Source: an uncultured Verrucomicrobiota bacterium
GTDB lineage: Bacteria; Verrucomicrobiota; Verrucomicrobiia; Limisphaerales; JADLHS01
Direction: 5' to 3'
Assembly: GCA_903828255.1 (NCBI GenBank)
Contig: CAIKLQ010000501.1
Location: forward strand, 1 to 64,000
DNA length: 64,000 nt
The notes beneath the pieces are model-generated. The model did not search any database. It saw nothing but the letters and a program-made list of their open reading frames with translations, and was not told the origin of the DNA. Positions within the stretch are counted from its first letter, which is position 1. Each line of letters opens with the position of its first letter. Shown piece after piece: positions 1-64,000 of this stretch. The position numbers and the translations under genes were made by a program.

Positions 1-314
1 AACAAGCGAGATTGAACCTCCGGGGCAAAACCACCGCCGGAAACCCAACGCTCGAAACAATCGCGGTCGTAGCCGGGCGGCTTGCCCTGCCGGAATCCGA
101 AGATGTAGGCGAGGCAGATACCGACCGGCACGAGCGCGACGAGAAAGGCGGTCAGCAACGAGGTGTTCATCATCACCAGCAGGACGAAGAAAACGGTGAT
201 GGCCACGCCGACACCGCCCACGAGCCACCAGAACAAGCCGCCTTCCAAACCCCAGGTGCGGCCTTTGGAATCGGACGCGGCGTTGGTGTCGGTAAGGCGG
301 AGTTCGGTTTTCAT
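1..314 (-). CDS. VirB3/TrbD-like conjugation protein, cut by window edge
   Basis: The reading frame starts with ATG at 314 and stays open for 104 codons to the window edge. The visible part has a polar N-terminus followed by two hydrophobic stretches at about residues 26-46 and 50-70 (WWLVGG..., then LLTAFLVALVPVGICLAYIF), then a charged tail. This short, two-helix layout directly downstream of a VirB2-like pilin gene (45 nt gap) is what VirB3/TrbD inner-membrane proteins of type IV secretion systems look like. VirB3 normally works with the VirB4 ATPase in pilus assembly, and that gene may lie beyond the left edge. The family call rests on size, topology and position rather than on a specific motif. 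Confidence 0.55.
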   Translation of the reverse strand, partial: MKTELRLTDTNAASDSKGRTWGLEGGLFWWLVGGVGVAITVFFVLLVMMNTSLLTAFLVALVPVGICLAYIFGFRQGKPPGYDRDCFERWVSGGGFAPEVQSRL

Positions 315-359
315 GCTCGTGGGCGGTCAGTGGTTGGGTTGGGGCAAATCTTCGCTCGA

Positions 360-722
360 TCAGAAGTTGCCGATGCCGACGCTGCTGTTCCCTTCGATGC
401 CAAAGATTTTGAAGAATGCGAAAATCACGGCGGGTGCTGCCGCGATGATCGCGCCACCGATGATGCTCATCTTGCCCTGGTCCACGTCGCCGCGCCGGAT
501 GGCGAAGCCGCCGTAGATGACGCAGGAGATGCCGAGGACGAACCCGAACATCATAATCACGGCGAGGCTGTTGCTGATGCCGGTCTTGAGTTCGGTCGAA
601 TTGAACGCCTGCGCGGAGGCGGAGAGGGTGTTGAGGGCGAGGATGGCGGCGGCCATGAGGAGCGATGGCAGCCGCGAACGGATTTTCAGGCTGATGGGTT
701 TGATGTGTTTGATGATCTTCAT
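360..722 (-). CDS. VirB2/TrbC-like pilin precursor
   Basis: This 120-residue protein has a long positively charged leader, a hydrophobic signal region ending in an Ala-Gln-Ala type site (LSASAQA) at about residue 39, and two hydrophobic helices (ISNSLAVIMMFGFVLGISC and the segment around IIGGAIIAAAPAVIFAFF). A short polar loop with RRGD separates the helices. Cleaved signal plus two helices is the plan of VirB2/TrbC conjugative pilins, the subunits of the transfer pilus. ATG at 722 is chosen because it begins the basic leader; an in-frame extension to 770 adds only implausible residues. No Shine-Dalgarno is visible. It is followed by the VirB3-like gene. Confidence 0.7.
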   Translation of the reverse strand: MKIIKHIKPISLKIRSRLPSLLMAAAILALNTLSASAQAFNSTELKTGISNSLAVIMMFGFVLGISCVIYGGFAIRRGDVDQGKMSIIGGAIIAAAPAVIFAFFKIFGIEGNSSVGIGNF

Positions 723-749
723 ACGCGTTGTTCTATTTTTTTGTTTCTG

Positions 750-768
750 GCAGCGAGTCGTTCGCTGC
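750..768. promoter_or_regulatory. inverted repeat upstream of the pilin gene
   Basis: A perfect 7-bp inverted repeat (GCAGCGA, 5-nt spacer, TCGCTGC) lies 28 bp upstream of the pilin start, in the 133-bp gap between the divergent pilin and ClpB-type genes. It could be an operator or a 5' leader hairpin. No T-run follows on the plus strand, so a plus-strand terminator is unlikely. Confidence 0.35.
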
Positions 769-855
769 ATTACGCGCCCACTCTGACAGAAGTGAAAAAC
801 CTATCGGTGTAGGTGCGACACAAGGTGCGGGGGCAGTCCGTGTAGGAATTCAGGG

Positions 856-1764
856 ATGAACAAAACAACAGACACGACCAAGATTAACAAACTCCAGAAA
901 CTGACCGCGCTGCTGCCGCACGAGATTCGCGGCCAGTCCCAAGTGCTGCCGCGCATTGTCTCGGCAGTCCAACGTGGTGAACTCGGCCTCACTAAACCGG
1001 GGCGTCCGCGCGGCAGTTTTCTGCTCCTCGGCCCGACGGGCGTTGGCAAAACGGAAACCGTCATCGTGACGACCAATCAAGTTTTCGGGCCGGGACAATT
1101 GTTCCGCTTCGACATGAGCGAATTTCAGAATCAGGAAGCGCTCGGCCTGCTGCTGGGCGCGCGCCTCGGCGAAGTCGGTTATCTCGGCGCGGTGCGCGAG
1201 CGCGCGATTGAAGGCTCGTTGCTGTTTGACGAGGCGGAAAAAGCGCACCCGCGCGTGCTGGACATACTTTTGCAACTGCTGGACGCCGCGCGGATCACGG
1301 TGGCAACCGGCCAGACGCTGGACTTCAGCGGCTATTACATCTGGCTCACATCAAACATCGGCTCGGCGGAATTGATGAGCCTGCAACATTCCAATGAGGC
1401 GACGCTGGAACGCCACGTTCTGACGCGGGCGCAACAATCCCTGCGCCCGGAAATCTTCGCGCGCGTGAATGAGAAACTCGTGTTCCGCCGTTTAAGCTAC
1501 GAACACCAGTTGGAGATTGCTGAGAAATTTCTGGCGCGTGAAATCGAATTCCTGCGGGAACGCGGACACAAGCTGGAACTGGACAAAACGGTTTTGCCGT
1601 TTCTGGTGCGCAAAGGTTTTCACCCGAAGCTGGGAGCGCGCCCGATGCGCGACGCGGTGGAAAAGCTGGTGGGCGATGCCGTGTCGGAATGCCTGTTGCA
1701 GGAGCGGTCGGGCAGCGGTGCGCTGACCTTCGACGAAATGCGCGATTGCCTGATTATCCTGTGA
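856..1764 (+). CDS. stand-alone ClpB/ClpA-type AAA+ ATPase module
   Basis: This 302-residue protein is only the second (D2) AAA+ module of Clp/Hsp100 ATPases. It has a Walker A motif GPTGVGKT at 59-66, Walker B/sensor region LLFDEAEKAH at about 121-130, a TSNIGS sensor-1 segment, an arginine-finger-like segment near FARVNEKLVFR, and a C-terminal small domain (GARPMRDAVEKLV) typical of ClpB D2-small. The N-domain, the first ATPase and the middle coiled coil are all absent. Full ClpB is about 860 residues. Such single modules can remodel proteins or assist secretion machines; here it is divergent from the pilin gene and almost abuts the convergent MORN gene. Family is clear; the substrate is not. 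Confidence 0.85.
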   Translation: MNKTTDTTKINKLQKLTALLPHEIRGQSQVLPRIVSAVQRGELGLTKPGRPRGSFLLLGPTGVGKTETVIVTTNQVFGPGQLFRFDMSEFQNQEALGLLLGARLGEVGYLGAVRERAIEGSLLFDEAEKAHPRVLDILLQLLDAARITVATGQTLDFSGYYIWLTSNIGSAELMSLQHSNEATLERHVLTRAQQSLRPEIFARVNEKLVFRRLSYEHQLEIAEKFLAREIEFLRERGHKLELDKTVLPFLVRKGFHPKLGARPMRDAVEKLVGDAVSECLLQERSGSGALTFDEMRDCLIIL

Positions 1765-1765
1765 T

Positions 1766-2593
1766 TCAGGCCAGCGAGAGATACAGGTGCGACTCGCCGA
1801 TGTCCTTGTCCGGTTGGAATGCGCCGAGTTTGCGCTTCGACAATTGCGCACAAACTTTGCGGATGGCTTTCCGCTTGGCGGCGATGCCCGGCAGTTTTAC
1901 CAACAGACAATCGGCAAATTGATCACCGGATTTGCCGGCGTAGATGTCAGGCGCGATCACCTCGGTCGCGCCTGCCTTGTATACCGCCTCAACGAATTTC
2001 AGGGCATCGCTCTCGCGCTTGAATCGTCCGAGCGAGCGCACAGCCTTGCCGCCGCTTTCGAGCCACTTCCGGGCTTCGGCGCAATTCTGCTGCGCCAAAA
2101 GTGAACGGACAAAAACCTCATGGATGTGCTTTTGGGTGGCGACCGTGTTCGGCAACGGTTTTCCGGCTTTGCCGGTCAGCTTGGGCAGAGATTTGTCTTT
2201 GGTGCAGGCGGCGTGGTATGCCTCGGCAGTGACGGGACGCCCATGCAGATAAATTTCCTCGGACATCAACTTCCCGTCGTTCAGCCACAAGCGATAGCGC
2301 CCGGTAAAATCACCGCGCACGGTGGAAAACTCCAATTGCAGCCGGCCATTCTCGTGCCAGGTGCGCTGAACACCCGTGCCGCGAACCATCCGGTATTTGC
2401 CCAACAATCGACTGGTCTCGCTCCACTGGCGGCAGACGCCGTGCAGCAAACCATTTTGGTAAGGCTCTTCGTTGGCCAGCGCACCGTTCTTGTGCCAGAC
2501 GCGGACAACGCCATGTCGGCGCCCGTTGCGCAAAGGCACTGTTTCACGGAGTTGGCCATTCCGATGAAAGGCTTTTTCAACAGATTGTTTCAC
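1766..2593 (-). CDS. MORN-repeat-variant protein (YwqK-like)
   Basis: The 275-residue product carries several consecutive MORN-variant repeats in its first 130 residues (for example RNGRRHGVVRVWHKNG, QNGLLHGVCRQW, WHENGRLQLEF, LNDGKLMSEEIYLHGRP). These form beta-hairpins and usually mediate protein or membrane contacts. The C-terminal half is a non-repetitive region rich in Lys and Arg. The start is GTG at 2593; no ATG lies further upstream before a TAG, and the repeats begin immediately after it. It converges on the ClpB-type gene with a one-base gap. MORN-variant proteins of this kind occur near contact-dependent toxins as putative immunity proteins, but no toxin is visible next to it. Confidence 0.75.
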   Translation of the reverse strand: MKQSVEKAFHRNGQLRETVPLRNGRRHGVVRVWHKNGALANEEPYQNGLLHGVCRQWSETSRLLGKYRMVRGTGVQRTWHENGRLQLEFSTVRGDFTGRYRLWLNDGKLMSEEIYLHGRPVTAEAYHAACTKDKSLPKLTGKAGKPLPNTVATQKHIHEVFVRSLLAQQNCAEARKWLESGGKAVRSLGRFKRESDALKFVEAVYKAGATEVIAPDIYAGKSGDQFADCLLVKLPGIAAKRKAIRKVCAQLSKRKLGAFQPDKDIGESHLYLSLA

Positions 2594-3245
2594 AAATCGG
2601 AAAATGTTTCTTTCACCAATAAACCCATTAAATACAAAAATGCGAAGAAAAACAGCCTAGAATTGTGGCAAACCCGTTAAATCTTCATTCGAGCAGACAG
2701 ACTTCCCGCGATGAAAACCTAGAGGCAAAAGTCCCCCGGCGGCGGCGGGCGGGTCAAAGGAGGAACGGAAGCGGGAGCGTCTAAGCGAGCCGACCCGTAG
2801 TATCCTTGACGCGCCCGCCGCCGCCATACAATCAACCGGGTTTTCGTCGCGCTGTCACTGCGACCAGCCGAATGGCCTGCCGATTCCCAATCAGTGATTG
2901 AAGAATCCCAGATGCGTCCGTTGCTGACGAAATCGTCAGTCCGTCCGCAACTGCGAACACTTCGGCTTCGGTCTGTGGTCGGCGAGCGGGGAAAGTGGAG
3001 CGGAGGGCGGAGAGGTAGCGCATAGCGAATCGCAGCCGGAGCGCAACGTCCCGCCGCCGAGCCGCAGACGGAAGCCCTCCGCGCCTGCGGCCCTGCACCA
3101 TGCAAGCTCGTGACGAGCGCGCGGTTTGCGAAGCGGAACGGGCATCGTCGAGAGGGGGACGGGGCGACGGGCAGCCCGTGGAGCGCAGCAGAACCGCGCG
3201 TTGGTCACGGCGGAACAGAACGGAGCACTTCCATGTTCATTGCCT
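2594..3245. other. intergenic region with repeat copy 1
   Basis: This 650-bp gap has no convincing gene. The first 110 bp is AT-rich and may hold the promoter of the MORN gene. The stretch 2720-2964 is GC-rich with no recognised element. From 2965 it is the dispersed repeat described separately. Short reading frames on both strands here have codon patterns dictated by the repeat and are not called. Confidence 0.6.
2965..3214. repeat. dispersed two-hairpin repeat, copy 1
   Basis: This 250-bp element recurs at 41803-42048 and 43344-43588. It has two consecutive imperfect hairpins. Arm 1 (CTTCGGTCTGTGG at 2966) pairs with the region around 3054-3074 (CCGCAGACGGAAG). Arm 2 (CGTGACGAGCGCGCGG, 3109-3124) pairs with CCGCGCGTTGGTCACG (3194-3209). 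It lies in the gap just downstream of the phosphatase gene. Confidence 0.85.
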
Positions 3246-3836
3246 TCAATCTCCCAAACGATACGCCTGGCGTGCTTGGGTGGCTTCTTGTGACAGGCGT
3301 GTTCGATTCTCCAAAAGGGGTGGATGATTCACAAACGCCGCCGCCAATTGCTTGGCGACTTGTTCCGGCATGAACTGCTCGAAGCATAATGCGAGAAGTA
3401 AACCGTTGGGCCGTGATTGCCGACGGATTTGAAGCAGGAGGTCAGATGCATGTCCGACGAGCGATTGTGTGTTGTCCGGATTCCAGCCTGACTGAATCAA
3501 TCCCCTGACGATGACGCCGAGCGCGAACGCCGGGCTACGCGATTGACCCGCGAGGCAATGCACCAGCACCGGTTCTCCGGGGTGAGCGTCAACAAACTCG
3601 AACATGACAGCAACGTCTTCGCTCCTTGGCGGACGGGAGGGGAAATCGGGCGAGTCCTCACGATCCTCAAAAAACACTTCGAGGTATCGTTTGGCGTTCC
3701 TTAAGCCATCTGGTTTGGGCACCCGCGGCTCGCGGATCGAGACGACGTTCCAAAAGTTCTTGTCGAAGTCGAGCAGTCGCGGAAGTTCAGGGATCGAACT
3801 GACGGCCAGATGTCGGTTGAGTTCCTCGATGAACAT
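3246..3836 (-). CDS. tyrosine/dual-specificity-like phosphatase (Cx5R)
   Basis: This 196-residue protein has the phosphatase signature HCLAGQSRS with the nucleophile Cys94 and phosphate-binding Arg100, preceded by a hydrophobic strand (EPVLVHC). This is the P-loop of cysteine-based protein tyrosine phosphatases. An Asp-rich segment before it (about residues 59-83) could hold the general acid, but I cannot assign the residue. The ATG at 3836 has a good ribosome site (AGGAG, six bases upstream), which fixes the start. The gene is alone, flanked by repeat copy 1 downstream and a short ORF upstream. It could act on phosphotyrosine, phosphoserine or a small molecule. Confidence 0.7.
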   Translation of the reverse strand: MFIEELNRHLAVSSIPELPRLLDFDKNFWNVVSIREPRVPKPDGLRNAKRYLEVFFEDREDSPDFPSRPPRSEDVAVMFEFVDAHPGEPVLVHCLAGQSRSPAFALGVIVRGLIQSGWNPDNTQSLVGHASDLLLQIRRQSRPNGLLLALCFEQFMPEQVAKQLAAAFVNHPPLLENRTRLSQEATQARQAYRLGD

Positions 3837-3955
3837 GCGTTGCTCCTGATTAGCAAAGGCGCTGCCAAATTCCGGCCTCCGGCGAAACTAACGCGGGGGA
3901 GGTTGCTGAACGACACGCTGTTTGGAGGAAGCGAGCTTTGCACAATCCGGGGTTG

Positions 3956-4168
3956 TCAACCGAGCGGACGAGAGATTATGCAGCTGACGCAGAATACGTT
4001 TACCAAGTTCTCAGTGAACGTGCCGGAACCCAGTTCGTTGAAGACCTTCGTGTAGAATTCGGCACGGGAGTCATGCGGTGACGTTTTCGGTGGTAGCGGC
4101 GGAAATGCTGCTTGTGGCTTGCCTCCGCCAGTGACTGGCCCTGCCGATTCTTCGCGCTTCAAATTCAT
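3956..4168 (-). CDS. small hypothetical protein, 70 aa
   Basis: A 70-codon frame starts at ATG 4168 with GGAGA eight to nine bases upstream, one of the better ribosome sites in the window. The product has a Pro/Gly-rich N-terminal half and a mixed C-terminal half (EFYTKVFNELGSGTF). I recognise no family. It is divergent from the Liv operon, so it could be an orphan or a small regulator. The ribosome site is the main support and codon bias is not strong. Confidence 0.4.
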   Translation of the reverse strand: MNLKREESAGPVTGGGKPQAAFPPLPPKTSPHDSRAEFYTKVFNELGSGTFTENLVNVFCVSCIISRPLG

Positions 4169-4283
4169 TGGTTGATTTCTCCTTCTCTGAGCAGCGAGTA
4201 TGCCACCGTTGTTGCACGGCCTTTCTTCACGGCCTTTCTTCGGCATTGGCACGATTCATTCTGGAGGATACTCTTCATACCTC

Positions 4284-5153
4284 ATGCAGGTGCTCGTCAA
4301 CGGCTTGATTTCCGGTGCGACCATCGCCCTTTTGGCGTTGGCGTTTGCCGTGGTTTACCTGCCAACCCGCGTGTTCCACCTCGCGCTCGCCGGCATCTAC
4401 AGCCTTGCACCATTCCTTGCGTTGAGCCTGTTCAGCGCCGGAGTGCCATGGCCGATTTGCGCGGTCTTAGCAGTTGCCGCTGGCGCGGCGATCTCCCTTG
4501 GATGCGAGTGGTTGAATCACGACCGCTTGGAGAGAAAAGGCGCAGGCCCCGGGCTGCATCTTGTCAGTTCACTCGGCATTTTCATCGTGATTGTCCAAGT
4601 GGTTTCGATGGTCTGGGGCAATGAGGTCCGCACCCTTCGACACGGGATTGACGCCGTGTTTTCAGCGGGTGGGGTTCAGTTGACGCGCGCCCAAATCATT
4701 GCCGGTGGAACCGCATCCGGTTTGTTGGTGCTGTTCTACCTTTGGTTGCGATTCAGCAACTTGGGGTTGCGGTTTCGCGCTTTGGCCGACAATCCGGTTC
4801 AACTCGCGTTGTTCGGTTACAATGTCCGACGATTGCGTTTCCTCGCTTTCTCGCTGGCCGGATTGTTTGCGGCTGTGGCATCGCTTGTTCTGGCGTTTGA
4901 TCTTGGATTCGATCCGCACGGCGGGCTTCAGGCCCTGTTGTTGGCAATTGTCGCGGTGATCATCGGTGGGCGGGATTCCTTTGTCGGGCCAGTGATTGCC
5001 GGCTTTTTGTTGGGCGTGATTCGCGCGGAAGTGGTCTGGTATGCGTCGGCGCGCTGGCAAGACGCCGTAACCTACTTGCTTCTCGTGCTCTTCCTGTTTC
5101 TCAGACCCCATGGTTTGCTTGGGAAAAAAGCGCGGCTGGAGGCGCAAGCATGA
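4284..5153 (+). CDS. livH: branched-chain-amino-acid-type ABC permease (LivH-like)
   Basis: This 289-residue polytopic protein belongs to the LivH permease family. It begins with the typical N-terminal segment (VLVNGLISGATIALLALAF), has about eight hydrophobic helices, and keeps the C-terminal cytoplasmic-loop pattern GGRDSFVGPVIAGFLLGVI that contacts the ATPase. It would form half of the membrane channel for amino acids, amides or urea. ATG at 4284 is chosen because homology starts there; GGAGGA at 4261-4266 is 17 bases upstream, rather far. An ATG at 4200 would add 28 unlikely residues. It is the first gene of an eleven-gene operon and overlaps livM by 4 bp. Confidence 0.85.
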   Translation: MQVLVNGLISGATIALLALAFAVVYLPTRVFHLALAGIYSLAPFLALSLFSAGVPWPICAVLAVAAGAAISLGCEWLNHDRLERKGAGPGLHLVSSLGIFIVIVQVVSMVWGNEVRTLRHGIDAVFSAGGVQLTRAQIIAGGTASGLLVLFYLWLRFSNLGLRFRALADNPVQLALFGYNVRRLRFLAFSLAGLFAAVASLVLAFDLGFDPHGGLQALLLAIVAVIIGGRDSFVGPVIAGFLLGVIRAEVVWYASARWQDAVTYLLLVLFLFLRPHGLLGKKARLEAQA

Positions 5154-6049
5154 ACTACCTGCTTCACCTCCTTATTTACCTGAACATCTACGTCATGCTG
5201 GCGTTGAGCCTCAACCTTGTGGTTGGATATTGTGGACTGCTGACGCTCGCTCATGCCGGCTACTTCGCAATTGGTGCCTACACTTACGCTTTGGCCACTT
5301 TGAAACTCGGCATGGGATTCATCCCTGCCGGGCTATTGACAGTCGGTGTTGCAGCGATCTTGAGTCTGGCTGTTTCACTCCCATCCTGGCGATTCAAGGG
5401 AGATTTCTTCGTCATGATTTCATTGGCAGTCCAGACGCTTGTCTTCAGCCTGCTTCACAATTGGTTTAGTCCAAACGCGCAGCCGGGCACTTGGGCCAAT
5501 TTGACGAATGGACCATTCGGTTTGGCCGGCATCAGCAAGCCGGTTATCGGCAGTATCAAATTCGCTACCATTGGGAGCATTGCTGCGCTTTCGACGGTTC
5601 TGGCTCTTTCGGCTGGCATGGTGATCTGGCTTTTTGTTTCCTCGCCTTGGGGACGGCTTTTGAAGGCAATGCGGGATGATGAACTTGCGGCGCGGGGATT
5701 GGGAAAGAACACACGACTAGCCAAAGTGCAGGCGATGGCAATTGCATGCGCGTTTGCGGCACTTGCTGGCGCAATCTACTCCAGCTACGTGAGTTACATT
5801 GACCCAAGCAGCGCATCTCTTGACGAATCCATTCTCATGCTTTGCATGGTTTTGGTTGGTGGCGTCGGCAATTTTCGCGGGCCGATTGTCGGCGCATTTG
5901 TGCTTCTGGCGATCCCGGAATTGCTACGTTTTGCCCATTTGCCTGATGCGGTGGCAGCGAACATTCGGTTGTTGGCATACGGCGGGCTATTAGTGGCGAT
6001 GGCTCACTTCCGACCCAAAGGTTTGGCCGGAGAGTATCGCCTTGAATGA
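5150..6049 (+). CDS. livM: branched-chain-amino-acid-type ABC permease (LivM-like)
   Basis: This 299-residue membrane protein has the LivM signature region near its start (ALSLNLVVGYCGLLTLAHAGYF without the break, at about residues 18-40), about eight hydrophobic helices, and the EAA-like coupling loop region containing MRDDELAARGLGKNT (about 174-188), followed by VGGVGNFRGPIVGA (about 241-254). It pairs with the LivH-like protein to form the transport channel in the inner membrane. The start ATG overlaps the livH stop (ATGA). It overlaps the following fused ATPase gene in the same way, so translation is probably coupled. Substrate cannot be read from the sequence. Confidence 0.87.
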   Translation: MNYLLHLLIYLNIYVMLALSLNLVVGYCGLLTLAHAGYFAIGAYTYALATLKLGMGFIPAGLLTVGVAAILSLAVSLPSWRFKGDFFVMISLAVQTLVFSLLHNWFSPNAQPGTWANLTNGPFGLAGISKPVIGSIKFATIGSIAALSTVLALSAGMVIWLFVSSPWGRLLKAMRDDELAARGLGKNTRLAKVQAMAIACAFAALAGAIYSSYVSYIDPSSASLDESILMLCMVLVGGVGNFRGPIVGAFVLLAIPELLRFAHLPDAVAANIRLLAYGGLLVAMAHFRPKGLAGEYRLE

Positions 6050-7611
6050 CCGCAATCACGACAACCGAATCAGTCGCCCAAACGACGCCTTCCCGCGAGG
6101 AGCATCAGGATGTTCTCGCCAGCAGGAAGAACGTGTTGTGCATTCGCGATCTGCGGAAGGCATTCGGCGGACAGATCGTTTTGGACGGCGCTTCAGCCGA
6201 ACTGCGGGAGGGAGAGGTCGTGTTGTTGCGCGGCAACAACGGTTCCGGAAAGACCACGTTGCTCAACATCCTCTCGGGGAATCTCGAACCCGATGCCGGG
6301 TCAATCCATCTCCAAGTCAACGGCGCTTCTGAACATTTTCGATTTCCACGCAGGTGGTGGGAGAATGTGAACCCCTTCGACCACTTTACCCCTGAACGAG
6401 TGGCGCGAGAAGGCGTGGGAAGAACTTGGCAGGACGTGCGTCTGTTCAACACGCTTACCCTCGCGGATAACATCGCCGTTGCTTCCCCAGGTCAGGCGGG
6501 GGAAAGTCCGTTCAACGTCTTGCTGCGTTATGGCAGGGTTCGGCGGGAAGAAAAATCCAATCGGCAAACCACAACAAACCGGCTCAAGGCGCTTGGCCTC
6601 GGCGACCGTGCGGATTCATCGGCGGATCGAATTTCCTTGGGCCAGACTAAACGGGTCGCTATCGCCCGCGCCGTTCAAGCCGGCGCGCGAATCTTGTTCT
6701 TGGATGAACCTCTTGCGGGACTTGACGCTCAAGGCATTGATTCGGTGCTGGAAATCCTGCGTCAATTAGTGCGAGAGCATCGCGTCACTCTCGTAATTGT
6801 GGAACACGTCTTCAATATTCCACGAGTTCTCGATCTGGCCGATAGTGTTTGGACTCTCGAAAACGGAAAAATCACGGTTGAGTCCCCGCAATTTGTTCGC
6901 ACACAGCATTCTGATTCTCGCTCCACGGATGTAGTCGCCTGGATAGCGAAGTTGCTGGGGCCAGAAACTGGCATCACGCGGGAAGCGCTCCCCGGCGGGG
7001 CCGTCCTTTGGAAACTTCGGCGGGATAATGCGAATTGCGGCAATGCAGAGTCCCCGTTGTTTGAAATTCGCAACCTTGTTGTGAACCGGGGTAAGCGGCG
7101 AATCATCGGCAGAGATGAAACGCCGAATTCTGAGCGAGGGATTTCGTTTCAGATTGCGGAGGGAGAAACCGCAGTTCTCCAAGCTCCCAATGGTTGGGGA
7201 AAAACGACCTTGGCAGCCGCCATCGTCGGAATGATCCCCATAGCTGGCGGAGAACTGATTTTCAAGGGCGCACGCATTGAACGCCTACCCGTATGGGAGC
7301 GTAGCAATAGAGCAATTGGCCTCGTTCCGGCTCGCGATTGCCTGTTTCCGAGCTTGTCTGTAAGTGAATGTCAAAAACTTGCAGGGTGTGACGGTGGGCG
7401 ACTGAACGCCCGAATTGACCCTCATAGACCGGTAGGTTCACTGAGTGGCGGAGAACGTCAGCAGGCCGTTCTCGCAATGGCTCGGGCGACTGAATTTGGA
7501 ATTTACGACGAACCGTTGTCAGCGATAGATCAAGGTTTGGTCGAGCAAAGTTTTCGACGAGTTACCGAATTGGGGCACAAAGCAATCTTGATTCTTATTC
7601 CCCATGCGTAA
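6046..7611 (+). CDS. fused LivG-LivF double ABC ATPase
   Basis: This 521-residue protein joins two ABC ATPase domains that are normally separate LivG and LivF subunits. Domain 1 (about 30-270) has Walker A GNNGSGKTT at 63-71, a LivG-type insert, a degenerate signature (ISLGQ instead of LSGGQ) and Walker B ILFLDEP. Domain 2 (about 335-521) has Walker A NGWGKTT near 383, an intact LSGGE signature and a weak Walker B (FGIYDEP). Each composite ATP site uses Walker A of one domain and the signature of the other, so one site may be weak. It would power the LivHM channel. It overlaps livM by 4 bp and the methyltransferase gene by 8 bp. Confidence 0.87.
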   Translation: MTAITTTESVAQTTPSREEHQDVLASRKNVLCIRDLRKAFGGQIVLDGASAELREGEVVLLRGNNGSGKTTLLNILSGNLEPDAGSIHLQVNGASEHFRFPRRWWENVNPFDHFTPERVAREGVGRTWQDVRLFNTLTLADNIAVASPGQAGESPFNVLLRYGRVRREEKSNRQTTTNRLKALGLGDRADSSADRISLGQTKRVAIARAVQAGARILFLDEPLAGLDAQGIDSVLEILRQLVREHRVTLVIVEHVFNIPRVLDLADSVWTLENGKITVESPQFVRTQHSDSRSTDVVAWIAKLLGPETGITREALPGGAVLWKLRRDNANCGNAESPLFEIRNLVVNRGKRRIIGRDETPNSERGISFQIAEGETAVLQAPNGWGKTTLAAAIVGMIPIAGGELIFKGARIERLPVWERSNRAIGLVPARDCLFPSLSVSECQKLAGCDGGRLNARIDPHRPVGSLSGGERQQAVLAMARATEFGIYDEPLSAIDQGLVEQSFRRVTELGHKAILILIPHA

Positions 7612-8527
7612 TTTCATCGACAACGACTCTGGGAATGCCGTTGTGCTCAACGAGCCAGCATCGCCGCCATCGCGCCGCGCAAGCACTCGCACTCAGGCGG
7701 TGTTCCAGCGTATTGCTTTTCGCCCATTGACCTCGTTGCTACCATTTGAACCACGAATTGGGGAGCGCCCCAATAATCTGGAAATCCCCATTACGCGAGC
7801 GAGATCGTGTAAGAATTTCTTTATGCCTGAATACGAGAATTGCCGTAAGATTCCGCAACGCACAACGGAGTTGCTCGACTCCTTGGTGCGTGCAAGCGCA
7901 TCCGGCTCGAAAGCAGTTGAACTCAATCCATACTTTTCAACACCGATCGCGTGTCGCGCCGATGTGGCTCCCATTCTGCCTTCGTCGCGCTGTTTCATTG
8001 AGTTCATGTTAACTCAGAAATTGGACGGGCAGACGATTTTGGATTTTGGATCGGGCACTGGGATTCTTGCTGTGATGGCGCGAAAGCTGAGGGCAGGAGA
8101 CGTTGATGCCATAGACATCAATCCTGCTGCTGTTCTGGCTACCACTGACAATGCTCGGCGGTTTGGATTCGCAGAGGGGATCAACGTAAAACAGTCTGAT
8201 GGTTTTGCAGCAGTTAATGGCCGTTACGATTTAGTGTTGGCAAATCTGCCTATGGTTGATGCGGACTCCTACGCTGGCGTGCTGTTCGGCCTATTTGATC
8301 CACACTTCGATTTGCACAGGCATTTTTTTGCGAATCTTCACCGGCATTTGAAACCAGGTGGTAGCGCCATCATTTGTCATTCAGAATTCCAAGAAGATTG
8401 GCCTTTTACGCGCCTCGAATCGCTGGCGGGTGAAAATGGACTCACGGCAAAGCTCGTGTTCGAACAAACCGTCGAAAATGTTGAGTGGCAGTTATACCGA
8501 ATAACCCCGGCCGACCCGGCCAAATGA
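7604..8527 (+). CDS. SAM-dependent methyltransferase, PrmC/HemK-like fold
   Basis: The 307-residue protein has a class I methyltransferase core in its second half. Motif I is DFGSGTGIL at about residues 147-155, an acidic loop follows (DAIDINPAA), and motif IV is LANLPM, resembling the NPPY of enzymes that methylate planar nitrogens in Gln, RNA or DNA. A late strand includes HLKPGGSAIICH. The first 90 residues are not recognised. The ATG at 7604 lies inside the ATPase gene and overlaps its end by 8 bp. Placed between transporter ATPase and binding protein, it might modify the imported compound or an operon protein, but the substrate is unknown. Confidence 0.75.
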   Translation: MRNFIDNDSGNAVVLNEPASPPSRRASTRTQAVFQRIAFRPLTSLLPFEPRIGERPNNLEIPITRARSCKNFFMPEYENCRKIPQRTTELLDSLVRASASGSKAVELNPYFSTPIACRADVAPILPSSRCFIEFMLTQKLDGQTILDFGSGTGILAVMARKLRAGDVDAIDINPAAVLATTDNARRFGFAEGINVKQSDGFAAVNGRYDLVLANLPMVDADSYAGVLFGLFDPHFDLHRHFFANLHRHLKPGGSAIICHSEFQEDWPFTRLESLAGENGLTAKLVFEQTVENVEWQLYRITPADPAK

Positions 8528-9687
8528 AAGCGCAACAAATTATGAAAAACAAACTCCTCCTCATTGCGGTTCTTGCAGTCGGCGTGGTTCTTGGCGGATG
8601 CGAGAAGCCCGCTACGGCGCCCAACGCCGGTGCAAAGGTCAGCACCATTGAATTTTCAGCGATTCTACCGTTGACCGGGCCATTGGCGCATTTGGGAGAA
8701 AATGAACGCATTGGCATAACTCTCGCGCTTGATGACATCAAGGAACGGGGAACCCCCCATCTTGCATTCCAGTTTGAGGATTCCCAGGGCAAGGGGCCGA
8801 CAACCGTGACCGTTGCCCGCAAGCAGTGGGACGTGGATGGACGGCGTTTCTTCGTTGTAGCGACAACAGGTCCCGCGTTGGCGGCATTGCCCATGTTCCG
8901 GGATGCGGCGGAAGACAAGGTGGTCATCAGCCAGACCATGTATCCCGATGTCACCAAAGGCTACCCCTTTGCGTTCCGACTGTTTGCATCTTCGAGACAG
9001 GAGGCACAATTGCTTGCGAACCATGCGGCAGAAAGCAGTTACAAGCGCGCAGCCATACTTCACATTCAGAACGAGTGGGGAACTGAAAGCTCTTCGATTT
9101 TCCGCTCCACTTTTGAAGGGCGAGGCGGCGAAGTGGTCGGGAAAGAGACCTATACGTTTGCGGACAAAGATTATCGGCCGGTATTGCGCAAGCTTTTGTC
9201 CAACAATCCTGACGTAATCTTGCTCTACGCCTACCCGGATAATTTTCCGGCAATTCTCAAGCAACTTGCCGAGATCCGGCAGGACATCGCGGTGCTGGCC
9301 AACGCTGATTTCGCACTGCCAGGCGTCGCCAAGGAAGTTCCCGCCGAGTTTCTTGCAAAGACGGTCTTCCCCGCCCCGCGCTACTTTTACGACTCCAAGA
9401 ATGAACGAATCGCCCGCTTCAACCAACAGGTTCAAAAGAAGGGCCACACTCCGAACTTTGACATCGCCACGTTCTATGACATGACGATGATCTTGCAGGA
9501 AGCCGCCAGCAAAGCGGAAGATGCGACGCCAGGCGCTTTTCGCGCGGCGCTGATGAAGGTGTTTCCCTACGACGGCGTGACCGGTCACATGGAGATTTCG
9601 GCGGATCGGGAACTGGCCGTTGACCTTGCGCTTTCTCGTTGGGTCAATGGTGAGATCCAGGTTATTCCCAAAGCGAAGGCCAATTGA
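8524..9687 (+). CDS. Leu/Ile/Val-binding-type substrate-binding lipoprotein
   Basis: This 387-residue protein has a lipoprotein signal (MKNKLLLIAVLAVGVVLGGC within residues 7-26) with lipobox LGGC and acylated Cys26. A type I periplasmic-binding fold follows (IEFSAILPLTGPLAHLGENE at about 38-57, then alternating strands and helices such as VILLYAYPDNFP). It should capture the ligand outside the cytoplasmic membrane and deliver it to LivHM. It starts at ATG 8524, overlapping the methyltransferase stop by 4 bp; a second Met at residue 7 is possible. Closest general family: the LivK/UrtA/amide-binding group. A receptor role for the downstream kinase-like protein is also conceivable. Confidence 0.85.
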   Translation: MKAQQIMKNKLLLIAVLAVGVVLGGCEKPATAPNAGAKVSTIEFSAILPLTGPLAHLGENERIGITLALDDIKERGTPHLAFQFEDSQGKGPTTVTVARKQWDVDGRRFFVVATTGPALAALPMFRDAAEDKVVISQTMYPDVTKGYPFAFRLFASSRQEAQLLANHAAESSYKRAAILHIQNEWGTESSSIFRSTFEGRGGEVVGKETYTFADKDYRPVLRKLLSNNPDVILLYAYPDNFPAILKQLAEIRQDIAVLANADFALPGVAKEVPAEFLAKTVFPAPRYFYDSKNERIARFNQQVQKKGHTPNFDIATFYDMTMILQEAASKAEDATPGAFRAALMKVFPYDGVTGHMEISADRELAVDLALSRWVNGEIQVIPKAKAN

Positions 9688-9728
9688 CCGAAGTTCCATT
9701 CCACGCTGGCCAGTGAATTTATCCGAAG

Positions 9729-12700
9729 ATGGAAAGCACCTACGAAAACCTCTCCTTTTGGCAGACATACGCCGAGCTTTACTGGCCCGACTTGGACGTT
9801 TCGTCTTCCGTTCCCGAAGCGGAATCGCTCAGACAATTTTCGACTGGCATCGCACGGGCATTGAAGAAAAGCCAGACAGATAAGCCGCTCAAAATACTTC
9901 TCCTCGGTAGCGGTTTTGGCGGAGTCGAACTGCCGGTGCTCTATCACCTCAAGAAGGCACACAACCAGTCACTTTGCTGTGTTTTCATTGATCGGGCCAA
10001 GTCTCCGCTGCAGCTTGCCGGACACATTCTTAACAAAGGATTCGATGGCCTGCCACGCGATGCAAATCAGCTCGCGGGTAGGATTGGCGAATTTAAGAAG
10101 GCTGCTCCTGACGCACAGGATTTTATCAACGACGCATCAAACTGGAAGGATGTTCCTGATCCACATCAAGAGATCAAATGTTTGACGCCACCGGGAGGAG
10201 ATGCCTTCTATTTTTTCAGAGACGATTTGAACTGGGAGCCAAATACATTCCCTCAAACCCCGTCTGCTTGGCTAAAGCGGATGGATGATTGGTTTGACCA
10301 ACGTCAGCAATTCGATCTGATCTTCGCTGCTTTCTCCTTCTTCCATATTGATTGGTGGCGATGCGTCGCAATGGATGCCCTGTCTCGTCTCAATCCCAAC
10401 GGGCTGTTTCTCCATGCCAAGGTTGAAGGTGATGAGGGCCTATTTGAGGGGCGTATTGGGTGTTCTGGTTCAAAGAATAGCATTGCCAAAAGGGTATTTC
10501 TCGAAGGGTTCTTTTCCCATCCGGAAATCGTCGAAGAGTTTGCAAAATCACCGCGAGCCAACAGCGCGTCGCAACCTCTCGCGATTGAATCGCTCTTGGC
10601 GAAACTCCAAGATTTCGGATTGTGTGAGACTTCCGACATGGTCGGCTCTGCTGGATACACTGTGCGCCCTCACGTTGGTCTCCACACCTATCGGCGGCTA
10701 CTGCACACAAGGGGTTTCAGCACTTTCAGGAACATTGCCAAGCAACTCGACGAAGGGCAGCCCGGCAAATATGACGCAATCTGTGAGGAAGTGCTTTCAA
10801 AAGCAGAGGGAGAGTCGAAGTTGGACGTTCTTCAAATACATTTCCATTGGACAATCTGCCAACTTCAGCATCCAACGCTGCTGCAAGTCTTCCCGTTGAA
10901 GCATCGCTTCCTAAGAGCACCGAAGCCACAGTATGAGCAATCGCATGCTGGCGTGCTCCATGATTCTTACGTTACAGCTTACGAGCTTTCCAACCCGCTG
11001 CGTCTTCACAAGCGGATAGACGATGAGATCCGGCTCGCGAAGACGCTTGGGCGACGTCTTAACGTGCAAGGTCTCTTGCACGATCAGTGCCTCGCATTCG
11101 AGTTGGGTCTTTGGCCGAAACAGGGGCGAACATCTTGGAGCTATGCGGGTAACGCCCTGCGCCACGATGCCCAGATTGTTGGTAGAACATTGGAAGAAGT
11201 TGCGACGTATTTAGCGCTGTTGGATCGGCGTTCGGAAGTAATGCATCGCAATTTCAGCAACACCAAGGCTCTACTTGAAGCGATACTTCCAATCTTCAAT
11301 AAGGCGCCGGTGCTCATTTACGATCTGGAGCAGGCGGATTATTCCTTGCGCCATACCACGCGGTTGGACTATGAGGAATTCCGATTCAACATCCCTCGCT
11401 TGGGACTCGCTGAGCAACAAGCGTGGCGAATAGAGCTCGCTCACATTCGGTCTTGGCTTCAAACAACCGTCTTTGCCCAGGCCAAGGACGAGTCGAGTGC
11501 GGAACCCGACGATCCTCCAGATGTTCTCACCTCGTCCAGACTTGCAGGTGATGCGGCGAATACCTGCGCTGGCGGAGCGCTCAAACGGTTGTTTGGTTTG
11601 ATTGCAGATTCCCCAGAACGCTTGGAAAGCATCTGTTCACGACTGGCAGCATCGTTCTCCGCATCATCGGACTTACCAGAGCAAACCAAACGACAAATTG
11701 TAGATGCACTGACTCCACCGATGGCTTTTACCCTCCGATGCTTAAAGCTGATGAGCGAAGCCAAGCAGATTGTGTTTTATCCTGCTCGTTACGAACTGGA
11801 GCAAGGGGGATTCGGCAAGGACGTGATCATCTGCGTGTATTCCCGCTGTCTTTCGGAAAAGGAAGTCACGGCAGAATTTCACAAATTTGACCAGTTCTTT
11901 GATGAGATCAAAATGCATCGCTTGGAGTTGAGCAGCCGATCCGGAGGGGTTGAGGAAACCATCCAAGCGTTTAGTCATGAGATCGCCCATCAGACATCGC
12001 GGCTTTTCGGCACACGTTGGCAAGAACTAGGAAAGGTGTTTGATCTAAATAGGGATGAATCTACGGGTTCGCGGAAGGGAGTTAACGATTGGCCAAAAAG
12101 CGCGGGAAGTCTAACCGTAGCCCCCAAAGACGTAGCATGCGTCTCCAAGTGGTTGGTGTGCCCCACCCCCAATATTCTCCACTCTGCCAAGAGCTTGCTT
12201 TACTTGTGGAGCGGCTCCCCAAGCTGGGCTGCTGAATTGAATCTTAAAAAAGATGATGATGCGAAGACAATCGTGAAGAGAGTATGGGCTGTCGCCCTCG
12301 GAGCAGCGGTCGCCGTTGATATCAAGAATCGTCCAATGCCCAAGAGCGTCAAAGCCGCGCTCGATTATGATAATTTGCAGACCTGTAAACTGATTGGCGC
12401 TTGCAGTAAACCCACGGTTACAATCCGTGGCGAGCCAAGCTTCTCATGGAAAGTTGCCGACCAAACGACGGCGAATTCGGAATTATTGTCAAAAGCACAA
12501 TCCCTTTTTGTTCGTGCGTTTGTGGCAGCTTCCTTGAATACGATTGTTCACGCGGGCGCAATGCAATCCCCAGCGATAGAGGTCTGCGTTGTATGTTCAG
12601 AAACGGAGATGGTATATTCGCTCTCAAACTCATGCACTTCTGGCGATACCAAGAATTCACACGACGATGGAACGAAAGCCGTTCTATCGCTGTGTGTCCG

Positions 12701-12830
12701 GCAAATGGGGGGCGATGTTTCCAAAGTGAAGCATTTTTGCGATACGGATGGACGGTGGGTGACTGAGTTTTCCCTCCCGCGCATTGCTGTCTTGAGAGGG
12801 CAACCGGTCCAGTGGCTTTCGTCCCTTTGA
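9729..12830 (+). CDS. methyltransferase-fold / histidine-kinase-like fusion protein
   Basis: This 1033-residue protein is soluble by appearance. The N-terminal third has a Rossmann methyltransferase pattern (ILLLGSGFGGVELPVL near 57-72, VFIDRA, then FDLIFAAFSFFHIDWW and LNPNGLFLHAK). A long central region is unrecognised. The C-terminal part looks like a divergent histidine kinase: an H-box-like helix AFSHEIAHQ with His750, then a GHKL-like ending with an N-box-like ASLNTIVHAG (Asn about 936), SLSNSC and a G2-like AVLSLCVRQMGGDV. ATP-lid glycines are poor, so activity is uncertain. Receiver-like proteins encoded downstream would be natural partners. The two end domains are called from motifs only. 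Confidence 0.6.
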   Translation: MESTYENLSFWQTYAELYWPDLDVSSSVPEAESLRQFSTGIARALKKSQTDKPLKILLLGSGFGGVELPVLYHLKKAHNQSLCCVFIDRAKSPLQLAGHILNKGFDGLPRDANQLAGRIGEFKKAAPDAQDFINDASNWKDVPDPHQEIKCLTPPGGDAFYFFRDDLNWEPNTFPQTPSAWLKRMDDWFDQRQQFDLIFAAFSFFHIDWWRCVAMDALSRLNPNGLFLHAKVEGDEGLFEGRIGCSGSKNSIAKRVFLEGFFSHPEIVEEFAKSPRANSASQPLAIESLLAKLQDFGLCETSDMVGSAGYTVRPHVGLHTYRRLLHTRGFSTFRNIAKQLDEGQPGKYDAICEEVLSKAEGESKLDVLQIHFHWTICQLQHPTLLQVFPLKHRFLRAPKPQYEQSHAGVLHDSYVTAYELSNPLRLHKRIDDEIRLAKTLGRRLNVQGLLHDQCLAFELGLWPKQGRTSWSYAGNALRHDAQIVGRTLEEVATYLALLDRRSEVMHRNFSNTKALLEAILPIFNKAPVLIYDLEQADYSLRHTTRLDYEEFRFNIPRLGLAEQQAWRIELAHIRSWLQTTVFAQAKDESSAEPDDPPDVLTSSRLAGDAANTCAGGALKRLFGLIADSPERLESICSRLAASFSASSDLPEQTKRQIVDALTPPMAFTLRCLKLMSEAKQIVFYPARYELEQGGFGKDVIICVYSRCLSEKEVTAEFHKFDQFFDEIKMHRLELSSRSGGVEETIQAFSHEIAHQTSRLFGTRWQELGKVFDLNRDESTGSRKGVNDWPKSAGSLTVAPKDVACVSKWLVCPTPNILHSAKSLLYLWSGSPSWAAELNLKKDDDAKTIVKRVWAVALGAAVAVDIKNRPMPKSVKAALDYDNLQTCKLIGACSKPTVTIRGEPSFSWKVADQTTANSELLSKAQSLFVRAFVAASLNTIVHAGAMQSPAIEVCVVCSETEMVYSLSNSCTSGDTKNSHDDGTKAVLSLCVRQMGGDVSKVKHFCDTDGRWVTEFSLPRIAVLRGQPVQWLSSL

Positions 12831-12839
12831 TGCAAGATT

Positions 12840-14159
12840 ATGAAAACATGGATAATTATTGAGGACGATTCGACGATTTTGGAGATGCTCATTCGACGGG
12901 TGCGCTTATCCACCACCCATTGTCCAACTGACGATTCTGTTGTGGCCCTTTTCGCCAACAGCGATCCAACGAGTGCGTCCCATTTTCAGGAAGAGGAACT
13001 CAGCACTTTCATGTCGCAACAGAACATCAGGTTCATCCCCTGTGAAACCAGCACGAAGATTGAGGATGAGTTGAAGCTGTTGCAGGACAAACCGGCACTA
13101 ATTCTGGCCGATATGAATCTTGAGGGTATCCACAAGCACAATCACTACAAGACTCCGGGCAATGCGTTGCGCAATCTACTTTCAGGATGGGTGCAGGGCG
13201 AAAAGGACTGCGTCTTTTGCCTCTATAGCAGCCACTCAGCAAAGGACGAGGTGGTTAAGATTGTCGGGGGGAAAAGTATTCGCGCTAAGGCAATTGGTTG
13301 GTTTGATGTCTCGGAAGACAACGCGAAGCAGGCCGATAGCCTTATCAATGAAGCCGGCAGGCACTGGCAAAGGTGTCACGAGAACCCTCTGAAAGGGGTG
13401 TGGGATGACATTCGCACGAAGGATTGGTTTGCAAACAAAGATGGTCCTGTTCCCCACGAATGGACCGACATCCAGTTGACTGAATATCGTTCCGCAATCG
13501 AATCTGTGTTCGGCTTGTCATTTCCCGACGAATGGTATGCGCACGCTCAACTTAATGGATTCCACGAATCGCTTAAGGCAATGTGCGGTGCGTATTTTTA
13601 TGGTCGCATACATACTCCAAGCACGGCAATACCTGCCCGATACACATTCCGTTTAGGTAGCATTGTGCTCATTGCCGCATTGGCACACGCAAATTGTAAA
13701 AGTAAGGAACACCAGCCGCAGGAAACGCCTTTCCGAAGCTTTACTTGGAACACGCTCTGCTCCAGTGCCAAATTCACCCTTTCAACATCCCCCGAGCGCG
13801 TTCGCCTACAAGGGCAAGCGATCTATGAATTCTTTATACAGATCTTCAAAGTGGACAAGCACAATGGTCAGTTAAGGGGCGTCGAACTTCTTCCGAACGG
13901 CAGAACTGTGAAGCTCGTGTTGTCCTGGGACACAAAGAACCTCCACACCGTGATTTATGAGGAATTGCAGACCAAGTCTGGAGAATTGCATCGCGATGGC
14001 CATCCGATCGAGCCAGGATCGTGGATTCATTACTGTGATGGAACCCCTGGGACGGCTCGCTCTGCGTATGCGAAAGCACATATTGCGATGGCCTTTGAGC
14101 CGGGAAAACTTTTCGGTTGCGCTGACAATGTTCTTATCTCATCCCTTTGCGAATTATGA
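12840..14159 (+). CDS. protein with N-terminal receiver-like domain
   Basis: The first 170 residues of this 439-residue protein resemble a response-regulator receiver: an acidic triad WIIIEDDS (E8, D9, D10), a phosphoacceptor-like strand LILADMNLEG with Asp91, a CLYSSHS strand where Ser/Thr normally sits, and KAIGWFDVS where the conserved Lys region is expected. The receiver has extra loops. The C-terminal 270 residues match nothing I know; they are mixed alpha/beta and rich in aromatic residues. It starts 9 nt after the kinase-like gene and overlaps the next gene by 4 bp, which supports a phosphorelay role. Confidence 0.55.
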   Translation: MKTWIIIEDDSTILEMLIRRVRLSTTHCPTDDSVVALFANSDPTSASHFQEEELSTFMSQQNIRFIPCETSTKIEDELKLLQDKPALILADMNLEGIHKHNHYKTPGNALRNLLSGWVQGEKDCVFCLYSSHSAKDEVVKIVGGKSIRAKAIGWFDVSEDNAKQADSLINEAGRHWQRCHENPLKGVWDDIRTKDWFANKDGPVPHEWTDIQLTEYRSAIESVFGLSFPDEWYAHAQLNGFHESLKAMCGAYFYGRIHTPSTAIPARYTFRLGSIVLIAALAHANCKSKEHQPQETPFRSFTWNTLCSSAKFTLSTSPERVRLQGQAIYEFFIQIFKVDKHNGQLRGVELLPNGRTVKLVLSWDTKNLHTVIYEELQTKSGELHRDGHPIEPGSWIHYCDGTPGTARSAYAKAHIAMAFEPGKLFGCADNVLISSLCEL

Positions 14160-14920
14160 ATAAAATGGAAAATGCGATCGCCCTTGTGGTGCTGCTCGAC
14201 CCCGAGGACGATCGAGCAATAAGCTGGGCTCGCCTCTTAACAAACGTGTTTTCCGACGTCTTCGTGGTGCATGGAGTTAATTCGTGGGGCAGACTTGATG
14301 TTGTTCGAGATGAAATCAAAACACTGTTAAATAGCGAGCGACCGTCACCTTTAGAAGTGTCCGCGGTGTTTACTCACCGCAACGACGACAAGAAGGACGT
14401 CGCGAGAATCCTGGATACAATTCAAGGAGAGTATTACCGCTTTGTTTTTAGTGGACCGGGAGTTCCAGAGGGCGATTCAGCAGGCATACCAATTGTGCGG
14501 AATACCGATCCGTGGTCTCTTTCAGACCAAGATGCAAAGGAAATACATGAATTCGTTATCGGCATCCGCCAAGACCTGCCATCCTGTTGCAAGCGGGAAT
14601 CGTTTTCCTTTCTCGTCGCCCTCGCCATTTTGTGTCAAGGCTACCTAGCTGCAAGAGGTAGATTCGATCTTCTCGGCGTGAATGCCGAAAAGGCAGCCGA
14701 GTATCGGACTCCCCCTGCTGAAGCGGTTGCGAGAGTTCTCGACCGAAAGTGGTGGCTGGCCCCATTTCAAGGATTCGATCTCACAAGCGAAATCCGCAAG
14801 GAATGTAACGAGCAAAGCCTTCCTTCAGAAATCGCACGGCTTGTTGACAACTTTGGCAATGGTGATGACCAATGTGTTAGCGCAGCCTTGCGGAAAATTG
14901 ATGTGATTCTGAATCAATAG
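14156..14920 (+). CDS. uncharacterised operon protein, 254 aa
   Basis: I recognise no family. The protein begins with a Rossmann-like strand (AIALVVLLDPEDD) followed by alternating strands and helices to about residue 120, then a helical region with the segment GYLAARGRFDLLG at about 161-173. A similar GYLASKG segment occurs in the N-terminal part of the next protein, so the two may share a domain. ATG 14156 is chosen because it forms the ATGA overlap with the preceding stop; a TTG at 14147 is also in frame. The gene lies between two receiver-like proteins. Confidence 0.6.
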   Translation: MNKMENAIALVVLLDPEDDRAISWARLLTNVFSDVFVVHGVNSWGRLDVVRDEIKTLLNSERPSPLEVSAVFTHRNDDKKDVARILDTIQGEYYRFVFSGPGVPEGDSAGIPIVRNTDPWSLSDQDAKEIHEFVIGIRQDLPSCCKRESFSFLVALAILCQGYLAARGRFDLLGVNAEKAAEYRTPPAEAVARVLDRKWWLAPFQGFDLTSEIRKECNEQSLPSEIARLVDNFGNGDDQCVSAALRKIDVILNQ

Positions 14921-14928
14921 GCGACCGC

Positions 14929-17745
14929 ATGAATACCCCTGCCTCCAAAGCTTTGACTCAGGTGCTAGAGCTATTAAGCGCAGGTGTTGAAGCAACTTCC
15001 GCCTTCATCATTTCCGCAAGCGCTTCTTCACAACTACTGTGGAATCTCCCAAAGGCGGCAAATGCGCAGCGCATAATCGTCATTTGGGATGCCTCCTTAA
15101 ACTCGGCAAATGCCGCAACTACCAATCTCTCTGCGCATCTGAACCCTCTGACGGCGTCGCTCTGCGCACTAAAGGAACAAAGTGATTTAAGAATTGCAAT
15201 TCTCGACCCTAAGCCCAAGCAGCATCGAGTCGAGGGCGGGTTATATCGGACTGTGGAGTCCATCCGCCAAGACAGGATGCCGCAGCTCTATTTGGCTTCG
15301 TTGCTGGATTTCGGAGGCTATCTTCTAGATCAGTTTTGCGGGAACAATGAAAGAGTTTTAAGGAAGGCAGACGAAAAGCGGACGGAAATCCTCGAAGTGC
15401 TACAGTGTCAGATTAGAGATGCCCTGATACGAGAGAGTGGTGAAAACGACCGGCACGCAATTCAGAACATCATTGGTCCGATGGTGCTACTTGGACGCGG
15501 TTACCTCGCCAGCAAGGGCGTCGCAGAACACGCCTTGCTTCGGGTTTTTGAGGCGACTGGTTTGTTGCCAAAGGGGCTAGCTGACGGATCCCAATCAATC
15601 GGCAAAATTAATGAGGAATCGTGGGGTAAGCAACCGTTACGCCTTTTGCTGGTTGATGACCAAGCCGATTGCGGCTGGACAGATTGGGTGCGCGCGAATC
15701 TGCCGGCCTCCAATCCGGGCCTTGTCAGCTTGGAGTCGGTTGACGTGCTTGCTTCGCCAGATGCCCTGCTCGACCGTCTGCTGGTCGAATGGAGGCTAAT
15801 GGGTGACTCGAAGGACAGGAGACTTGCGCTTCAGTTGGCAGCCAGCGGCAAAGAAACATCGAGCCGCCAGCCTGTTCTTCTGCTGGATTTGCGTCTCCAC
15901 TCCATGCGGAGCGCGGAAAGCGAAGCCGACTTCATCAAGAAGCTTCTCCCGCTTTGCGAACGTTTCAAATCCGACGGAAAGGCAGCGCAATTCGCCTGGC
16001 CCGGCTTTTCAGCGCAGGAAATTCAGAGCGTTCAGCAGTGGTGTGAGCATCCCAAACGAGAAACGCCCGATCATTTGGTCGCGTTGAGCTTGCTTCCACG
16101 GCTGATTGCGCTGATGGACATGTCCCTGCCCATCATCATTTTCTCGTCCACCGGGCAGCGTTCGCTGATTGAGAAGTTCAAGCCTTACGGGAATATCATT
16201 ACGGACTTTGAGAAGCCGAGGTTTTTCGGACGCGACGCAAGGAACGTCATTGCTGAAACACATGCGAAGTTTGCAGCCAGCGTCGAACGGGCGGTTAAAT
16301 TGGCTGTTACACGACGTTTATCCCAGCAGATGACGCTCAATGTCGGCATGGCTGACGCGGCGCTGGTAGGCTGTGCATTAAAGAATGCGGGAAGCAATTC
16401 TGAATGGAGTGCCGTCTTGTATATTGACGAATCAGGTTCTGCGCGTGAATTGACGTTGGGAGGAATACTGCTGCTCCTCCCCCGGGGGATCAGTGAAAGT
16501 GAGGTTGACAAAGCGCTCCGAGCGACTCTTGAGCAGCCGAGCAGTCAGGGCGCTCCGGCTGTCGGCCCTTCTCGCTCCAAGGGATGGTGTCATAAGCCAG
16601 GCAACCTCGAATTGCTTCTTCAGCAGATAAAAAGGCGTTTTCCAACAGTCCACATTTGCTTCGTCAGCTTAAGTGCGGGAGCAGATCGAATCTTCGATGA
16701 TTTTGCGAAACACGATGAGCTTCATGATGAGCGGGTGGCGGACAATCTGTGGCGCGAGATTTTTCGCCGGTTGGTGGAACTGTCAGTCTATGCGATCCCA
16801 AGTTGTCTTGTCGAAAATGGCGCTTGCTTGAAATCCTTTTCCATTCGCGCTCCCACGCGGGTGTTGCCCGCTTCCAGCATTGGCAAAGATTCTTGGAAAC
16901 AGCGCGCGCTATTCAATCGGTGGGGAATTGATGTCACTTTGGTTGGACCAGACGCGAGTTTATGGGAGGCCGTTTCTGCAATCGAAGCATTGCCCCCTCC
17001 CAAGCAGTTCAAAGCCAGTCGTTGGAGTTGGCTGGTTAAGTTGCTTCACCAGCTCAAGCCGAGGAAGCAACCCGATTTGATGATTCGATATTTCAGCTTT
17101 GACAGTCCGCGCCCGGTGGTTGAGGAGGTCATGCGTCTGTATCGTAATATCGAGAGCCCCCCCTTGGCCGAGATTGTAAGGGGATTCTTGCTGAACTGCC
17201 ACGGACGGCCAGCCGCCGCACACATACCGATTCTACATTTTGCGGTTGATGGATTCTTGTATCAGCAGAATTTCAGGAACGTGAACCCTTTGATACGCGT
17301 CACTGGATACTATGGCAGAAACCTGGAATTGTTACTTGAATCCAATCGCTGCACGGCGAACGGGGATCGTATCGGCGCGATTCTGAGCGCATCGGCAGCG
17401 GAGTTTCACTCTGGCGATCAAATACAGGCGTTATTGTGGAAACGCATAGGGATGACGCTCAACGCGATTGATGGCCCAGACTTTTTGCGTTTCTCATACC
17501 TTGCGAACGCTGAAACGGCGATGAGTGATGACCAGGCGGTCTCGTGGCAAGGCAAAGTCATCAAAAAGGCGGGCTCGGTTGGCGGCGGGACATCTACGGG
17601 TTATTGGGGGGTAATCGAAGACCAGCGAGGAAAGCAGGTTTTCGCACCAACATGCCCTGCTGATGTTGGCGATGCTGTCACGTTCAGGCCGATGCGCGAC
17701 AAATGCCCCGGGGAGATAATCGCCGCCGACGTGAAGAAGATTTGA
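14929..17745 (+). CDS. receiver-like / DUF3800-like / cold-shock-like multidomain protein
   Basis: This 938-residue protein seems to join four parts. Residues 1-225 are unrecognised but contain GRGYLASKG. Residues about 237-430 are a receiver-like domain with insertions: LLLVDDQ (D243, D244), LLLDLRL (D320) and IIIFSST. Residues about 490-690 begin with VLYIDESGS (D500, E501), the hallmark of DUF3800, an RNase H-like family. The last 65 residues (GYWGVIEDQRGKQVF...VGDAVTF) look like a cold-shock/OB domain that binds nucleic acid. If correct, a phosphorylation-type input is tied to an RNA- or DNA-acting output. The receiver and DUF3800 calls rest on short motifs; the OB call rests on overall pattern. 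Confidence 0.55.
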   Translation: MNTPASKALTQVLELLSAGVEATSAFIISASASSQLLWNLPKAANAQRIIVIWDASLNSANAATTNLSAHLNPLTASLCALKEQSDLRIAILDPKPKQHRVEGGLYRTVESIRQDRMPQLYLASLLDFGGYLLDQFCGNNERVLRKADEKRTEILEVLQCQIRDALIRESGENDRHAIQNIIGPMVLLGRGYLASKGVAEHALLRVFEATGLLPKGLADGSQSIGKINEESWGKQPLRLLLVDDQADCGWTDWVRANLPASNPGLVSLESVDVLASPDALLDRLLVEWRLMGDSKDRRLALQLAASGKETSSRQPVLLLDLRLHSMRSAESEADFIKKLLPLCERFKSDGKAAQFAWPGFSAQEIQSVQQWCEHPKRETPDHLVALSLLPRLIALMDMSLPIIIFSSTGQRSLIEKFKPYGNIITDFEKPRFFGRDARNVIAETHAKFAASVERAVKLAVTRRLSQQMTLNVGMADAALVGCALKNAGSNSEWSAVLYIDESGSARELTLGGILLLLPRGISESEVDKALRATLEQPSSQGAPAVGPSRSKGWCHKPGNLELLLQQIKRRFPTVHICFVSLSAGADRIFDDFAKHDELHDERVADNLWREIFRRLVELSVYAIPSCLVENGACLKSFSIRAPTRVLPASSIGKDSWKQRALFNRWGIDVTLVGPDASLWEAVSAIEALPPPKQFKASRWSWLVKLLHQLKPRKQPDLMIRYFSFDSPRPVVEEVMRLYRNIESPPLAEIVRGFLLNCHGRPAAAHIPILHFAVDGFLYQQNFRNVNPLIRVTGYYGRNLELLLESNRCTANGDRIGAILSASAAEFHSGDQIQALLWKRIGMTLNAIDGPDFLRFSYLANAETAMSDDQAVSWQGKVIKKAGSVGGGTSTGYWGVIEDQRGKQVFAPTCPADVGDAVTFRPMRDKCPGEIIAADVKKI

Positions 17746-17749
17746 TCCC

Positions 17750-18274
17750 ATGCTCAACGAATGGCAGGAACGACGCAGCGAGTTCAATCACGACTGGTTG
17801 AAGAACCAGTTCTTGAACCGCCTGAACGCTTTTCTTGAGCGGTTGCGAAGCGATAATCCCGACGCGGAAAAATTGTCAAGATTCGTCCGGGAGCATCTGC
17901 CGGAATGGAGTGCGCATGAATCGGAAGCGCGCTGGCTGATTGACTCTGTGGAGAGTGAACTGTCTCCCAAGCGTTTTTTTGACCAGCCGCCATTGAACCG
18001 TTGCGACTCCAAAACCAAGGAATGGTTGCCAACGGTTGTTCATGAACTTTGGTTGAATCGGTATCCGGTTCACGAGTTGCGCGAAAAGGCCGCCGGGAAC
18101 CTGGCACAAGTGAACGTGCAATATGCGAAGCTCTCGTCAGCCTTGAAAAATTCGACTTCGGTAAGGGGCGGCGGTTTGGTAGCATTGGAGCACGAGTTTT
18201 CCAAGTTGAGCCGCTTGTGCGTCGAACTGCATGACACATTCAGCGCGTTCGACGTGAAAATCAGAAGATTATGA
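17750..18274 (+). CDS. helical operon protein, 174 aa
   Basis: The product is predicted almost entirely helical and rich in charged residues, with no signal peptide or membrane segment. It begins 4 nt after the multidomain gene and its stop overlaps the start of the AAA+ gene (ATGA). A C-terminal helix (LEHEFSKLSRLCVELHDTF) contains His residues on an amphipathic face, so a phosphotransfer or adaptor role is conceivable, but there is no HPt signature. Function unknown. Confidence 0.6.
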   Translation: MLNEWQERRSEFNHDWLKNQFLNRLNAFLERLRSDNPDAEKLSRFVREHLPEWSAHESEARWLIDSVESELSPKRFFDQPPLNRCDSKTKEWLPTVVHELWLNRYPVHELREKAAGNLAQVNVQYAKLSSALKNSTSVRGGGLVALEHEFSKLSRLCVELHDTFSAFDVKIRRL

Positions 18275-20079
18275 GTGCGTTGCCCAGAGTGCTGGTCATT
18301 GATGACGATCTTGGACGCCCCTTTAAGCGGTCAAACGGGGACGCTCCGGTATTGGAGAATCCAGATCGTGAGGCGTTTTGCATTCGCGCCGGCCTCCAGG
18401 ACGTGACGGGCGACATTCCAGCCGAGAAGATCAATGAACCCGTGGCCGAGGCGGTATTCCTTTCCGGTCTCCGGATTGATGACGGCAAAGCGGAACAAGC
18501 CGTGACGGAAACGCTGGCCGAAATTCGTCGTGGGTGGGAGAAATCGCCGCGATGGGCGCTGATACTACTCGACCTCCATTTCAAGACCGGCCCCCTCAAA
18601 TCGGGCGGTATTCCAGCCGGGCGTCCAGAGGACCGCGATCCGCAACGGTATTTTGGGCTGACGTTGCTTGAAGCCATTTCCAAGGAAGCACAGTTGCAAG
18701 GACTGCCGGTCGTAATTCTCTCCGCGATGGAGCGGGAACGAATTGAGGAGCGATTCTCCAAGGCTGCCAGTGACTTCGTAGATAAGAGCAAAATCAACCG
18801 GGACAAGCTAGGCGAACTGCTGCTTGAACACGGCCTTTTGGCTGATGATCGCATCATCGGCGTCTCTGTGCCGATGTTAACCTGTCTTCGCGATGCCAGA
18901 AGTCGGGCGCGACGTGGTAGCGACAACATCCTCCTCTTGGGAGAAAGCGGATCGGGCAAGGAATTGGTCGCGAATTACATCCACCGCCAATCACCAAACG
19001 CTTCCGGTCCATACATAACAGTCTTCGTTTCGGCGATACCCGACTCGTTGATTGAAGACGAGCTTTTCGGGCATGAGAAAGGGGCGTTTACGGACGGAAA
19101 GGCGGCGCGTTTCGGTGCCGCCAAGCTCGCAAACGGAGGAACCCTTTTCCTCGATGAATTTGCGGACATTTCGCCAGCGGTTCAAACGAAGTTATTGAGA
19201 CTTTTGGACAAGAACACTCGCGAGGTCAGAGCCATCGGGAGCGGCAAAGGGGAGAAGATCAAGTTGCAGGTTGTCATGGCCACCAACCGGATTGAATTGC
19301 TGAATGGCGATGATTTTCGAGCCGACCTTCTAGCGCGGGTTAAAGTAAACGAACCCATTTGCGTCCCCCCGCTGCGCGAGCGGAAGGAGGATATTCGCCC
19401 GCTGGCGCTACACTTCGTCCAAAAATTCGAGACGGAGTTTAAGGCGCAAAAACGCAAGATTTCAGATTCGGCCTGGTCTGCGCTTATGGACCACGATTGG
19501 CCAGACAATGTTCGCGGACTTGAGCGGGTCATTGAGCAGGCGGTTTACAAAGGAAAGGGACTCCGTGCCCTAATGCCAGAGCATTTGAGCATTACCCCGA
19601 GGGTTTCGCTCCCGGTCGTCTCGGGGCGGCGAAACAGAGCAACAAAGGAGGAGAATACGCCGCCATCCACGGGGGCCAGTCCGACCGCTGAGGCTCAGCA
19701 GAAGTCGCCGCCAAGACTGAAGGACGTAATCGCATTGCTTGAAGCGTGTGAGGTGGATGCAAACGGCACGGATGAATGGGCTGGCAAGTTGGATACATTG
19801 CAGGAGTCGTATGGCCTGTTGCTTGCCAAACTCGTGAAAGCGGCCCTGTTGAAGGAGCGCAATTTCAAAGGCGAAATCCAGCATACGCCGGCGATGAGAC
19901 TTCTCGCAGGGCGACGGTTGGCGGAAAAGGGTGAAGCATCCATTGCTTACAGCGCCATCAAGAGCCTGTTAAGTCATCACCCCCCCGCATTGGCAGAAAT
20001 ACTTTCGGACCCCATTTTGAAGCAGATTTACGAAACTGCGTGCGAAAAGCGGTCTGCCAAAAAGCCCAAGGTTTCGTGA
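18271..20079 (+). CDS. receiver-like + sigma-54-activator-type AAA+ protein (GAFTDG variant)
   Basis: Residues 1-190 are a receiver-like domain (LVIDDD at 8-13, LILLDLHF with D101, VVILSAM), with a long insert after the acidic triad. Residues about 200-440 are a bacterial enhancer-binding AAA+ domain: Walker A GESGSGKE near 224-231, ELFGHEKGAFTDG (271-276), Walker B GTLFLDEFAD, ATNR, and an R-finger region FRADLLARVKV. The loop that touches sigma-54 is normally GAFTGA, and here the second Gly is Asp. The C-terminus lacks an obvious Fis-type helix-turn-helix and instead has a helical domain of unknown type. It could be a remodelling ATPase rather than a transcription activator. Start overlaps the preceding stop. 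Confidence 0.8.
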   Translation: MSALPRVLVIDDDLGRPFKRSNGDAPVLENPDREAFCIRAGLQDVTGDIPAEKINEPVAEAVFLSGLRIDDGKAEQAVTETLAEIRRGWEKSPRWALILLDLHFKTGPLKSGGIPAGRPEDRDPQRYFGLTLLEAISKEAQLQGLPVVILSAMERERIEERFSKAASDFVDKSKINRDKLGELLLEHGLLADDRIIGVSVPMLTCLRDARSRARRGSDNILLLGESGSGKELVANYIHRQSPNASGPYITVFVSAIPDSLIEDELFGHEKGAFTDGKAARFGAAKLANGGTLFLDEFADISPAVQTKLLRLLDKNTREVRAIGSGKGEKIKLQVVMATNRIELLNGDDFRADLLARVKVNEPICVPPLRERKEDIRPLALHFVQKFETEFKAQKRKISDSAWSALMDHDWPDNVRGLERVIEQAVYKGKGLRALMPEHLSITPRVSLPVVSGRRNRATKEENTPPSTGASPTAEAQQKSPPRLKDVIALLEACEVDANGTDEWAGKLDTLQESYGLLLAKLVKAALLKERNFKGEIQHTPAMRLLAGRRLAEKGEASIAYSAIKSLLSHHPPALAEILSDPILKQIYETACEKRSAKKPKVS

Positions 20080-20130
20080 CTCCAGTTTCATATTGGCAGC
20101 GTGTCTGCCAACCGGGTTGAATGCATTTCC

Positions 20131-22845
20131 ATGAAAGCGTGTCGCGTTGAGATTGCACGCGCTTCAACAAGCGCCGAAGAGCCAGAGTGCATTACTTTGG
20201 CGTTGCAGGCTTTTTTCGGTCTTTTCACTCATGACAGCAGGATCGGGGAGTTTCCGTCGAACCTCATCCAGAAGGATGCAGAGCAAAAGCGGCTGATAGT
20301 TGTTCCTTCCACGCATGAATCCACACTGAATGCAATGATGGAGGAATTGCTGGTCCGTGCCTATGGTGAGCCCCCAAAAGCCATGCAAATTGGGGCTGGG
20401 CACACCCGGTTGATCCTTGTCCGTCTTCATAATGCATCGCCTCGATTTGAAAACCTCGCCCAAATTTACAGGAAGATAGGAATCGCCGAAGTGGTGGAAT
20501 TGGAGCAATTGCCTCTCATCTTCAAATTGGTCCACCTTGCGGGCGACAGCCAGGGCGTGCCGGAAAGCAAAGACATTACCCGTCCCTCAGAACTCCAAGA
20601 GGTGATTGAGACATCTGCCTTTCCCTCTGGAGCCGCTGAGATTATGGAGAGTCTTTTTCGCGACCCAAGTCTTTTGCACTCGACTTCAAGATTCTTGAGG
20701 AAGTCGTCTGTAACTGATGGAGGTTCGCCACAACCGAAAGATGTTTGGCCTCATCAGGGGGAAGCGCCGGTGAGATTGCTCTTCGGTGCGTTTACGGCAG
20801 GTGATGTGGGAAAGAACGAGTTCCTCCAAGCATTGCAGACTATTCGAATGGGATTTGACGAGGCTAACAGTCAGAAATGGAAACTGCAGCTCGGTGAAGT
20901 TTCAGATTGGGCGGAAAATGTCCTCACGCGCAAAACGGCATACCAACAGAACCCGCACCAGCTTGATGCTCTATCGACCTATTTATCTGGCCGCCGCATT
21001 TTGCTTATCGAAGATCAACTTCTGGAGCAGCACTGGAACGTAGCACTGCCGGTGATCTTTGGACTGAAAGGAATCCTTCCGAGGAGAGGGAAACTCAACG
21101 GCCTTGGAGGACCGATACTTTATCACGCTGAGACAGTGGATGACGCTCTGAGACGCTATGGTGAGATGATTGGCTCCTTCGACATTATCCTGTTAGACTT
21201 GTTCTCAAGCGAAGCTCGTCTCACTCGGACACGGCAATTGAAAGGCGCATTACTATCCACCATTGGGGCATCTGTTAACCGACTGGTGACTGAGTTGGAG
21301 AAAGTGCGCGACAAAAGGGCGGTCTGTCCAAATCCTTTTCCGCAACTCGTTGCGTTTTCGTATGAGGGAGGAGGAACTACGGTAAGGACGATTCTTCAGG
21401 ACTTCGGAGCGGCCGACTATTTTATCAAGGGTGCAGAGGGGGAACCGCACAAGGCCGAGTTCTATTCATCCCTGCGCAATTGTGTGATAAACGCACTGAA
21501 GCGCATGTGCATCCACGTAACCGGGCACGCAAATGTTTGCCACAAGGATAGCCGATTCAATCTATGGTTGAGACAATTCAAACCGCAACATCGCCCGCTG
21601 GTGCTCAATCTCATGAAGCACTTTCGATATTACAGTGCGCAAAGCATCGTAAAGCTATTCAATCGTTATCTTCGTGCTGAGTATCCCATAGACACCCGAG
21701 GCAAAACCTTGAGGTTGACGATCGCAAATTTGGGAATAAAGCGGGTGTCTTCCCATAAAGTATGGATTTCCTATCTAGGTCGGTCCACCAAATCGGGGCC
21801 GGCTGCGTTGTCGCTGCTATCTAAGCTGGATTGGCTGAGACCCATGTCTGTCGAGGCGGCAAAACTGATAGAAGCCGTGAAAGCGTTACCCGGGTTGACC
21901 AAGGGAAAACAAATTGGCGATTATATGCCCCAATTCAAGAGCTACGAGGAATTGTGCACGGGCTTCTCTGGAAAACTACTCGGAGGCAAGGTGACGGAGT
22001 TGATTTTGGTAGATGATGTGATCGGATCTGGTGGCCAGATTGATTCCTACCTCCGAAAATGGCTCAATCGGGATTTGCTTAAAGCGCACTGGAGGGAATT
22101 CTTGATGCGATATCTGGCCCGCAACCCGAAAAAGAAGATGGACGCCACAACCAAAGCCAAACTGTGGGAGGCATTTCAAAAAGACTGGCAAAGAGTGATA
22201 GAAAAGTTGAAGGGAGTGGCGGGGGGCAAGCGCGTTCGGATTAGCGCTGTTTTTGCCGTTGGTCCCGAGAATGCCCAACTTCGACGACGGATTCGTGCAA
22301 CGATTAACAGGTCGACGGGTTCAATGACGGGTAGCATCTCGGTGCCCATGTGCCTCAATCTTGTTCGTTCGGTGGGGGACGGCAGGAAACTTGACGACTG
22401 TCATCCAACGGAATGGGATGTGTATCCCGGACACACAAAAATGCCCGGTGCTTGTGGGGGAGAGGTTGTGCTGAACATCCATGTTATCGAGGTCAGTGCA
22501 AACTATACCCAGGCATGTGGAAAGAGCGGTATTAGTAGCCCGACCATAAAAAGGATGTTGTGGGATTATGTTGGAATAACAAATCCAAGGGCGAAGGAAT
22601 TCCGCTGTAATTTTGAACCATTCGGATGGAAGGACGGAGGAGGGCTGATTGCGACCTATGCGAACACTCCGGGCAACACTTTGCCAATCGTATGGGGTGA
22701 CCAAGGAACTAGCCCTTGGATTCCCTTGTGGCCAAGGTTCTTTAATCCGTGGGATGATGGCGGAGCAGAATCTCTCAAGTGCTGCTGTGGCAGGCGAGGC
22801 CGGCAACGCATCTGCGAAAGTGCTGCTAAAAAGTCTGTGCAATGA
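20131..22845 (+). CDS. receiver-like / phosphoribosyltransferase-like (PRTase-CE) protein
   Basis: The 904-residue product (ATG 20131; GTG 20101 is in frame) has three parts. Residues 1-285 are unrecognised. Residues about 288-450 are receiver-like (LLIEDQ, D295; IILLDLF, D356; LVAFSYEGG; DYFIKG). The C-terminal half has a phosphoribosyltransferase-like signature LILVDDVIGSGGQ (about 624-636), where two Asp bind the ribose-phosphate, followed by a strand ISAVFAVG. Near the end sits NTPGNTLPIVWG and PLWPRF, an ending I associate with the PRTase-CE family of conflict systems. It is the last gene of the operon and probably its effector. Reaction unknown; nucleotide or nucleobase cleavage is the family-based guess. 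Confidence 0.7.
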   Translation: MKACRVEIARASTSAEEPECITLALQAFFGLFTHDSRIGEFPSNLIQKDAEQKRLIVVPSTHESTLNAMMEELLVRAYGEPPKAMQIGAGHTRLILVRLHNASPRFENLAQIYRKIGIAEVVELEQLPLIFKLVHLAGDSQGVPESKDITRPSELQEVIETSAFPSGAAEIMESLFRDPSLLHSTSRFLRKSSVTDGGSPQPKDVWPHQGEAPVRLLFGAFTAGDVGKNEFLQALQTIRMGFDEANSQKWKLQLGEVSDWAENVLTRKTAYQQNPHQLDALSTYLSGRRILLIEDQLLEQHWNVALPVIFGLKGILPRRGKLNGLGGPILYHAETVDDALRRYGEMIGSFDIILLDLFSSEARLTRTRQLKGALLSTIGASVNRLVTELEKVRDKRAVCPNPFPQLVAFSYEGGGTTVRTILQDFGAADYFIKGAEGEPHKAEFYSSLRNCVINALKRMCIHVTGHANVCHKDSRFNLWLRQFKPQHRPLVLNLMKHFRYYSAQSIVKLFNRYLRAEYPIDTRGKTLRLTIANLGIKRVSSHKVWISYLGRSTKSGPAALSLLSKLDWLRPMSVEAAKLIEAVKALPGLTKGKQIGDYMPQFKSYEELCTGFSGKLLGGKVTELILVDDVIGSGGQIDSYLRKWLNRDLLKAHWREFLMRYLARNPKKKMDATTKAKLWEAFQKDWQRVIEKLKGVAGGKRVRISAVFAVGPENAQLRRRIRATINRSTGSMTGSISVPMCLNLVRSVGDGRKLDDCHPTEWDVYPGHTKMPGACGGEVVLNIHVIEVSANYTQACGKSGISSPTIKRMLWDYVGITNPRAKEFRCNFEPFGWKDGGGLIATYANTPGNTLPIVWGDQGTSPWIPLWPRFFNPWDDGGAESLKCCCGRRGRQRICESAAKKSVQ

Positions 22846-22850
22846 AGGCG

Positions 22851-24281
22851 CTAGTTCTGGAGGAGGTCGCGTAGTGATATTTCTTGCCAGTAGGAGCTTT
22901 GCCGACGTTGCGCGAGGCTGTTGTCAGCCCCTTGATTGCCGCGATTCAGGTTGAACTCGAAAGACTTGTCTACCGTTTTGCCGTTCCATTGGATTCGCAC
23001 GATGCCTTTCACGCTGCCTTTGGTGTCGAACATGTTTAGCCACACCGATACATCTTCGAGACGGGCATGCTTGACCTCGACGTATTCCCAACTTGCCGTC
23101 CAGTCGCCACTTCGTCCCTGTGGCCCGGCGTGGCGGATGTCGCGGAAATACACGGCATCCGTGGCCTCCGCGCGACGCCAGAACACTTCAGGTGCGCCGG
23201 GACGGGCGGCGACATAGAGATCAACGTCGGCTGTGGATGCCGCGTGTGCCGAGGCCTCCCAAAGAGCGGCAATCCCGATGCGTCCGGCTGGCGTCCTGGG
23301 AATCTCCGTGACGGCTTTCGCAATCGCGGCGGATTCCACCTTTGGGCTGGATACGGGTGGGGCAATGGCTACCGGGGCATTTGTCGGAACTGCGACCGGG
23401 CGGTTGGGTGTTACGGCGGGCGGGACATTGATGCGCGATTCCACTCTGGGTGCATTCTCACGCCGGAAGATCGGCGGGGGGCGCATGACCAAACCCTGGT
23501 CGTTCGGGTCCAGTGTCGCAGTCAAAACGGGCGATGCCTCACCTTGCGCGGCCCGCTCGAACACGCGGGCAATGTCACTGCCGAACGTGCTCAACGTAGC
23601 GCCCTGCTCCGCGATAAACACCGACCAAAACCGCGTGACAGCGCGGCGGTGCATTTCCCCGACGGCCCAATCGTCTGAAGGCGTCAACCAGTGAACGGTT
23701 GTGTTCTGCAACTGCCCTTTGCGCTCCTTGGAGCCGAACAAAGACTCGGTGACGGATGCGGCGACCATGCCGTCGCTCGGCGTCAGCCCTTTCTCCATGT
23801 CAAAAGCAGCCTCGCGCTCATTAGATGCGAGATAGAGCGGTGATCCGATCACAATCACCGCAAGTTTTTCCTGGCCCTGACGAGCGCGGACGACTCCATC
23901 GAGAAGTTGAGGCAGGCGGAGTTGCGTCGCCTGACGCAAATCTGCGGCCGTGGGCGTTTTCAGGAATTGGACCAAGCCAACGAACTTGCCGGCATATTCA
24001 CGGCTGTTGGCGCGGGCGCGTGCCGTTCCTTCTGGCACAACCACCAATGCGAGGCGATTGCCTTGTGGCGCGGCAAGGAACTCAACTCGATCACCCGGTT
24101 GGGCACGATTCAAGAGCAAGTCCATGCTCTGCTTGAAAGCGTCCTGGCTTTGATTCGACGAAAGTCCACCACAGATTGCGACCACGTAGTGGCGTGGCGC
24201 TTCCCCAGCGGGCGCGGCGCTCACAATCAAGGCGGTCGCAAATGTGATGACGGCAACGAGGATGGATTGGATGGTTTTCAT
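22851..24281 (-). CDS. secreted vWA-like protein with DUF2135-like C-terminus
   Basis: This 476-residue protein has a clear signal peptide (basic start MKTIQSIL, hydrophobic core, cleavage near VSAAPAG). The region 28-240 resembles a degenerate von Willebrand A fold (HYVVAICGGLSSN in place of the DxSxS metal site, later LAVIVIGSP). A Pro-rich linker spans about 280-345. The C-terminal part contains DVDLYVAARPGAPEVF and a beta-rich stretch like DUF2135/YfaP-type domains that often accompany vWA. ATG at 24281 is chosen for the signal peptide; the frame is open 116 codons further upstream but inside the neighbouring gene. It overlaps the membrane-protein gene by 4 bp and is the last gene of a three-gene unit. 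Confidence 0.6.
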   Translation of the reverse strand: MKTIQSILVAVITFATALIVSAAPAGEAPRHYVVAICGGLSSNQSQDAFKQSMDLLLNRAQPGDRVEFLAAPQGNRLALVVVPEGTARARANSREYAGKFVGLVQFLKTPTAADLRQATQLRLPQLLDGVVRARQGQEKLAVIVIGSPLYLASNEREAAFDMEKGLTPSDGMVAASVTESLFGSKERKGQLQNTTVHWLTPSDDWAVGEMHRRAVTRFWSVFIAEQGATLSTFGSDIARVFERAAQGEASPVLTATLDPNDQGLVMRPPPIFRRENAPRVESRINVPPAVTPNRPVAVPTNAPVAIAPPVSSPKVESAAIAKAVTEIPRTPAGRIGIAALWEASAHAASTADVDLYVAARPGAPEVFWRRAEATDAVYFRDIRHAGPQGRSGDWTASWEYVEVKHARLEDVSVWLNMFDTKGSVKGIVRIQWNGKTVDKSFEFNLNRGNQGADNSLAQRRQSSYWQEISLRDLLQN

Positions 24282-25501
24282 GATTTGGGTTTGTTGTTCT
24301 TGTCGTCGAGGAATTGGTTTAGAAGTTCGCTGGTCTTGCGAGAACGCTCGGACTCCGCTGCGGCGAGGCGATACAACTCCACGGCGCGGGTGACGAGCTG
24401 GTTGCGCTTGGCTTCGATAATTACCAGTTTGCCTTGGAACAGGCCGACCTTCTCGCGTTCCTCGCGAAGCCCGAAAGCCTGCTTGTCCAAATCCGTTTTG
24501 ACGCGCGTCCACATGGGGTTTTCGGCACGCACGGACGGGCGATGGCGTTCCACAATTTGGGTCGCCGTAAGCCACATTGCTCCGGCGACGAGGTTGCCAA
24601 CCAAAAGTTGTAGCGCGAACGTCCACCAAGAGTTTGAACCGTGCGACACCGCGTCAAGCGATGCCATTGACGCGAGCGGGTCGGCTGTGATGCGCGAGTA
24701 GGTCTGCGCAAAGATCGGGACGGCCGCTGCCAGTGACACCATTGCCAGCGTGAATACGACGAACGCGTAACGGCGGCGGGCAAAGTCCGTATCTAACCAG
24801 TTTGCCAGCGACTTGATCAGGAAAGCCCCACCGACAATTACCGACAGGTTGAACATCGCGGCTCTCCAGTAGTGTCCGCGAAAAGCCTCAATGCCGCTCT
24901 CCAGCAGAGTGACTGCGGCACTGTTGATGTCCACCCACAGCAAGAGAAAGCTGAACACCACAATTCCCACCAACTGTGCCGCGTTCCACCAAGTCCACGG
25001 TTGTTGCGATTGGCGCTCGACTTCGATGTAGCGGTCGGTGCGTGTGAGGCGCGCAGTAAGTTCGCGCAGATGGGCTTCCCCACTGCGGACATTCGCCGCC
25101 ATGTCCTGCAATACCTGACGGAGAACCCCCTCCATATCCGCCCAAATGGAGTTGAACTTCGCAATATGGTGATCGCGCACTACGGCTTCACCGCTGCCGT
25201 TCCACGCGGCGGAGAGGATCACGTCTTTGTCGGGGTGGATTTCCGGGCGATCCTTCTTCGTTACCCAATAGTCCATCCGGCTGCTGATGAACGGGCCAGG
25301 GGCTGCATCAACTTCCGCGTGGTGCGCACCGTTGCCGTTGTGCCCCGCGCCATTCACCGAGACCGGCCCTGACGAAACAGGAGTCGGTTTCGCTGCCCCG
25401 TTCCCATTGTGGCCGTTCGCGCCATTGTGCGCCGGGAGCGAGATGTTTTGCTCGGGCAATGCGCCGTCCTGCTTCGGGGTGATGTTGCGGTTTGTCTTCA
25501 T
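24278..25501 (-). CDS. four-helix membrane protein with coiled coil
   Basis: The 407-residue product has an Asn/Gly/His-rich low-complexity N-terminus (repeats of NGNGA type), a soluble coiled-coil-prone stretch, four transmembrane helices (LVGIVVFSFLLLWV, LSVIVGGAFLIKSL, FVVFTLAMVSLAAAV, LLVGNLVAGAMWL) at roughly 180-330, and a C-terminal coiled coil to the end. ATG 25501 is preceded by AAAGGAAA, a usable ribosome site; the frame extends upstream to a TTG at 25669 within the AAA+ gene, which I do not favour. It lies between the AAA+ ATPase and the secreted vWA-like protein, so it may anchor the complex in the membrane. Family unknown. Confidence 0.7.
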   Translation of the reverse strand: MKTNRNITPKQDGALPEQNISLPAHNGANGHNGNGAAKPTPVSSGPVSVNGAGHNGNGAHHAEVDAAPGPFISSRMDYWVTKKDRPEIHPDKDVILSAAWNGSGEAVVRDHHIAKFNSIWADMEGVLRQVLQDMAANVRSGEAHLRELTARLTRTDRYIEVERQSQQPWTWWNAAQLVGIVVFSFLLLWVDINSAAVTLLESGIEAFRGHYWRAAMFNLSVIVGGAFLIKSLANWLDTDFARRRYAFVVFTLAMVSLAAAVPIFAQTYSRITADPLASMASLDAVSHGSNSWWTFALQLLVGNLVAGAMWLTATQIVERHRPSVRAENPMWTRVKTDLDKQAFGLREEREKVGLFQGKLVIIEAKRNQLVTRAVELYRLAAAESERSRKTSELLNQFLDDKNNKPKS

Positions 25502-25649
25502 GCTTTCCTTTACAAGCGGCGGTGTTGCCAATGTTTCGTCGCCCGGAATTGGATTGATACGTTGGAGTTTTTGACCCGCCGCAGGCGCATTGGATATTTC
25601 CGGTTGCAGATTCGCTACCAGGAGGTGTTTTTGCCGCACTTCGTCTCCG

Positions 25650-27305
25650 CTACTTGTCGAGTTCTTCAAGCAGCGTCACGCTATTAGCGAACGCGCTGCC
25701 GAGGGTCTTGTAGCGTTCAGCCAGGCCACGGCGGTCTTCCGTGTTGATGCGATAATCGCGGTGCGCCGCCTGCAAATGCTCCGCCGTCATTGCGTCCACG
25801 GTGTCGTCGAAGAAGTTTTGCTTGGCGCGAGTCACCATTTCCTCAAGGTCCGCTCCACTGTAGAACTCGCTTTCCGCCGCAATTTTTGAAATCACGGGAC
25901 GGATTGCATCCTCCGCCATGACAGGTTTAGGCCGACGGCCGATCAAACCAAGGTGCATTTCCAAAATCTGTTGCCGGGCCTGCTGATTGGGATAAAGAAA
26001 CGGGATGACGTAACTGAACCTCCCGGGACGCAGGAACGCGGGGTCAAGGTCGCCCGGCACATTGGTCGTGCCGACGATGATGGACTTGCGGTTGGCATCG
26101 CCGAGCCATTCCAGCATTTGAGCGAATACCCTGCTCGTCTCCTGTGAGGCGCTGTCGCCCTGGCCCGACTTCCTGCTGCCGAACCGATCAATCTCGTCCA
26201 CAAACACAATGGCAGGCGATGCCTGTTCTACCATGTGAATCGCATCTCTCACTCGCTGGCCGGACTCGCCGAGATATTTTGAAAACAGGTTCTCCGTCTT
26301 GAGGTTGATAAACGGTAGATTCGTTTCTCTGGCGAGGGCCTTGGCAAAAAGTGTCTTGCCTGTGCCCGGCGGGCCAAAAATGAGAATTCCGCGCGGTAGC
26401 GGAAGTGCGGCTCGCACAGCTCGTTCCCGCTGTTGAAGCGCCCGCACAAGATTGCGCTGAACCATCCGCTTGACGCCGTTGTAGCCACCCACGTCGTCGA
26501 AGCCGACCGATGGGTCTTCGATTTCTAGTATGTCGGAACGGCGGATGAAGTCGGCTTTGAACTTCTTCACCGTTTCCAAATCAACCCCATCGCGCCTGCC
26601 AGCCTTGGCGGCGCGATAGGCTTTGTAGATGACGACATCCGTCTGGTGAAGCGTGAGGCCGGCGGTGGCGAGAGTGAGCGCGTTCAGTTCCTGCTCCGCA
26701 AGGCGAACTCCTGATTTCCGCGCGAACGCGCAGATGATTTCCCTTCTTTCGGCATCGCTGGCCAGTTCGGGCCGGGCCAGAACGCTCATCCCCAATGTCA
26801 CTTCATCCATCGCGAGCAAGGGGCGGGATGTCACCCAGCACACCACGGATTTCTTGGCGAGAATGTCGCCGTCCTGTGCCCAAGAGCGCACCGCGTTCAA
26901 GGCGTCCAAGTTCTTGACCGAGTTGCCCTCCGGCTGATCGAGGCCGGATAGAATCAATGCGGTCTTCTCGCGCTTCAACTGGCTGTCCATGAATTTGAGC
27001 GCGCCTTGCAGGTCTTTTAGTTCGTTTTCAAGGCCAGCGCCGTAGTTGGAATCCACCGGAGCAGTCACAGCGGCAAAGTTGTCACGCTTCGTTTCCCACT
27101 TCTCCAACCCTTTCCAAGGATGGAAACGATAGACATGCTGTCCGAAAAGGCTGACGAGGTATTTCTCCAATTGTCGATTACGGTGAAAGTCAACGGTCTG
27201 CGCGGTCACGACTGCAGAGGCGCTGCAAAGGACTTCCATCATGGCGTTCTCCAGCCAACGGATGTCGAATGTCGGGGTGTTGGATTCGGGTTGTGACAGT
27301 GCCAT
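25650..27305 (-). CDS. p97/Ycf46-like AAA+ ATPase
   Basis: This 551-residue protein has one classic AAA module at about 265-480: Walker A GPPGTGKT at 311-318, Walker B IVFVDEIDRFG near 365-375, sensor-1 GTTN and arginine-finger region RPGRFSY. It closely resembles FtsH/p97 and chloroplast Ycf46-type ATPases. The N-terminal 260 residues resemble a degenerate first P-loop domain, as in Ycf46 (LILSGLDQ, VVCWVTSRPLL, then a helical bundle). The ATG at 27305 is preferred over a TTG at 27335; neither has a ribosome site. DUF1257-like, radical SAM and DUF2997 genes that often accompany Ycf46-type ATPases are encoded at 39776-41208. Confidence 0.85.
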   Translation of the reverse strand: MALSQPESNTPTFDIRWLENAMMEVLCSASAVVTAQTVDFHRNRQLEKYLVSLFGQHVYRFHPWKGLEKWETKRDNFAAVTAPVDSNYGAGLENELKDLQGALKFMDSQLKREKTALILSGLDQPEGNSVKNLDALNAVRSWAQDGDILAKKSVVCWVTSRPLLAMDEVTLGMSVLARPELASDAERREIICAFARKSGVRLAEQELNALTLATAGLTLHQTDVVIYKAYRAAKAGRRDGVDLETVKKFKADFIRRSDILEIEDPSVGFDDVGGYNGVKRMVQRNLVRALQQRERAVRAALPLPRGILIFGPPGTGKTLFAKALARETNLPFINLKTENLFSKYLGESGQRVRDAIHMVEQASPAIVFVDEIDRFGSRKSGQGDSASQETSRVFAQMLEWLGDANRKSIIVGTTNVPGDLDPAFLRPGRFSYVIPFLYPNQQARQQILEMHLGLIGRRPKPVMAEDAIRPVISKIAAESEFYSGADLEEMVTRAKQNFFDDTVDAMTAEHLQAAHRDYRINTEDRRGLAERYKTLGSAFANSVTLLEELDK

Positions 27306-27419
27306 ACAAAAGGAAGGGAGCGGCGGAAGTGCCAATTCGCATCGCGCAATCAGTTGGATTCTCAGAAACGGTGATTCTCGTGTTGTGCCAGTGAGCTATG
27401 ACACAAACTTAAAGACGTA

Positions 27420-27461
27420 GTTATTTATAGTCGCTTCAAACGTGAGCCACGTTCACGTTTG
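27420..27461 (-). promoter_or_regulatory. candidate promoter with overlapping operator, AAA+ operon
   Basis: A perfect 9-bp inverted repeat (CAAACGTGA, 7-nt spacer, TCACGTTTG; 27437-27461) sits just upstream of a minus-strand TATAAAT box (27423-27429). The position, where a -35 element would lie, suggests an operator for the unit beginning at 27305. No good -35 hexamer is visible. The rest of the 217-bp gap 27306-27522 shows nothing else clear. Confidence 0.45.
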
Positions 27462-27522
27462 GCAGCCGCTGAGGGGCTAAAAGGTCTTGGGGTCGAAGGG
27501 GGTTCAATTCCAGAAAAACGGA

Positions 27523-29097
27523 TCAGAGATTGCGCGGTGGTGGGGGAAACGTCTCGTCCCAAGCTGCTACGACTTCGAAAGTTCTCAGGTTAATGTAATA
27601 TGCTCTGGCCCGCTCCACACATACTGTTGATAAAGCAATGATTCTGATCCACTGCCCGCTAACACTAGCGACGCTGCACCGACTAACTGAACAAAACTCA
27701 TTGGAGGCGAACACCTCCGGGGCAACCAACCAAGTTTGAGGTGCAAGCAGAATGCCTTCTTTTCCCGACTCAAGCGTGGCCAAAAGGATTCCGGCATCTT
27801 CCGAAATAATTATCAGGGATTGGTATTCAGGAGCGACTATCCAATCCCCATCCCAGCCCATCCAGCCACATTTCGTTTCCCCGGATCGAGGCAGCGACTC
27901 GGCAATGAAACGGGTCTGCGTGGAGCGCGGACTTGCGGACATGTCGAACGGTAACATGCGTTGGATTTGTCCAGTCGAGTCGAGTAGCGCCCACTTGCCA
28001 TCACGTTTCGCCCATGCCGTGCGCAATCGAACGTGTGGAAGGGTCAATATTTCATAGTCCGGCGGCAGCATCCATTTCCCACCAAAATCCATCCAACCCC
28101 AGCGCTCGTTTTCTTGAACAAGCACCAGCCCTAGCTCCTCATTGAGATCTGCGATCCGGTCAAACTTGGGAGGCATCACCCACTGTCCATCCCGGTTGAG
28201 AATCCCCGTTGGCCCAGCGTCACAACTTGCTATGCAGAGGCTTCCGCCCTGCTTGAACCAACCAGGAGGAAAACTGCCATTGATTTCGGGGCAGGCGACA
28301 TGTGTGCCGTCGCGCCTGACAATGTGCCATTGTCCCCGTCCGCCAAACGTTGTTCCAACGCGAATACGACTGTTCGGGGTGTCAATTGCTTCGTCGTATG
28401 CACGCCCTTCTTTGGCCCAGGCAATTTCGCCTGCGCGCCGAGGAGCCTCCCAAGATGCAAACCTTGGGGTGATTGCCCATGATCCGTCAGGTCGAAGAAG
28501 CCCCCACGAGCCCTTCCGGCATGCCCAGAAGAGAGCGGCTTCATTGTCGAACGGGGTAATTTCTTCGAATGTCGGCGTCACAACCCATTTTCCTGTCGCA
28601 TCAATCAATCCCCAATCAAGTTTCAAGCAAGCCGGTGCGAGTTTAGAAGTGGGATGGAATCGCTTTACCTCAGTGAACTGTCGCGGAATACGCCATTCAC
28701 CTTCCGGGTTAATAAAACCCACCCTAAAGCTGCTGCCGTCTTCCGCGCGCCGAGCTGCGGCCAACCCGGAAACCGGATCAAAGACGTCCAACCAGTCAAA
28801 GGATGGGGCGATGACCCACTGACCGGCGCGGTTGACGGCGCCGAACACCCTGCCTGTCTCCGGCATGTCCGTTTTTCCGTCCTCTTCGCCCTCGGTTGTA
28901 TTGAGGCTGGGAAAAATCGTCTCCGCTATAGCCAGTCCACTGGCGTCATCGAAGTCCGACAAGTGTAAGAATTGGGGTTCAATTACGATACGTCCGCAAC
29001 CATCTATCGCTCCCCATTTACCAGCACGAACAATTGGAAAACGCAAACCGCTCAAGTCCTCATTACAGACTTTGTTCGAGCTGATTTCCGTGTGCAT
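27523..29097 (-). CDS. WG-repeat protein
   Basis: The 524-residue protein is almost wholly made of about ten WG repeats, each with a Trp-Gly or equivalent near a turn, followed by a strand ending in Pro-x-Phe/Tyr (for example KWGAIDGCGRIVIEPQF, SWGLLRPDGSWAITPRF, RWGWMDFGGKWMLPPDY). Such repeats form beta-hairpin arrays, probably for protein binding. No signal peptide is seen. It starts at ATG 29097, 47 bp after the sigma-54 gene, and is probably cotranscribed with it. The role is unknown; being paired with the sigma factor suggests a regulatory or structural partner. Confidence 0.85.
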   Translation of the reverse strand: MHTEISSNKVCNEDLSGLRFPIVRAGKWGAIDGCGRIVIEPQFLHLSDFDDASGLAIAETIFPSLNTTEGEEDGKTDMPETGRVFGAVNRAGQWVIAPSFDWLDVFDPVSGLAAARRAEDGSSFRVGFINPEGEWRIPRQFTEVKRFHPTSKLAPACLKLDWGLIDATGKWVVTPTFEEITPFDNEAALFWACRKGSWGLLRPDGSWAITPRFASWEAPRRAGEIAWAKEGRAYDEAIDTPNSRIRVGTTFGGRGQWHIVRRDGTHVACPEINGSFPPGWFKQGGSLCIASCDAGPTGILNRDGQWVMPPKFDRIADLNEELGLVLVQENERWGWMDFGGKWMLPPDYEILTLPHVRLRTAWAKRDGKWALLDSTGQIQRMLPFDMSASPRSTQTRFIAESLPRSGETKCGWMGWDGDWIVAPEYQSLIIISEDAGILLATLESGKEGILLAPQTWLVAPEVFASNEFCSVSRCSVASVSGQWIRIIALSTVCVERARAYYINLRTFEVVAAWDETFPPPPRNL

Positions 29098-29144
29098 AGC
29101 GTTGATGTTGAGCAGGCAGTTTGCGCTGTCAATCGAATACCCGT

Positions 29145-30827
29145 TTAACCAGCTCGTAAACTCTTGTTTCCGCTTTTCCGTTTCCGCTCGCGCGCCGAAG
29201 GAATCTCAAGCTCTTTGCGGTAGTTCTCAATGGTCTTTCGCGACAGGATCAGGTCTTCCTCCTTTTCAATGGCCTTGGCGAGTTGCTCATCGCTCATCGG
29301 ATGCGCGCGGTCTTCATGGCGGATGAAATTCATGATCCATTCCTTCACGATGTCCGGCAGGTAACGCACTTCCTGACCATCGGTGTTGCTGGCTTTTTCT
29401 CCGGGTGAACACAGCAGTTTGAGCGGCTTTACCTCGCCGTTCGGCAGGCGAACAAACTTGTCCTGCACGGCGCGACTGACAGTTGATTCGGAAAGCGCCT
29501 GCCCACCGAATTCCTCAAGCTCAAGTTCCGCCCCTGCGTCCGCTGGGCTAAAACATTGAAGGTCAAAACCCTTGCCTGATTTCAAAAACGGTTTTTGCCG
29601 ATGGGCTAGGACGGTTGCCACGCGTAGAAGGGTCGTGCGGCGGTCCTCGCAGGCCCGGAGGAATTGCATCACATGCTCCTTACATTCCTCCTTTTGCTCC
29701 CGTTTGATCGTAAGCCCGACGATTTTGTCCTTTGCTTTCGCGCCCGCATCGCCCGGCAGATTCTTTGCCTCACGGAGTGATTCGAGTTGTTCCTTGAGGT
29801 CGTCAATATCCACAAGCAGCGTCTTGCTGATGGAGAGGTGCTCGTATCGGCTGCCGCAAAGTTCCACAGTGAAGCTCCCACCCGGCGACAGCGAAATGGC
29901 AATATCAGGACCGACTCCATCAGGTGATTGAAGGTGGTGATTCTGCCACGGCGTTACTTCCTCCTCGTGCTGGTCCACCGGATGCGGCACGGCTTTCAAC
30001 AGCCGTTGGAGTGTTTGGCGCACTTGCACTTCGTCAATCCCCAGGCGACCTGCAACCGTTTTCGATAACTCCAACGCCACGCACTCGCAGTCGGTTTGGG
30101 ACATCACGGAGCTTGCCCCGGCGGTGATTTCCCGCAACTCGCCCGCTTCGACAAGCCCGGCCATGCAGGAGGCGATGCGCCATTCTGGCGTTTCGTGGCG
30201 AGCGTGGCGTTCGAGAAGCAGCCGTCTGGCATCCCAGGCATTGCGGGCAGCGACACCGACCGGTTCGCAGTGCTGGATCAGAGCGAGAACTGCGGACAAA
30301 TCCGCAACTGCCACGCCGCAGGCTTTCGCACATTCATCCATCTCCTCGGTGAAAAATCCTCGGCTGTCCAGCGCCTCCACGATGAACGCCGCGATGCGAT
30401 GCCGATGTTCTGCCAAGCGGCTCTCTTTCAATTGAGCCATGATTCGCTCACGGAAATTCGCCGGCGCGGTGAGGTAATCTTCCGGCGTCCAGTCTCCGTC
30501 ACTTGATACTCGCGATGTCGCGCCTTCGCTCGCCTGACCAATTTCGCCAATGAAGTCCTTGGCCTCATTCTCGCGGTCGGAAGCGGCCGAATTTTCAGGC
30601 GAGGATTCCTCGGAAGCATCCTCGTTCGTCTCTGCATTGGCCTGCGCGTCCTGCTGCTCACCCTGCGTTGACGGAACAGCATCCACGAGGTTCTGTTCCT
30701 CCAGTGTTTCGGCCGCCGCGTCAACCTCTCGCTGCGTCATCTCCAACACCTTTAGACCCAGCACGAGTTTCTGGTTTAGGGCGAGCGTTTGCCGCTGCTT
30801 TTGGGTGTGGCGAAATCCGAGCGTCAT
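29145..30827 (-). CDS. rpoN: divergent RNA polymerase sigma-54 factor
   Basis: The 560-residue protein has the full RpoN layout: region I (QTLALNQKLVLGLKVLEM, then ETLEEQNLVD) that binds activator and core, a long acidic Glu-rich linker (about 40-125), a core-binding domain, a DNA-binding domain around FLKSGKGFDLQCFSP and LSESTVSRAV (helix-turn-helix), and a C-terminal RpoN box SRKTIENYRK near residue 528 (canonical ARRTVAKYRE). RpoN is usually about 480 residues; this one has a longer linker and several substitutions, so it is probably an accessory copy with altered promoter choice. ATG 30827 begins the conserved part; an in-frame ATG lies at 30932. It directs core polymerase to -24/-12 promoters. 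Confidence 0.85.
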   Translation of the reverse strand: MTLGFRHTQKQRQTLALNQKLVLGLKVLEMTQREVDAAAETLEEQNLVDAVPSTQGEQQDAQANAETNEDASEESSPENSAASDRENEAKDFIGEIGQASEGATSRVSSDGDWTPEDYLTAPANFRERIMAQLKESRLAEHRHRIAAFIVEALDSRGFFTEEMDECAKACGVAVADLSAVLALIQHCEPVGVAARNAWDARRLLLERHARHETPEWRIASCMAGLVEAGELREITAGASSVMSQTDCECVALELSKTVAGRLGIDEVQVRQTLQRLLKAVPHPVDQHEEEVTPWQNHHLQSPDGVGPDIAISLSPGGSFTVELCGSRYEHLSISKTLLVDIDDLKEQLESLREAKNLPGDAGAKAKDKIVGLTIKREQKEECKEHVMQFLRACEDRRTTLLRVATVLAHRQKPFLKSGKGFDLQCFSPADAGAELELEEFGGQALSESTVSRAVQDKFVRLPNGEVKPLKLLCSPGEKASNTDGQEVRYLPDIVKEWIMNFIRHEDRAHPMSDEQLAKAIEKEEDLILSRKTIENYRKELEIPSARERKRKSGNKSLRAG

Positions 30828-30872
30828 ATTCGTTGGTCTTGGTTGTCGCGTTTTGGTTTCTGATTTTAAGAA

Positions 30873-30918
30873 GCGCGTTCTGTTGCCAGGTCGCGTGCAC
30901 CCCGAGGCCGAGTCAGGC
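30873..30918 (-). repeat. conserved leader box, copy A
   Basis: This 46-bp sequence matches 34400-34445 with a single mismatch. It lies 86 bp downstream of the -12 element in the predicted leader of the sigma-54 mRNA. The two copies are not read in the same frame as conserved protein, so conservation is at nucleic-acid level. It may be an RNA or DNA regulatory element. Confidence 0.7.
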
Positions 30919-31002
30919 ATGTCGAATGTCATTTAGGAGTCGCCCATAGTGATTTCCTTTCTGTTGGTTTTGTTGGTGGCTTGGGTCATCGAGTGGACAC
31001 TT

Positions 31003-31019
31003 AGCGAGAGTAATGCCAA
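31003..31019 (-). promoter_or_regulatory. sigma-54 type -24/-12 promoter upstream of rpoN
   Basis: Read on the minus strand this is TTGGCATTACTCTCGCT. GG (31017-31016) and GC (31005-31004) have the canonical 12-base offset, and the consensus TGGCAC-N5-TTGC is met except TCGC for TTGC and T for C. The same site recurs at 34528-34544. It points at the sigma-54 gene, implying autoregulation. Confidence 0.65.
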
Positions 31020-31091
31020 CCGGGAAAATTGCTCCAAGCAGAGCGCAGCGCGGCCTCTACGGTCTGGGGATCTACCTGCGCGGCTACGCCC

Positions 31092-31118
31092 GGTAGCAAT
31101 TGCGTAATCGCTGCTACC
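31092..31118. promoter_or_regulatory. inverted-repeat upstream activator site, copy A
   Basis: GGTAGC and GCTACC arms are separated by 15 nt that include TAATCG, and lie exactly 75 bp upstream of the -24 GG. The same arrangement and spacing occur at 34617-34643. The place and symmetry fit an enhancer for a sigma-54 activator. Confidence 0.55.
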
Positions 31119-31121
31119 CGT

Positions 31122-31538
31122 TCAAGCGGATGTGTCCGGCCGAAATCCGATTGGTGCTCGCCATTGCTTTGGGGCGAGACGCTTCTCGACTGCTTTTGCC
31201 ATTGCCTGCATTTGAGCCTCGTTCAGCGTCGCCAGGGTTGCGCTCATTTCTGCGGCTGCGGCGCGGTCTCCGATGCTCTGGAGCATGTCTTTCACGTCGG
31301 CAATCAAAGCCCCAGCCAGCGGCGTCCAATTACCGTCCTTTTCTCGCAGCAATGGAGCGCGCCGAGTAACCTCGCGAACCCAGCCTTCGAGCAGCCAGTT
31401 CCACTTCTTTGCAAACAGTTCCGGGTTGTTTTCGGCTAGGTCGGCCAGATAATGCGTTCTCAGTTTTTTGCGCCGTTGGCGGCGGGCCTGAGATCTCGTG
31501 CTGGCAGGCGGTTGCTTTTCTGAGGCGGATTGTTTCAT
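31122..31538 (-). CDS. small basic protein, 138 aa
   Basis: The product begins with a strongly basic, Arg/Lys-rich, low-complexity segment (RSQARRQRRKKLRTHY at about 15-30) and continues as helices with KKWNWLLEGWVRE and a C-terminal Ala-rich helix. No known domain. ATG at 31538 has GGAG four bases upstream and is preferred over a longer frame that reads into the ATPase gene. It lies 61 bp downstream of the coupling-ATPase gene and ends next to the activator site of the next promoter. A DNA-binding accessory protein of conjugation is a reasonable guess only. Confidence 0.55.
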   Translation of the reverse strand: MKQSASEKQPPASTRSQARRQRRKKLRTHYLADLAENNPELFAKKWNWLLEGWVREVTRRAPLLREKDGNWTPLAGALIADVKDMLQSIGDRAAAAEMSATLATLNEAQMQAMAKAVEKRLAPKQWRAPIGFRPDTSA

Positions 31539-31599
31539 CGCGGCTCCGGAATCTGAGTTTATTCTATTGGCCTGTGAATGGATGGCGAGGCGGATTTCC

Positions 31600-34152
31600 T
31601 CATTTGCGGTCTTCTTTCTTGGCTTCGTTGGCTCCCATTGTCTTGGCCCAATCACGGCGAGCGACAATTGCAGCCTCCACCTCGGCGACTGGGCGCGTGT
31701 GTGCTCGTTCACGCAACTCCCAAACGACTGGATTGACCCGCTTCTGACGACCGCCCCATTTCGCAGGCAGAGTGGCGAAGACGAACGGTCGGGTTGGCCC
31801 CCGTCCCGTCATGATCCGCGCCACGGCGTGATAATTGGGCAAACCTTGCAGGTCCAAAGCACCAAATTCCGGTTGGGTGTAAAGGCGAAGTTTTTCGGCA
31901 TCGGGGGCACCCACGCGAAAGGCAATCAAGCTGCCCACATTGCCGAGGACCGCCTCCATGACATTTTGCCGACCGGCGTTGGCGGTGAGCTGGCTTAGGT
32001 TCTGGTTTGCAAGGGTCAAGTGGAGGCCATACTTCCGCGCTTCGGCGAGCATGAATGCGGCCCCGTCGTTCACGAAGTTCTGGAACTCATCCACGTAAAG
32101 ATGAAAAGCGTGACGCTTATGTATGGGCACGTCAGCACGGCTCATGGCGACCGAAAAAATGCGCGAGAGAATAAAGGACCCTAGCAGTTGGGCATCGAAT
32201 TCACCCAGCAAACCTTTGGGAAGTTTGACCAGCAGAATCCCCTGGCGGTTCATAATGCCCCGGAAATCAATCGTGCTCTCGGCCTGACCCACAATCGGTC
32301 GAATGAGGGCATTGTAAGTAAATGAGTTCAGCTTGCAGGTGATGTAGGGGGCAATGTTGGCCAACGCGGCATCCCCTCCGGCCTTTTCGGCAATGTCCCT
32401 CCAAAAGCCGATGACGGTTGGGTTCTTGCAGCGCCCCAATAGAAACTGCCGATAAGCCCTGTTCTCAAAGACCAGCGACATCTCCATTATGGTTACGGCC
32501 GGCAGATCACTTTCCAAAAGGAGCAACAATGCGTTGCGGAAATACGTCTCGAACATCGGCCCGCCAGCCTGGCGCATGTCATACATCCGGTCGAAGGTCT
32601 TTAGCAGCTCGTTGACGGCGAAGTTGATCTGCCTGCCACGACCCGGGCCACTGCATTCGAGGATATTCAGGCCAGGAGCAAAATCTGACTGCCCGGGATT
32701 AAAAAGCACGACGTCCTTCGCTCTGCTCAACGGCAGGTTTTCAACAATCTGGTCATAGAGATCGCCATGCGGATCAATCAGGCACACGCCGCGTCCTTCG
32801 CGAATGTCCTGGCGTATCATGTTGGCCAGCAGCGTGGATTTTCCCGTGCCGGTAGCCCCCAACACATACACATGGCGGCTGCGCGCGGCCTGCTCAAGGT
32901 GAACACTCTGACGCCCTGTTTCGTTTATGGTGCCAAGGAGCAAACCACTTTGATCCAATTCGGGAGAACGTAGATTGTAATGACGACGAACTCTAACCCG
33001 TGAGAACGTCTCCAGCGTTGGAAACACAGGAGGCAAGGAAACACCGGCGGGCAGGCAGCCCTCAAGGTGCAGTTGTCTTGTGACATTCTCCGGCCTTGAA
33101 CCGGCGGGTTTTGCCGAGCCGTTTGTGATCTTGGCGGCAACCACGTTCACGGCGCTGCCGAGGACTTCGGCACCGATCACGGCAAGCAACGGCGCTAGGG
33201 CGGTCTCCTCGGCGACCGCCCTGCAATCAAGTTTTACACCTTGAGGTGATTCAACCCACCGCTTGAGTGTGGTTTCTACAGGGCCGGCGGCTGAGGCGTC
33301 CAAGTGCTGATCGGCAAGTTGGCGCTCAAGGGCCGATGGATGCCGCCTCACCCAGGTCAATGTGTCCGCCACTTGCTGTTGCTGCACGGAAGTCAGATCG
33401 AAACGCCTCAGCTTGACCGAGAGATGAATGCGGGCGGGACTGTTCGCGACGACATCAGCCACGGAGCTGAACGAACGGGTCAGCCTTGAAGGCCGGGGCA
33501 GACTGACGAGAAGGTTCCCCGCAGTCACGTCCGGCTGCGGTTGGGCGAAGCCCAATGAGGCGGTCTGTGGGACGTTGAGGAGAAGCGTCTGAGCTTCAAA
33601 TGAAACACCCTGAAGCGAGTTCCACACAGGGACTAATTGCTCTTCCGCATCTCCATTCTGGAATCGCATCGCCGGTTCACTTGCCAAAACCAAAAGGAGA
33701 TTCTGGCGCAACGATGCGGCTTTGCGAGCCGCTTCCTCTTCTGAATCAGCGTCCCGTATCCAGCCGTTGATTCGCCAGCAGAATTCGTGTCCGCCGCCGC
33801 CTCCGAAAACGAACTCCACCGAGGCATCACTAATCGTCTCATGGAGCATCTTGGACAGGAGGCGCGTGGAGCTTACCGAGGTTTCACTCGAACGCCCATT
33901 GGACACGCTGCACCCGTTCAGAGCGACTCCTGACAAGTTGAAGGGAACATTCGCGCCGAATCGTCCGGTTTCCCGGTTCTCGGCGACTACAAACCCTTCA
34001 TGTTGCTTCCGAAAGCGCCATTCCGTTCGGCTTTCCTCATTCGGAGCGGCCTCCGTAAATCTTGCCGGGATGGTTGGAACGCTCTCAGGAAGTTCTCGCG
34101 ACACAAGGGAGTCGGGCGGGCAACACGGCATCGTTTCAATAGTGGTTGTCAT
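31600..34152 (-). CDS. TraD/VirD4-like type IV coupling ATPase
   Basis: The 850-residue protein has a C-terminal HerA/FtsK-type motor: Walker A GATGTGKST near 432-440, a LIDPHGDLYD strand, Walker B HLYVDEFQNFV near 683-693, and LANQNLSQL, all typical of TraD/TraG-like or 'type IV secretory DNA-binding' ATPases. The first 400 residues form a soluble domain I do not recognise; a classical N-terminal membrane anchor is missing, although a weak hydrophobic stretch lies near 320-345. It should couple DNA or protein substrates to the transfer channel. ATG 34152 is the first Met after the non-conserved leader. A sigma-54-type promoter lies about 375 bp upstream. Confidence 0.8.
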   Translation of the reverse strand: MTTTIETMPCCPPDSLVSRELPESVPTIPARFTEAAPNEESRTEWRFRKQHEGFVVAENRETGRFGANVPFNLSGVALNGCSVSNGRSSETSVSSTRLLSKMLHETISDASVEFVFGGGGGHEFCWRINGWIRDADSEEEAARKAASLRQNLLLVLASEPAMRFQNGDAEEQLVPVWNSLQGVSFEAQTLLLNVPQTASLGFAQPQPDVTAGNLLVSLPRPSRLTRSFSSVADVVANSPARIHLSVKLRRFDLTSVQQQQVADTLTWVRRHPSALERQLADQHLDASAAGPVETTLKRWVESPQGVKLDCRAVAEETALAPLLAVIGAEVLGSAVNVVAAKITNGSAKPAGSRPENVTRQLHLEGCLPAGVSLPPVFPTLETFSRVRVRRHYNLRSPELDQSGLLLGTINETGRQSVHLEQAARSRHVYVLGATGTGKSTLLANMIRQDIREGRGVCLIDPHGDLYDQIVENLPLSRAKDVVLFNPGQSDFAPGLNILECSGPGRGRQINFAVNELLKTFDRMYDMRQAGGPMFETYFRNALLLLLESDLPAVTIMEMSLVFENRAYRQFLLGRCKNPTVIGFWRDIAEKAGGDAALANIAPYITCKLNSFTYNALIRPIVGQAESTIDFRGIMNRQGILLVKLPKGLLGEFDAQLLGSFILSRIFSVAMSRADVPIHKRHAFHLYVDEFQNFVNDGAAFMLAEARKYGLHLTLANQNLSQLTANAGRQNVMEAVLGNVGSLIAFRVGAPDAEKLRLYTQPEFGALDLQGLPNYHAVARIMTGRGPTRPFVFATLPAKWGGRQKRVNPVVWELRERAHTRPVAEVEAAIVARRDWAKTMGANEAKKEDRK

Positions 34153-34399
34153 GGGGAAAATGGTGGGTGAATCGTTTTGTTGAATTGAAGGGCTTGATAC
34201 AGGGAAGAACACACTCCACCTGTTCAAACGGGGCCACACAAGAAGGGGCACCCTTCAGACCAACACAAATGTGCTTACGGATTAAAAGGGGGTTAGCGGC
34301 GGTCGTTCCATTTGCGCAAACAACTGAACTCCGGTTCGAAATCGTATCCAAGAGTCTGAACGAGGAACGCCAATGAAATCGGCGCGAAGAATGTGAGAT

Positions 34400-34445
34400 G
34401 CGCGTTCTGTTGCCAGGTCGCGTGAACCCCGAGGCCGAGTCAGGC
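34400..34445 (-). repeat. conserved leader box, copy B
   Basis: Second copy of the 46-bp box (one mismatch to 30873-30918), 84 bp downstream of the -12 element of the promoter for the coupling ATPase. Here the gene start is 247 bp further on, against 45 bp in copy A. Confidence 0.7.
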
Positions 34446-34527
34446 GTTGCGCGTTAATTATTAGTCGTTCATAAAGTTTTCCCTTCTGTTGGTTTGGTTG
34501 GAGGCTTGGAACACCGAGTGGACACTT

Positions 34528-34544
34528 AGCGAGAGCGATGCCAA
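34528..34544 (-). promoter_or_regulatory. sigma-54 type -24/-12 promoter upstream of the coupling ATPase
   Basis: Minus-strand TTGGCATCGCTCTCGCT. GG (34542-34541) and GC (34530-34529) have the canonical 12-base offset. It is nearly identical to the promoter at 31003-31019 and continues into the same downstream sequence (AAGTGTCCACTCG). Confidence 0.65.
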
Positions 34545-34616
34545 CCCGATAATTTGTTCGAGAGCGCCCTTCTGCGTCCATTTCGCGCACCAAATCTCTC
34601 GACCTCTGCTACGCCC

Positions 34617-34643
34617 GGTAGCAACCGTGTAATCGGCGCTATC
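34617..34643. promoter_or_regulatory. inverted-repeat upstream activator site, copy B
   Basis: GGTAGC and GCTATC arms with a 15-nt spacer containing GTAATCG, 75 bp upstream of the -24 GG. The inner sequence CCGATTACACGG is itself nearly symmetrical. The match to copy A in arms, spacer length and distance supports one common activator. Confidence 0.55.
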
Positions 34644-34745
34644 CACCAAGCCCCATCAAGCAGACGAGAGTTGCTTCGCGCATGCCCAAGCCAAACCCAC
34701 GCGCCTTCAACAAGTGGCACAAGCGCCGCTTGAATTGATTCGTGC

Positions 34746-35633
34746 ATGAACACTCCAACCCGATCAGCCGAACCAACGATTCGTTGCATGGACTGCGGTC
34801 GCAAGAACGATGCGAGCGAAAGCGTCTGCGAGTTTTGTGGTGCGACACTTCGTTCGAGCCAATCATCGTTCGCCGAACCTCCCGGCGGCAACAGTGCTGG
34901 AGTGCGCCCCAGCCTGCCTCCGCCGCTTTTCTCGGCTAACGCCGTATCGCCAGTCTTCCCGTTCTCCGGGCCGTTGACCCGCTCCTCATCGGAGCTGGAG
35001 TCCATCTCCGCTAAAAACGAGGACCAGCGGGTTACGGGCGCGGAACTGAGCGGGCGCGTGATTGCCGCCGAGCCGGTCGTTCATGAGCAGCCCGATTTCG
35101 ACTGGTGCAAGCTCGTGACCCGCCTCCTCTGGTTTCTGTTGCTGGTCGTTTCGCCCTTCGTTCTGCTGCGCACGGTGCTCGTCCACTTGGGGGCATTGCC
35201 GGTTGTCTTCGCCGTCGTGGGATTCCTGTTCCTGCTCCGGTTTTTCAGTCCCACGAATATTATTTCGCTACTTCATCTTCACATGCTTTTGAATCCGCTT
35301 CGTCGTAACGAGGCCGAGCAAGTTCCCGTCCGCTACTTTCGCGTCCGTGATACTCAGGAGCGGGAGTGGGTTGTGCGGATGAAGGGACAGGTCAACGGTG
35401 GCAACATTGCGCCCGATGACTTGATTTCGGCCTGGGGCAGATGGCGCAGCGGCACGCTTTCCCTGACGCGCGCTTACAATCACCGAACGCAGAGCTACGC
35501 CTCCATCAGAAGTTCGCAATCGTGGATCATGCTCACGGTAACGGTGGGGGTGATCCTGTTCCTCGGCATATACTTCTACGATCCGCTCCACGCGATGTGG
35601 CAGATGATGCACCGGATGGGAGGTTCACAGTGA
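34746..35633 (+). CDS. zinc-ribbon membrane protein
   Basis: The 295-residue protein starts with a zinc-ribbon (CMDC at 15-18 and CEFC at 28-31), then a Pro/Ser-rich linker to about residue 115. Two adjacent transmembrane helices follow (LLWFLLLVVSPFVLL and LPVVFAVVGFLFLLRFF), then a small soluble domain (RYFRVRDTQEREWVVRM) and a C-terminal helix (WIMLTVTVGVILFLGIYF). The soluble part resembles a beta-rich FHA- or SH3-sized fold but I cannot name it. Its stop overlaps the GTG of the HerA-like gene (GTGA), so the two are coupled and may form one membrane-bound complex. Confidence 0.75.
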   Translation: MNTPTRSAEPTIRCMDCGRKNDASESVCEFCGATLRSSQSSFAEPPGGNSAGVRPSLPPPLFSANAVSPVFPFSGPLTRSSSELESISAKNEDQRVTGAELSGRVIAAEPVVHEQPDFDWCKLVTRLLWFLLLVVSPFVLLRTVLVHLGALPVVFAVVGFLFLLRFFSPTNIISLLHLHMLLNPLRRNEAEQVPVRYFRVRDTQEREWVVRMKGQVNGGNIAPDDLISAWGRWRSGTLSLTRAYNHRTQSYASIRSSQSWIMLTVTVGVILFLGIYFYDPLHAMWQMMHRMGGSQ

Positions 35634-38203
35634 CGTTACCCGAAAAAATCAGTGGATTGGAAGGTGGTCATTTGGACGGCACGGGACTGCCCCAATTCTC
35701 CATGGAGTATTTCTCCGGTTGGGGGTTCGTGCGCGTGCAAAGCCTCGCGCGCTTTTGGGATACGCCTGAGTCAGCGAGTCAGACATTGGAATCGGCGCAG
35801 GAGGCGTTCTATTCCGGCCTGCACGCGGCGCAATTACCGTGGGGTCTGCTGGTCCTCGGAGAGCCAACCCGCGTTTCGATCCATTTCGTGCTTCCCGGTG
35901 CGGGCAGTCGCTTGGCGTCCTGGAGCGGTGCGATTAAAGGTGCGCTTCCCGGATGCGAACTCGCCGACGATGTATCCAACCAGCAAATCTGTTCGCAGTT
36001 GGAGAAAATGCCGTTTGCCGTTGCCGTCACGGGGAATCCGTTTGTGGGAAATGTAGATGAAGGCTCGCAGCGAGTTGTTCGATCAGAAGGTGGGCGATTG
36101 GAGCGCGTGCTCTGCTCGTTGCGCGGTCGTGCATTCGCGTATCTGGTAGTCGCTCGCCCAGTGAAGCTGCCAGAAGTGGAGCGGACGCTGAACAACCTCA
36201 CCATTGAGGAGCGTGAAATCCGGTCGGCGTTCATGCGGAAAGGCTCATCCGAAGACGGCAACAATCCCCGCGCGCAGCACTACCTGGAACTGCTTCGGGT
36301 TTCGCGCGAAAATCATCTCGCCGGGCGGAATATCGGCATGTGGGATACCGGGGTTTATCTTCACACAGCGGATCAGAGCACTCTCATCGAGGGGAGTCGG
36401 GCGCTTCATGGGGTTCTGACGGGAGCACGAAACCAGCCTCAGCCCATCCGAGTGAATGTCTGCGAACGTCCCGCCCAAGGTCGGTTTGAGCCGGTTTTCA
36501 CCCGCTTGAATTCCAAGGAAGTCATGGTTTTGACATGCCTGCCGAAAGAGGAATTGCCGGGCTATGAAATTCGCCAGCGGGTGTCTTTTGGTGTTTCGCC
36601 AGTGCTGCATGGAGCGGGAGACGTGGTGGATGTCGGCGTCGTTCTCAAGGACAGCCAGCGGACAGGCAATTGGTTTTCCGTTCCGGTGAATGATTGGGCG
36701 CGGCACGCTCTGATCGCGGGTGTTTCCGGTTCGGGCAAGACGAACACCTGCAAATCCATCCTTTTTCAGTGCTGGCACGACCATTCCGTTCCATGGCTGG
36801 TGCTCGAACCCTCAATCAAGTCGGAGTATCGCACGCTGCTCAAGTCGAAGATTGGCGCGGATGTCCGCGTCTTCACACTTGGCGATGAAACAGCCGTGCC
36901 ATTCCGCCTGAACCCGTTGGAAGTCATGGCGGGCATCCATGTGCAAACGCACATTGATGCGTTGCTCGCGCTTTTCAACTCGGCCTTCGCCTGGGTTTCG
37001 CCAATGCCGGAAGTTCTTAACCTCGCCGTTCACCGACTCTACACAAACTTCGGCTGGGACTTAGCCACAGGCAGTCGTCACAAGACGGACGGTTCAGAGC
37101 AGCCGACTTTGCGGGATTTGTTGGCGGTCATTCCGGGGTTGGTCGGCGAACTCGGCTACAACGACGACATTTCCTCGACGATTCGCGCAGGCTTGCTCAC
37201 GCGACTTTCCAGTCTGTCGCTCGGTGCGAAAGGGCTGATGTTGAATTCCGGCCATTCCATTCCTTTCGACTACCTGCTCGCCAAGCCGACGATTCTTGAA
37301 ATGGCTACCATCGGCAACGAGGAGGAGAAAGCATTCCTGCTTGGGGCGGTTTTAGTGCGGCTCGCGCAATACCGCCAGCGCCAAGGAACGACGGATGGGA
37401 AATTACGTCACCTCCTGCTGATTGAAGAAGCTCATCGGCTGTTGTCCGCCGTGCCTTCACAGGTCGCGTCCGAAGTCGCCAATCCGCGCGGCAAGGCGGT
37501 AGAAACCTTTTGCCATCTGTTGGCGGAGTTGCGGGCGTTTGGGCAAGGCATTGTCGTCGCGGAACAAATCCCTGCGAAACTCGCGCCGGATGTTGTCAAG
37601 AACACGACGGTGAAGATTGTGCATCGGCTCGGTGCGAATGATGACCGCCGCCTGCTCGGTGGAACGATGAATCTCGATCCCTCCCAAGAGAAGTTCCTCT
37701 CCACGCTGCGTAATGGTCAGGCCGTAGCTTACACTGAAGGGCGTGAGACGGCCTTCCATATTGGAGTTCCCCACTTCGAGCATGGGCAGAACCCGCTTCC
37801 CGTTCCGACGAAGGAAGAAATTGTTGTTCACATGCGCTCACAGTTGCCAGAGATGCCGCCGATCACACATGCGCTACGCAAAAAGCACACAACTGCTACT
37901 GCTGATAACATTCCATCTTGTGCCGGCTGTCTACCCAGCTCTTGCACCATGCGGGGCGTAGTGCTGCAAAAGTTGGCGAAGTCTGGTTGGGAAGCGGAAT
38001 TCGAGGGATCAATTGAACGCGGCTGGAAGGGAATTTGGGAGTTTGGCATGTCCGCCGCTAAAACCCTCCCTGTGACGAATAAACCCAACTGCGCCTACTG
38101 TGTCCTGATGAACATCGCCGCATTGAACCGCTGGGATGATGAAACCGTGGAACGAATGCGGCGCAATCTCGCGGCGCTCCGAGACAACATGGCAATCTCC
38201 TGA
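35630..38203 (+). CDS. HerA/VirB4-like P-loop ATPase
   Basis: This 857-residue protein has a HerA/DUF87-type motor: Walker A GVSGSGKTN near 364-372, a substrate strand LVLEPSIKSEY, Walker B LLLIEEAHRLLS near 596-607, and a late AEQIPAKLAPDVVKNT segment usual in HerA-like and VirB4-like ATPases. The first 350 residues look like the barrel-plus-helix region of this group. Two Cys clusters at the C-terminus (CAGCLPSSC and NCAYC) may bind zinc. It is likely an energy source for DNA or protein transfer. The GTG at 35630 is supported by GGGAGG six bases upstream and the overlap with the preceding gene. Confidence 0.82.
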   Translation: MTLPEKISGLEGGHLDGTGLPQFSMEYFSGWGFVRVQSLARFWDTPESASQTLESAQEAFYSGLHAAQLPWGLLVLGEPTRVSIHFVLPGAGSRLASWSGAIKGALPGCELADDVSNQQICSQLEKMPFAVAVTGNPFVGNVDEGSQRVVRSEGGRLERVLCSLRGRAFAYLVVARPVKLPEVERTLNNLTIEEREIRSAFMRKGSSEDGNNPRAQHYLELLRVSRENHLAGRNIGMWDTGVYLHTADQSTLIEGSRALHGVLTGARNQPQPIRVNVCERPAQGRFEPVFTRLNSKEVMVLTCLPKEELPGYEIRQRVSFGVSPVLHGAGDVVDVGVVLKDSQRTGNWFSVPVNDWARHALIAGVSGSGKTNTCKSILFQCWHDHSVPWLVLEPSIKSEYRTLLKSKIGADVRVFTLGDETAVPFRLNPLEVMAGIHVQTHIDALLALFNSAFAWVSPMPEVLNLAVHRLYTNFGWDLATGSRHKTDGSEQPTLRDLLAVIPGLVGELGYNDDISSTIRAGLLTRLSSLSLGAKGLMLNSGHSIPFDYLLAKPTILEMATIGNEEEKAFLLGAVLVRLAQYRQRQGTTDGKLRHLLLIEEAHRLLSAVPSQVASEVANPRGKAVETFCHLLAELRAFGQGIVVAEQIPAKLAPDVVKNTTVKIVHRLGANDDRRLLGGTMNLDPSQEKFLSTLRNGQAVAYTEGRETAFHIGVPHFEHGQNPLPVPTKEEIVVHMRSQLPEMPPITHALRKKHTTATADNIPSCAGCLPSSCTMRGVVLQKLAKSGWEAEFEGSIERGWKGIWEFGMSAAKTLPVTNKPNCAYCVLMNIAALNRWDDETVERMRRNLAALRDNMAIS

Positions 38204-38216
38204 ACCCGAAAAGCAC

Positions 38217-38840
38217 ATGTCCTCGAAATCACCAGAGCGGATGAAACTTCAGAAGCCGAGCGAGACGCCTGCGCTCCGCACCTATTTCGCCGACATGGAC
38301 AAGGCCGCTGTCGGCGCAATCGGAGAACGGTTCAAGGAGTTTATCCCCGCGGATCGTCTGAAGAATCTGCCAGACATGCCGAGCAAGTTTGAAAGCTCAC
38401 AGGACCTTCGTAAGACGTATCGGGCGGAGACGGGTCACAAAGCGCCTGATGGCCTTACCGGTTTCACCAGGCCGGATTCGCCGGCGCACATATCCGTCAA
38501 GCATCTGGCGGGCGTTCCCGAAACGGTCTTGCACGAGCGGCTTCATCAAATGGCTTCGCCGGACGCCAAGCGTCTTCTCGGTAAACACTACGAAGGCGTC
38601 ACGCAGGATCTGGCGATTGAGGTTCTGGGGCGAGAACCGCAGGAGGGGGAATTGACGGGCTACCCGGTCGAGCGCGAGCGCGCCCATTCTATGAGGAAAC
38701 TTGTTGGGTCTGATGCCGTTTGCCGGGCCTATTTCCAAGGCGATGCAAAACCACTGAAGGCGGCGCTTGATCGAATGGCCTCGGAACGTCCGCTTGCGGG
38801 CATGCAGGACAAAATTAAGGAACTTCCGCCGCTAGAGTAA
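38217..38840 (+). CDS. zincin-like metallopeptidase (HExxH)
   Basis: The 207-residue protein contains HERLH at 106-110, a perfect HExxH zinc site on a helix (VLHERLHQM), followed by Glu126 in YEGVTQDLA, which matches the third ligand of gluzincin-like families. Further on, GYPVERERAH and RAYFQGDAKPL match a recurrent pattern of bacterial zincin-like toxins and effectors. There is no signal peptide. It starts at ATG 38217, 13 nt after the HerA-like gene. In a conjugation context it could be a processing peptidase or a transferred effector. The metal site is clear; the target is unknown. Confidence 0.7.
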   Translation: MSSKSPERMKLQKPSETPALRTYFADMDKAAVGAIGERFKEFIPADRLKNLPDMPSKFESSQDLRKTYRAETGHKAPDGLTGFTRPDSPAHISVKHLAGVPETVLHERLHQMASPDAKRLLGKHYEGVTQDLAIEVLGREPQEGELTGYPVERERAHSMRKLVGSDAVCRAYFQGDAKPLKAALDRMASERPLAGMQDKIKELPPLE

Positions 38841-38859
38841 CAGACAAAACCAAAAAACT

Positions 38860-39762
38860 ATGGGTGAAGGAATCGCAAAACTTGTTGGCGTCCTGTTCTT
38901 GATCATCGCGGCGATCTACGCGGTGGTTCTCATCATAGCTGCCGCAGTGGTGATTGCCGCCGTGCTTGCACCTCCGGTCGGAGCGGGCTATTGGCTACGA
39001 AAGCTGTTCACCCAACGATACCAGCTTGGGCCTCGCAAAACAGTAAAGTGCGTTCTGGTCGGCCTTGCGATGGCAGCCCTCCCGTTGATCCCCTTGGGCG
39101 TAGCGCCCGCGCCTGTTTCAGATTGGACCGTAGCAACCGCCGTCTGGATGTCCATCACGGGCTGCCTCCTTGGCGTGGGACTTTACCTGGCCTTGAGCGT
39201 TTACCACGACGTGTTCTGGCCGCATCGCAGGACGATCATTGTCGCGACGAAGGAAAGTCTAGCACTGAGGTATCAACTCTGGCGACAGGACTTCCAGTTG
39301 AACCGAGTCAGCGCACGAGTTCGCAGGGTCGAACAAAGGGAAAATGCTCGCCTTGCGGAACTCCGCACACTTGAGCAGAGCGTGTCGGAAGTAATTCGGT
39401 CCACTGATCCGGCATTTCTCAGCGCGGAACGCGTGCGCTGGGAGACTGAATACAGCAACCTTGGTGCGTCAGCGCTTCGTAGCGAGTTGGACAAAGTTCA
39501 GGGCGAGATAAACCAAACGGATAGGTCGTCCGCCTACTATTCGAGCTTAATGGTGCAATCGGGCATTCTGCGCATGTTGGTTCAACGTGGTGCATTTGCC
39601 TCTGGAAGCGGTGCAACTTTCGAGGCTGATCTTGCAAAGAAATCTGACCTCGAATCGACAACCGGTGGGCTGCGGGAGCGGCTCAATGCGCTCCGAAGTC
39701 AGGTTGTTGACGCCTATGCGTCACTGCGCCAACTCCGCCGACAACGCGTGTTCGTCCAATAA
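38860..39762 (+). CDS. membrane protein with C-terminal coiled coil
   Basis: The 300-residue product has an N-terminal hydrophobic helix (VLFLIIAAIYAVVLIIAAAVVIAAVL without break spans about 10-36), two more helices (LVGLAMAALPLIPLGV and VWMSITGCLLGVGLYLAL) and then about 160 residues of charged heptad-like helix (RVRRVEQRENARLAELRTLE), with a predicted cytoplasmic coiled coil. No family recognised. It lies 19 nt after the zincin gene and 13 nt before the DUF1257-like gene, so it belongs to the same operon. It may be a scaffold for the HerA-like ATPase. Confidence 0.65.
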   Translation: MGEGIAKLVGVLFLIIAAIYAVVLIIAAAVVIAAVLAPPVGAGYWLRKLFTQRYQLGPRKTVKCVLVGLAMAALPLIPLGVAPAPVSDWTVATAVWMSITGCLLGVGLYLALSVYHDVFWPHRRTIIVATKESLALRYQLWRQDFQLNRVSARVRRVEQRENARLAELRTLEQSVSEVIRSTDPAFLSAERVRWETEYSNLGASALRSELDKVQGEINQTDRSSAYYSSLMVQSGILRMLVQRGAFASGSGATFEADLAKKSDLESTTGGLRERLNALRSQVVDAYASLRQLRRQRVFVQ

Positions 39763-39775
39763 CCCTTCAAGACCT

Positions 39776-40336
39776 ATGTCACTAACCGCTGATTACGATA
39801 CTGAGATTCGAGTTCCCCAATTTCAACTTGGCGAAGCGCTTGGGGCTGTTGCCGGCCTTGCCGCATCCGAGATTCTGCGAAGACTTCTCACCGGCAGATC
39901 GGGCACGCAAAGCGTCGCTGCCAGCACGCCGCAGCCGGAATTGACCTCCGCGCTCGCAAACATTCGTAGCCTTCCCTCCATGAACATCATGCGGCAGGCT
40001 CTTGAAACAGTCGCTCGCGAGCGGAACGGCTCGGTGGCGGAAGACTACGAAGACTGCAATGGTAAGCGAACTCCCTGCCTCATCGGGTTGAAGGCTCCGC
40101 AGTTCCCGCGAGGAGTGGGAGTGGACATCTCGGCTGATGGCAAAGTCGTGTTCCGTTATGACGAGGTAGGCGGTGTTGCGCCTGCCGCCAAGTCGCTTTG
40201 CGACGATGTTTGCCGCGTGTATGCGACCATAGCGGTCCTGCACGCTCAAAAGAAACTCGGCTACCGGGTCAGCGCACGAGACATGTCGGATGCCGCTGGC
40301 CGGAAGCAGGTGGTTGTTTCCGCAATGCGCGACTAA
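39776..40336 (+). CDS. DUF1257/Ycf35-like protein
   Basis: The last 80 residues of this 186-residue protein (GVGVDISADGKVVFRYDEVGGV, then VYATIAVLHAQKKLGYRV in pieces) follow the layout of DUF1257 (Ycf35): a strand pair, a Tyr/Trp-Gly-like turn, then a helix leading into a basic C-terminus. The N-terminal 100 residues are extra. DUF1257 proteins often occur near Ycf46-like ATPases, DUF2997 and radical SAM activase-like genes, which is exactly the company here. The start ATG 39776 follows the membrane-protein gene by 13 nt. Function of the family is not established. The match is diffuse. Confidence 0.5.
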   Translation: MSLTADYDTEIRVPQFQLGEALGAVAGLAASEILRRLLTGRSGTQSVAASTPQPELTSALANIRSLPSMNIMRQALETVARERNGSVAEDYEDCNGKRTPCLIGLKAPQFPRGVGVDISADGKVVFRYDEVGGVAPAAKSLCDDVCRVYATIAVLHAQKKLGYRVSARDMSDAAGRKQVVVSAMRD

Positions 40337-40341
40337 AAGCC

Positions 40342-40977
40342 ATGCATACCAGAGGAAGCCAACTTCTGCGTGTCCATCGGTTTCTGGCTGAAACCGAAGT
40401 TGAAGGACCGGGCCGGAGGGCCGCCCTGTGGGTTCAAGGCTGCCCGATTAGGTGTCCAGGTTGTGCCAATGGCGCAACTTGGACGTTCGATGGAGGCTAC
40501 CAGACGACAGTGGAGAGTCTGTTCGATCAAATTCACGCGCAACGTGGCATCGAAGGTGTCACTTTCATCGGTGGCGAACCGTTCTCCCATGCGGGGGCGC
40601 TGGCAGCGCTTGGCCGACTCTGCCGGGAGCATGCACTATCAGTAGTCACATTCACAGGTTACGAGTATGCGCGACTTATCGCAGCGCGCCGACCGGACTG
40701 GAACGCCTTGCTGGAAGTAACGGACCTGTTGTTGGCTGGACCTTTCGTCGCAGCCCAGAAGGACTTTTCCCGTCCGTGGGTTGGATCGCGCAATCAGGAA
40801 TTCGTTTTTCTCACTGACCGTTACCGCCACTTGCAGGCAAAAGGCGTCGCGTTGAAAAACGGATTGGAAATCCTCATCGCTCCAAGCGGAAGCATTCGGC
40901 TGAACGGTCTTGCTCCCGTCGAGGACATATCTGCGATGCGCCGGGAATTGGCATCGCTCGGACTGAACACAAATTGA
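40342..40977 (+). CDS. radical SAM protein, NrdG-activase-like
   Basis: This 211-residue protein has the radical SAM cluster site CPIRCPGC (Cys34, Cys38, Cys41), preceded by GRRAALWVQG and followed by a GGEP motif (FIGGEPF, about 85-91), the usual second motif. It is the size of the small activase-type enzymes (NrdG, QueE-like) that bind one 4Fe-4S cluster and cleave SAM. ATG 40342 begins five nt after the DUF1257-like stop. The enzyme may activate or modify another operon protein; in related operons it accompanies DUF1257 and DUF2997. The reaction is unknown. Confidence 0.8.
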   Translation: MHTRGSQLLRVHRFLAETEVEGPGRRAALWVQGCPIRCPGCANGATWTFDGGYQTTVESLFDQIHAQRGIEGVTFIGGEPFSHAGALAALGRLCREHALSVVTFTGYEYARLIAARRPDWNALLEVTDLLLAGPFVAAQKDFSRPWVGSRNQEFVFLTDRYRHLQAKGVALKNGLEILIAPSGSIRLNGLAPVEDISAMRRELASLGLNTN

Positions 40978-40989
40978 GGCAACAACAAC

Positions 40990-41208
40990 ATGAAGAAGAC
41001 GATTCAGACAAGGATTGATGCGAACGGGGACGTTCACTTGGATTTTGCAGGGTTCGTAGGACGCGAATGCCAAGTCGAGGAGGATCGCCTTCGTCGCGAA
41101 TTAGCGACGTTGGGCTTGAATGTTGGCGTCACGCTATCGCCAAAAATGTCCGGCCGTCAATCCGCTGCGATTCAACCGTCCAGTTCAATGCAGAAGAATG
41201 TTCAGTAG
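40990..41208 (+). CDS. DUF2997 family protein
   Basis: The 72-residue protein matches DUF2997: a strand that begins KTIQTRIDANGDVHLDF, then GFVGRECQVEEDRLRREL and LGLN. DUF2997 proteins are about 60-75 residues and have this hydrophobic-strand, Gly-Gly turn, conserved Cys and helix pattern. Their function is unknown, but they sit beside DUF1257 and radical SAM or Ycf46-like ATPase genes. It starts 12 nt after the radical SAM gene. The C-terminal 20 residues are Ser/Gln-rich and may be a tail added here. Confidence 0.7.
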   Translation: MKKTIQTRIDANGDVHLDFAGFVGRECQVEEDRLRRELATLGLNVGVTLSPKMSGRQSAAIQPSSSMQKNVQ

Positions 41209-41223
41209 CTCCCAAAGTCCGCC

Positions 41224-41865
41224 GTGACGTATCGAATGATAACGCTTTGCACAATCAAGGACTTGATGCAAAAGGCAATTTGCTTGTTGGAGGCGTCATA
41301 CTTTACAGACCGTCCTGATCGTTTTCATCCATCTGCTGCGAGTATCGCTTCCCCGAACCTGTTGGCGCTTCAGTGTCTTGAACTCATCGCGCTGTGCAAG
41401 TCGCCGGAGAAAACAAACGCATTGTTTTTGGCAAACGTGGTGACGTGGCTTGCTCTTGAGAAGCGGACTCCGACCTTGTTGATCACAGACAAACACTCGC
41501 TCACTGTTCTCGCGGTCAACCTGCTGTTGTGGCGAGCAGGAATCAATCTGGAAGAAGCCGTCAACCCTGCTTGGGACGAGAATGAGTTCGCGCGATTAAC
41601 CGTTGCCGCTGGCGAACTTGCCAGCGCCCCGCTTCTTGCAGTGAGGACAACGCCCATTTTGACATTCTGGAGTATGGCCCATGCTGCTGTTGCCAACCAC
41701 GGAACACGCTGGGTCGTCATGGACAGAGCCGAAACAGAATCATTCGGCCAATTGACCAAGCTTAGTTGTGAGCTTGGCGTGCCCATCACGATCACATCGT
41801 CGGCTTCGGTCTGGCGTTGGCGGCGTGCAAGCGAACAGCGGAGCGGACGGAACGGAGTTGAGTGA
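41224..41865 (+). CDS. degenerate DnaB/RecA-fold protein, truncated by repeat copy 2
   Basis: Residues about 45-190 follow the DnaB helicase C-terminal domain in order: a lost Walker A (SPEKTN in place of GxxxxGKT), FLANVVTWLA, LLITDKHSLTVL where DnaB has the SLEM strand, FARLTVAAGELASAPL, a Walker B-like WVVMDRAE and LSCELGVPITITSS. The last 22 residues (from VWRW on) are encoded by repeat copy 2, so the gene was probably cut by the insertion or recombination. It cannot bind ATP in the usual way. GTG 41224 is used; ATG 41236 is an alternative. It is the last gene of the HerA operon. Confidence 0.5.
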   Translation: MTYRMITLCTIKDLMQKAICLLEASYFTDRPDRFHPSAASIASPNLLALQCLELIALCKSPEKTNALFLANVVTWLALEKRTPTLLITDKHSLTVLAVNLLLWRAGINLEEAVNPAWDENEFARLTVAAGELASAPLLAVRTTPILTFWSMAHAAVANHGTRWVVMDRAETESFGQLTKLSCELGVPITITSSASVWRWRRASEQRSGRNGVE

Positions 41866-42048
41866 AGCCGCGTAGCTGGAGCGACGACACCAACACCAGA
41901 CGGAAGCCCGCCGCCCTCGCGGCATTCTGCCAATGCTCGCTTGTGACGAGCGCGCGGTTTGCGGAGCGGAACGGGCGTGGTCGAGAGGGATACGGGGTCG
42001 ACCGGCAGCCCGTGCAGCGGAGCAGAACCGCGCGTTGGTCACGGCAGA
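41803..42048. repeat. dispersed two-hairpin repeat, copy 2
   Basis: This 246-bp copy of the family has a changed stem 1: left arm CTTCGGTCTGGCGTTGG (41804-41820) and right arm CCAACACCAGACGGAAG (41890-41906). Both arms differ from copies 1 and 3 in the inner part yet still pair. Stem 2 (GTGACGAGCGCGCGG ... CCGCGCGTTGGTCAC) is intact. Its 5' end forms the tail of the DnaB-fold gene. Confidence 0.85.
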
Positions 42049-42121
42049 ATCGGTAACGTGCACAGCGTTCTCCGGCTCGCAACGAGTGCAACGAGAATCC
42101 CCATGTCCTTTCGCAAATGGT

Positions 42122-42601
42122 TCAACTCGCACTTCGATTTCCAACGTCGGATGGCGTGTGCTTCCGCAGCGCGGGAGCAAGGGTCGCGGGATTAACCCCC
42201 GTCCAACGGCAAAGTTCGACGTGGGTTTGTGGACCATAGTTGCTGGGGCGTCGGCCCGGCGAAAGTAGTCCAGTTTGCAGGGCATGGCGGACCGACTTTT
42301 TGTTGGCGGGAATGCCGGATCGGCGAAGACATCGCCAAGCTCGGTAAGAAATCCCGATGTCTGGATAAGGGGACGTATCGTGGGCGGGCCAAATGTGGGG
42401 CAAAGCCCCAGGGTCAACACCAGCCCAGTGACAGACTTCCCTATGCGTTTTTTTGCCGTAGTTTGGCGGCCAACAATAGGGGTAGAGTCTCCCGGTTTTG
42501 AGAGCACGGATGATGACCTCTTTCTTGATGGGAATGCCGGCGTTCACTAGGCAGCGGTTCGTTCTGCCGCAAAGGCCGTTTGGAAGCAATCTGGATGTCA
42601 T
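42122..42601 (-). CDS. tandem RNA polymerase alpha-CTD-like protein
   Basis: The 159-residue protein contains two related domains (about 9-66 and 83-140). Each matches the alpha subunit C-terminal domain: RTNRCLVNAGI and RAWRCLRRSGI align with the R-x-x-N-C-L segment, followed by a helix (VIIRALKTGRL; VRHALQTGLL), then NYGKKTHREV and NYGPQTHVEL, equal to the NxGKKSxxEI motif. In domain 1 Arg13 (R265 equivalent) and GKK are kept, while the Asn contact is Arg. Domain 2 is less conserved. Alpha-CTD binds UP elements and activators. Standing alone, this may tether to promoter DNA or decoy regulators. It is 18 nt downstream of the nuclease-like gene. Confidence 0.7.
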   Translation of the reverse strand: MTSRLLPNGLCGRTNRCLVNAGIPIKKEVIIRALKTGRLYPYCWPPNYGKKTHREVCHWAGVDPGALPHIWPAHDTSPYPDIGISYRAWRCLRRSGIPANKKSVRHALQTGLLSPGRRPSNYGPQTHVELCRWTGVNPATLAPALRKHTPSDVGNRSAS

Positions 42602-42619
42602 GGCTAGGTGCCTTCAATC

Positions 42620-43201
42620 TCAGGCGGCGTTGCGTTTGGATGCAGATTTCTTGCTGGGAAAACTTCGGTGCACCTCTTGGTTCGGTTCACCCGCGATCAT
42701 TGCGTCCCAGGAAAGCGTCGCCCACTTGCCTTTGCCTTTCCCGAGTAACTGACGGTCAACCATTCGGGCTGCAAATTGGAAGTCGTCCGATATTTTGACC
42801 ACGACCAGCTTGCCGAAATTTCCAGCTCGCTTGAGCCGTACGCCATTACTCTTCTTGTCCGGCGTGATGGTCTTCACCTCCACGAAATCATTGCCGAGCA
42901 AGCCATCCGATCCCTGGGTCATCGGATTGTGCCGCTTGATGCCAAACATGATCTCTGCGAACAGCTCGCCGAGTTCTCCAAGGATGGGAAGATGGCGTCC
43001 GGTAAGCCGCTTGTATTTTGCCGCCGCTTCCACCAACTCCGCAAAGACCTCCAAAATTTCAGGACGAACCTTGCGGTGGTCTCTGGGCAGCAGTCGGCCT
43101 TTGGTGGAATCGTAGAGATACGCGTGACGAAGCAGGACGCTGTCTTTTCGAGCTTCAGCCTCCTTGTCCGCAATCGACTGCGGTCGGGTGGTGGTGCTCA
43201 T
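42620..43201 (-). CDS. PD-(D/E)XK-fold-like protein (DUF6998-like)
   Basis: The 193-residue product has a central GELGELFAE helix (75-83), then QGSDGLLGNDFVEVKT, giving Asp99, Glu108 and Lys110 in the D-x(n)-E-x-K order of PD-(D/E)XK nucleases, followed by a strand KLVVVKISDDFQ. This closely resembles DUF6998-type proteins in restriction and defence loci. The N-terminal 60 residues are helical and charged, and the C-terminus is basic. The start ATG 43201 is supported by the fold start. It precedes the alpha-CTD-like gene in one short unit. A nuclease role is likely but not shown. Confidence 0.65.
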   Translation of the reverse strand: MSTTTRPQSIADKEAEARKDSVLLRHAYLYDSTKGRLLPRDHRKVRPEILEVFAELVEAAAKYKRLTGRHLPILGELGELFAEIMFGIKRHNPMTQGSDGLLGNDFVEVKTITPDKKSNGVRLKRAGNFGKLVVVKISDDFQFAARMVDRQLLGKGKGKWATLSWDAMIAGEPNQEVHRSFPSKKSASKRNAA

Positions 43202-43343
43202 AATTTTGTCAGGTTAATGACAGCGCATCGGCAGGCTGCGCGCTGCATTGTCTGGGGCGGCGGAATATCCACCAAGTTCATGCGATTGCTCATCGAGTTG
43301 CCAAAGCATAGTCACATTCGGACAGGCTGGCTATCACCGACAA

Positions 43344-43588
43344 GCTTCGGTCTGTGGTCGGCGAGCGGGGAAAGTGGAGCGGAGGGCGGAGAGAAGCGCA
43401 TAGCGAATCGTAGCCGGAGCGCAACGCCGCCGCCGAGCCACAGACGGAAGCCGCCGCGTCTGCGGCACTGCAATATGAAAGCTCGTGACGAGCGCGCGAT
43501 TTGCGAAGCGGAACGGGCGTGGTTGAGAGGGGACAGGGCCGACCGGCAGCCCGTGAAGCGCAGCAAACCGCGCGTTGGTCACGGCGGA
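43344..43588. repeat. dispersed two-hairpin repeat, copy 3
   Basis: This 245-bp copy has stem 1 arms at 43345-43361 (CTTCGGTCTGTGGTCGG) and 43433-43450 (CCGAGCCACAGACGGAAG), close to copy 1, and a stem 2 with the same arm sequences apart from one base (CGCGCGA). It lies between the nuclease-like gene and the defence operon. Confidence 0.85.
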
Positions 43589-43933
43589 TTGGGTTTATGA
43601 TTTTTCTATACCCCTGTCAACGAATGTCATACCTTTCCAGCTATTCTATGAGCATGAAAACCGAACCAGTCACCTCAACTGAGAATCTGATCCGTGATTT
43701 CGGCTTCGCGCTTTCAATTATTTTTCGGGGCGTTTCAGCCAACATGCACTCCTTGTCTCTTATTCTCCGTGCAGTGTTTCGAAATATTCTGCATCATTTA
43801 TTTTATGAGCATGGCAACTTCAGCGACCAGAACGGGAATCAGGAACAACCACAATTACCGTATCATTGCCGATTGGTCCAAGGTGAACATGCAGACGGCT
43901 TTGCCGTCCGTTTGAAATTCACCCCATATTCCT
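43589..43933 (+). other. AT-richer leader before the defence operon
   Basis: This 345-bp region is clearly AT-richer than its surroundings and ends at the first defence gene. Short frames exist on the plus strand (for example ATG at 43811 to 43915) but have no recognisable product. It may carry the promoter of the downstream operon; a TATTCTATG-like box near 43639 is a weak -10 candidate without a clear -35. Confidence 0.4.
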
Positions 43934-46900
43934 ATGGACGTATTTAACTTTCGCAATCGAATCATCGAGGACTACAGCGGCTACGTTTCGAGCTTTATCT
44001 CCATCGCGCAATCACGCCTGCGTGAGTTCGTGGATCGCTGCTTTAAGTCCGGCTCCCTGTGGCCCGATCCGCTGATTCAACTGAACCCGACATTCAAGCC
44101 GGGCATGACCGTGGCGGAATTGGTGCAGGAAGATGTGCTCGCAACCGGCTGCACCAAGGTTTTCCGGCGCGATAAAACGGCGGCGGTCGGCAGCGGTGAA
44201 GACCTGCTTTTTCACCAGCATCAGGAAGACGCGATCCGCAAAGCAAAGGAGGGGCGCAACTACGTGCTGACGACCGGCACCGGTTCCGGCAAGAGTCTTT
44301 CTTACATCGTCCCGATTGTGGACCACGTTCTCCGCGCCGGCTCGGGGCGCGGCATTCAGGCCATTATCATCTACCCGATGAACGCGCTGGCCAACAGCCA
44401 GTTCGGGGAGCTGGAAAAGTTCCTGAAGCTCGGATTCGCTGGCGGCCAGGGTCCGGTCACCTTTGAGCGCTACACCGGACAGGAAGATGAGGAAACGCGC
44501 ACGCGGATCATTGCCACGCCGCCGGACATCCTGCTGACGAATTACGTCATGCTGGAATTGATTCTCACCCGGCCGCGCGAGAAAAAACTCATCGCCTCCG
44601 CCAAGGGCTTGAAGTTTCTGGTGCTCGACGAACTTCACACCTACCGCGGTCGCCAGGGCGCGGATGTCGCCCTCCTGTTGCGCCGCGTGCGCGAATTGCT
44701 CAATGCCGATGCGATGCAGTGTGTCGGCACCTCCGCGACATTGGCGGGCCGTGGCTCCTGGTCGGAACAGTGTGCGGATGTCGCCAAGCTTGCCACTCGC
44801 CTGTTCGGCGACGAGGTCGCCGGCAGCGACATTATCGGTGAAACTTTGGAGCGCGCCACTGCTCCCATTGACGAAACGAACGCCGACGATGTCGCCGCGC
44901 TCAGCGCGGTGTTCGCCCCCAATGCCCGACACCTGCCGGAAACGTTTGATCAACTCGCGGCGGATCCCGTCGCCCGCTGGGTCGAAGGAACTTTTGGCAT
45001 CGTCCCGCTGGCGGGTCGTCTCGTTCGTTCGCCCTCCATCCCCTTGACCGGCAAAAATGGCGCTGCCGAGCGTCTCGCCAAACTCACCGGCGCATCCACC
45101 GAACGCTGCAAGGAAGTTGTTGCGGCGACGCTCCTCGCTGGGGCCACCCGCATCCGGCATCCACGCACGGGATTTCCCGTCTTCGCGTTCCGGCTGCATC
45201 AGTTCATTAGTCGTGGCGACACGCTTTACGCCACCGTTGAAACCCCGGAGCAACGCTATCTCACCATTCACGGCCAGATTTATTCGCCGGAAGACCGCAG
45301 CAAGATTTTGCTTCCGCTCTGTTTCTGCCGCGAATGCGGGCAGGAATATTATTCCGTGTATCTCGCCAAGGACCCGCAGACGGGCGTGCAGAAGTTTCTC
45401 AGTCGCGAGGCCCACGAACGCACCGAGGTCGTCGGCCAGAAGCAGGGCCTCCTCTATATCAACCCGTCGAAACCGTGGCCGCGTGATACGGAAATGGAAG
45501 CGCAGCTTGCCTGGCTGCCCACGGACTGGGTCGAGGAACGCAACGGCAAGCGGCAGGTGATCGCCTCCCGGCGCGAACGGATGCCGCGACATTACGTCGT
45601 GAAACCGGACGGCTCCATCGGTGCGGACGGTCTGGATGCCGCCTTCATCCCGGTGCCCTTCATGTTCTGCCTCGGCTGCGGCGTGTCGCACACCGCGCGG
45701 CAGCGTTCTGATTTTTCCAAGCTCGGCACCCTCGGCTCGGAAGGCCGGAGCACCGCGACCACCATCCTGACCACTTCGGCGGTGGCCGGCCTGCAACGCG
45801 AGGAGACGATCAAGCCCGAAGCGCGCAAGTTGCTCAGTTTCACCGACAATCGCCAGGACGCCTCACTGCAATCCGGCCACCTCAACGATTTCATCGAAGT
45901 CGGGCTGCTTCGCGGCGCGATCTACAAGGCGGCCGTGGCGGCTGGTGCCGATGGCTTGCGCGACGACACCATCAGCCAGAAAGTCACAACCGCACTCGGA
46001 CTGCGGTTCGAGGATTATGCCAAAGATCCCACCATCAAATATGGCCGGGACAAGGTGGAAACCGCCCTGCGCGATGTCGTGGGTTATCGGGTATATCGCG
46101 ACCTGCGGCGCGGCTGGCGCGTGAACGCGCCGAACTTAGAGCAGTGCGGCCTGATCGAAATTGATTACGCCGAACTCGACGCCGTTTCCGGCGACACCCC
46201 CCTGTGGACCGCTTTGCATCCGGTGCTCGGCAATGCCAGCGCCGAGACGCGCAAGGTCGTTTGCCGCACCCTTCTCGATTTCATACGGCGCGATCTCTGC
46301 ACCGAGGTGGACTACCTCGACCGCGATACCCAGGACCGAATCAAGCGCAACAGCTTTAACGAGCTTCGCGACCCGTGGTCGTTTGACCCGGTTGAAAAAC
46401 TCGACCAGCGGAAAATGGCGTTTCCCTGTTCCAAACAGGACGATTCTCCCGAACTGGAGGCATCCTATATTTCCGCCCTTGGCGGCTTCGGCTTATTTCT
46501 TCGCTCGGCAAACACGTTCCCGGGCCAGCCCAAGCCCGATGTCGCCACCACCAAAGACCTAATCTGCGCCTTGTTTGAGGGGTTACGGCAGGCAAACATC
46601 GTCCGCGAATGTGTGCCGAAGGGCGAGCGCGCCCCCGTGCCGGGTTATCGCATCAATTCCGGCGCCCTCATCTGGCGCGCGGGCGATGGCACCAAGGCTT
46701 ACCACGACCGCATCCGCATGCCCACCGCTTCAGCCACCGGCAGCACGCCCAATAAATTCTTCGTCGAACTGTTCCGTTCGCGCATTCAGCAGATGCGCGG
46801 CGTTTCTTCGCGGGAACACACCGCGCAGGTGCCCGGTCCACTTCGGATCCAACGCGAAACCGATTTTCGTTCGGCCAAACTGCCCATCCTTTTCTGTTCG

Positions 46901-49150
46901 CCGACGATGGAACTCGGAATCGACATCAAGGATTTGAACGCGGTCAATCTGCGCAACGTCCCGCCCACGCCAGCCAACTACGCTCAGCGCAGCGGGCGCG
47001 CCGGTCGCAGTGGTCAACCCGCGCTGGTGTTCGCCTACTGCTCGTTCGGGAGCCCGCACGACCAGTATTTCTTCAAGCATCCCGAACTCATGGTTTCCGG
47101 CCAGGTGCAGACGCCACGGCTCGACGTGGCCAATGAAGACCTAATTCGGTCGCACATCCACGCCGTCTGGTTGCGCGAAGCAGACCTCGATCTCGGCAAC
47201 ACACCCGGTGACCTCATTGTTCTAGGCGGCGACCCGCCCACCTTGGAGTTGCTCCCGGACGTGAAGAACAAGGTCCGCAGCCAGACCGCTGCCCAGCAGG
47301 CGCGCGTCCGCGCCCAGGAGGTGCTCGACGCACTCAGCCCGTATCTGGCGAGTGCCCCGTGGTATTCCGCCGGCTGGCTTGATGAAGTGTTGCGCGGTAT
47401 CCCGCAGGCGTTTGAGGCTGCGCTGGAACGCTGGCGTTTTCTTTACCGCACCGCGCGCAATCAGGCCGACGAGCAGCATCGCATTATTCTGGATCACTCG
47501 CGTCCGCAGGATCACGAAAACGCCAAGCGTCTGCGTCAGGAGGCGGAAGCCCAACTCAAGCTGCTCACCGACAAGCAGAGCGTCGTTCAATCAGACTTTT
47601 ACAGCTATCGCTATTTTGCCAGCGAAGGCTTTCTGCCCGGTTACAATTTCCCGCGACTCCCGCTTTCGGCCTTTATCCCCGGCCGGCGCACCGCCCAGGA
47701 GGCCGAGGAGTTCATCTCCCGACCGCGTTTCCTCGCCATCTCGGAGTTTGGCCCCGGCGCACTTATCTATCACGAGGGCGCACGGTATCAGGTCACGCGT
47801 GTCATGATGCCGATGCAGGAGGGTGCCACCGGCGACTTGCCAACCTCAAAACTCATCGTGTGCAGTGCCTGTGGTTATCTGCATCCGGTGCTGAAGGAGC
47901 CTGGCCCGTCGAATTGCGAACGCTGCAAGCAGGCATTCGAGGCCAAGGACATTTGGTCAAATATGTTCCGTCAACAAAACGTCGTCACTCGGCGGCGCGA
48001 GCGCATCAATTGTGATGAAGAGGAACGCCTCCGCCTCGGTTACGAAATCAAAACCGGCGTGCGCTTCGCCGAGCGCGATGGCCGACCACTCTTTCGCACC
48101 GCGCGCCTGCTCCTCGGGAGTGAACTCTTTGCCGAGTTGCAATACGGCGATGCCGCCGAATTGTGGCGCGTGAATCTCGGTTGGTCGCGCCGTGAGAACA
48201 AGGAGGACCGTGGTTTCTGGCTGGATGTCGAGCAGCGGCGTTGGACCAAGCGCGCCATTGACCCGGATGACGAGGATGAAAATAACGGCAAAGCACCCGC
48301 CCGCGTCCAGAAGGTTATTCCGTTTGTCAAAGACCGCCGGAACAGTCTGGTCATTGCGCTGGCCAATGAGTCGGATATGAACGTCATGGCTTCGCTTGAA
48401 GCCTCGCTCAAACGCGCCATCCAGATCGAATATCAACTCGAAGATTCCGAGTTGGCCACTGAGGCGCTCCCCACGCGGCAGAACCGTCGCCATCTTCTCT
48501 TTTATGAGGCGGCGGAGGGTGGAGCCGGTGTGCTGCGGCAGTTGGTAGAAGATCCAAAAGCATGGACCCGGATCGCACGGCGGGCTTTGGAATTGTGCCA
48601 CTTCAATCCCGATACCGGCGCTGATCTCGGCAAGGCCGAACACGCCCAGGAAAAATGTCAGGCCGCCTGCTACGACTGTTTGCTGAGCTACTTTAATCAG
48701 CCTGATCACGAATCTTTGGACCGGCACTGCGTCAAAGACCTGCTGCAACAGATCATGACCGGCACAATGGAACCGTCGCCGGTCGAAATTCCCCGCCCTG
48801 AACATCTCGCCAGGTTGAAAAAACTCTGTGACACCGGCCTTGAAAAGCAGTTCCTCGATTTTCTGGACGAACACAGCCTCCGGTTGCCTGAGCGCGCCCA
48901 GCACTATTACGAAAAGTTCGGCACCCGCCCCGATTTCAGTTACACGGGCGAGAACCCGGCGTTCATCTATGTGGATGGCCCGCCGCACGATTTCCCGGAG
49001 CGCCAGTCTCGTGATACCGCTCAGAACTCGACCCTCAAGGCTGAGGGCATCACGGTCATTCGCTTCCATCACGCTGCGGATTGGGCATCGGTCGTCGCCC
49101 AGTATCCGAGTGTCTTCGGCAATTTAGGCACCACCGGAGGCGCAAAATGA
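43934..49150 (+). CDS. DEAD/DEAH helicase-DUF1998 fusion with C-terminal nuclease-like domain
   Basis: This 1738-residue protein has a superfamily 2 helicase (GTGSGKS at 115-121, DELH box 232-235, motif [13 protein letters not shown] near 1016), long inserts, and a DUF1998 region near 1530-1610 with the Cys-rich end [15 protein letters not shown] (a zinc-iron site in MrfA-like proteins). The final 90 residues ([22 protein letters not shown]) resemble a Vsr/DUF559-type endonuclease. DISARM splits helicase (DrmA) and DUF1998 (DrmB) into two genes, while Druantia DruE fuses them; this single chain with an added nuclease is intermediate. It heads a five-gene chain with 4-bp overlaps and should translocate on foreign DNA. 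Confidence 0.85.
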
Positions 49151-51969
49151 GCTTCGCTCCGGGCACTCTCGTTAAGGCGCGCGGGCGCGAATGGGTCGTG
49201 TTACCGGAATCGGAGGAGGATTTTCTCGTTGTCCGTCCGCTGGGCGGCACGATTCAGGAAACCGCCGGTATTCATTCCCTGCTGGAGTCCGTCACTCCGG
49301 CCACTTTCGCCCCGCCAGCTCAAAACGATCTCGGCGACTTTGTTTCTTGTCGTCTGCTGCGCGATGCCGTGCGTTTTGGTTTCCGTTCGAGTGCCGGCCC
49401 GTTCCGGTCCTTCGGTCGTCTCGCCGTTCAGCCGCGCCCTTATCAGCTAGTGCCGCTCCTCATGGCACTGAAGCTCGACCCCATCCGGTTGCTTATCGCG
49501 GACGACGTGGGCATCGGCAAAACCATCGAAGCGTGTTTGGTCGCGAGGGAAATGTTAGATCGCGGTGAGATCACCCGGCTCTGCGTCCTGTGTCCGCCCC
49601 ATCTCGCCGAGCAGTGGCAAAAGGAACTCGCCAGCAAATTTAACATCGCGGTCGAGCTGGTTCTTTCAAGCACGGCACGACGTCTCGAAAAAAATCTGCG
49701 CTCTGACCAGTCCATCTTCGATGTCTATCCGTTTGTCGTCGTCTCCATGGATTTCATCAAGGCCGACCGCCGCCGCCACGATTTTCTGCGCACCTGCCCG
49801 GATTTCGTCATCGTGGACGAAGCCCACACGTGCGCGTCCTCCGCCGAGGGCCGTGGCGCCGCTCATCAGCGGCACGAGCTTCTGGCGAAGCTCGCCGAAA
49901 AACCGGAGCGCCATCTCGTGCTCGTCACCGCCACGCCGCACAGCGGCAACGAGGGCGCGTTTCGTTCCTTGCTCACGCTGCTCACGCCCGCTTTCAAAAA
50001 TTTGCCGGACGACCTCTCCGGCCCGGACAAGGCGATCCACCGCCGTCACCTCGCTGCTCATCTCGTCCAGCGCCGCCGCGCTGACTTGCGACATTTTCTT
50101 CAGCGCGACACGCCTTTCCCCGAACGTCTGGACACGGAAGCGCACTACGAACTCAGCCCCGCTTACAAGGCGCTCTTCGAGAAGGTGCTCGACTACGCTC
50201 GCGAAACCGTCACCGACGCGTCCGGCGGCGCACTGCATCAGCGGGTCCGCTGGTGGTCTGCGCTATCGCTGCTTCGCGCCATGGCCAGCAGTCCTGCCGC
50301 CGCTGCCGCCACGCTCACGGAACGCTCAAATGTGCTTGAAGCGGCTGACACCACTGCCGCCGATGAACTTGGGCGCAAGTCTGTGCTCGATGCCACTGAA
50401 GACCTCGGCGACGAAGCCTCGGATGTCGCGCCCGGTGCCGACCCGGAAAAGGAGGGTGACAATCCCGTGCGCCGGCGTCTGCTCGCCTTCGCCCGTGAAG
50501 CGAAAAAATTGTGCGGCGATGAGGATTACAAACTCACCAAACTCCTCCCGCGCATTCAGTCCCTGCTCAATGAAGGTTTCAAGCCCATCATTTTCTGTCG
50601 CTTCATCCAAACGGCCGAATATGTCGCGGCGGAGTTGCGCGACCGGCTCAAAAAAGTGGAGGTCACCTGCATCACCAGCCAGCTTGCGCCCGAGGAGCGC
50701 GCTGCCCGGATCGAAACTTTGGAGGGTAACGACGCCGTCGCCCGCATTCTCGTCTGCACCGACTGTCTGAGTGAAGGCATCAACCTCCAGGAAAAATTCG
50801 ACGCCGTGGTCCACTACGACCTTTCGTGGAATCCGACGCGGCACGAGCAGCGCGATGGCCGCGTGGATCGTTACGGCCAGACCAATGCGAAAAAACAGGT
50901 CCGCATCCTGACCTATTACGGCACGGACAATCAGATTGACGGGATCGTCCTCGATGTCCTGCTGCGCAAGCATCAGAAAATTCGTAACGCTCTTGGCGTT
51001 TCGGTGCCGATGCCTGTGGACAGCGAGCAGGTCGTCAAAGCCGTGTTCGAGGGTTTGTTGCTGCGCGGCCAGTCTGGCAAACAATCCGACGCTGTGCTGC
51101 CGGGATTCGACGAATACTTTCGCCCGCAGAAACAGCAGCTCCACGAACAATGGGAAGCCGTCGCCGACCGCGAGAAACGCTCGCGCACGATGTTCGCCCA
51201 GGAATCCATCAAGTTTGATGAGGTTGGCGCCGAGTTGGCTGCCGCCGAGCACGCCATCGGCTCGCCGGCTGAAATCTCCAATTTCTTCCGGTCCACGCTC
51301 ACGCTTTCCGGCGCGGTGGTGAATGACGAAGCCATTCTCAAGACCGATCTGGCAGGACTCAAGCCCGCCGTCCGCGAGGCGCTCGGGGGTGCCACCCGTC
51401 TGGAAGTCGCGTTCGAGCCGGTTGCCGCCAAGAATGTCACGCTGTTGCACCGCACGCACCCGCTCGTTGAGGGTCTCGCCTCCTATGTTCTAAACTCCGC
51501 GCTCGACCCCTTGCTCGGCGGTCTCGCCCGGCGCGCGGGTGTCATCCGCTCGAAGACCGTGACTACGCGCACGGTTCTGATGCTCTTGCGGCTCCGCTTT
51601 CACATTGTCACCACCACGCGCGAAGGCGAACGCCATTTGCTCGCCGAAGATGCGCTGCTCACCGCTTTCACCGGCGACCCGGCCGCCCCGCAATGGCTGC
51701 CGGAAGTTGACGCGGAAAAACTCATCGCGGTGAAGCCGGACGCCAGCGTGCCGCCGGACATTGCCATTCACCAGCTCGCTTCCGTCACAGATCATTTGCC
51801 CGGCATGATTCCGATGCTCGACGAGTTTGCCAACAAGCGTGGACAAGAACTTCTCGAAGCCCATCGTCGCGTCCGCAGCGCTGCTGGTGCCAAGGGCAGC
51901 TACCGCATTGATCACAGTCCGCCGGATGTGCTCGGCATCTATATCTTCCTCCCCGTTACGAAGCTATGA
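49147..51969 (+). CDS. SNF2-family helicase (DrmD-like)
   Basis: The 940-residue protein is an SNF2-type ATPase: DDVGIGKT (119-126, normally DEMGLGKT), DEAH box at 224-227, TATPHSGN, a C-terminal helicase lobe with SEGINLQ and [10 protein letters not shown] (motif VI). The early region before residue 110 is a small beta domain. This is the layout of DrmD in class 1 DISARM and of related defence helicases. The ATG overlaps the stop of the upstream gene. A C-terminal third (from about 600) is of unknown fold and may bind partners or DNA. Confidence 0.85.
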
Positions 51970-52408
51970 GCCGCAAATGGATCATTCCTGAATGCCTTCA
52001 GTCTAAAGTGACTGACGAAGATGTTTTTCGTGATTGGCTCACGCGAAAGGCACGCAGTATTCGCAGGCGGGACAATAAAAGAGATCTCAAGGTGCTTTCC
52101 CAAAGCGGCACCAAACAAGCGATAATAGACGCCATAGAACAGTCCGCCGGTCGCGACTACTTCACTGGAGAGGCGCTCGATTGGGCATCTATCAGCAGGT
52201 GGAATAACGAGGATGCCAAACGAGGCGGTGCGAAATATCGCAAAGCATTTTGGCATCTGCCGACCGTGGACCACGATCATGATAAGGCGGGTAAGCCGGT
52301 GTTCCGCCTCTGTTCCTGGCGGATGAATGATTCCAAGAATGACCAGAGCATTGCGGAATTTTTGCAACTCGCGGCGCGAGTCCAAAAGCATCGCGGAGGA
52401 AGGCACTC

Positions 52409-52412
<4 letters not shown>
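51966..52412 (+). CDS. HNH-type endonuclease
   Basis: The 148-residue protein has an HNH-like core: a strand with YFTGEALDW (65-73), a TVDHDHDK segment (T100, D102, H103, D104) supplying the general base and metal ligand, and a helix with NDSKNDQS (Asn121, Lys124, Asn125). There are no zinc Cys pairs, as in several restriction-type HNH enzymes. N-terminal residues are basic and helical. It overlaps its neighbours by 4 bp on both sides and may provide cleavage activity for the helicase/methylase complex. I know of no such gene in the standard DISARM set. Confidence 0.7.
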
Positions 52413-57090
<4,678 letters not shown>

Positions 57091-57094
<4 letters not shown>

Positions 57095-59076
57095 AGCCAG
57101 ACGACGTAAAGCAAGAGCAGCAACTACTTTTTGACCCGCGTTTCTTGGAGCAATACACGGGGCGAATGCTGCTTCACGATCCTGTCAGCGCAATCGTCGA
57201 GTTGGTGGCCAACGGTTGGGACGCTGGTGCGACGCGAGTCGCGATTGACTGGCCTACTCAGCGTAGTGAGCATCTGCGCGTCACCGACAATGGGGAAGGC
57301 ATGACCGAAGATCAGTTTCTGCGACGCTGGCTTACGTTGTCCTATGATCGCATCAAGGAGCAGGGTTCAACTGTTGCTGTCGTGGGGAGACCAGACCAAG
57401 CACAGCGGGCAGTTTTTGGTCGGAACGGTATTGGCCGGTTTGCTGCGTTTTGCTTTGGCAACGAATACACCGTCGCCACATCGGCAGAGGGACAGAAAGT
57501 TACTTACGCAGTGCGCCGGGGCGTGGCAAAACCAATTGATTTGTCCAAGCGAAGCAAACGCAAGTCATCAAAATCGGGGACGGTGATTGAGGTTGTTCAA
57601 GATGGGCAACAGCCGCTGTCAGCCGAATCAATTCGGTCTGAACTAGGGAAACGATTTCTAACTGACCCAGCCTTTGAAGTTTCCGTAAACTCCGTTCGCG
57701 TTGATTTTGAAGATATTGACCGGAAGGGCGTTGAGGAGTTCCAGGTGGAAATCCCGGACGTTACACCTGTCCGCGTTCTGATGATTGACACCCAACGCAC
57801 AGACCGGACGACGAAGCAACATGGTGTGGCCTGGCATGTGAACGGTCGCTTGGTGGGTAAGTGTGGTTGGAGCGGGAACGGTTTTGATGACATGGTTGAT
57901 GGGCGGAGAATAGAGGCCAAGCGTTTCACGTTCATCATTTTTGCGGACTGCCTTGCCACGACCGACGCAGTGAGGCCGGACTGGAGCGGGTTCAATGAAG
58001 ACAATGAGCTTTACCTGAAGGTGCGAGAGAAGGTGCTTCCGACGCTGCGCGAACGCATCTTGAATCTGGCCAAGGATCGGCGGGACGAAACCACGAAGGA
58101 AGTTCGGCGGGCGAACGCGGCGGTTCTCCGTCAGATGACGCCGTTGAGTCGCGAGAAGTGGAACGAATTTGTTGAGCAGGCGCAGGAAGCCTGCCCCAGT
58201 CTTTCACAGCCGGAACTCCAGAGTTTGTCGGGCGTGCTCGCCAATCTGGAAATTTCCGGTTCACGCTACGCGCTACTACACAAGCTGCACGAGTTGAACC
58301 CCGATCAACTGGATGACCTCCACACGATTTTGCAAGACTGGACGGTGGACATGGCCAAGATCGTCCTCGACGAGTTGCAAGTGCGCCTGAAACTGGTGGA
58401 CGAACTGCTGGCGAAGACCTCGGCCACTGACACGCAAGAAGTTCAGGAACTCCAACCTTTGTTCCATCGTGGCCTTTGGATTTTCGGGCCTGAGTTTGAA
58501 ACCATCGAGTTTACGTCGAACCAGGGCATGAGCACGGTCATTCAGAAGTTGTTTGAGAGGGACATCCAAGGATCACTCAAGCGCCCCGATTTTGTTGTGC
58601 TGCCAGATGGAACGGCGGGCCTTTACTCGTATCCCAAGTATGACGATTCCAACGCAGAGATCGGGGTGGATCGTCTCGTAATTGTGGAACTCAAGCGGCC
58701 TGGGATCGTGGTCGGCGGTGAACAAAAGAACCAGTGCTGGGGATACGTGAAGGAACTTTTTAATAAGGGCTTGCTCGTGGATTATTCCCGCGTCACCTGC
58801 TATGTGCTCGGCTCGCAGATCGAGGCTGCCGAGAGCGGCGAACGCAAGGAGATGAATGATCGTGTGCGTATCCTCCCACTGACGTTCAATACAGTGCTGG
58901 AGCGAGCCAAGAGCCGATTGCTTAAACTTTACGACCGCGTGAAGACTGCCCCGTTCCTCCAGGGGCAAGACATCGAGAGATTCCTGGGCGAGACGGTTGA
59001 GCCTTCAGATGAATTACCCCTTGAGCTGGAGGCGCTGAAACAGGCCGAGGCGGTTGAGGAGAAAAGGGCAGTCTGA
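57091..59076 (+). CDS. GHKL (HSP90-like) ATPase with PD-(D/E)XK-like C-terminus
   Basis: Residues 30-260 form a GHKL ATPase: E37, N41 and D44 in VELVANGWDAGAT, DNGEGM (66-71), and the lid FGRNGIGRFAAF near 112-123. The middle is a helical transducer-like region. The C-terminal part (about 490-600) contains KRPDFVVLPDG and VDRLVIVELKRPG, giving Asp and Glu-x-Lys in the order of a PD-(D/E)XK nuclease, followed by Gln-rich helices. The 661-residue protein resembles ATPase-nuclease fusions in defence loci. It overlaps the methylase gene by 4 bp. ATP-dependent clamping plus cleavage is the likely mode. Confidence 0.75.
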
Positions 59077-59090
59077 CCAGGAGCGCGAAT

Positions 59091-60302
59091 GTGAACCCCG
59101 GAATATACATCAACAAAGAGTCGCCTAAGCCGTCCATGCCGCCGACATCGTTTGACGAGGTGGCGAAAAAGATCGGCCAACAAATCGCCGACGGAATCAT
59201 GGAGCGCATCAAGTCGTTCCCAAAGCGCGAGGCGATCCTGGGCGGGCAGGCAGGCAGAATGGATTCATTGCCGGAAGATATTCTTTGGGACGGGTTGGGA
59301 GAGGAGTCCGCGCCGATCTTTGTCGTTTACAAATTGATCCACGAGGCTTTTTCGAGCGCGCCCCAGTTCTTCCGTTCAGCATTGGTTGAGTTTTTGCGTG
59401 CTCAACCGGAACGGTTTTCTCAGGTGTTCAACCGCGAAACCATCTGGTCCGTCATGGCGGCGCAACCGGTTGCAGAGCGCCCCAAGGCTTGTCCACACGT
59501 TGAGGACATCGTGAAATTTCTGACTCAAATCCAGCGGCGAGGCATTTGGTGGCGCTCGGATGAGGAGATTCGACGCGAGGCGGAAGCCATTTATCAGAGT
59601 CTGAATGCCAAGGATGGCGTCTTCCAAAAGGGGTTTGCGGCATTGCAAGCGTTGCAGCTCGAAAAGGCGCGAGGCATCACCGCCGGCAATCTGCTCCTGT
59701 TAGTGCCCGGCCGGCTCGCGGCTTATGCCGATGAAGTGGTTTCGCTGGGACGGATGGAAAATCTGCCATCGTCAAAGGAGTTGCACGCTCGTGTGGACGA
59801 ATTCACGCGGGATGAACCTAAAGACGTGCGCCATGTGAGCATCCCGCTCGACCTGCTTTATACGATCAAGGAAGACGACTTGTTGCATGTGCGGATTCTG
59901 GTTCGTGCGAAGGCAGATGCCGCTGACCGCGCGGAGATCCGTCGCCGTTCGCTTTATCTCCGCTACTTTCTCCGCAAAGCATTTGCCGGCTACAAGCCGG
60001 AGCAACTCGATCTAAAACTCGCGTTCTATCTGGATTCCGAATCCGCACATTTACCATGGCACGGCAGCGATAGCCTTTTTCACCCAGAAGAATGGATTAA
60101 CCGAAAGTCTTTTTGGAACGATTTGTGCCCCGGAGCAGACCCTGAAAAACTCCTTGGGGTCATCCGTAAGGCCGCGACCACTGCGCTGAACAAGGAGAAC
60201 ATCGTCGCTAAGCTCAAATTGCATTTCAACCGCGTTCGCTCCGCGAAGCCGCCAGCGAATGAGGAGATGTCATTATTTCCAGTTGCGGGGAGCAGGTCGT
60301 GA
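59091..60302 (+). CDS. possible type II restriction-endonuclease-like protein
   Basis: The 403-residue product has no motif I can call firmly. A possible endonuclease core lies in the C-terminal 130 residues (QLDLKLAFYLDSESAHLPWHG without break, at about 303-323), followed by KSFWNDLCPGADPEKLLGVI, which recalls TdeIII-type restriction enzymes. The N-terminal part is helical. The start is GTG 59091, 14 nt after the GHKL gene. Placement beside a methylase and GHKL nuclease supports a restriction role. Alternatives are a partner subunit without cleavage activity. Confidence 0.4.
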   Translation: MNPGIYINKESPKPSMPPTSFDEVAKKIGQQIADGIMERIKSFPKREAILGGQAGRMDSLPEDILWDGLGEESAPIFVVYKLIHEAFSSAPQFFRSALVEFLRAQPERFSQVFNRETIWSVMAAQPVAERPKACPHVEDIVKFLTQIQRRGIWWRSDEEIRREAEAIYQSLNAKDGVFQKGFAALQALQLEKARGITAGNLLLLVPGRLAAYADEVVSLGRMENLPSSKELHARVDEFTRDEPKDVRHVSIPLDLLYTIKEDDLLHVRILVRAKADAADRAEIRRRSLYLRYFLRKAFAGYKPEQLDLKLAFYLDSESAHLPWHGSDSLFHPEEWINRKSFWNDLCPGADPEKLLGVIRKAATTALNKENIVAKLKLHFNRVRSAKPPANEEMSLFPVAGSRS

Positions 60303-60391
60303 AAAATATTGAGACATTTAGTTTTAATCACTGCACCAGGAATGATTGCGACTGCAAAAGAGGAATCAAAGAAGCCTAAAAGCACTGAATT

Positions 60392-60799
60392 ATGAGTGTG
60401 AAAAGTCAGAATATTATGCGCAACGATCTTTCAAATCAGGGGCGAGCACTCCTGAAACTGATCGTGCAACACGCCACAACTGCCGGCTTTGTGCCGGGCG
60501 ACCCAGGCACGTATCTCGGCTACAAGGAATGTTGCGTGGCACTCGGTGCTGCGCCGGCTCACGCGGATTTGCCTTGGGGGCGGTTGTTGCAAAAGCACGG
60601 CCTGAATGATTTGAATGAATGGACTCAGCGACACAATCTTCCGCGGGTCACTGGGTTGATTGTGAATCAGACAGGCGACCGCCAATATTGGCCCGGAGGC
60701 GATTTCTTTGAATCCAATGGGCGTCGGGACATGGATGGCACGTGGTGGGAGGATCAAGCCAAGCAGGCAGCACAAACGAACTGGCAGCCCTTCCTTTAA
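60392..60799 (+). CDS. small conserved-looking protein, 135 aa
   Basis: The 135-residue product has the pattern TYLGYKECCVALG, GRLLQKHGLNDLNEWTQ, LPRVTGLIVNQTG and a Trp-rich C-terminus. I have seen similar short proteins next to restriction or HNH nuclease genes, where a 'LP-LT-L-VVN' strand is conserved. No catalytic motif. ATG 60392 is the first in frame. An 89-bp gap before it could hold an internal promoter. Confidence 0.55.
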   Translation: MSVKSQNIMRNDLSNQGRALLKLIVQHATTAGFVPGDPGTYLGYKECCVALGAAPAHADLPWGRLLQKHGLNDLNEWTQRHNLPRVTGLIVNQTGDRQYWPGGDFFESNGRRDMDGTWWEDQAKQAAQTNWQPFL

Positions 60800-60825
60800 A
60801 TCATAAACAGAATCGTTGCCATTCC

Positions 60826-62685
60826 ATGAACAGGTCAGAAACTTTAGTCGGAGATTGCTACACTCAGAACCCCGAGCTGTGGAAGGCAGCATGGCGTAAA
60901 TACATCACGCGTCAATTGGCTCAAAGAGCACGAAGCTTTCTAAGCTCCATTTCTCCATTACAGATTGACCCTCAGATTGCGACTATTGGACAGCCGACAG
61001 TTCGCGTGGGGATTGTGACTGTTGAATCAGCAATTCATTTCATCCTTGATGAGATCGCAGGACCCGGTGAGTTTCGTGCTCTAGCCGCAGCATCCTGCAT
61101 TTCTAACGGAGTCGGATTACCCTCACGCTCAAAAGTTGAAAATGTATTGCGCCCCATGATAGCTGCATCACTTACCAGTAGAGAAGGGACGACAGAAATA
61201 TCTTTGGTTGCCGACCATGAAGTTTATGGGGGGGTGGCTGATGTTTTAAGTGAAGAACTTTTTCAGCTCGGACAGTCAGGTGCAATTCATGGGGAAGGAG
61301 TGATTCTTAATCAGTGTCTATTGATCTACCACCTGCGACGTTGGCGCTTCCCCTTTAGTCAATTACCGCAAGCTCTCAACGATATGAATACCGGCGATTT
61401 GGGTTTGCCCGGTCATGTCATCTCGATACAAAACCGCCATTTCGCCTCGAATAATGAGGATGACTTTTCGGTCCCCGTCGTTCCTCCTACCAGCGCCGCA
61501 TTGCCAAATGCCGTTCTGACACACAGCAATCTTCTAAGCGCAGTGCAGAGCGAGTCGGCCGCCATCGCGGCAAACGCAGGCTTTTTTCACCGCGCATTGA
61601 ATATTAATCGCCCAATAGACCCTCAACTTCTGGCACAATCCTCGTTTGCAACGCAGCAACTTGTTGAGTCAGGGCGTAGGCTGGTCTACACACAATATGA
61701 GAATACGTCGCTTGTATTAATGTCGCTCGCCAGTATTGAGTTTTTATTGCGTTCGTTCTGCCCTCAACCTTGTGCCCCAGATCATCCTCTCGAAGAGGTG
61801 CTTCTACTCCACACTCAAATTTCAGAACGGCTTTGTGACACACTCAAGCGCATCTTTAGCACCGATGCTTGGAATATACGCAATCGCTGTATGCACGGTT
61901 CTTTTCTTGAACTTGAAGGACGCCGCGAAGACATGTTACGCCAATCTGGAATACTTTCTGGCCATGGTGTCGCTGCGGTGGATTTGTCGCAAGACGGGAG
62001 TCTACCAGCAAATGTGTCATTTGTGATATTGACGGCCTTAAACAATTTGGCCCTGGAATTGGAACGTGGCGGGAGAACATGTGATCGCCAGTGGGCACAA
62101 CACTTTCTACTCACGGGTGAAGAGATCGGTTTTGCAAATTCCGTCCGTTGCGATCTGCTGCAAAACATTGGAGAAGCCGAAGCGTGGAGACGACACATCC
62201 GGGATTATTTACGTGCAGTTACTCCGTGCTTAAGCTCTCCGTTGCAAATTGGAATGCAAAGCTGGGTCACGCCGGCTCACTCGATTGACTCAATGCCCGG
62301 ATTTTTTTTCTTAATGCTACTTTTCGAGCCGTTCCTTCGTCAGACACTTCTCTTTGCAGGTCGAAGTGTTCTCCAGAACCAAATCTCTGGCAGGGGTGGT
62401 GTGCCCCACTATCGTGTTCAATACAAAATGATGGACGAGAACGGTCTGTTCACTGCCGCCAATATCTTCTGGTTGACCGAGGACTTAAGCCCGGCGGAGA
62501 AGCCAACCGCAGAACGCGTGTTGCGATTAGCCGTAAAGTGCCGTGACGCCGTTGCACATGGCGCAGTTTTCGACTACACGGCAGAGATTCGGAAGGTTTA
62601 CGGGCACTTAGTCATCAAAGCCATGCAGCTAGTTATTGAGGCTGGGCTGAGGCAATTGGAAAGCACAGGGAGCCGCACCCGATGA
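60826..62685 (+). CDS. double-HEPN-like protein
   Basis: The 619-residue, mostly helical protein contains two Rx4H motifs of HEPN ribonucleases: RNRCMH (Arg352, His357) and RDAVAH (Arg573, His578), each inside a long helix, the second in the usual CRDAVAHGAVFDY setting. Two such sites suggest paired HEPN domains that form one composite active site, as in abortive-infection proteins. The N-terminal half is unrecognised. ATG 60826 is chosen over an upstream ATG that reads through the neighbouring gene. Likely an RNA-cutting effector or a nucleotide-transferring variant. Confidence 0.6.
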   Translation: MNRSETLVGDCYTQNPELWKAAWRKYITRQLAQRARSFLSSISPLQIDPQIATIGQPTVRVGIVTVESAIHFILDEIAGPGEFRALAAASCISNGVGLPSRSKVENVLRPMIAASLTSREGTTEISLVADHEVYGGVADVLSEELFQLGQSGAIHGEGVILNQCLLIYHLRRWRFPFSQLPQALNDMNTGDLGLPGHVISIQNRHFASNNEDDFSVPVVPPTSAALPNAVLTHSNLLSAVQSESAAIAANAGFFHRALNINRPIDPQLLAQSSFATQQLVESGRRLVYTQYENTSLVLMSLASIEFLLRSFCPQPCAPDHPLEEVLLLHTQISERLCDTLKRIFSTDAWNIRNRCMHGSFLELEGRREDMLRQSGILSGHGVAAVDLSQDGSLPANVSFVILTALNNLALELERGGRTCDRQWAQHFLLTGEEIGFANSVRCDLLQNIGEAEAWRRHIRDYLRAVTPCLSSPLQIGMQSWVTPAHSIDSMPGFFFLMLLFEPFLRQTLLFAGRSVLQNQISGRGGVPHYRVQYKMMDENGLFTAANIFWLTEDLSPAEKPTAERVLRLAVKCRDAVAHGAVFDYTAEIRKVYGHLVIKAMQLVIEAGLRQLESTGSRTR

Positions 62686-62828
62686 AAGCCACCCCCATCG
62701 TCAAAAGTAAGGAGGAGGCTACCGGCCCCACCGTCCCGGAAACCAATGACATCCAACTCGATGCCGTGTCTTACACTCTAAGCGCCTTCCCCATTGTGAA
62801 CCGGATGAACGCGGCGAACTACGATTAA
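62682..62828 (+). CDS. 48-aa ORF resembling a DrmMI C-terminal scrap
   Basis: A 48-codon frame starts with an ATGA overlap with the HEPN gene and ends 5 nt before the next start. Its last third (SAFPIVNRMNAANYD) resembles SFPIVKRKDEAKFNGDY in the methylase at 52409-57094. It may be a decayed duplicate of a methylase end, or a real short peptide. The tight overlaps are the main support. Confidence 0.4.
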   Translation: MKATPIVKSKEEATGPTVPETNDIQLDAVSYTLSAFPIVNRMNAANYD

Positions 62829-62833
62829 AACCA

Positions 62834-64000
62834 ATGTCTGCCAACGCTCAATCCTTTAGTGCACGCCGATCAGGTGGCGTCCGCCATACACCGGAAGCAG
62901 ACATTGAGAGCATTCGGGACCTGCTTCGTGGCTATGGCTCGTCGCGAAGCATTTTGAAGGAGTTGATCCAAAACGCGGAAGACTCCGGCGCTTCGCGCAT
63001 GGAAATGCTTTATCTCCCGGGCGACCCAGCCTCACCCCATTCGTTGCTGCGAGGCCCGGGATTGCTGGTCGCCAACAACGGAACTTTCACACAAGAGAAC
63101 CGGGACGCTATCACCCAGATTAACCTCGGAACCAAGGGCACGGAGGAACGGGCCATTGGCCGGTTCGGCAAGGGCCTGAAGAGTGTGTTCGCCTGGTGCG
63201 AGGCGTTCTTCATCATCGCCCGCACGGACCGAAATCAAGGCTGGCCGGACGACTCCATCACCGACTTCTTTAACCCATGGCACGGTTGGCGACATCAGGA
63301 CTGGGAGGATGAATTCGAGAAAAGCGGGGACATTCTTCTGATTGAGACAAGGAAACACTTTGCAGACATCTACAGCGAAAGTGACCCCTGGCTTGCATTT
63401 TGGTTTCCCCTGCGATGCGAATTACACACCAAAGATGGCGACGATCGGGAAAGCTTCGACAACGGTTTGCCCGGTGAAGATCCGAGTTTTATCAAAAAGC
63501 TCGCCACGGAGCTGCAGACGTTAGCTCCTTCGCTTGTTTCCCTCAGAAACCTGCAACGGATTGCGATCATGGACGGCAACGGTGGAAAGCAGACATCTCT
63601 GATTTGGGAGTTCCCGCAGAAGAGCGAGCGAATCCCAGCGCCGGATTCAGAATCCGATTCTGTTAAATTTGTCAGTGGCGAAACAACGCTGCGTGCTGAT
63701 TGTGAGACTCCGTTGCGCTACTGCGGATTTGCGGGGCGACTACCCGATCAGGCAGTTGATCAGCTTAAGACTGCGGCGGACTGGCCCCGGGTAGTCCAGC
63801 GCACGCGCGACAGGAGCAAGGCCGGGTGTCCGGTCAAAGGCGAAGCTCACTTCGCCACGTTGCTCACATGGGGTGCTGTTAACGAAGACAAGTCGCCCGG
63901 CAGTCTTGACGTGCGCTGGTGCGTCTTTTTCCCCGTGGGCAAGCAACCGCCCGGTGTTGGCCGCATCGAACTCCCCACAATCCGTCGTCCCATTACGCTG
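62834..64000 (+). CDS. HSP90/sacsin-like GHKL ATPase, cut by window end
   Basis: The frame from ATG 62834 is open for 389 codons to the window end. It begins with a sacsin/HSP90-like ATP site: ELIQNAEDSGA (E43, N47, D50), a NLGTKG segment near 96-101, and IGRFGKGLKSVF near 107-118, the ATP-lid glycines. Later residues hold beta strands such as FFIIARTD and WLAFWFPLRC. This is a second GHKL ATPase beside the one at 57091, but with little sequence likeness outside the ATP motifs. It starts 5 nt after the 48-codon ORF. Its C-terminal domain is unseen. Confidence 0.7.
   Translation, partial: MSANAQSFSARRSGGVRHTPEADIESIRDLLRGYGSSRSILKELIQNAEDSGASRMEMLYLPGDPASPHSLLRGPGLLVANNGTFTQENRDAITQINLGTKGTEERAIGRFGKGLKSVFAWCEAFFIIARTDRNQGWPDDSITDFFNPWHGWRHQDWEDEFEKSGDILLIETRKHFADIYSESDPWLAFWFPLRCELHTKDGDDRESFDNGLPGEDPSFIKKLATELQTLAPSLVSLRNLQRIAIMDGNGGKQTSLIWEFPQKSERIPAPDSESDSVKFVSGETTLRADCETPLRYCGFAGRLPDQAVDQLKTAADWPRVVQRTRDRSKAGCPVKGEAHFATLLTWGAVNEDKSPGSLDVRWCVFFPVGKQPPGVGRIELPTIRRPITL

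Follow-up and report, generated by a model that had tools for sequence, protein, structure and literature searches.

A single open reading frame of 938 amino acids, hereafter g4 (ATG start, positions 14929-17745, + strand), appears to join a genuine receiver domain to a DUF3800-like segment, and it is the ninth gene of a 12-gene same-strand operon (4200-22845) that opens with a Liv-type importer. All positions refer to the window, by which we mean the whole 64,000-nucleotide stretch of DNA that was analysed. We propose that the operon encodes a pump-coupled, multi-output phosphorelay arming effectors that target nucleic acids or nucleotides, likely a conflict or defence system on a mobile element, and we give this reading a probability of roughly 0.45. 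The alternatives weighed below are not mutually exclusive, and therefore the confidence values need not sum to one. The g4 protein consists of an N-terminal module, the receiver, the DUF3800-like putative effector, a helical part and a C-terminal beta region. Its gene lies 8 bp after the preceding gene and 4 bp before the following one, as one frame at the place given in a preliminary description of this DNA.

The receiver (15634-16233, +) covers g4 residues 236-435, where LLVDDQ, VLLLDLRL, PIIIFSST and EKP follow one another in that order, with two insertions. The preliminary description had taken VDDQ (residues 242-245) and LLLDLRL (317-323) as signs of a receiver, and this was borne out by the full residue set, by scores above shuffles and by conservation in the sole homologue found. 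The acidic pair after strand 1 is D243 D244, the phosphoacceptor Asp after strand 3 is D320 in LLLDLRL, and S406 and K429-P430 follow strands 4 and 5, respectively; all are kept in the homologue, which belongs to a locus that we call L009. The ordered five-residue set (DD, D, S/T, K-P) arose in 1 of 5000 shuffles of g4 residues 1-490, and hhalign scored g4 at 30.2 against a receiver alignment, with a maximum of 18.3 among 60 shuffles. On these motifs, g4 appears to possess every residue of the phosphorylation switch. PF00072 did not match g4, even when both insertions were cut out. The insertions, located before D320 and S406, are a likely reason for this miss, but since their removal did not bring back a match, general divergence must also contribute. 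Another protein of the operon, g6, likewise has no PF00072 match, though its family reaches 95% probability when aligned with receivers.

The search for homologues included 146 relatives, 388 genomes of the phylum and, by pattern matching, 84,980 species genomes, and it returned a single homologue of g4 (L009:2273-4558, 27% identity), which covers g4 residues 49-460. Close relatives of g4 or of its tail were found neither in the genome contigs nor in IMG/VR, plasmids or phages, and weak matches (L003-L006) were rejected as antisense or composition noise. In L009, homologues of g5, g6 and g4 are grouped together. The two g4 proteins have the N-terminal and receiver chassis in common, whereas their tails differ: the L009 protein carries a HEPN-like RNKKVH motif (RNxxxH, by eye) in place of the DUF3800-like part, in a tail that gave no Pfam match. 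Judging by sequence, the tail is thus exchangeable. The HEPN-like tail, together with the PRTase-CE domain on the sister protein g7, suggests that a receiver plus an effector is the organising principle.

DUF3800 is a predicted RNase H-type nuclease (PMC10910872). The preliminary description had placed a DUF3800 signature in g4, with D500/E501 correctly numbered (VLYIDESG is residues 496-503), and we built a DUF3800 alignment from 22 family members for comparison. The g4 segment VLYIDESG...LTLGGILL (16408-16488, +), with VLYIDESGSARELTLGGILL as residues 496-515, corresponds to strands 1 and 2 of this alignment. Both the YxDESG start and the second strand (FVLGG in the family) are present, and YIDESG...LTLGG scored 33.9-34.1, with a shuffle maximum of 20.9-25.7; none of the shuffles, whole-protein ones included, reached this score. 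The match extends over only about 22 columns, however. Residues 520-735 scored on par with shuffles and unrelated proteins (z 0.4), the motifs EfHA and Sk..LQLAD are absent beyond strand 2, and PF12686, which detects three further genes of this genome, did not match g4 either in fragments or genome-wide. Therefore, g4 is DUF3800-like at the N-terminal signature only; the signature of the preliminary description stands for the first two strands and not for the remaining motifs or the Pfam model. The tail as a member of the DUF3800 family was rejected, because the defining features were looked for and not found.

AlphaFold models of g4 made without homologues had a mean pLDDT of about 40. In these low-confidence models, the signature forms two strands and a helix and has the highest local pLDDT. 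The start of the DUF3800 fold requires two strands and then a helix, and the modelled arrangement is compatible with an RNase H core, which it fits but does not prove. Foldseek returned nothing at E < 0.001 with these models. A coincidental YIDESG match in a non-nuclease domain, for example a protein-interaction module, would agree with the shortness of the match, with the background level of the remainder and with the negative Pfam and Foldseek searches. We nevertheless consider such a coincidence rather unlikely, because the signature stood above all shuffles, because the two strands and helix with the best pLDDT fell there, and because the L009 tail bears a nuclease-type motif. As for the receiver wired to a nucleic-acid-handling module that had been proposed, the receiver is thus retained, and the nuclease part is plausible, if unproven.

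The last 66 residues of g4 (17545-17742, +) are beta-rich and cold-shock-like by eye, and an OB/cold-shock pattern had been assigned to the last 65. This assignment was not upheld, as none of four tests reached significance. PF00313 did not match, hhalign against cold-shock proteins scored below shuffles, and the profile alignment was matched by 60 of 1000 shuffles and 3 of 268 windows of unrelated proteins. Foldseek placed OB-fold proteins among the top matches of the tail at E 0.26 or worse. The low-confidence models have three strands in this region, compared with the five of an OB barrel. The name cold-shock domain was rejected for this part, the defining profile match and RNP motifs not being found.

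The operon genes mostly overlap or stand within about 40 bp of each other, and the gene 3' of the operon is in the opposite orientation. Their order is LivH, LivM, fused LivG/F, methyltransferase, binding lipoprotein and then g1-g7. The LivH-type permease (4200-5153, +; PF02653, E 1.3e-28) is 55% identical to a gene of a Nostoc plasmid, and its start codon is probably really at about 4278, as the Nostoc alignment begins at residue 29. It is followed by a LivM-type permease (5150-6049, +; PF02653, 4.3e-37; 67% identity to the Nostoc plasmid) and by a fused LivG-LivF ATPase (6046-7611, +) with two PF00005 stretches and Walker motifs in both halves, which shows 46% identity to the Nostoc plasmid versus at most 32% for other plasmids among the matches listed. 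A small PrmA/MTS-like methyltransferase (7604-8527, +; PF06325, PF05175) precedes a periplasmic binding lipoprotein of the branched-chain-amino-acid type (8485-9687, +; PF13458, 4.5e-38; lipobox LGGC), with 38% identity to the Nostoc plasmid and no comparably close plasmid relative elsewhere among the matches listed. An Rfam scan of 3000-23500 gave no match. The whole window contains three sigma-54-like sites with one mismatch, and two of them border the divergent gap 5' of the operon (3837-4277); the number of such sites over the window is at chance level, and the operon-facing site lacks the -24 GG. A sigma-54 factor gene (PF04552, PF04963) is located at 29145-30932 (−), on the same contig as g6.

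The first signalling gene, g1 (9729-12830, +), combines a methyltransferase-like N-terminus with a divergent histidine-kinase-like C-terminus, recognised from motifs by eye and from its Nostoc plasmid homologue (25% identity over 564 aa, E 2e-35). An H-box, FSHE at 748, and an N-box, SLNTIVHA near 941, were seen by eye; the Pfam kinase models HisKA and HATPase_c did not match g1, and the Nostoc homologue has no clear G-boxes. A degenerate DNA motif of g1 pointed to eight loci over the genome contigs, of which tblastn upheld only the Nostoc plasmid. The operon contains four receiver-like proteins, g2, g4, g6 and g7. The N-terminus of g2 (12840-14159, +) is receiver-like (IIEDD, LADMNLEG, YSS; hhalign 27.8, shuffle maximum 20.8), with no receiver lysine found, and the score of the receiver-like segment of g7 was equalled by 1 of 60 shuffles; both are weak candidates for receivers. 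The 257-aa protein g3 (14147-14920, +) is 27% identical over 112 aa to the third gene of the Nostoc block, and the small protein g5 (17750-18274, +), helical by eye, has a relative in L009 (26% over 132 aa, E 2e-4). A receiver and an NtrC-type AAA+ domain (PF00158, 7.4e-43) make up g6 (18271-20079, +), which is 34-35% identical to its L009 counterpart. Its loop reads GAFTDG, compared with GAFTGA in sigma-54 activators, and is missing from the L009 homologue; no HTH was found in g6 by Pfam. Finally, g7 (20101-22845, +) joins its receiver-like segment to a PRTase-CE domain (PF24390, 4.3e-24, 86 bits for a cut-off of 27; PRTase_III-A in PADLOC) whose PRPP loop is intact (VDDVIGSGG at 638). PADLOC 2023 gave no match for g1-g5, and the other PRTase-CE loci of the class that were inspected showed no receiver fusion. 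Elsewhere, at L077:3027-6326 (−), a P-loop NTPase (STAND/ORC-like by eye) is fused to PRTase-CE, which is another control mode for this domain.

Receivers that need no phosphorylation and switch in response to nucleotides or proteins, with g1 or the AAA+ protein g6 as a scaffold, would suit a g1 that is not recognisable as a kinase and a g2 that lacks the lysine, and histidine-kinase-independent receivers have already been proposed for conflict systems (PMC8195603). This explanation seems to us improbable, however, since g4 and g6 retain the full catalytic set of receiver residues, whereas pseudo-receivers lose these, and since the H-box and N-box are present in g1 by eye.

The Nostoc carneum conjugative plasmid AP018182.1 resembles the operon in carrying LivH, LivM, LivGF, the binding protein and g1 in the same order, followed by a g3 relative and two further receiver-like proteins. 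It differs in that its block holds no DUF3800-like, PRTase-CE or AAA+ protein and no obvious toxic effector, and its last protein is a receiver whose tail is predicted to be of the winged-helix (DNA-binding) type. At L032:417-9657, a radical SAM gene, LivHMGF, a TIR gene, a receiver-TIR fusion, a PAS kinase and a DUF4365 gene form one run. With genes for TIR, receiver-TIR and PAS kinase placed after a Liv operon, this run is a further, independent example of such a design.

The contig itself bears TrbC/VirB2- and TraG/TraD-type genes of the conjugative type and, from 43.9 kb on, genes for proteins matching the DruE, DpdE, DrmMI and DrmD models. The operon is therefore on a mobile-type contig shared with defence-type genes, the Druantia/DISARM/Dpd-like ones being at least 21 kb away. 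In the region 43934-62685, and also in L011, Druantia/Dpd/DISARM-like helicases and a methylase form one island with an HATPase_c_3 protein, a composition that, to our knowledge, is not standard for any single known system. ClpB-like AAA+ genes stand beside the receiver systems on both contigs (L009:5547-12844; window 856-1764 and 40198-40977), as does an activase-like radical SAM gene, which was recognised by Fer4_12 in the window and by eye in L009. A WG-repeat protein (PF14903) is encoded at 27523-29097 (−).

The Nostoc block, ending as it does in a winged-helix receiver with no toxin visible, and the transporter, which looks intact with both ATPase halves, would also fit a metabolic or stress-signalling operon, in which a nutrient would be signalled by the importer and the kinase-like protein, with the receivers regulating RNA turnover and gene expression and causing no toxicity. 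We regard this explanation as unlikely, because tails of the PRTase-CE and HEPN-like kinds typically belong to conflict effectors, because the g4 chassis was kept while its tail was exchanged, and because the system is rare and lies on a mobile-type contig.

In the phosphorelay that we favour, the Liv-type lipoprotein and importer would bind a ligand outside the cytoplasm and pass the signal to the kinase-like g1, which would in turn phosphorylate g2, g4, g6 and g7 on their receivers. A phosphate on D320 may free or activate the g4 tail, which is predicted to cut or bind nucleic acid through an RNase H-type, DUF3800-like core, and g4 would be a response regulator with an enzyme-like effector output and not a DNA-binding domain. 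The PRTase-CE effector g7 would act in parallel, the AAA+ protein g6 might remodel or license the complex, and the likely outcome would be growth arrest or death of the invaded cell. Phosphotransfer from g1, sensing by the transporter, nuclease activity of g4 and a defence role are the steps that we infer. With its receiver and probable nuclease among switch-coupled genes that follow an importer, g4 looks like an arm of a signal-triggered, possibly defensive system. The receiver residues of g4, the exchange of its tail, the g7 fusion, the Nostoc block, L032, the tight packing of the genes and the mobile and defence-type contig argue for the phosphorelay. Conversely, the lack of a Pfam kinase match in g1, the weak receivers of g2 and g7, the DUF3800 motifs missing beyond strand 2, the single g4 homologue, the Nostoc block without obvious toxin and the distance to the defence-type genes argue against it.

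Detocs (DtcA/B/C) is an anti-phage system made of a kinase, a receiver sink and a receiver-effector. By analogy, it is the nearest working model for the operon: compared by its description only, it has in common a kinase-like sensor and several receiver proteins, at least one of them fused to a toxic-type effector. The present operon differs from it in starting with a full Liv-type ABC importer plus a binding lipoprotein, and in including an NtrC-type AAA+ protein and at least two different effector fusions. The view that wiring a receiver to such an effector had not been described is thus too strong, as Detocs uses receiver-effector proteins. In addition, receiver domains independent of histidine kinases had been proposed earlier in conflict systems (PMC8195603). 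Type III retrons usually have PRTase as their effector (PMC12548924), and the PRTase-CE domain of g7 is shared with type III-A retrons and with three-gene systems of PRTase and ATPase; unlike in type III-A retrons, no reverse transcriptase was seen here and the domain is fused to a receiver-like segment. A TPR-DUF3800 protein is found beside Cas12a2 (PMC10910872). The YIDESG start and the hydrophobic LGG strand are common to DUF3800 proteins and g4, but g4 lacks the other motifs and is joined to a receiver instead of TPR or CRISPR. In the literature, we found no paper linking receiver conflict systems, DUF3800 or PRTase to a Liv importer.

Bacterial immune systems known so far respond mostly to phage signals inside the cell. 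More tentatively, we speculate that the operon is a mobile immune or competition system, in which the solute-binding ABC importer would be an extracellular danger or kin sensor and the kinase-like protein would signal to interchangeable receiver-effectors under an AAA+ regulator. As part of the same doubtful reading, these receiver-effectors would comprise the DUF3800-like nuclease, the HEPN-like RNase, PRTase-CE and possibly the TIR of L032. If this is true, a phosphorelay started by an importer would arm nuclease-type effectors in response to an outside cue, prior to infection, and receivers would serve as a socket into which toxic effectors can be plugged and exchanged, among them the PRTase-CE known from retrons.
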